NCBI GenBank assembly: GCA_946482655.1
Contig: CAMLSA010000043.1
Coordinates: forward strand, 1-25,458
Source: an uncultured Sphingomonas sp.
Lineage (GTDB): Bacteria > Pseudomonadota > Alphaproteobacteria > Sphingomonadales > Sphingomonadaceae
Direction of reading: 5' to 3'
Length of the DNA stretch: 25,458 nt
The translations under genes and the position numbers were made by a program. Under the pieces are notes generated by a model. The model saw nothing but the letters and a program-made list of their open reading frames with translations, was not told the DNA's origin and did no database searches. Shown one piece after another: positions 1 through 25,458 of the stretch. Each line of letters begins with the position of its first letter. Position 1 is the stretch's first letter.

Positions 1-2
1 CC

Positions 3-21
3 CACGACGCTCTTCCGATCT
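3..21 (+). other. Untrimmed Illumina adapter remnant at contig end
   Basis: The 19 bases CACGACGCTCTTCCGATCT are identical to the 3' end of the Illumina TruSeq/universal read-1 adapter. Genomic sequence starts at base 22, in the middle of a terC-like reading frame. The two bases before the match do not continue the adapter. This is a sequencing artefact and marks a true contig end. Confidence 0.93.
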
Positions 22-697
22 GGAGGTGGTGCTCGGGATCGACAATCTGATCTTCATCTCGATCCTGACCAACAAGCTGCCCGAGCAATATCGCGCCCGC
101 GCCCGCTTCATCGGCATCAGCCTGGCCCTCATCATGCGGCTCGTCCTGCTCAGCTTGATCGCCTTCATCGTTACCCTGACACGGCCGGTGTTCGAGCTGT
201 TCGGCCATCCGCTGTCGTGGCGCGACATGATCCTGATCGCCGGCGGCCTCTTCCTCGTCTGGAAGGCCACCAAGGAAATCCACCACAGCGTCGATCAGAA
301 TGATGAAGGCGACATGTTCGACGCAAAGGGGGCGAGCTTCGGTTTCGGCGCGGCGATTTTTCAGATCATCCTGCTCGACCTAGTCTTCTCGATCGATTCG
401 ATCATTACCGCGGTCGGCATGACCGATCATGTGCCGATTATGTTCATAGCTGTGATCGCGGCGGTCGGGGCGATGATGACTGCCGCGGGACCGTTGTCGC
501 GCTTCATCGAGAAGAACCCGACCGTCGTCATGCTCGCGCTCGCCTTCCTGTTCATGATCGGCATGACGCTGATCGCCGAAGGCTTCGGCGTGCATGTTCC
601 CAAGGGCTATATCTACGCCGCCATGGCCTTCTCGGCGCTGGTCGAGGGACTCAACATCATCCAGAGAAGAGCGCGGCAGAGAAAGCGGGAAGGCTAA
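22..697 (+). CDS. TerC family integral membrane protein, 5'-truncated
   Basis: About 224 residues remain. The reading frame is open into the adapter junction, and the first genomic codons read E-V-V-L-G-I-D-N, the conserved TerC motif that normally follows an N-terminal segment. The gene therefore lacks its start, and the GTG at 26 is not a credible initiation codon. The protein has several hydrophobic segments, with the acidic LGIDN and FSIDS motifs inside membrane helices, as is typical of TerC (PF03741). Members include tellurium-resistance TerC and the Alx/MeeY/MeeF-type metal exporters involved in Mn2+ homeostasis. The substrate here cannot be told. The C-terminus is short and basic ([11 protein letters not shown]), with no CBS or CorC domain. 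It lies on the same strand as rnd, 79 bp upstream of it. Confidence 0.88.
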
Positions 698-776
698 AAT
701 CTCACCCCCGCTTTGGGAAAGAGGTAATCGAGACGATCATGTTGCCCTGAAAACGCCGGAGCCTTAAGGCGGGCGG

Positions 777-1394
777 ATGACAGTCTATTTGCATCAGGAA
801 GACCTGCCCGAGGGCGTTCTCGCCCCCGGTCCGGTCGCGGTCGACACCGAGACCATGGGGCTGATCACCCCCCGCGACCGGCTCTGCCTCCTTCAGATCG
901 CCGACGGCGGTGGCGACGAGCATCTCGTCCGCTTCGCGCCGGGCAGCGACTATGCCGCGCCCCGTCTGCGCGCGGTGCTCGCCGATCCGGACCGGCTCAA
1001 GCTCTATCATTTCGCCCGATTCGATCTCGCCGCGATCAAATATTATCTCGGGGTGGTCGCCGCCCCGGTCTATTGCACCAAGACGGCGTCGCGGCTGATC
1101 CGCACCTATACCGATCGCCACGGTCTGAAAGAGCTGGTCCGCGAGCTGCTCGGGCAGGAGGTGTCCAAACAGCAGCAGTCGTCCGACTGGGGCGCGGCCG
1201 ATCTGTCCGATGCGCAGAAGGATTATGCCGCCTCCGATGTCCGCTATCTCCATGCGATGAAGACGATCCTCGACGAGCGCCTCGTCCGCGAAGGCCGGAT
1301 GGCGCTCGCCCAGGCCTGTTTCGACTTTCTTCCCGCCCGCGCCGAGCTCGATCTCGCCGGCTGGCCCGAGATCGATATCTTCGCGCATGTTTGA
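777..1394 (+). CDS. rnd: Ribonuclease D, short form (3'-5' exoribonuclease)
   Basis: 205 residues with a DEDDy exonuclease fold. Exo I is D-T-E-T near residues 23-26, exo II lies in the LYHFARFDLAAIKYY segment, and exo III is Y-A-A-S-D-V-R-Y near 155-162, with the Y-x-x-x-D signature. The length fits the catalytic domain alone. The C-terminal HRDC domains of E. coli RNase D are absent, as is usual for the short alphaproteobacterial form. The enzyme trims 3' ends of tRNA and other structured RNA precursors in the cytoplasm. The ATG at 777 follows a purine-rich AAGGCGGGCGG stretch. It lies upstream of lptC, a conserved neighbourhood in sphingomonads. A long antisense frame covering it (702-1481) is a shadow. 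Confidence 0.92.
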   Translation: MTVYLHQEDLPEGVLAPGPVAVDTETMGLITPRDRLCLLQIADGGGDEHLVRFAPGSDYAAPRLRAVLADPDRLKLYHFARFDLAAIKYYLGVVAAPVYCTKTASRLIRTYTDRHGLKELVRELLGQEVSKQQQSSDWGAADLSDAQKDYAASDVRYLHAMKTILDERLVREGRMALAQACFDFLPARAELDLAGWPEIDIFAHV

Positions 1395-1421
1395 TGCGGT
1401 CGCGCATCCTCCACCCGTTGT

Positions 1422-1439
1422 TTCCCGCCTTCGCGGGAA
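1422..1439. repeat. Palindromic intergenic repeat (TTCCCGC-CTTC-GCGGGAA)
   Basis: A perfect 7-bp stem with a 4-nt loop lies in the 62-bp gap between rnd and lptC. The core matches the dispersed 'ATTCCCGCGAAGGCGGGAAT' type palindrome found in many copies in several high-GC proteobacteria (from memory). It could also act as a weak RNA hairpin between the two cistrons. There is no T-tract, so it is not a classical terminator. Confidence 0.55.
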
Positions 1440-1456
1440 TGCAGCTGGAGTGCGGC

Positions 1457-2131
1457 ATGTCTGAGCTTGCGGACAGGGCAAGAACCCAACGTCAGCTCTG
1501 GGCGGCGAGCGGCAGCAGCCATGACCGGCTCATTGCAATCATGCGGCTGGTCCTGCCGGTCGCGATCGTCATCCTGATGGTCCTGCTCGCGCTGGCGCCA
1601 CTGACCGTCGGCCGCGACATCAGCTTCGTGCTGTCGAAGGACCGTGTCGACCTCGCCCGCGAGCGGATGCGGGTCAGCGCCGCAACCTATCGCGGCCAGG
1701 ATTCGAAGGGCCAGCCCTTCACCCTCAACGCCGCCTCGGCGGTGCAGGTCTCGTCGCGCGACCCGGTGGTGCGGCTCGAGAAGCTGGCCGCGCAGATCCA
1801 GCTGAGGGACGGGCCGGCGCGGGTCTACGCGGGGCATGGCCGCTACGACATGGATAAGGAGAAGGTCGCGATCGATGGTCGGGTCACCTTCCGCTCGGCC
1901 GACGGCTACAGGATCGAGACCCGCGATGTCGACATCGACCTCAAGACCCGCACCGCCGCGAGCAAGGGACGCGTCGACGGCCGGATGAACATCGGCACTT
2001 TTTCGGGCGACCGGTTCACCGCCGATCTCGACCGGCGGGTGATCGTGCTGGAGGGCCGTGCCCGCTTGCATATCGTTCAGGGACGGGCCAGAGCAGCGAC
2101 CGGATCAGGGGCTGGAGGAAGAGCGAGATGA
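1457..2131 (+). CDS. lptC: LPS export ABC transporter periplasmic protein LptC
   Basis: 224 residues from the ATG at 1457, chosen because GGAG lies 9 bases upstream; the open frame extends much further upstream but overlaps rnd. There is a short cytoplasmic N-terminus, one membrane anchor near residues 32-54 (LVLPVAIVILMVLLALAPL), then a beta-rich periplasmic domain with repeated F/V-x-L-x-A patterns. This is the LptC/YrbK (PF06835) layout. LptC is the bitopic subunit of LptB2FGC and passes lipopolysaccharide or other outer-membrane glycolipid from the transporter to LptA. The stop overlaps the lptA start (ATGA at 2128-2131), which implies translational coupling. Identification rests on architecture plus synteny. 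Confidence 0.85.
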   Translation: MSELADRARTQRQLWAASGSSHDRLIAIMRLVLPVAIVILMVLLALAPLTVGRDISFVLSKDRVDLARERMRVSAATYRGQDSKGQPFTLNAASAVQVSSRDPVVRLEKLAAQIQLRDGPARVYAGHGRYDMDKEKVAIDGRVTFRSADGYRIETRDVDIDLKTRTAASKGRVDGRMNIGTFSGDRFTADLDRRVIVLEGRARLHIVQGRARAATGSGAGGRAR

Positions 2132-2670
2132 GGCGTGTGGTGCTGGCGAAGGCGATGCTCGGCACGCTGCTCGCCGGATCGGCGGGGATCGCCGCGGCCC
2201 AGGCCGTTTCGGCGCTGAAGAATCACAATGCCAACGCACCGGTCGATTTCGCCGCCGACCGGATAGAGCTGCAGGACCGCGCCGATCGCGCGGTGCTGAC
2301 CGGCAATGTCGACATCACGCAGGGCGACATGCGGCTGCGCGCTGCTCGGGTCACCATCGCCTATAATTCCGCCGCCCAGACCGAAGTGACCCGGATGGAC
2401 GCCTCGGGCGGAGTGACCCTGACCAGCCGAAGCGAGACCGCGCGCGCCCAGTTCGCGATTTACGATCTGCGCACCCGCCTCGTCACGATGATCGGCGGCG
2501 TGGTGCTGACCCGCGCCGGCCAGGGCGAGACGCGCGGCAACCGCATGGTGCTCAACATGAACACCGGCTTCGCGACACTGGACGGCGGATCGGTCGGCGA
2601 TGGCGGCGGCGGCCGGGTGACGGGACGCTTCACGCCGCCCAAGCGCGCGGACGGACCGAGCGGGAACTGA
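2128..2670 (+). CDS. lptA: LPS transport periplasmic bridge protein LptA
   Basis: 180 residues with an N-terminal signal peptide (RRVVLAKAMLGTLLAGSAG, cleavage near AAAQA) and an OstA/LptA beta-jellyroll domain (PF03968). The domain is visible as PVDFAADRIELQDRADRAVLTGNVDITQGDMRLRA, with the Y-N-S motif soon after. LptA oligomerises to bridge the periplasm between LptC and LptD. It starts inside the lptC stop. In relatives lptB usually follows directly. Here the next 3.1 kb hold a minus-strand sulfatase and receptor debris, so lptB is separated. The C-terminus is Gly-rich and ends in a short PPKRADGPSGN tail. Confidence 0.9.
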   Translation: MRRVVLAKAMLGTLLAGSAGIAAAQAVSALKNHNANAPVDFAADRIELQDRADRAVLTGNVDITQGDMRLRAARVTIAYNSAAQTEVTRMDASGGVTLTSRSETARAQFAIYDLRTRLVTMIGGVVLTRAGQGETRGNRMVLNMNTGFATLDGGSVGDGGGGRVTGRFTPPKRADGPSGN

Positions 2671-2688
2671 CGCCCTGGCCGCGATTCA

Positions 2689-2719
2689 GGAGGCGGCAGC
2701 CCGCACGGCGCCCGCCTCC
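2689..2719. terminator. Inverted repeat between convergent lptA and sulfatase
   Basis: GGAGGCGG (2689-2696) pairs perfectly with CCGCCTCC (2712-2719), with a further GCC/GGC pairing inside. It lies 18 bp after the lptA stop and 8 bp after the sulfatase stop on the other strand, the expected place for a bidirectional terminator. There is no U-tract on either strand, so Rho-independent activity is uncertain. Confidence 0.4.
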
Positions 2720-2727
2720 GTTCGCGA

Positions 2728-5091
2728 TCAGGGCCGCGGATCGACGAGATCGATGTCGACCCTTCGGATCTCGCCTTCGAAACGACCCTCATCCTGGTAC
2801 GCCCGCGTCACCGCCATGCCCGGATCATAGCCGATCGCCAGGCCCTCGCCCTGCGCCGCGATATTCACACGGTTCGGGAAACGGCCCTGAGCCGAGGGCT
2901 TGCCGTCGACGAGGATGGATAGGTCCACCGCACGGCTGTCCTTGGCATAGGACACCTTGAAGCTGATCTTGGCGGGACCCTTGCCGACAGCGGCCTGCGT
3001 CTGAACCTTGTAGATGTGTTCCGGCTGCTGGGAATAGGCTTCCAAGACAGTCACACGCCCCTTGTCCAGGTAGAAACTCCAGCCGCCATATTCGTCGCCG
3101 ATCGCCGCGATCACTCCGGAACTGGTGGCACTGGCCGTCACGACATCCGCTGTCAACACGAACGAGTCGGTAAGAATGGGGGCGCCGATGGCCCCTTCGA
3201 CCGGAGTCGTGACGCCCCAATAGGTGTAGCGCGGACGGCGCGGTATCCGCGCGAGACGTTCCGCCTGCACGCGGTCCATCGCGACGCTGGCGTTGAGCGG
3301 ATACACATTGTTGCGGCGCGCCTCGCTATCGAACAGCGCTTGCAGTTCCTTCAGCTTCTGCGGATTGCGCGCCGACATGTCGGTCGACTGGCTGAAATCC
3401 TCTTTCAGGTTATACAGTGCCCACTTGTAATCCTTCGGCGACAGAGCCGGCTCGTTCTTCTCGGACTGCACGACCTTGACTTCCGCAGGAGGCAGGGTGG
3501 ATGCCATCCATCCGTCCTTGTAGATCGCACGCGTGCCAAGCTGTTCGAAATATTGAACCGTTCGTCCCCCGGGCGCATTGGCCGACGCGAACGTGTCGGC
3601 GTAGCTCTTGCCGTCCATCGGTTTCTGCCGGGTCCCGTTCACCATCGTCGGTGCCTGCACGCCGGCCGCCTGCAAGATCGTGGGCACGACATCTATCAGA
3701 TGGGTAAACTGGGGGCGGATGCCGCCCACATCGCTGATTTGCTTGGGCCACGACGTCACCATGCCGTTGCGCATCCCGCCTAGATGGGACGCGTAACGCT
3801 TGAAATATTGGAACGGCGTGTTCATTGCCCAGGCCCAGCCGATCGGATAATGGGCGCGCGAATCCGGGCCCCCGAACTTTTCGAGCTGAGACAACAACCA
3901 CGCATCGGATTCGGGTTGCTGGTTGGCGAGCTTGCCGGTGTCGTCACTCGTGCCGTGCGAGCCGCCCTCCTGGCTGGCGCCGTTATCGCCCTCGACGAAG
4001 ATGATGAGCGTGTTATCCAGCTGCCCCATCCGGGCAAGCTCGTCCACCATGCGCCCAAACTCATGATCCTGATAGGCGAGTTGCGCGGCATAAACCTCCA
4101 TGAGGCGCGCCGCGACCTTGCGTTGACCTTCCGTCAGCGTGTTCCATGCAGGAACGAAGGATGGACGCGCGGTCAACTTCGTGTTGGCGGGAATGATGCC
4201 CTTGCTCTTCTGCTCGGCGAAGATGCGCTCGCGAACGCTGTCCCAGCCGGCATCGAACTTGCCCTTGAAGCGGGCGATCCATTCGGGCGGCGCCTGCAAT
4301 GGCGCGTGCGCCGTGCCGGGTGCGAAATAGATGAAGAACGGCTTGTCCGGCGACGCCGCCTTCTGATCGTGTATCCAGCGGATGGCATCTTCCGCAAGCA
4401 GGTTGTCCAGCACCTTCCCGAAGGGAACGGAGACGCGCGAATTGCCCTTATACAGCGCTGGATGCCACTGGTCGGTGCCAGACGCGACGAAACCGAAGAA
4501 ATACTCGAACCCCAGCCCGGATGGCCAGCTATCAAATGGACCCGCCACTGACTGGGTGGTGGCCTGCGTATCGTGATGTTTGCCGAAGAACGCGGTATTA
4601 TACCCGTTCTGCCGGAGAACTTCGGCGACCGATGCCGTGGATTTGGAGATTTCCCCATAATAGCCTGGATAACCCTGAGCGAACTCCGCCAAGGCGCCCA
4701 TTCCAGCATTATGCGCGTTCCGTCCCGTCAACAGCGCGGCCCTACTCGGCGAGCACATCGCTGTCGTATGAAAATTATTATAGCGCAGGCCGTTGGCGGC
4801 GAGCCGGTCGAGTGCGGGCGTGGGGATCAAGCCGCCGAAGGTGCTGGCTGCGGCGAAGCCAACGTCGTCAGTCATGACGAGAAGAACGTTGGGCGCATCC
4901 GCGCGCGGCCGAGGACGCGCCGGGAATGCCCCCTCGGAGTCCTCGGCGGTTTCGTTGATGACGCCTTGAAAGCGCTCAGGCGGCGGCGGAAGCACCGTGC
5001 CGCCACCTGTCTGCGCGCTGGCTGCGGAGAGACACGGCCCAGCGAGGGCCGTCACAGCCAGCAAACGCACTGCCCACGACAAATTCTTCAA
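2728..5091 (-). CDS. Secreted type I arylsulfatase (formylglycine sulfatase)
   Basis: 787 residues. The alkaline-phosphatase-fold sulfatase core includes the N-terminal metal-binding T-D-D (about residues 74-76) and the maturation motif C-S-P-S-R (Cys about 113), whose Cys becomes formylglycine. Further metal ligands lie in the FFGKHHDTQ and VEGDNGAS segments. The C-terminal ~200 residues form a beta-rich domain. It should hydrolyse sulfate esters in the periplasm; the substrate is unknown. The frame is open from a GTG at 5145, but the TTG at 5091 is preferred: AGGAGA lies 7 bases upstream and the resulting N-terminus is a clean signal peptide ending near AASA-Q. It follows a TonB-receptor remnant on the same strand. 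Local GC looks lower than in the lpt genes. A dedicated anaerobic or FGE-type maturase is not in the window. Confidence 0.9.
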   Translation of the reverse strand: MKNLSWAVRLLAVTALAGPCLSAASAQTGGGTVLPPPPERFQGVINETAEDSEGAFPARPRPRADAPNVLLVMTDDVGFAAASTFGGLIPTPALDRLAANGLRYNNFHTTAMCSPSRAALLTGRNAHNAGMGALAEFAQGYPGYYGEISKSTASVAEVLRQNGYNTAFFGKHHDTQATTQSVAGPFDSWPSGLGFEYFFGFVASGTDQWHPALYKGNSRVSVPFGKVLDNLLAEDAIRWIHDQKAASPDKPFFIYFAPGTAHAPLQAPPEWIARFKGKFDAGWDSVRERIFAEQKSKGIIPANTKLTARPSFVPAWNTLTEGQRKVAARLMEVYAAQLAYQDHEFGRMVDELARMGQLDNTLIIFVEGDNGASQEGGSHGTSDDTGKLANQQPESDAWLLSQLEKFGGPDSRAHYPIGWAWAMNTPFQYFKRYASHLGGMRNGMVTSWPKQISDVGGIRPQFTHLIDVVPTILQAAGVQAPTMVNGTRQKPMDGKSYADTFASANAPGGRTVQYFEQLGTRAIYKDGWMASTLPPAEVKVVQSEKNEPALSPKDYKWALYNLKEDFSQSTDMSARNPQKLKELQALFDSEARRNNVYPLNASVAMDRVQAERLARIPRRPRYTYWGVTTPVEGAIGAPILTDSFVLTADVVTASATSSGVIAAIGDEYGGWSFYLDKGRVTVLEAYSQQPEHIYKVQTQAAVGKGPAKISFKVSYAKDSRAVDLSILVDGKPSAQGRFPNRVNIAAQGEGLAIGYDPGMAVTRAYQDEGRFEGEIRRVDIDLVDPRP

Positions 5092-5151
5092 GGCGCTTCT
5101 CCTATTCAACGAACGTCGTCGGCGACCGGCAACGCCGGCCGCCACGACATA

Positions 5152-5500
5152 TCAGAACTTGATGCCGACCGTTACGCCATAGGTGACCGGAACGTTAGAG
5201 AGCTGTCAGCCGATCGGTCGGCTCCCAGATCAGCTTGCCCATGGCCACGACATTTGGTGTCGTCGATGCGCTCTCCCAGGCCTGTATTCCTGATATACGA
5301 GTTGCGCCAACGGCCTGAAAGGCGAGGCCGACGCGCAGGCTGTCCGAAATGGGTCGAGATATAGGCACGCGTCCGTTTTTTTCGAGAAGCGACGAATTCC
5401 CGCTGGACCTGCCGAAATACGCGCGAATTCGCTTCGTCACGCGCCGCTTCAAACGGCACGACGCGTCCACCCCCCTGCCCTGGCCCGGTTGACCGACGCA
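5152..5500 (-). pseudogene. TonB-dependent receptor, C-terminal remnant (frameshifted, deleted)
   Basis: On the minus strand one frame reads SLRVGLAFQAVGATRI and then WEPTDRLTAL before a stop at 5195-5197. This resembles the last strands of a TonB-dependent receptor barrel. Another frame then gives TYGVTVGIKF and a stop at 5152-5154, the classical receptor C-terminus with terminal Phe. The 25-40 residues expected between these blocks are missing and the frame has shifted. No plug or earlier barrel strands are visible upstream to 5758. The debris ends 60 bp before the sulfatase start on the same strand, which suggests an original receptor-sulfatase operon that lost its receptor. Confidence 0.55.
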
Positions 5501-5758
5501 TCCTCTGCTATCTCCTGCTATGGAGTATAACGATCGGTTCCGAGAAAATGGGAATTGCGCTTCGCGCGCCCCTGCCGCATCCGAGTCCCACGGAAGAAGC
5601 CGGTGCCGACTTCGCGCGGGGCGGCGGGCAGGACCGCTCCGCCTCATCTCGTTTGAGCAACTTGCCGCCCAATAATTCTCCATGCACGAAGCTTGCCAGT
5701 TTCCCTGGCCCGCGGCTTTCGCTATCAGGCCCGACAGAAAACAGGACGATCCGCCGCG
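5501..5758. other. Intergenic stretch upstream of lptB, no gene recognised
   Basis: Short open frames occur on both strands, but none has a recognisable motif or good ribosome-binding site. Because lptB is cut off from lptA, this stretch must hold the promoter for lptB-rpoN. I see no convincing -35/-10 pair by eye. Confidence 0.4.
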
Positions 5759-6535
5759 ATGAACGACAGTACCCTTCTAGAACGCGCAGCCGGCCCCGAC
5801 GGCCACAGCGTCGCGCGCGGACTATCGGTGGTGTCGATCGCCAAGACCTACGACAAGCGCCAAGTGTTGACCGACATCTCCCTCGACGTGGCGCGCGGCG
5901 AGGTGGTGGGGCTGCTCGGCCCCAATGGCGCGGGCAAGACGACCTGCTTCTATTCGGTGATGGGGCTGGTGAAGCCCGATGCCGGCCGCATCCTGCTCGA
6001 CGGGGACGACATCACCACGCTGCCGATGTACCGGCGCGCGATCCTCGGCCTCGGCTATCTGCCGCAGGAGACCTCGATCTTTCGCGGCCTCACCGTCTGC
6101 CAGAATATCATGGCGGTGCTCGAGCTGGTCGAGCCCGACAAAGCCCAGCGCGCCGAGCGGCTCGAGGGCCTGCTCAAGGAATTCCACCTCGATCACCTGC
6201 GCGATTCTCCCGCCATGTCGCTGTCGGGCGGCGAACGCCGCCGCTGCGAGATCGCTCGCGCGCTCGCCGCCGATCCGTCGATCATGCTGCTCGATGAGCC
6301 TTTCGCCGGGATCGACCCCATCTCGATCTCCGACATCCGCGAGCTGGTACGCGACCTCAAGCGCCGCGACATCGGCGTCCTGATCACCGATCACAACGTC
6401 CGCGAGACGCTCGACATCGTCGACCGCGCCTGCATCATCTATGACGGCAAGGTGCTGTTCCAGGGCAGCCCCGCCGCGCTGGTGGCCGATCCCAATGTCC
6501 GCCGCCTCTACCTGGGCGAGGGCTTCTCGCTTTGA
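5759..6535 (+). CDS. lptB: LPS export ABC transporter ATP-binding protein LptB
   Basis: 258 residues from the ATG at 5759 (MNDSTLL). An upstream in-frame ATG at 5693 would add 22 residues that do not resemble LptB. The Walker A GPNGAGKTT lies at about residues 54-62, followed by the Q-loop LPQE, the signature LSGGERRR, Walker B IMLLDEPFAGID and the switch His in ITDHNVRET. The LSGGERRR-EIARALA and FAGIDPISI segments are characteristic of LptB. It powers extraction of lipopolysaccharide or glycolipid from the inner membrane with LptF, LptG and LptC. It is followed after 96 bp by rpoN, the usual arrangement. The separation from lptCA by a minus-strand insert is unusual and implies its own promoter. 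Confidence 0.95.
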   Translation: MNDSTLLERAAGPDGHSVARGLSVVSIAKTYDKRQVLTDISLDVARGEVVGLLGPNGAGKTTCFYSVMGLVKPDAGRILLDGDDITTLPMYRRAILGLGYLPQETSIFRGLTVCQNIMAVLELVEPDKAQRAERLEGLLKEFHLDHLRDSPAMSLSGGERRRCEIARALAADPSIMLLDEPFAGIDPISISDIRELVRDLKRRDIGVLITDHNVRETLDIVDRACIIYDGKVLFQGSPAALVADPNVRRLYLGEGFSL

Positions 6536-6631
6536 TGCGATGGTGGTTTCAATGGAATTGAAGCCGCGCCGCACCGGTACGCTCCCCCGCCCTGCCGCCC
6601 ACTCTCCCGTTGAGGAGGGTCGATAACGCCC

Positions 6632-8158
6632 ATGGGCCTCGGACCTCGCCTCGATCTTCGGCAGAGCCAATCGCTGGTAATGACGCCGCAGCTTCAACAG
6701 GCGATCAAGCTGCTGGCGCTCTCCAACCTCGAAGTCGAGGCGTTCCTCGCCGAGGAGATCGAGAAGAACCCGCTGCTGGAAGGCGGTACGTCCGAGACGC
6801 CTGAGCCCGAACCCGCCGATGCGGGCCCTTTCGATGACGACGGCTTCGAGGGCGACGGCTTCGAGGGCGACGATTTCGATGCCGGTCCGACCGCCGACCG
6901 GCTGATCGAAACCGGCGATGCCACCGTCGATTCGCCGCTCGATGCCGATTATGCCGCCGAGACCTTCCACCACGACAGCGCCATCGACAGCCAGCGGGGC
7001 CTGGACGGCGGACTCGGGCTCCACGGTGCGGCCGGCGGCGGAGCGGACGCCGCCGATTTCGACGACTATGCCACCGCCACGCTCTCGCTCCACGATCATC
7101 TCACAGCGCAGATCGGCGAGCTGCTTTCGGGCCCCGACCTCGTCATCGGCGCCCAGCTGATCGACCTGATCGACGAGGCCGGCTATTTCGAGGGCCGGTG
7201 CATCGAGGTCGCCGAGCGGCTCGACGTGCCGGTCCACCATGTCGAGCGGGTGCTCGGCGTGATCCAGACGCTCGACCCGACCGGGGTGGGCGCGCGCGGC
7301 CTCGCCGAATGCATCGCGCTCCAGGCGAAGGAGGCCGACCGCTACGATCCGGCGATGGCCAGGCTGATCGACAATCTCGACCTGCTCGCGCGCGGGGCCA
7401 TCCCACAGCTCCGCCGTCTCTGCGGAGTCGACGAGGAGGACATGGCGGACATGATCCGCGAGTTGCGCGGCTATGATCCCAAGCCGGGCCTGCGCTTCGG
7501 CGGCGAGCCCCCCGCGCCGGTCACCCCCGACATCTTCGTCGCGCAGACCGCGAACGGCTGGGCGATCGAACTCAACTCGGCGACGCTGCCGCGGCTGCTG
7601 GTCAACCGCTCCTATTATAGCGAGCTGGCGGGCGGTCCGCAGGGCAGGGCAAGCAAGGCCTGGCTCAACGAATGTCTCGCCTCCGCCAATTGGCTGGTCA
7701 AGGCGCTCGACCAGCGCGCCCGCACGATCGTCAAGGTCGCGCGCGAGATCGTCAAGCAGCAGGAGGCGTTCTTCCTCCATGGCGTCGAGCATCTCCGCCC
7801 GCTGACGCTCAAGGCGGTGGCCGACGCGATCGGCATGCACGAATCGACGATCAGCCGGGTCACCTCGAACAAATATCTGATGTGCGAGCGCGGCCTCCAC
7901 GAACTCAAATATTTCTTCACCAGTGGAGTGGCGGGAACCGGCGGCGGCGACGCCGTCTCGGCCGAGGCCGTCAAGAACCAGATCGCCAAGCTGATCGCCG
8001 CCGAGGGCGACGACATCCTTTCCGACGACAAGCTGGTCGACCTGCTCAAGGAGAAGGGTTTCGACCTCGCCCGCCGCACCGTCGCCAAATATCGCGAAGC
8101 GATTGGGCTGGGATCGTCGGTGCAGCGGCGGCGGCAGAGAGCGATGAAGACGGCCTAG
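6632..8158 (+). CDS. rpoN: RNA polymerase sigma-54 factor RpoN
   Basis: 508 residues. The N-terminal activator-interacting region is LDLRQSQSLVMTPQLQQAIK (residues 8-27). An acidic Asp/Glu/Gly/Phe-rich linker follows at about 50-135, then the core-binding domain. The helix-turn-helix includes LKAVADAIGMHESTISRVTSNKY, and the RpoN box is ARRTVAKYRE at about 480-489. Sigma-54 directs transcription from -24/-12 promoters with enhancer-binding ATPases. The ATG at 6632 has a GAGGAGG upstream, somewhat far away (about 14 nt). It follows lptB as in most proteobacteria. Downstream, the hpf and ptsN genes common in other lineages are not found; a decayed transporter gene lies there instead. The 692-residue antisense frame over it (5822-7900) is a high-GC shadow. 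Confidence 0.96.
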   Translation: MGLGPRLDLRQSQSLVMTPQLQQAIKLLALSNLEVEAFLAEEIEKNPLLEGGTSETPEPEPADAGPFDDDGFEGDGFEGDDFDAGPTADRLIETGDATVDSPLDADYAAETFHHDSAIDSQRGLDGGLGLHGAAGGGADAADFDDYATATLSLHDHLTAQIGELLSGPDLVIGAQLIDLIDEAGYFEGRCIEVAERLDVPVHHVERVLGVIQTLDPTGVGARGLAECIALQAKEADRYDPAMARLIDNLDLLARGAIPQLRRLCGVDEEDMADMIRELRGYDPKPGLRFGGEPPAPVTPDIFVAQTANGWAIELNSATLPRLLVNRSYYSELAGGPQGRASKAWLNECLASANWLVKALDQRARTIVKVAREIVKQQEAFFLHGVEHLRPLTLKAVADAIGMHESTISRVTSNKYLMCERGLHELKYFFTSGVAGTGGGDAVSAEAVKNQIAKLIAAEGDDILSDDKLVDLLKEKGFDLARRTVAKYREAIGLGSSVQRRRQRAMKTA

Positions 8159-8190
8159 ATGTTTGGTCCCGGAGTTTGATGGTGCGGATT

Positions 8191-8531
8191 TGATGTGAAC
8201 CGCTCGGGCTGATTTCCTACGGCCCGCCGCAGACCCTGAACGTCCTGATCTTCTCGAAGTTCAAGCCCAGCGACGGATCGGGCGGCGGGCCGTGCCGGCC
8301 GTGGGGGCGGCTCGTCTGGCTGCGTGGAATGATCCCCGGCACGGTCAGCCAATCCTTCGACACGGTGCTGTTCATCTCCATCGTCTCCTACGGCGAACGC
8401 GAGATATGGGGCGGATGGGCGGCCAACTGGTCGCCAAGATCGCGCTATCGATCATCCTCGTCCCGCCGCTGATCACCCTGTTCGCGGCTCTGGCGACAAA
8501 GCTGGACGCGCGGGGCTGGATTGCACCGTGA
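8191..8531 (+). pseudogene. VUT/YhhQ-type (queuosine precursor) transporter remnant
   Basis: The 418 bp between rpoN and argB have no intact gene but keep the C-terminal half of a VUT family (PF02592) membrane protein. One frame reads QTLNVLIFSKFK and then GMIPGTVSQSFDTVLFISIVSYGE. The continuation GGQLVAKIALSIILVPPLITL is in another frame from about 8415, ending at TGA 8529-8531. The shift lies between about 8398 and 8415. The N-terminal half and a start codon are missing; an in-frame stop lies at 8191-8193. The family imports queuosine precursors across the inner membrane. A sequencing indel could explain the frameshift but not the missing N-terminus. Confidence 0.6.
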
Positions 8532-8576
8532 AGCCAGTGCTTTCACTCGCCACATCTGTCCGCTAATGGGCCTCGC

Positions 8577-9482
8577 ATGTCGACCGATCACTCCCTAGAC
8601 CCGATCCTGCTGGCCAAGGCCGAGACGCTCACCGAGGCGCTGCCCTATATGCAGCGTTATGCGGGCGAGACCTTCGTCGTAAAATATGGCGGCCATGCGA
8701 TGGGCGACCCCGAGCTTGCGCGCGATTTCGCCGAGGATATCGTCCTGCTGAAGGCGGTCGGCTTCAATCCGGTCGTCGTCCATGGCGGCGGGCCGCAGAT
8801 CGGCAAGATGCTCAAGACCCTCGGGGTCCAGAGCAGCTTCGTCGACGGGCTGCGCGTGACCGACGCCGAAACCGCGCGGATCGCCGAGATGGTGCTGTGC
8901 GGATCGATCAACAAGGAAATCGTCTCCTGGATCGCGCAGGCGGGCGGTCGGGCGGTCGGCATGTCGGGCAAGGACGGCCGAATGGTGATCGCCGAAAAGG
9001 TCAGGCGCCGCCGGCGCGACCCCGATACTGATCTTGAGGAGGAGGTCGATCTCGGCTTCGTCGGCGAGCCCGCCGATATCGACCGGAGGGTGATCGACAC
9101 CATTTCCAAGGCCGGAATGATCCCGGTGATCGCCCCGATCGCCATCGGTGAGGACGGCCACACCTATAATGTCAACGCCGACACCATGGCGGGCGCCATC
9201 GCGATCGCGCTGGGCGCCGCGCGCCTGTTCCTGCTCACAGACGTTGCCGGGGTCCTCGACAAGGACAAAAATCTGATCCGCGACCTGACCCCGAGCCAAA
9301 TCGCCGCCCTGCGGGGGGACGGAACGATCCAGGGCGGCATGATCCCCAAGCTCGAGACCTGCGTCCACGCGGTGGAGGGCGGGGTCGACGCCGCGGTCAT
9401 TCTCGACGGGCAGGTTCCGCACGCGATGCTGATCGAGGCGTTCACGAAACGGGGTGCCGGCACGCTGGTGTGGATGGGCTGA
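8577..9482 (+). CDS. argB: Acetylglutamate kinase
   Basis: 301 residues of the amino-acid kinase fold. The phosphate-binding loop is KYGGHAM at about residues 35-41, and [10 protein letters not shown] is the second glycine-rich loop. The C-terminal [14 protein letters not shown] block, the typical ArgB signature, and [11 protein letters not shown] complete it. It phosphorylates N-acetyl-L-glutamate, the second step of arginine synthesis, in the cytoplasm. The loop at about 140-155, [15 protein letters not shown], is an insertion-like charged segment common in alphaproteobacterial ArgB. Start ATG at 8577. No other arg gene is near. It stands 117 bp upstream of yggT. Confidence 0.96.
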
Positions 9483-9508
9483 AACGCTTTGGCTCCTCCG
9501 CCCGGCAA

Positions 9509-9524
9509 GGAGCTATTAAGCTCC
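9509..9524. repeat. Short hairpin after argB (GGAGCT-ATTA-AGCTCC)
   Basis: A perfect 6-bp stem with a 4-nt loop, 27 bp after the argB stop. No run of T follows. It may be a weak terminator or processing site in the 117-bp gap before yggT. Confidence 0.35.
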
Positions 9525-9598
9525 ATTGATACGGTCACGTCATTGCCCGTAACGCTTTGGGCCACTACATCGGCGGCCTCACTCATAAAGGGCTTCTG

Positions 9599-9898
9599 AT
9601 GCTTCTCCTTCTCCAGATCGCCGACCTGCTGCTGGGCGTGTTGCGCTGGATCATCATCATCCAGGCGATCCTGTCCTGGCTGGTCGCGTTCAACGTGATC
9701 AACACATATAACGACTTCGTTCGCCAGGTGCTCTTCGCGCTCGACAAGATCACCGCGCCGATCTACCGGCCGATCCGCCGCGTGATGCCCGACTTCGGGG
9801 CGCTCGATCTGTCCCCGCTGGTCGCGCTGCTGCTGATCATCATCCTCCAGATGATCCTCGGTGAAGGCATGCGCCAAGTGGCCGCGGCTGGCGTCTGA
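9599..9898 (+). CDS. YggT family membrane protein
   Basis: 99 residues from the ATG at 9599, which has AAGGG about 8 nt upstream; an earlier in-frame ATG at 9557 would add a hydrophilic tail not seen in the family. There are two hydrophobic helices (about residues 1-30 and 72-92) joined by a conserved amphipathic stretch, ITAPIYRPIRRVMPDFGALDLSPLVALL. This is the YggT/Ycf19 signature (PF02325). The family sits in the inner membrane and has been linked to osmotic resistance and to cell-division or photosystem assembly in other groups; its function here is not known. The stop overlaps the proposed start of the DUF167 gene, and yggT-yggU pairing is conserved. Confidence 0.9.
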   Translation: MLLLLQIADLLLGVLRWIIIIQAILSWLVAFNVINTYNDFVRQVLFALDKITAPIYRPIRRVMPDFGALDLSPLVALLLIIILQMILGEGMRQVAAAGV

Positions 9899-10212
9899 CT
9901 GCCTGGACCATCGTTTCCGACGGCGTCATCCTCGCCGTCCGAGCCAGCCCGAAGGCTGGGCGCGATGCGATCGGCCGTGTCTTCACCGCCGATGACGGGC
10001 GCGTCTGGCTGGCGGTCAAGTTGGCCGCGGCGCCGAGCGATGGCGCCGCCAACGAGGCACTGATCCGGCTGATCGCCAGCACATTGGGCGTGGCAAAAGG
10101 CGACGTGACGCTGGCAAGCGGGTCGGCATCGCGGCTAAAGAGACTGCATATTTCGGGCGACCCCGCGACGCTGGCGGCCGCCCTCGACAGAATCACCGAA
10201 GGAAAGACATGA
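9895..10212 (+). CDS. DUF167/YggU family protein, apparent CTG start
   Basis: The frame reads [25 protein letters not shown], then [17 protein letters not shown] and [10 protein letters not shown], the full DUF167 (PF02594) pattern, ending at TGA 10210-10212. It is open from 9865, but the only usable start before the conserved domain is CTG at 9895, which overlaps the yggT stop (CTGA). No ATG or GTG exists in frame. A TTG at 10021 would remove the first third of the domain. With CTG the protein has 105 residues, a normal length. Its stop overlaps folD's start (ATGA). The family has no settled function. An assembly error in the start codon is the alternative. Confidence 0.82.
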
Positions 10213-11102
10213 GCGCGGACATCATCGACGGCAAGGCGTTTGCGGCGGACCTGCGCGCGAAAGTTGCGGCGATGGTCCCGGCCTTCCGCTCTGCCGCCGG
10301 CCGCGCGCCGGGGCTGGCCGTGGCGCTGGTCGGCGAGGATCCGGCGAGCCAGGTCTATGTCCGCTCCAAGCACAAGGCGACGATCGAGGCGGGTATGGAG
10401 AGCTTCGAGCACCGCCTCCCCGCCACCGCGAGCCAGGACGAGCTGCTCGCGCTGATCCGCCGGCTCAACGCCGATGAGCTGGTCGACGGCATCCTCGTCC
10501 AGCTGCCGCTGCCCGGCCATATCGACGAGAATCTGGTGATCGCGACGATCGATCCCGACAAGGACGCGGACGGCTTCCACGTCATCAACGCGGGCCGGCT
10601 GGCGGTCGGCCTGCAGGGCTATGTGCCCTGCACTCCGCTCGGCTGCCTGATGCTGCTCAAGGACCGGCTCGGCGAGCTGGCCGGCCTCGACGCGGTGGTG
10701 ATCGGCCGATCGAATATCGTCGGCAAGCCGATGGCGCAGCTCCTGCTTGCCGAGAATTGCACCGTCACCATTGCCCATAGCCGGACGAAGGACCTGCCCG
10801 CCGTGGTCCGCCGCGCCGATATCGTGGTGGCGGCGGTCGGCCGCGCCGAGATGATCAGGGGCGAATGGATCAAGCCCGGCGCCACCGTGATCGACGTGGG
10901 CATCAACCGCGTTCCCGGCGCCGAGCCCGGCAAGACGAGGCTGGTCGGCGACGTAGCCTTCGCCGAGGCGGCCGAGGTCGCCGGCGCGATCACTCCGGTG
11001 CCCGGCGGAGTCGGCCCGATGACGATCGCCGTCCTGCTGCGAAACACGCTGGTTGCGGCGCACCGCCGCGCGGGCGTGCCGTTGCCCGAGGACGCCATCT
11101 GA
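10209..11102 (+). CDS. folD: Bifunctional methylenetetrahydrofolate dehydrogenase/cyclohydrolase
   Basis: 297 residues. The catalytic Y-V-R-S-K motif lies near residues 50-54, then [13 protein letters not shown] at about 94-106, the NADP-binding segment [18 protein letters not shown], and the closing signature [19 protein letters not shown]. It oxidises 5,10-methylene-THF to 5,10-methenyl-THF with NADP+ and hydrolyses this to 10-formyl-THF, feeding purine and fMet-tRNA synthesis in the cytoplasm. The start ATG overlaps the DUF167 stop by 4 nt, so the yggT-DUF167-folD set is probably one transcript. The gene ends 80 bp before the convergent antiporter stop. Confidence 0.97.
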
Positions 11103-11103
11103 C

Positions 11104-11193
11104 GCCCATGGGGGGCGCGCGCTCGAGATCCTCGCCGCGGTTCCGCCGACGGCGCTGGCCGCGCGGTTCATGATCGACGGGATTACGGGGTGA
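11104..11193 (+). pseudogene. Possible C-terminal remnant of a MarC-type membrane protein
   Basis: In the short gap after folD the frame ending at TGA 11191-11193 reads RALEILAAVPPTALAAR then FMIDGITG. This resembles the end of MarC/UPF0056 proteins (R-L-L-G-x-x-L-A-A-x-A-V-Q-F-x-x-D-G-I). Only about 25 residues remain, with no start. It overlaps the last codons of the convergent antiporter gene by 11 bp. The match is short and could be chance. Confidence 0.28.
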
Positions 11194-12838
11194 CGGCCGG
11201 CTTCCCCTTCAGCAGTTGCAGCATCGCACCGGCGATCGCGCTCTCGCCCATCACCACCTCGCAGGTGCCGAGCTTCTGGAGATGCTCGGCCTCGGCATCG
11301 CTGTGCGCCCGGGCGATCACGCGCAGATCGGAACTGAAGCGGCGCGCCCGTTCGAGAATCGCGCCAGCCTCGTATCCTTCCGGGATCGCGATGATCAGCA
11401 CGTCGGCGCTGGGCAGGCCCGCCGCTTCGAGCACCGCGTCGTCGACAGCGTTCCCGTCCACCACCTCGATCCCCTGCGCCATCGCCTCCCGGGCCCGTTC
11501 TGGATCATCCTCGATCACTACAACCCAACGGCCGCTGGCGCGCAAGTCCGCGTGGACTCGGGTGCCGACCCGGCCGAAGCCGACCAGCACGACATGGCCA
11601 CTGACGGGTGCCGGCCCATCGGGTGCCGGTTCGACAGGACCGGCGGCCGCTGGCTTCTTCGCCTTTCGCGGCACGGCCAGTGAGAAGAGGAAGGGATTGA
11701 GGAAGATCGAGATGATTGCACCGGCGAGGATCAGATCACGCCCCTCCGACGGCAATATGCCGAGACCGGTGCCGAGCGAAGCCAGGATGAAGGAGAATTC
11801 GCCAATCTGGGCAAGGCTGGCGGCCACGGTCAGCGCAGTCTCGCTCGAATGACGGAAGGCGCGGACGATTGCATAGGCTGCCGCGGACTTGCCGACGATG
11901 ATGATCGCGACCACCCCGAGCAGCGGGAGCGGCTGTTCGACCAAAACTCCCGGATCGAACAACATGCCGACCGAGACGAAAAACAGCACCGCGAAGGCGT
12001 CGCGCAGGGGGAGCGTTTCCTCGGTCGCGCGGCGGCTGAGCGGGGTTTCGCCGAGGATCATGCCGGCGAAGAATGCGCCAAGCGCGAAGGACACGTCGAA
12101 GATCATCGCCGCGCCGAACGCCACGCCAAGCGCGATCGCGAGGACGGCGAGGCGGAACAGCTCGCGCGAGCCGGTGTGGACCACCCAATGCAACACCCAC
12201 GGGATCACCCGCCGGCCCACGATCAGCATCACCGCCACGAAGCCCGCCACCTTGAATGACGTTCCCGCGAGGGCGGTCGCGATCGCCATCGTGCCGCCGT
12301 CCGCCGCATCATTGAAGGCATGATCGAGCGCGGGCAGCAGAACGAGGGCGAGCACCATTGCCAGATCCTCCACGATCAGCCAGCCGACCGCGATGCGGCC
12401 TCGCTCGCTATCGACGAGGTCGCGGCCCTGTAGCGCCCGCAACAACACCACCGTGCTGGCGACCGACAGAGCGAGGCCGAACACGAAGCCGGCGAGCGGC
12501 GTCCAGCCCATCACCCCAGCCATGGCCGAGCCGAGCAGGGTCGCCACCGCGATCTGCACGATGGCGCCCGGCAGCGCGATCCGGCGCACCGACAGCAAGT
12601 CGCGCAGCGAGAAATGCAGTCCGACGCCGAACATGAGGAGGATGACGCCGATCTCGGCGAGTTCGTTTGCCAGGCCGCTATGGGCGACGATGCCGGGTGT
12701 GAATGGGCCGACGACGACACCCGCAATGAGATAGCCCGCAATCGGGGAGATGCGGAGGCGATGGGCGAGCGCACCCATGAAGAAGGCGACGACGAGCGCC
12801 GCGACGATCGTGGCGATCAGAGGCGTGTGGTGCGGCAT
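11183..12838 (-). CDS. ybaL: YbaL-like CPA2 monovalent cation:proton antiporter with RCK domain
   Basis: 551 residues from the ATG at 12838 (MPHHTPLIATIV), chosen because AAGGA lies about 6 nt upstream; the frame opens 21 nt earlier. The N-terminal ~390 residues form about 12 membrane segments of a Na+/H+-exchanger (PF00999) domain. The segments RISPIAGYLIAGVVVGPFTPG, LLMFGVGLHFSLRDL, STVVLLRAL and IGWLIVEDLAMVLAL correspond closely to E. coli YbaL. A TrkA-N (RCK) domain follows, with the Rossmann motif VVLVGFGRVGTRVHADL at about 410-426. It probably exports K+ or Na+ in exchange for H+, gated by nucleotide binding. It lies last in a minus-strand set behind two small membrane proteins, with a strong palindrome just before its ribosome-binding site. 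Confidence 0.93.
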   Translation of the reverse strand: MPHHTPLIATIVAALVVAFFMGALAHRLRISPIAGYLIAGVVVGPFTPGIVAHSGLANELAEIGVILLMFGVGLHFSLRDLLSVRRIALPGAIVQIAVATLLGSAMAGVMGWTPLAGFVFGLALSVASTVVLLRALQGRDLVDSERGRIAVGWLIVEDLAMVLALVLLPALDHAFNDAADGGTMAIATALAGTSFKVAGFVAVMLIVGRRVIPWVLHWVVHTGSRELFRLAVLAIALGVAFGAAMIFDVSFALGAFFAGMILGETPLSRRATEETLPLRDAFAVLFFVSVGMLFDPGVLVEQPLPLLGVVAIIIVGKSAAAYAIVRAFRHSSETALTVAASLAQIGEFSFILASLGTGLGILPSEGRDLILAGAIISIFLNPFLFSLAVPRKAKKPAAAGPVEPAPDGPAPVSGHVVLVGFGRVGTRVHADLRASGRWVVVIEDDPERAREAMAQGIEVVDGNAVDDAVLEAAGLPSADVLIIAIPEGYEAGAILERARRFSSDLRVIARAHSDAEAEHLQKLGTCEVVMGESAIAGAMLQLLKGKPAVTP

Positions 12839-12855
12839 GTTTTTCCTTGTGGACT

Positions 12856-12886
12856 CCACGGGATCGGCACGAATCCGATCCCGTGG
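12856..12886. repeat. Perfect 12-bp inverted repeat upstream of the ybaL-like gene
   Basis: CCACGGGATCGG (12856-12867) and CCGATCCCGTGG (12875-12886) are perfect reverse complements around a 7-nt loop. The element fills most of the 56-bp gap between the stop of the 35-residue protein and the antiporter start. It could be an intercistronic stem-loop, attenuator, operator dyad or dispersed palindrome. No U-tract follows on the minus strand, which disfavours a plain terminator. Confidence 0.6.
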
Positions 12887-12894
12887 GGCTTTGA

Positions 12895-13002
12895 TCAGGA
12901 TTGGGCCACCGCCAGCAGTGCGACGATCAACAGTGTCGCCCCGGTCAGGCCCGCCCAGACGACGGGTCTGAACCAGCCAGGTGGCCGTTCGCGTTGGTCC
13001 AT
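12895..13002 (-). CDS. Small single-TM membrane protein, 35 residues
   Basis: The ATG at 13002 is preceded by GAGAGGA, 7 nt away, a strong ribosome-binding site. The product begins MDQRERPPGWFRPVVW, and the rest (AGLTGATLLIVALLAV) is one hydrophobic helix, ending AQS. A longer in-frame ORF from 13134 exists, but its extra N-terminus is Arg/Ala-rich shadow-like sequence. I recognise no family. Its position 56 bp upstream of the antiporter on the same strand suggests co-transcription and perhaps a role as a small partner. That is inference only. Confidence 0.6.
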   Translation of the reverse strand: MDQRERPPGWFRPVVWAGLTGATLLIVALLAVAQS

Positions 13003-13093
13003 GGTCGATCCTCTCGACATGGCGCGCTGGCGCGGTGCGCGAGCGCAGGTGGCGCCGGCGCCGGAGAGCCGCGGCCGGGCCGCGGCGCGAGGA

Positions 13094-13507
13094 TCAGCTA
13101 TTTGGTGGAGGCCGCGCGTAGAGCGCCCTGCCAAGCGCGCGCGGGACGAAGAAAAGCGCGCTCACCGCCACCGCCGCGCCGAGGTTGACGGCGATCGTGC
13201 CGAAGAACCGGATCGCAGCTGCGGGGATCAGCACCTCGCCGCCGTCCGCTCCCCCCATGCCGCTGCCGCCATCGTCGGAGCGCAGGATCGACGTCTTTAC
13301 CGTGACCGGTGGCTTGGAGCGTAGCGCCACGATCGTCGTCGACGGATCGAAGGCCGACCCGGTCGTCCGTGTCGCGGGCAGGCCAGCCGGCACCACCGCG
13401 CAGACGATCGCCGTCGCCAGCGATATCCACAGCGCAAGGACGAACAACAGCCGGTTGCCCAGGCCGCTCACGCCCGCGCGCGGACCGAGGGTGTAATCGT
13501 CGTGCAT
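13094..13507 (-). CDS. Unrecognised two-TM membrane protein
   Basis: 137 residues from the ATG at 13507 (MHDDYTLGPRAG). The longer open frame from 13684 adds Arg/Ser-rich sequence without features and would overlap the upstream gene. One hydrophobic helix lies at about residues 19-41 (LLFVLALWISLATAIVCAVV). A middle loop of about 65 residues is rich in Ser, Gly and Asp, including DDGGSGMGGADGGE. A second helix lies at about 103-127. The loop is probably periplasmic. I cannot assign a family. It precedes the 35-residue protein and the antiporter on the same strand and follows the GT-C-like gene by 97 bp. Confidence 0.65.
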   Translation of the reverse strand: MHDDYTLGPRAGVSGLGNRLLFVLALWISLATAIVCAVVPAGLPATRTTGSAFDPSTTIVALRSKPPVTVKTSILRSDDGGSGMGGADGGEVLIPAAAIRFFGTIAVNLGAAVAVSALFFVPRALGRALYARPPPNS

Positions 13508-13604
13508 CGACGCCTGCCTAGCACAAGAGCCGCGAATGGACCATTGCCCCGCGCCGCGCCCGGCGTACACGTCATCGGCAAGGCTGACGGAGGAACGGCG
13601 GACC

Positions 13605-15377
13605 TTACCCCGCCATCCGCCACAGCTTGAACGGCGAATCAGCGGGCAGCTGGACCGGCTCGAGCCAGGCCGGGATGCGCTCATCCATCAGCTGCATGTA
13701 GAACCCTTCGCGCGCCTGCGCCTTATAGATGGTCGACTCCGCCATGCCGGGGCAGAGCAGCAGCATCGTTGCGCCGTGGCGCTTCATCACCGCGCGCGCC
13801 GCCTCGGGCGATTTGGAGCGGAACGCCTTCTGGACCTCGAGGATCACCTCGCCGTTGCGGTGATAAGGCCCGGCGATTGCGCTGTGGCGGGTCATCGCGA
13901 TCAGACGCGGTCCCATGTCGATGAAGGTGAGCATGGTGGCGGGCGGCAGGGCGTCTAGCTGACGGAGCGCGGGCAGGGTGAGGCAACGTCGGGCGACGTT
14001 GCCGGCCCTGGCGTGGACGCCGGCCTTGCGCACTTCCGTGGTGCTCTTGGGGATCATCGTAACGAACTGGGCGATCTGCCCCGACAGCGCGAAGAAGGCG
14101 AGCAGCGTGCCCCCGACCCGAACCGGCGCTGACGGCGCGTCGAGCAGCCGGGGGAGAATCATCCAGGCGAGCGCGGTCGCGCCGAACACGCCCATCAGCT
14201 GCGCCTGCGGACCGAATCGCGACTGCCAGGCGAGGCCCAGCGTGCCCATCAGGCTGAGCAGGGTGATCGACAGCCAGGCGGGGCCGTTCGGACCCGCCCG
14301 CGCGCGCCAGAAGGCGATCACCGCGCCGATCGTGCCGACCACCGGCAGATAGGCGATGTCGAGCGCGTCGCGCCACGGCTTGCTATGGAGCGGCCGGACC
14401 TCGCGGACATTGGTGAACCACAGCCGCTCGAGTTCGGGCGAGATCGCTTCGGGCCGCCCCAGACACTGCGGAAAGGCGATCGCGAAGAAGCTGGCGATGA
14501 TCCCCCCCGCGGCGATCAGCAGCGTCAGCCGCAACCCGCGGCTCTCGGCCCTGACGAAGCTCAGGCCGAGCAGCAGCGCGCCGGTCAGCAGCAGCGTCGA
14601 AAGATAGACCGGCGACAGCACGTCACAGACCAAGCGGCGATTGTCGTAGGAGGCGAAGCCGCCGAACGCGACCGCGCAGCCCCCGCCCAGGGTGATCGCA
14701 TAGGCCGCCATCCGATCGGCCTCGTCGCGGTGCCACGCCCAGCGCAGCGCGATCGAGGCGCCGGCGATCGCCATCATCGGGATCAGTTCGAGCCCGATGC
14801 CGAACGAGATCGCGGTGGCGAGCCCGGCGGTCGCGCCGCCGCGCCGCCCGCGCGGGTCGGCGAGGCCGGCGACGACCAGCATCAGCATGGTGAGCTGCCA
14901 GCCATGGTGATCGATGCGCAGCGGCATCCACATGAACAATGTGGTCTGAGCACACATCAGGATCGCGAAGGCGATCGGATAGGCGCGCGGATGGACCAGC
15001 CGCCGCACGCCGAGGATCATGCCCCACAGCGCCGGCGCCAGCGCCAGCATCGGGGCCACCGCGCAGGCGATGCGCTGCGCGGTGAAATCGCCGAAGATCG
15101 GCTTGAAGATCAGGATCAGCGCCGCGATCGGCAGATCGACGATGCGTGACCAATGGATGTCGAGACCTTCGGGCGGCGCGAGCTTGTGCTGCCGCAAGTC
15201 GAACCAGGGCTGCCCGTCGAGCCAGGCCTTGACCTCGGCGAGCCGCATGTTGTCGTCGGTGTCGCTGAGCGCGAGCCAGCGGACCTGGCCCCATTTATAC
15301 TGGAGGAAATAGAGGCAGGCGCCGAGGAACATCAGCCAGAAGACCGTGCGCCAGCGGCGCTCGATCCACGCCATCAT
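13605..15377 (-). CDS. Polytopic GT-C-like membrane protein A (oligosaccharyltransferase-like motifs)
   Basis: 590 residues from ATG 15377, chosen because GAGGA lies just upstream; alternatives are 15413 and 15479. There are about 11 hydrophobic segments and then a soluble C-terminal domain of about 130 residues. The first loop carries D-T-D-D-N-M-R-L (about residues 39-46) and then IHWSR, a conserved LPIAALIL helix, and R-I-D-H-H-G-W-Q (about 154-161). The C-terminal part has MTRHSAIAGPYHRN. The protein at 19570-21387 shares all of these in the same order, so the two are paralogues. A D-x-D in the first loop and a D-x-H at a second site are the metal-binding pattern of STT3/AglB-type GT-C enzymes. 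Function is inferred: transfer of a lipid-linked sugar on the periplasmic side. An RND pump is ruled out by length and topology. Confidence 0.75.
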   Translation of the reverse strand: MMAWIERRWRTVFWLMFLGACLYFLQYKWGQVRWLALSDTDDNMRLAEVKAWLDGQPWFDLRQHKLAPPEGLDIHWSRIVDLPIAALILIFKPIFGDFTAQRIACAVAPMLALAPALWGMILGVRRLVHPRAYPIAFAILMCAQTTLFMWMPLRIDHHGWQLTMLMLVVAGLADPRGRRGGATAGLATAISFGIGLELIPMMAIAGASIALRWAWHRDEADRMAAYAITLGGGCAVAFGGFASYDNRRLVCDVLSPVYLSTLLLTGALLLGLSFVRAESRGLRLTLLIAAGGIIASFFAIAFPQCLGRPEAISPELERLWFTNVREVRPLHSKPWRDALDIAYLPVVGTIGAVIAFWRARAGPNGPAWLSITLLSLMGTLGLAWQSRFGPQAQLMGVFGATALAWMILPRLLDAPSAPVRVGGTLLAFFALSGQIAQFVTMIPKSTTEVRKAGVHARAGNVARRCLTLPALRQLDALPPATMLTFIDMGPRLIAMTRHSAIAGPYHRNGEVILEVQKAFRSKSPEAARAVMKRHGATMLLLCPGMAESTIYKAQAREGFYMQLMDERIPAWLEPVQLPADSPFKLWRMAG

Positions 15378-15642
15378 CCGGTCCTCGAACTGTTCCTGTG
15401 CCCCATCCCGCATCCGCACCCGCTTAGGGGCAGGCAGGGCTCCCCGCAACGGGCCATCGTCAGGCGCCCCGCCCGTCATAAACGCGTCGGCGACCGGTCA
15501 CGTAGCTTTAATGCGGCTCCTGCGCCCGGCGCGCTCCGATGCGCGGCGAAGGCTCGTTCCGCTTCCGTTAAGGTTGCCCGCGGCGATAATGGCGAATCCG
15601 CACGACGGAGACGGGGGCCTGGACTGGCAATTTCCGCCCCCC

Positions 15643-15690
15643 GGGAGACGCTCCTTCGGGGTTCCCTTGCCCCGGGGAGCGCTTTCTCCC
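15643..15690. repeat. Large imperfect hairpin in the gap before gtrA
   Basis: The region 15480-15826 holds no gene I can support. It contains nested complementary arms: GGGAGA and CGCTCC (15643-15654) pair with GGAGCG (15676-15681) and TCTCCC (15685-15690), and an inner GGGG (15658-15661) pairs with CCCC (15670-15673). A second small palindrome, CTCCGC-TTT-GCGGGAG, follows at about 15713-15728. These could form the leader of the gtrA operon or be decayed dispersed palindromes. No clear promoter was identified. Confidence 0.5.
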
Positions 15691-15826
15691 ACCATTCCGG
15701 CCAGGAATATCCCTCCGCTTTGCGGGAGAGGCCCGCGTGGAGCGGAGCATTCGCGGCAAGGCGCGATAGACCCGGGATCCGCCGCCGCTTGAGGCATTCC
15801 CGCTTTTGTGGAAGAGCGCGCGGACG

Positions 15827-16243
15827 ATGCATGAGATGTCCCTGAAGAACCGCGAGCGGATGGCGCTGCTCGGCCAGCTCGTCCGGTACGGGGTTACCGG
15901 GCTGCTGGCCTCGCTGGTCAACATCGGCATCTATCATGCGTGCGTGAAGCTCGGCCGGCTCGATCCCAATCTGGCCTGGGCGATCGGCTTCGTCGGCGCC
16001 GCCGGGGCAGGGTACGTCATGCACGGCGCGTACAGCTTCAAGGGCCATGGCGGCCGCGACCGGCAGCATATCCGCATCGGGCGCTTCACGATCGTTTCGC
16101 TGATCAGCTTCGCGCTCAACAGCCTGTGGGTCTGGCTGCTCGTCCAATATATGGACCTGCCGCTCTGGGCGCCCTATCCGCTGGTGCTGTGCATAACGCC
16201 GCTCCTGGTCTTCTGGCTCAACCGCCAATGGGTGTTCGAATGA
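15827..16243 (+). CDS. gtrA: GtrA family membrane protein (putative lipid-linked sugar flippase)
   Basis: 138 residues from the ATG at 15827; ATG 15836 is an alternative, and a TTG at 15806 has less support. There are four hydrophobic helices with the family hallmarks: QLVRYGVTGLLASLVNIGIY at the start, F-x-x-x-Y-S-F in the middle (YVMHGAYSFKG), and a closing FWLNRQWVFE (PF04138). GtrA-type proteins are thought to flip undecaprenyl-phosphate-linked sugar across the inner membrane. The stop overlaps the gtrB start (ATGA), so the pair is translationally coupled, the usual gtrAB order of serotype-conversion and teichoic or arabinan modification loci. Sugar identity cannot be inferred. Confidence 0.9.
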   Translation: MHEMSLKNRERMALLGQLVRYGVTGLLASLVNIGIYHACVKLGRLDPNLAWAIGFVGAAGAGYVMHGAYSFKGHGGRDRQHIRIGRFTIVSLISFALNSLWVWLLVQYMDLPLWAPYPLVLCITPLLVFWLNRQWVFE

Positions 16244-17214
16244 ACCCGCCCCTCCTTTCGGTGATCGTGCCGGTCAAGGACGAGGAGGACGCGATCCAGC
16301 CCTTCGTCACCCGAGTCGGCGGCGTGCTCGATGCGCTGCGCGATCCGGCGGGCGCGCCGATCGGCTGGGAGGTCATCTTCATCGACGACGGCAGCAGCGA
16401 CCGGACCATGGCGGCCATCCTGACCGCACATGATGCCGACCCGCGCATCGGCGCGTTGTCGCTGTCGCGCAATTTCGGCAAGGAGGCGGCGCTGTCCGCC
16501 GGGCTCGACAACGCCCGCGGGCAGGTGGTCGTGCCGATCGACGTGGACATGCAGGATCCCCCCGAGGTGATCGGCGCGATGATCGACAAATGGCGGGAGG
16601 GCTATGAGGTCGTTTACGGAGTGCGTCGCAACCGGATGAGCGACAGCCTCCCCAAGCGGCTGACCGCCGATCTCTATTATCGCGCGCACAACTGGCTCTC
16701 GCAGGACAAAATCCCGGAGCATGCCGGCGACTTCCGCCTGCTCGACCGCAAGGTCGTCGAGGTGATCAGGCGAATGCCGGAGCGCAACCGCTTCATGAAG
16801 GGCCTGTTCGCCTGGTCGGGCTTTCGCCAGACCGCGGTCGACTATGACCGTTCCGAGCGCGCCGTCGGCCGGACCAAGTTCAACTATTGGAAGCTGTGGA
16901 CGCTCGCGATCGACGGCATTACCTCGGCCTCCACCGTTCCCTTGCGGGTCTGGTCCTATCTCGGCGCGGTCATCGCACTGTTCGCGCTGGTCTATGCGGT
17001 GTTCATCGGCGTGCGCACATTGCTCTACGGCACCGATGTGGCGGGCTATCCCTCGCTGATGGTGGCGATATTGTTCATGGGCGGGGTACAGCTGCTCTCG
17101 CTCGGCGTGCTCGGCGAATATGTCGGACGCATACTGGTCGAGACCAAGCACCGCCCGATCTACATCATCCGCCAAAGGGTGGGCTGCGCCGAGCGCGCCG
17201 AGGATGCCGCCTGA
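16240..17214 (+). CDS. gtrB: GtrB-like polyprenyl-phosphate glycosyltransferase (GT2)
   Basis: 324 residues from ATG 16240 in the gtrA stop. The N-terminal GT-A domain reads LLSVIVPVKDEEDAI, EVIFIDDGSSDRT (about 45-57), SLSRNFGKEAALSAGLDNARG, then the metal site V-P-I-D-V-D-M-Q-D-P-P-E at about 96-107 and DFRLLDRKV. Two C-terminal TM helices (about residues 230-305) end with LGEYVGRILVETKHRPIYII. This is the dolichol-phosphate-glucose/mannose synthase-like subfamily that loads a sugar on undecaprenyl phosphate at the cytoplasmic face. It couples to GtrA and to a downstream methyltransferase (TGATG overlap). The donor nucleotide sugar is unknown. Confidence 0.93.
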   Translation: MNPPLLSVIVPVKDEEDAIQPFVTRVGGVLDALRDPAGAPIGWEVIFIDDGSSDRTMAAILTAHDADPRIGALSLSRNFGKEAALSAGLDNARGQVVVPIDVDMQDPPEVIGAMIDKWREGYEVVYGVRRNRMSDSLPKRLTADLYYRAHNWLSQDKIPEHAGDFRLLDRKVVEVIRRMPERNRFMKGLFAWSGFRQTAVDYDRSERAVGRTKFNYWKLWTLAIDGITSASTVPLRVWSYLGAVIALFALVYAVFIGVRTLLYGTDVAGYPSLMVAILFMGGVQLLSLGVLGEYVGRILVETKHRPIYIIRQRVGCAERAEDAA

Positions 17215-17948
17215 TGGATCGCGCCATCTATGACCGCATGGCCGAGATCGACCGTGACCATTGGTGGTTCGTCGCCCGTCGCAGGATCATCGCCCGGCTG
17301 ATCGAGAGCTACCGCCCCAAGCCGGCCCCGCTGAAGATCCTCGAGGTCGGCGCGGGCACCGGTTCGAACCTAGAGCTGCTCCAGAGCTTCGGCACGGTCG
17401 ACGCGATCGAGCCCGACGACGGCGCGCGGGCCTTGGCGGAAGCGCGCAGCGGGCTCAAGCTCAAGGGCGGCTACCTGCCGCATGTGCCGCTCGACGACGG
17501 CGCTTATGACCTGATCGTCCTGCTCGACGTGCTCGAACATATTCCCAGGGACGTCGAGGCGCTCGCCTATCTCAAGCACAAGCTGGCGCCGGGCGGCCGG
17601 ATCATCGTCACCGTACCGGGCAGCCCCTGGATGTGGAGCGCGCATGACGTCGCCCATCATCATCAGCGCCGCTACACCGGCGCCGGCCTCAAGCGCGTGT
17701 TCCGCGACGCCGGGCTGCGCCCGCGCTACCTCACCCATTTCAACAGCCTGCTCTTCCCGCTGATCGCCGGGGTGCGGCTGGCGGGCAAGCTGCTCGGACG
17801 CGGCGGCGGCGGCGACGACGCGATGCCGCCTGCACCCGTCAATGCCGCGCTGAAGGCGATCTTCGCCGCCGAGCGTCACTGGATGGCGATCTTGTCCATC
17901 CCCTTCGGCGTGTCCATAGCGATCGTGGCCGAACCGACGATCCGATAG
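17214..17948 (+). CDS. Class I SAM-dependent methyltransferase
   Basis: 244 residues from ATG 17214, which shares one base with the gtrB stop. Motif I is ILEVGAGTGSNLELL at about residues 42-56, the acidic motif II region is IEPDDGARALAEA, and motif post-I is YDLIVLLDVLEHI at about 97-109, followed by LKHKLAPGGRIIVTVPGSPWMWSAHD. The early D-H-W-W-F motif (about 16-20) is shared by methyltransferases in polysaccharide and glycolipid clusters. It may O-methylate a sugar or act on a lipid intermediate; the substrate is not known. The last 73 bases overlap the 3' end of the convergent gene 17876-19492. Confidence 0.88.
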   Translation: MDRAIYDRMAEIDRDHWWFVARRRIIARLIESYRPKPAPLKILEVGAGTGSNLELLQSFGTVDAIEPDDGARALAEARSGLKLKGGYLPHVPLDDGAYDLIVLLDVLEHIPRDVEALAYLKHKLAPGGRIIVTVPGSPWMWSAHDVAHHHQRRYTGAGLKRVFRDAGLRPRYLTHFNSLLFPLIAGVRLAGKLLGRGGGGDDAMPPAPVNAALKAIFAAERHWMAILSIPFGVSIAIVAEPTIR

Positions 17949-19492
17949 AGTGCGCCGCGCTCGCCGCCGTTCCAGATCAGCTTCAGGGTCGGATCGCTGC
18001 CGGGCCAATGGTCGCGCGAGGCGTTGATCAGCCAGACATAATCGAAGGCTTGGCGCGGGAAGAGCGCCAGCGAGCTCTGGATCGAGCGGGCGCGCGGCGC
18101 GCGGCAGTGCTTGGGCCGCATCACCTGGGTCGGATCCTCGGCATAGCCTTTGGCCGGCGCATATTTGATGCTCAGCAGTTGCGCGCCTGGCATCGTCCAC
18201 TGGCCGTTGACGAAGGCGTCGCGCCGGACGATCGCCATCGAGCCGAGATGCTCGAGCCTGGGCGATTCCCAGCGCGACAGGCAGGGCAGATCGACCAGCG
18301 CGAATACCCGGCGCTCGCGCTCCACATGATCGAGCGCCGCGAGCTGTGACTCCTGATAGTCGGAGAAGGCCTTGAACCGGACGGTCGAGTGATAGACGCG
18401 CACCCCGAAGATGATGAGGCCAAGCGCCGCGACGGCGCCGAGTGCGATCCGGTTGGTGAAGCAGGGTACCACCCCGATCACCCCGATCGCGATGACATAG
18501 GGCGCCAGCCGCATGTCGGCATAGGCCGATCCGATCACGATGCGCGGCATCAATATATAGGCGATGATCAACACCAGCGTCGCGACGCCCAAGGTGCGGC
18601 GCATGCGGAAGCCATATTCCCGGGCGCCCAGCGAGGTCAGCCCGAACAGCACCAGCAGGACCAGCCCGCTCACCAGGCCTATGTCGAACGTCATCCAGTG
18701 ATTGCGCAGCGACGAGATCAGATAGACATATTTGGCGACCCAGTTGAACCAGTCGGTGGTCTCGCCGGCGACCGCGCCCGAGCGCCAGAGCAGCATCAGC
18801 AGCATCGGCGGGGCGAGTGGAAGGCAGTGGAGCGCGCCGCGCCACAGCGATTCGAGATGGCCACGTCCCTCGACGTCGCGCATCCTCACCATCTCGGCCG
18901 CGAAGGCGAGCAAGCCGAGCACGCCCCACGCGAAGCCGTGCGCAAGCCAGATCAGTGCCCCGATCGGCACGAACAGCGCGGCGCGCAACCTGATCCGGCC
19001 GGTCCGCGCCAGATAAAGCCACAGCGCGAACGCGTTGAGCGCCAGCGCCATCGCCAGCACATAATTGATGAAACCCCATTGGAAGGGCCAGCTATAGGCG
19101 AAGGGCGCGACCAGGCCGGCGGTCGCCGGCAGCCGGCCATGGACCTCGCGGGCGATCAGCAGCAGCCCGGTGATGGTGAGCGGCGGCACCATCATGACGA
19201 TCAGCTTCACGCCCAGTTCGAGGCCGAAGATCTTGGCCATCGGAACGATCAGCAGATCGACGCCGAGGTTGCCCATCAGCGCCCATCGGAAACTGAAATA
19301 GCGGGTCAGCAGCGGCGACGAGGGATCGGCCAGCTCGACCCGATAGCGCCCCATATGCCCCATCAGATCGATCAGCGGCGGCACCGTCGGCTGCAGCAGC
19401 GGAATGATCGAGACGACCCCGAGCAGGACGATATACCCGTCGCGGGTCCACCAGCCGGAAGGAGGGGTTATAGGTGGGGTCGACCGGAACAT
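17876..19492 (-). CDS. Polytopic GT-C-like membrane protein C
   Basis: 538 residues with about 11-12 hydrophobic segments covering residues 18-390 and a soluble C-terminal domain of about 150 residues. The first periplasmic loop has P-P-L-I-D-L-M-G-H-M-G-R-Y (D about 42, H about 46), an acidic/His arrangement placed like the catalytic motif of GT-C glycosyltransferases. Other blocks are SWPFQWGFINYVLAMALALN and IWLAHGFAWG. It is not clearly homologous to the two D-H-H paralogues nearby, although the C-terminal domains share a P-x-x-C-R pattern (MRPKHCRAPR). Probably a periplasmic sugar transferase using polyprenyl-phosphate donors, by context and topology only. Its 3' end overlaps the methyltransferase gene by 73 nt, tail to tail. 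Confidence 0.72.
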   Translation of the reverse strand: MFRSTPPITPPSGWWTRDGYIVLLGVVSIIPLLQPTVPPLIDLMGHMGRYRVELADPSSPLLTRYFSFRWALMGNLGVDLLIVPMAKIFGLELGVKLIVMMVPPLTITGLLLIAREVHGRLPATAGLVAPFAYSWPFQWGFINYVLAMALALNAFALWLYLARTGRIRLRAALFVPIGALIWLAHGFAWGVLGLLAFAAEMVRMRDVEGRGHLESLWRGALHCLPLAPPMLLMLLWRSGAVAGETTDWFNWVAKYVYLISSLRNHWMTFDIGLVSGLVLLVLFGLTSLGAREYGFRMRRTLGVATLVLIIAYILMPRIVIGSAYADMRLAPYVIAIGVIGVVPCFTNRIALGAVAALGLIIFGVRVYHSTVRFKAFSDYQESQLAALDHVERERRVFALVDLPCLSRWESPRLEHLGSMAIVRRDAFVNGQWTMPGAQLLSIKYAPAKGYAEDPTQVMRPKHCRAPRARSIQSSLALFPRQAFDYVWLINASRDHWPGSDPTLKLIWNGGERGALYRIVGSATIAMDTPKGMDKIAIQ

Positions 19493-19547
19493 CGGGGTTG
19501 GCCCTTATGTCGGGCGCAGCGCGGGGGCAAGAGGCGTGCCCATGGGT

Positions 19548-19562
19548 CTCCCGTCACGGGAG
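19548..19562. repeat. Short palindrome between two GT-C-like genes
   Basis: CTCCCG-TCA-CGGGAG forms a 6-bp stem just after the stop of the 19570-21387 gene and before the start of the 17876-19492 gene. It is a possible intercistronic hairpin. No T-tract follows on the minus strand. Confidence 0.35.
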
Positions 19563-19569
19563 GACGAGG

Positions 19570-21387
19570 TCAGTCGGTTCGCCGCCACAGCCTGAGCGGA
19601 CTCCCCGCCAGCGGCACGGGCCGCAGCCAGGCGGGCGCATCGCCCTTCAGCAGCATCGCCATCAGCCCGTTCGGTGCGCCCTTCGCGTAGATTCCGGCCT
19701 CGGCCCCCTGCGGATCGACGAGGACATAGTCCATGCCATGGGCCGCCATCATCGCCCGGGCGGCTTCGGGCGGGCCGCGAAAGGCGTCGACCACCCGGCG
19801 GATCGCCTGGGGAGCGCGGTGGTGGCCGCTGGCGGCATAGCTGTGCCGGGTCATGATCAGCAGCCGGGGAGTCAGATCCAGCCCGGCGAGGATATAGGCG
19901 CGCGGCAGCCGGGCGAGCGCGGCGAAGCGGTCGCAGGGCGCGCGGCACGGCGCGGGGCGGGCCGCTTCGCGCCGCTCGGGCTGATCGATCACGCGACTGG
20001 CGACGAAACCCCCAGCTATCATCGCGCCGACCGGCGACAGCGCCATGATCGCCCCCGCCGAGACGAGGGCGCGGACCGGCACCTGCCGTCCTTTGGCGAT
20101 CCGATCGAGCAGCCGCGCGAGCAGATAGCCGGCACCCGGCAGCGCGCAACCATGGGCGAAGCCGCCTGCGCGCTGGACGAGCAGCGACACCGCGAAGGCA
20201 GCAAGCAGCAGCCCGAGCATGGCCTGCCAGTTGCGCGCCGCGGTAGCGGTCGTCGCGCTGCGCCAGCCGAGCAGCGTGCCGGCGATGCCGATCAGCGGAA
20301 AACCGACGAGCATCGATACATTGTCGATCGGCTGGCGCCACACCGGCAGCCCCTCGGCGACATGGTCATACCAATATTCCCGTACCACCGGATCGAGCGT
20401 GGCGAAGGGACCGTCGAGACAGGCCGGCGCCATGGCGGCGAGCAGCCCCGCGCCGACCGCACCGGCGAGGAACAGCACCCCGGCGCGGGGGATCCGGCCG
20501 TGCCGGGTCCCGAGCGGCACGAGCAGTGCGGCGAGCGCCGGCGCCGCCATGACCGGCCCGAACCATGCGGGGCTGACCGCGTCGCAATGATATTGCGACC
20601 AGGCCGCGCGTCCGTGAAAGGCGGCGAACAGCGCGATGCCGCTGCCGGCGAGCATCGCCGAGAAAACGCCGAAGCGGATCGCCGCTCCGTCTTCCTCGCC
20701 CTCGAACAGGAAGCGCAGCGCGAGCATGGTGGCGATCACGACCACCATCGGCAGCGCCTCGAGCGAGATGGCCAGCCACAGCGCCGCGCACGCCCCGGCG
20801 ACAAGGCCGCCGCGCCGCGCCCGGGGATCGAAGCAGGCGGCGACGGTGAACAGACCGAGCATCGTCTGCCAGCCATGATGATCGATCCGCGTGGGCATGA
20901 CGTGGAAGAGCAGAAGCGGCGCCGTCGCCGCGAGCATCAACGCGATCAGCGCGGCGCGGGCCCCGGCGAGGCGGCTGCCCGTGAGCGCCAGCGCGACCAT
21001 CGATCCGCCGAGCGTGATCAGCGGCATCACCGCCACTGTCACCCGCTCGGCGGCCATGTCGCCCAGCAGCGGCTGAAGCAGCAGGATCATGCCGGCGATC
21101 GGCAGGTCGACGAGCCGCGACCAGTGCATGGGCACGCCGTGCGGAGGATCGATCCGATATTGCGCGACATCGAGAAAGGCCTGTCCGCCGAGCAGGTCGC
21201 GCACCTGCTGCAGCCGCAGATAATCGTCGGCGTCCAGCATCGTGAGGCTGACGATATTCGTCCAGGCGATGCCGAGCAGGATTGCGCAGGCGAGCAGCCA
21301 GGCGGCGAGGATGCCGAGACGGAAGCGCGCGGGCGTAACCTTATCTGTGCTTCCCGTAAGAGAAGGAGGCGGACGCTCGGTCCACAA
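19570..21387 (-). CDS. Polytopic GT-C-like membrane protein B, paralogue of protein A
   Basis: 605 residues from a TTG at 21387, supported by AGGAAGG about 9 nt upstream; no ATG or GTG lies in frame before the first helix. There are about 11 hydrophobic segments plus a soluble C-terminal domain. Shared blocks with protein A (13605-15377) are D-A-D-D-Y-L-R-L (residues 52-59), PPHGVPMHWSRLVDLPIAGMIL, T-R-I-D-H-H-G-W-Q (167-174), MTRHSYAASGHHR, and a closing P-x-x-L-W-R. The D-x-D plus D-H-H layout resembles STT3/AglB-type oligosaccharyltransferases, whose two metal motifs occupy the same loops. The start lies 1 nt after the stop of the upstream flavoprotein, so translation is probably coupled. 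Function remains inferred. Confidence 0.78.
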   Translation of the reverse strand: MWTERPPPSLTGSTDKVTPARFRLGILAAWLLACAILLGIAWTNIVSLTMLDADDYLRLQQVRDLLGGQAFLDVAQYRIDPPHGVPMHWSRLVDLPIAGMILLLQPLLGDMAAERVTVAVMPLITLGGSMVALALTGSRLAGARAALIALMLAATAPLLLFHVMPTRIDHHGWQTMLGLFTVAACFDPRARRGGLVAGACAALWLAISLEALPMVVVIATMLALRFLFEGEEDGAAIRFGVFSAMLAGSGIALFAAFHGRAAWSQYHCDAVSPAWFGPVMAAPALAALLVPLGTRHGRIPRAGVLFLAGAVGAGLLAAMAPACLDGPFATLDPVVREYWYDHVAEGLPVWRQPIDNVSMLVGFPLIGIAGTLLGWRSATTATAARNWQAMLGLLLAAFAVSLLVQRAGGFAHGCALPGAGYLLARLLDRIAKGRQVPVRALVSAGAIMALSPVGAMIAGGFVASRVIDQPERREAARPAPCRAPCDRFAALARLPRAYILAGLDLTPRLLIMTRHSYAASGHHRAPQAIRRVVDAFRGPPEAARAMMAAHGMDYVLVDPQGAEAGIYAKGAPNGLMAMLLKGDAPAWLRPVPLAGSPLRLWRRTD

Positions 21388-21388
21388 A

Positions 21389-22924
21389 CTACGCCGCCTT
21401 CCTGGCTGCGATCCGCCTCGGCACCAGCCGCTCCGACCGCAGCGCCGCGGCGAGCCCTTCGCCGTCGCCTTCCGAACCCGCCTCGTGATATTCGGCGTCC
21501 TCGTTGACCGCCCAGACGTCGTGGCGGCGGCTGCCCGAGACGATGTTCCGCGCGGTGAGCATCGCGGTCATCATCGCATGATCCTGATTATTGTAGCGGT
21601 GCATGCCGTTGCGCCCGACGAAGTGGAGCGTCGGATAGCGCGCCTCGAGCTCCTCGCGCACCGCGGCGACATTGGCGGCATAATGGTCGTCATAGACCGG
21701 ATATGCCTTTTCCTGGCGCACCACCGTCCCGCCGACCACCTGCGCCGGGTCGCACAGGCCGAGCTGCGCCAGCTCCCGCGTCGCCAGTTCGACCAGATCC
21801 TCGTCGGACGAGGACCACAGCCCGTCACCCTCGAAGCAGAAATATTCGAGACCGACGCAGGCGAGCTCGTCGTCGGGCACCATCTCGGGTGACCAGCTGC
21901 GGAAATTCTGGATCCGCCCTACCTGGACCTTGTCGTCGTGGATGTAGATCCAGTTGTCGGGGAACAGGTCCTCCGAACGGATCATCAGCGCGACGGTCAG
22001 GAAGTCGCGATAGCCGAGCGCCATCGCCTGCGGCAGGCTCGCCGGCATCGGATGGATGCGGGCGGCGAGCTCGCGCATCGGCGCCGAGCTGATCACATGA
22101 TCCGCGGTGAGCATCGTCAGCCGCCCGTCCCCGCCCATCGCCGCCACCCGCCAAAAGCCGCCGGTCGCGTCCCAGCTGAGCTGGTGGAGCTTGTGGCCCA
22201 TCAGCAGGCTGTTGCCCTGCTCGACGATGCGGTCGCGCGCCGCGTCCCACATCATGCCCGGCCCCCTGCGCGGATAACGGAAGTTCTCGAGCAGGGTCTT
22301 GGCCTGCATCCCGTCATTGGGACGCTTGTTGAGCCCGAGCGAACGCTTGATCCCGTCGAGCACCGCCTTGCCGAGGCTCAGCCCCTTGATGCGCTGGGCG
22401 GCCCAGTCGGCCGACATCTCGCCGCACTCCATGCCCCACACCTTCTCGGTATAGGTCTTGAAGAAGATGCCGAACAGCCGCGCGCCGAACTGATTGACCA
22501 CCCATTGTTCGAAGCTCCGGACCTCCTTGTGGGGGAACAGCTTCCAGCGGAAATAGGAGGCCATGCACAGCGTCGACTGGATCAGGCCGAGATTGCACAG
22601 CGCCTCGAAGGCCCGCAGCGGATAGCTGTAGAATTTGCCCCGATAATAGATCCGGCTCATTCGCGGCCGCTCGATGAAGTCGTCCGGCAGCAGCTCGTTC
22701 CACAGATCGACCACCTCGCGCGACTTCGAGAAGAAGCGGTGGCCGCCGATATCGAAGCGGAAGCCCTCATGCTCGACGGTGCGGCTGATCCCGCCGACCT
22801 GCTCCGGATCCTTCTCGATCAACCTGACCGAGAAGCCCTCCTTGCCGAGCATGTAGCCCGCGGTGAGCCCTGCCGGACCGGCACCGACGATCGCTACGTC
22901 AACATGGGTGGCGGCGCGCGGCAT
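21389..22924 (-). CDS. FAD-dependent amine-oxidase/GLF-like oxidoreductase
   Basis: 511 residues. The N-terminal Rossmann FAD motif reads VAIVGAGPAGLTAGYML (G-x-G-x-x-G at about 14-19), with the ribose-binding E37 in RLIEKD, then GGISRTVEHEGFRFDIGGHRFF, typical of the NAD(P)-binding-8/amino_oxidase group (PF13450/PF01593) that includes protoporphyrinogen oxidase and UDP-galactopyranose mutase. The C-terminal FAD segment is FVGRNGMHRYNNQDHAMMTAM. GAGGA lies 9 nt before the ATG. Members are often found in cell-surface glycan clusters beside gtrA/gtrB. It might interconvert or oxidise a nucleotide sugar or lipid-linked sugar, but a true UDP-galactopyranose mutase is shorter (about 370-400 residues), so the reaction is unassigned. 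It heads the minus-strand set with GT-C-like proteins B and C. Confidence 0.85.
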   Translation of the reverse strand: MPRAATHVDVAIVGAGPAGLTAGYMLGKEGFSVRLIEKDPEQVGGISRTVEHEGFRFDIGGHRFFSKSREVVDLWNELLPDDFIERPRMSRIYYRGKFYSYPLRAFEALCNLGLIQSTLCMASYFRWKLFPHKEVRSFEQWVVNQFGARLFGIFFKTYTEKVWGMECGEMSADWAAQRIKGLSLGKAVLDGIKRSLGLNKRPNDGMQAKTLLENFRYPRRGPGMMWDAARDRIVEQGNSLLMGHKLHQLSWDATGGFWRVAAMGGDGRLTMLTADHVISSAPMRELAARIHPMPASLPQAMALGYRDFLTVALMIRSEDLFPDNWIYIHDDKVQVGRIQNFRSWSPEMVPDDELACVGLEYFCFEGDGLWSSSDEDLVELATRELAQLGLCDPAQVVGGTVVRQEKAYPVYDDHYAANVAAVREELEARYPTLHFVGRNGMHRYNNQDHAMMTAMLTARNIVSGSRRHDVWAVNEDAEYHEAGSEGDGEGLAAALRSERLVPRRIAARKAA

Positions 22925-23063
22925 GTACTTTCCTCAGCTCCCGGATATCGGCGGGACCATGGGCGATGAGGCGCTAAGGGATGGTTAATGGATTCCGGAG
23001 TCCACCCTCTCTAGGCGGCCTTATTTAGTTCACCTCGCCCGCATCCCGCGCTACACCCGCCGG

Positions 23064-23297
23064 ATGACGGGCAACACGATCTTCTTCTTCCTGATCCTCG
23101 CCGCGATGATCGCGACGGTGGTGGCGCTGGTGCGCGGGATCATCGCCTTCCTCAGGACGACCGAGGCCGATCTCAAGGGCGGCGGTATCAGCCAGTCGGG
23201 GCTCAAGCAGAACAGGATGATGCGGATGCGGATCGCCTTTCAGGCGCTCGCGGTGATTCTCGTCATCCTGCTGCTGATCTTGAGCCGCGGCGAATAG
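23064..23297 (+). CDS. HIG1-type twin transmembrane small protein
   Basis: 77 residues with two hydrophobic helices (about 5-29 and 57-73). The connecting segment EADLKGGGISQSGLKQNRMMRMRIAFQ is basic and contains the Q-N-R-M-M-R-x-R-I-x-F/x-Q pattern of HIG_1_N domain proteins (PF04588). In mitochondria the family helps assemble respiratory supercomplexes; in bacteria its role is poorly known. It starts at ATG 23064 without a strong ribosome-binding site and lies 20 bp before the cobalamin adenosyltransferase gene, a pairing common in alphaproteobacteria. It is divergent from the flavoprotein gene across 139 bp. Confidence 0.8.
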   Translation: MTGNTIFFFLILAAMIATVVALVRGIIAFLRTTEADLKGGGISQSGLKQNRMMRMRIAFQALAVILVILLLILSRGE

Positions 23298-23317
23298 GCG
23301 AATAGGCGAGCGGCTTC

Positions 23318-23887
23318 ATGGTCCGCCTCAACAGGATTTACACCCGCACCGGCGACAAGGGCGAGACCGGGCTGGTCGACGGCTCGCGGCTGCCCAAACA
23401 TGCCCCGCGCATGGCCGCGATCGGCGATATCGACGAGCTCAACTCGGCGATCGGCGTCGCGTTGACCCACCCGATGACGCCGGCCGCCCGCGACATGCTC
23501 GGCCGCATCCAGAACGAGCTGTTCGACCTCGGTGCCGATTTCGCCACCCCGGGACCCGATTTCACACCATCGGAAATGACCCTGCGCATGGTCGCTTCGC
23601 AGGTCGAGCGGCTCGAGCGCGAGATCGATGCGATGAACGAGGATCTCGATGCGCTGCGCAGCTTCGTCCTGCCCGGCGGCAGCGCGGCGGCGGCGGCGGT
23701 CCACCTCGCCCGCGCGATCTGCCGCCGCGCCGAGCGCTCCGCGGTGGCGGCGGACGGGGATGCCGGGCTCAACCCGGTCGGGTTGAGCTATGTCAACCGG
23801 CTGTCGGATCATCTGTTCGTGCTGGCCCGCCACCTCAACCGCGCCGGCGCGGGCGACATCCTGTGGCGGCCCGGTGCGACGCGTTAA
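23318..23887 (+). CDS. Cob(I)alamin adenosyltransferase, PduO type
   Basis: 189 residues. The ATP-binding N-terminal motif NRIYTRTGDKGETGLVDGSR (residues 5-24) is diagnostic of PduO/MMAB-type adenosyltransferases (PF01923). The fold is helical and includes the FVLPGGSAAAAAVHLARAICRRAER block (about 126-150) and a closing SYVNRLSDHLFVLAR. It transfers the adenosyl group of ATP to cob(I)alamin, giving coenzyme B12 for enzymes such as methylmalonyl-CoA mutase. It is cytoplasmic. It probably shares a transcript with the HIG1-type gene. The stop overlaps the stop of a convergent 42-residue gene by 3 nt. The symbol is left blank because pduO, cobO and mmaB usage differs. Confidence 0.94.
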   Translation: MVRLNRIYTRTGDKGETGLVDGSRLPKHAPRMAAIGDIDELNSAIGVALTHPMTPAARDMLGRIQNELFDLGADFATPGPDFTPSEMTLRMVASQVERLEREIDAMNEDLDALRSFVLPGGSAAAAAVHLARAICRRAERSAVAADGDAGLNPVGLSYVNRLSDHLFVLARHLNRAGAGDILWRPGATR

Positions 23888-24012
23888 AGCTTCGGCGGCG
23901 TCGGGCTCATCGCGCTGCCGATCAATATGTCCAGCAGCACGAAGCCGATGGCCAGGAAGAAAGCTGCGATCAGGCCGGTCTTGACCAGGTCCTTTTTCTT
24001 CTCCGAGTTCAT
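23884..24012 (-). CDS. Small single-TM membrane protein, 42 residues (paralogue 1)
   Basis: Starts at ATG 24012 and reads MNSEKKKDLVKTGLIAAFF, then LAIGFVLLDILIGSA, ending MSPTPPKL. A charged N-terminus is followed by one hydrophobic helix. It shares the pattern x-x-E-x-K-K-D-L-V-x-x-x-L-x-A-x-x-F-x-A-x-G-x-x-x-x-D-x-L-I-G with the next gene (24120-24236), so both are probably real and arose by duplication. A G-rich tract, GGGGGG, lies just upstream of the start and may serve as a weak ribosome-binding site. No family was recognised. The stop codon overlaps the convergent adenosyltransferase stop. Confidence 0.62.
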   Translation of the reverse strand: MNSEKKKDLVKTGLIAAFFLAIGFVLLDILIGSAMSPTPPKL

Positions 24013-24119
24013 ATACCCCCCAACGCAAAGCGCACGGCTTCCGATAACGAACGTCAACGGCGATGCTGGTGCCTAGGACCGAATAGCCGCCAAAATAAGG
24101 CGGATCGCGAAAGTGGTGC

Positions 24120-24236
24120 TCAGACGATCGCCGCGGGATTGCCGATCAGCCGGTCGATGAACGCCAGGCCGAACGCCATGAAGACGCCCGCGAGCAGCGC
24201 CGAATTGACAAGATCCTTCTTCCGCTCGCCGGTCAT
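24120..24236 (-). CDS. Small single-TM membrane protein, 38 residues (paralogue 2)
   Basis: Starts at ATG 24236, with AGAGG 6 nt upstream. The product is [19 protein letters not shown], then [19 protein letters not shown]. It matches the neighbouring 42-residue protein at the charged KKDLV block and the D-x-L-I-G block. Conservation of the reading frame between two tandem copies is the main evidence that it is coding. The gap between the two genes is 107 bp with no obvious terminator, so they may be co-transcribed. Divergent from uvrA. Function unknown. Confidence 0.62.
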
Positions 24237-24345
24237 GTCCGCCTCTCGTTCGCTGCGATGATCGCTGAAGCTAGCGCGCCGGGGTTGAGAATCGCTTAAC
24301 CACCCCCCAGATTGCGCGCGCCGCGACTCGCGCCTTGCGCTCTGC

Positions 24346-24360
24346 GAACAAATCTGGAAC
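24346..24360 (+). promoter_or_regulatory. LexA (SOS) box upstream of uvrA, GAAC-N7-GAAC
   Basis: GAAC AAATCTG GAAC is an exact copy of the alphaproteobacterial LexA operator (GTTC-N7-GTTC read on the other strand). It ends 9 bp before the uvrA ATG, so LexA bound here would cover the transcription start region. uvrA is a classical SOS gene in this class. Confidence 0.82.
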
Positions 24361-24369
24361 AAAATACGG

Positions 24370-25458
<1,089 letters not shown>

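Follow-up and report, generated by a model that had tools for sequence, protein, structure and literature searches.

Two linked gene modules with STT3-like membrane proteins and a mutase-like flavoprotein suggest extracytoplasmic sugar transfer in Sphingomonadales without sign of lipid A

The main finding of this work is that the locus at positions 13605-22924 of the analyzed DNA (the window, a stretch of 25,458 nucleotides from an uncultured Sphingomonas sp.) consists of two linked modules, each co-conserved and each found apart from the other in other genomes. On balance, we lean toward the view that the locus joins two routes that would add single sugars outside the inner membrane. A previous sequence-only reading had placed three distinct transferase-like proteins (A, B and C) around one gtrAB pair and had taken the flavoprotein as part of the whole set. 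Instead, the genes fall into two modules, the flavoprotein is tied to a C-type gene, and sequence comparison assigns A, B and C to one superfamily, in which A and C are paralogs (33% identical) and B is a remote member.

Open reading frame and family scans fill the interval with seven genes, and all those named beforehand were located in it. The A gene (13605..15413, minus strand) encodes a putative STT3/PglB-like polytopic GT-C transferase of 602 amino acids, as assigned from its start, the tree and the STT3 profile; its frame is open to 15479, and the Met encoded at 15413 is the start in relatives. Gene spacing leaves a divergent intergenic region of 413 bases (15414..15826) between A and gtrA, which likely carries both promoters; a sigma-70-type promoter scan of positions 13400-23400 returned zero sites. 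On the plus strand follow gtrA (15827..16243; frame 15806-16243, with the ATG at 15827 as likely start), encoding a putative polyprenyl-phosphate-sugar flippase (PF04138, E 9.2e-21, 74.7 bits against a cut-off of 26.1), gtrB (16240..17214), encoding a putative polyprenyl-phosphate hexose synthase of 324 amino acids (PF00535, E 1.7e-25), and a gene for a class I methyltransferase (17214..17948; PF13489, E 8.5e-16) with one C-terminal hydrophobic segment by hydropathy. For GtrB and the methyltransferase, the frames with their upstream extensions were the input of the Pfam scan. GtrA and GtrB overlap by 4 bases, GtrB and the methyltransferase by 1 base, and the methyltransferase gene converges on B with a 73-base overlap. 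Profile comparison marks the polytopic B protein (17876..19492, minus strand, 538 amino acids) as a remote A/C homolog, while C (19570..21387, minus strand, 605 amino acids, with an uncertain TTG start) is, from the tree and alignment, a paralog of A and likewise a putative STT3/PglB-like polytopic GT-C transferase. The UDP-galactopyranose-mutase-like flavoprotein (PRK07208.1-1; 21389..22924, minus strand; NF005545, E 1.5e-285) shares its direction with C and B. Third-position GC reaches 0.86-0.90 in A, B, C and the flavoprotein, and a codon-usage score selects the called frames for all seven genes. Chance open reading frames were ruled out by the conservation of the genes in relatives, at identities of up to 90%. 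In agreement with the sequence-only reading, Pfam scans of the window genes listed none of the Wzx, Wzy and O-antigen ligase families.

The description of A, B and C as GT-C-like was originally a guess, because no Pfam model matches any of them at E<=0.1; what now speaks for it is profile comparison. None of the three reaches an NCBIfam cut-off; C, at E 0.002, came nowhere near that of TIGR04154. Searches of PDB sequences found nothing at E<=1 for either A2 or A1, and the STT3 model PF02516 scored a best E of 0.1 against the 19 A2 members, one of which was listed at E<=1; its cut-off was reached in none of six genomes. HHalign with the first, less diverse alignments found nothing, and the profile signal comes solely from the 69-row A/C and 96-row B alignments; the ninth match over the PF02516 cut-off (L182), which looked unlike STT3, was excluded from the STT3 alignment. 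The A/C profile aligned globally and over its full length with STT3, three motif regions falling in register, and gave a profile-profile score of 21.7, against 9.3 for the best of 60 window shuffles. This supports a relationship of A/C with the STT3/PglB oligosaccharyltransferases of the GT-C fold. D75 and D190-H-H are invariant (19/19) and align with STT3 D68 and with D-T-D 178-180, respectively; the acid of the predicted first external loop and the second, DxD-like motif of STT3/GT66 are thus both present. In place of WWDYG, A/C carry D-x-[GT]-P at the aligned position. A PMT_2-type GT-C relation of A/C and B was unsupported in the profile comparison, and the name AcrB/AcrD/AcrF found in NCBI records of A relatives was dropped, as the corresponding Pfam match is absent. 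The B profile scored 34.0 against that of A/C (best of 50 shuffles, 7.8), and eight other membrane families scored at most 6.4 in such comparisons; B is without the D-H-H motif, and a PDB sequence search with it alone gave one chance-level match (E 0.73).

Among 196 Sphingomonadales genomes, 84 carry A/C genes and 45 carry B. In each of the 25 genomes where the B match exceeds 500 bits, an A/C match does so as well; 10 of the 45 genomes with B lack an A/C match. The 29 best B loci of the Sphingomonadales sample, G001's own locus left out, comprise 24 in which a further gene of the set lies within 1.5 kb and five with no such neighbor.

The first module comprises A, GtrA, GtrB and the methyltransferase. 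Thirty GtrA loci were fetched, and all 14 of those with an A/C gene carry the four genes, in line with the proposed gtrA-gtrB-transferase logic. The A-type gene is divergent from GtrA in 17/17 genomes chosen from B-bearing loci, and GtrA adjoins 20 of the 24 rows in the A clade of the A/C tree. GtrB is homologous over residues 6-313 of 324 to Synechocystis GtrB (sll0501; 5ekp, E 2.7e-107), its best solved relative, which we take to be a glucosyl enzyme; hydropathy of the window protein shows two C-terminal hydrophobic segments.

In the second module, the flavoprotein gene lies on the same strand as, and within about 2 kb of, an A/C-type gene in 54/54 cases across the 196 Sphingomonadales genomes. 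Together with the 14 complete A-GtrA sets, this bears out the sequence-only reading's neighborhood test, since the genes are co-conserved across the order. In the C clade of the tree, the flavoprotein is at most two genes away in 19/20 rows, and in the remaining one (L005) it is interrupted by the contig end. In 16 of 20 flavoprotein loci hand-chosen by the author, a GtrA lies between the flavoprotein and the A/C-type gene, with modest matches (E 2e-4 to 2e-7); it was not found in the other four, and in the window's clade GtrA is absent between the flavoprotein and C. The linkage fades outside Sphingomonadales: among 240 genomes of the class, 15 have the flavoprotein, six of these have an A/C match, and the two genes are adjacent in two, one being G001 itself. 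As the description GLF-like had implied, the closest solved relatives of the flavoprotein are UDP-galactopyranose mutases (UGM), with 3ute, presumably the Aspergillus fumigatus enzyme (AfUGM), at E 1.5e-25. The homology covers the N-terminal 246 residues; taken by itself, the C-terminal part of the UGM match lacks significance, and Pfam GLF gave 19.2 bits, under its cut-off of 26.3. H62 and R178, invariant in 16/16 aligned sequences, align with AfUGM H63 and R182 (numbering offset inferred), which we take to be the histidine loop and the diphosphate-binding arginine.

As to the acceptor, LpxC was found in 0/196 sampled Sphingomonadales genomes and in 0/6 of a smaller set, the window's own genome lying outside the sample; it was picked up in 4 of 14 control genomes, including E. 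coli and Caulobacter. This absence argues against lipid A and makes an LPS acceptor unlikely. The earlier premise of a group without classical LPS is supported in this respect. The acceptor is probably other than lipid A, and may be a surface polysaccharide, an outer-membrane protein or another glycolipid.

In the scheme that we infer, where every enzyme activity, sugar, membrane side and acceptor is a prediction, GtrB of the first route would charge polyprenyl phosphate with a hexose taken from a nucleotide sugar, GtrA would flip the lipid-linked sugar, and A, as an STT3-like GT-C enzyme, would transfer the sugar on the periplasmic side, with the methyltransferase possibly modifying the sugar or its carrier. 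In the second route, the flavoprotein would convert a UDP-pyranose to a UDP-furanose (UDP-galactofuranose as a first guess). The furanose would then pass to polyprenyl phosphate, cross the membrane by means of a GtrA, in the window presumably the locus's only one, and be transferred by C. No candidate gene for a polyprenyl-phosphate furanose synthase was identified. B would be a third, diverged member, acting with either route. More tentatively, and with some doubt, we propose that lipid A-free Sphingomonadales possess a pathway running from the UGM-like flavoprotein through UDP-furanose and polyprenyl phosphate to GtrA flipping and transfer outside. Its transferases might form a new STT3-derived family that decorates the cell surface with single sugars, and the pathway may be one undescribed before; no title or abstract among the literature matches listed describes the sphingomonad locus.

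Other explanations have to be weighed against this scheme. That A and C are true oligosaccharyltransferases which, like PglB, transfer a preassembled, lipid-linked oligosaccharide to proteins as one unit seems improbable to us: PglB-like STT3 proteins are their nearest known relatives by profile and the positions of the first-loop acid, DxD and WWDxG align, but A/C have D-x-[GT]-P for WWDYG, the scanned window genes include no oligosaccharide flippase or assembly genes, and GtrA/GtrB systems, according to PMC11127046, use single sugars on a monophosphate. A somewhat less remote, though still unlikely, alternative is that the flavoprotein is not a pyranose-furanose mutase but oxidizes or epimerizes a nucleotide- or lipid-linked sugar, following a DprE1-like logic. 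The amine-oxidase family PF01593 also matches it, same-fold relatives include oxidases and desaturases, and the GLF score is under cut-off; however, UDP-galactopyranose mutases score far ahead of the first oxidase (E 4.4e-8), and the residues aligned with AfUGM H63 and R182 never vary.

We hold it equally unlikely that independent envelope genes, without a common product, have simply gathered at one chromosomal site. The modules are separate in many Sphingomonas, the two transcription units converge, and the site is anchored by the housekeeping genes argG and folD/argB, but this is opposed by the within-module linkage in every one of the 54 and 14 cases and by the strong A/C match in all genomes with a strong B match. 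A glycolipid or protein acceptor had been considered attractive because sphingomonads carry glycosphingolipids, and A, B and C might act on the latter, each adding one sugar onto GlcA-ceramide. Sphingomonas wittichii RW1 presumably belongs to the same genus as the window's relatives, and Sgt1 and Sgt2 of Caulobacter are, to our knowledge, not GT-C enzymes. According to PMC6445935, glycosphingolipids with 1, 3 or 4 sugars replace LPS in sphingomonads. Three transferases would be as many as the four-sugar form needs beyond its first sugar, and the lack of LpxC in all 196 genomes also speaks for this acceptor. The same article reports that RW1 has monoglycosylated forms alone, which weakens this acceptor, and that Sgt1 and Sgt2 add the glycosphingolipid sugars of Caulobacter in sequence (PMC6445935), so we regard this explanation as quite unlikely.

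Compared with known systems, the two-module locus resembles the Gtr-type three-component periplasmic glycosylation described for Shigella, Salmonella and Klebsiella in PMC11127046, with a flippase, a polyprenyl-phosphate hexose synthase and a putative GT-C-type transferase side by side. In contrast to these systems, its transferase is STT3-like and without a Pfam model, it lies between housekeeping genes in a group without sign of lipid A, and it adds a methyltransferase and a second module with a mutase-like enzyme. By analogy, the proposed extracytoplasmic furanose, lipid-linked donor and GT-C transferase recall the pentofuranose systems of GT136; those derive the furanose from PRPP and use a MATE flippase (PMC11127046), whereas the sphingomonad locus has the UGM-like flavoprotein and GtrA. 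A/C share their full-length profile alignment and three motif regions with STT3/PglB (GT66) but stay below the PF02516 cut-off, lack WWDYG and have D-H-H in place of D-T-D. Archaeal AglB has D-H-H too. Similarly, the flavoprotein keeps the N-terminal homology and both residue positions of eukaryotic-like UGM (3ute), but not a significant C-terminal half.

A/C and B are widespread in Sphingomonadales, yet unnamed or misnamed in the records examined. Because a mutase-like enzyme is so strictly paired with A/C-type genes, the sugar is open to direct testing. If A/C and B are transferases, they would form a branch between the oligosaccharyltransferases and the Gtr enzymes, and would show how the surface is decorated in LPS-free Gram-negative bacteria.

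The seven genes A, gtrA, gtrB, methyltransferase, B, C and flavoprotein fill positions 13605-22924 of the window, a GC-rich piece of a sphingomonad chromosome. A (13605-15413) lies on the minus strand, gtrA (15827-16243), gtrB (16240-17214) and the methyltransferase gene (17214-17948) follow on the plus strand with overlaps of 4 and 1 bases, and B (17876-19492), C (19570-21387) and the flavoprotein gene (21389-22924) are on the minus strand, the flavoprotein gene first. GtrA, GtrB and the methyltransferase showed clear Pfam matches, and Synechocystis GtrB (5ekp) is a relative of the window GtrB over nearly the full length (E 2.7e-107). The putative transferases A, B and C had no Pfam match at E<=0.1 and no NCBIfam match, apart from a weak hint of TIGR04154 (STT3) for C (16.5 bits vs. 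a cut-off of 450). Relatives of A in NCBI records carry the name 'AcrB/AcrD/AcrF family protein', which is probably a propagated wrong name. In the window, folD and A are separated by a YbaL/Kef-type antiporter gene (11183-12859, minus strand), an arrangement shared with two relatives' loci (L001, L004); at its position only a MarC-like gene of cluster c24 is present in many relatives.

A and C show 33% identity and have the motifs D-x-D-D, H-W-[ST]-R and R-[IV]-D-H-H-G-W-Q in common. When the profile of this A/C family (69-sequence alignment) was compared by hhalign in global mode with a profile of eight PglB-like STT3 proteins retrieved with PF02516, the two aligned end to end with scores of 21.0-21.7. 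The reversed profile scored 3.0, none of 60 window shuffles exceeded 9.3, and eight other polytopic families reached no more than 6.4. In the profile alignment, D75 of A corresponds to the first-loop acid D68 of STT3 and D190-H-H to D-T-D 178-180, and the A/C D-x-G-P aligns with STT3 W-W-D-x-G. B also aligned end to end with A/C (34.0; 50 shuffles <=7.8, eight other families <=4.8); the D-H-H motif is absent from B, its direct comparison with the STT3 profile gave no signal, and earlier profile comparisons based on less diverse alignments were negative. Judged from these alignments, A, B and C look like members of one superfamily.

Named B homologs come from Sphingomonas and Rhizorhabdus. One B scan yielded 312 confirmed stretches, and among the best 80 of these, retained as loci, an A/C gene was present in 57, GtrA in 21, the methyltransferase in 20, GtrB and the flavoprotein in 19 each, and the complete set of A, C, GtrA, GtrB, methyltransferase and flavoprotein in 10. 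In the A/C tree (69 proteins, two short ones left out), genes on the GtrA side and genes on the flavoprotein side fell into distinct supported clades, and a third clade pairs with B. An A-type gene stood back to back with GtrA in 17/17 genomes picked from B loci. Fourteen of 30 retrieved GtrA loci had an A/C gene, all 14 together with the methyltransferase and a GtrB, which was of the window type (78-89% identical) in five; the other nine carry a distant GtrB type (36-41%) whose gene is convergent to that of the methyltransferase. Repeated B-A/C-B-B arrays occur at L046 and L061 and suggest that the A/C-B pair was duplicated locally in some Sphingomonas. Outside the main locus, genome G001 carries a second B paralog (L141, contig C1), which adjoins a GtrA and a weak match to GtrB. 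At L001 (3334-4950) and eight other loci, the opposite strand encodes a PMT_2-like GT-C protein close to the B locus, with a PF13231 match in 5/9; an argG-type gene, where present, adjoins it.

Across 196 sampled Sphingomonadales genomes, A/C was found in 84, the flavoprotein in 54 and B in 45; B and A/C occurred together in 35 (Fisher p 1e-7), and all 25 genomes with B above 500 bits fell among the 33 with A/C above 500 bits. The flavoprotein belongs to NF005545 (NCBIfam). Among solved structures it comes closest to UDP-galactopyranose mutases (3ute, E 1.5e-25, residues 5-246), the C-terminal match being not significant by itself. Its residues aligned with the histidine loop and the diphosphate-binding arginine of the mutase are invariant in 16/16 sequences. 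In 54/54 cases of the Sphingomonadales sample, an A/C-type gene lies on the same strand within about 2 kb of the flavoprotein gene, and in 16 of 20 selected loci a GtrA lies between them (E 2e-4 to 2e-7). Six sphingomonads among these 20 loci (L221-L226) have an extra membrane ORF in the flavoprotein-A/C gap of 1.9-2.0 kb; both of those scanned (L221, L223) matched PF00884, and this ORF may encode a head-group transferase that acts in the same pathway. Beyond the order, the flavoprotein was found in 15/240 class genomes, with an A/C match in six of the 15 and adjacency in two, one of them G001; the tie is loose there.

LpxC was found in 0/6 close genomes and 0/196 Sphingomonadales genomes, and in 4/14 control genomes, including E. 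coli and Caulobacter. Because it is missing throughout the close relatives and the order sample, the acceptor is probably not lipid A. A glycosphingolipid is a possible acceptor; counting against it, S. wittichii RW1 is reported to carry no glycosphingolipids other than one-sugar forms (PMC6445935). The window also holds LptC-like (1391-2131), LptA-like (2128-2670) and LptB-like (5759-6535) genes, those of an LPS export bridge, in a group that shows no sign of lipid A (LpxC in 0/196), and a large PF00884 sulfatase gene (2728-5091, minus strand) lies between lptA and lptB on the opposite strand.

The gene anatomy fits two routes of the Gtr kind, in which a sugar is loaded, flipped and transferred. 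For the proposed A route the complete gene set adjoins A; for the proposed C route there is the mutase-like enzyme and, in the majority of the relatives examined, a separate GtrA. Transfer of a furanose by C would be the simplest reason for the 54/54 flavoprotein-A/C pairing in the order sample. The titles and abstracts searched, with most subscription literature outside this scope, nowhere describe the locus or the transferase family. The load-flip-transfer logic is already known; the transferase family and its mutase pairing appear to be new.
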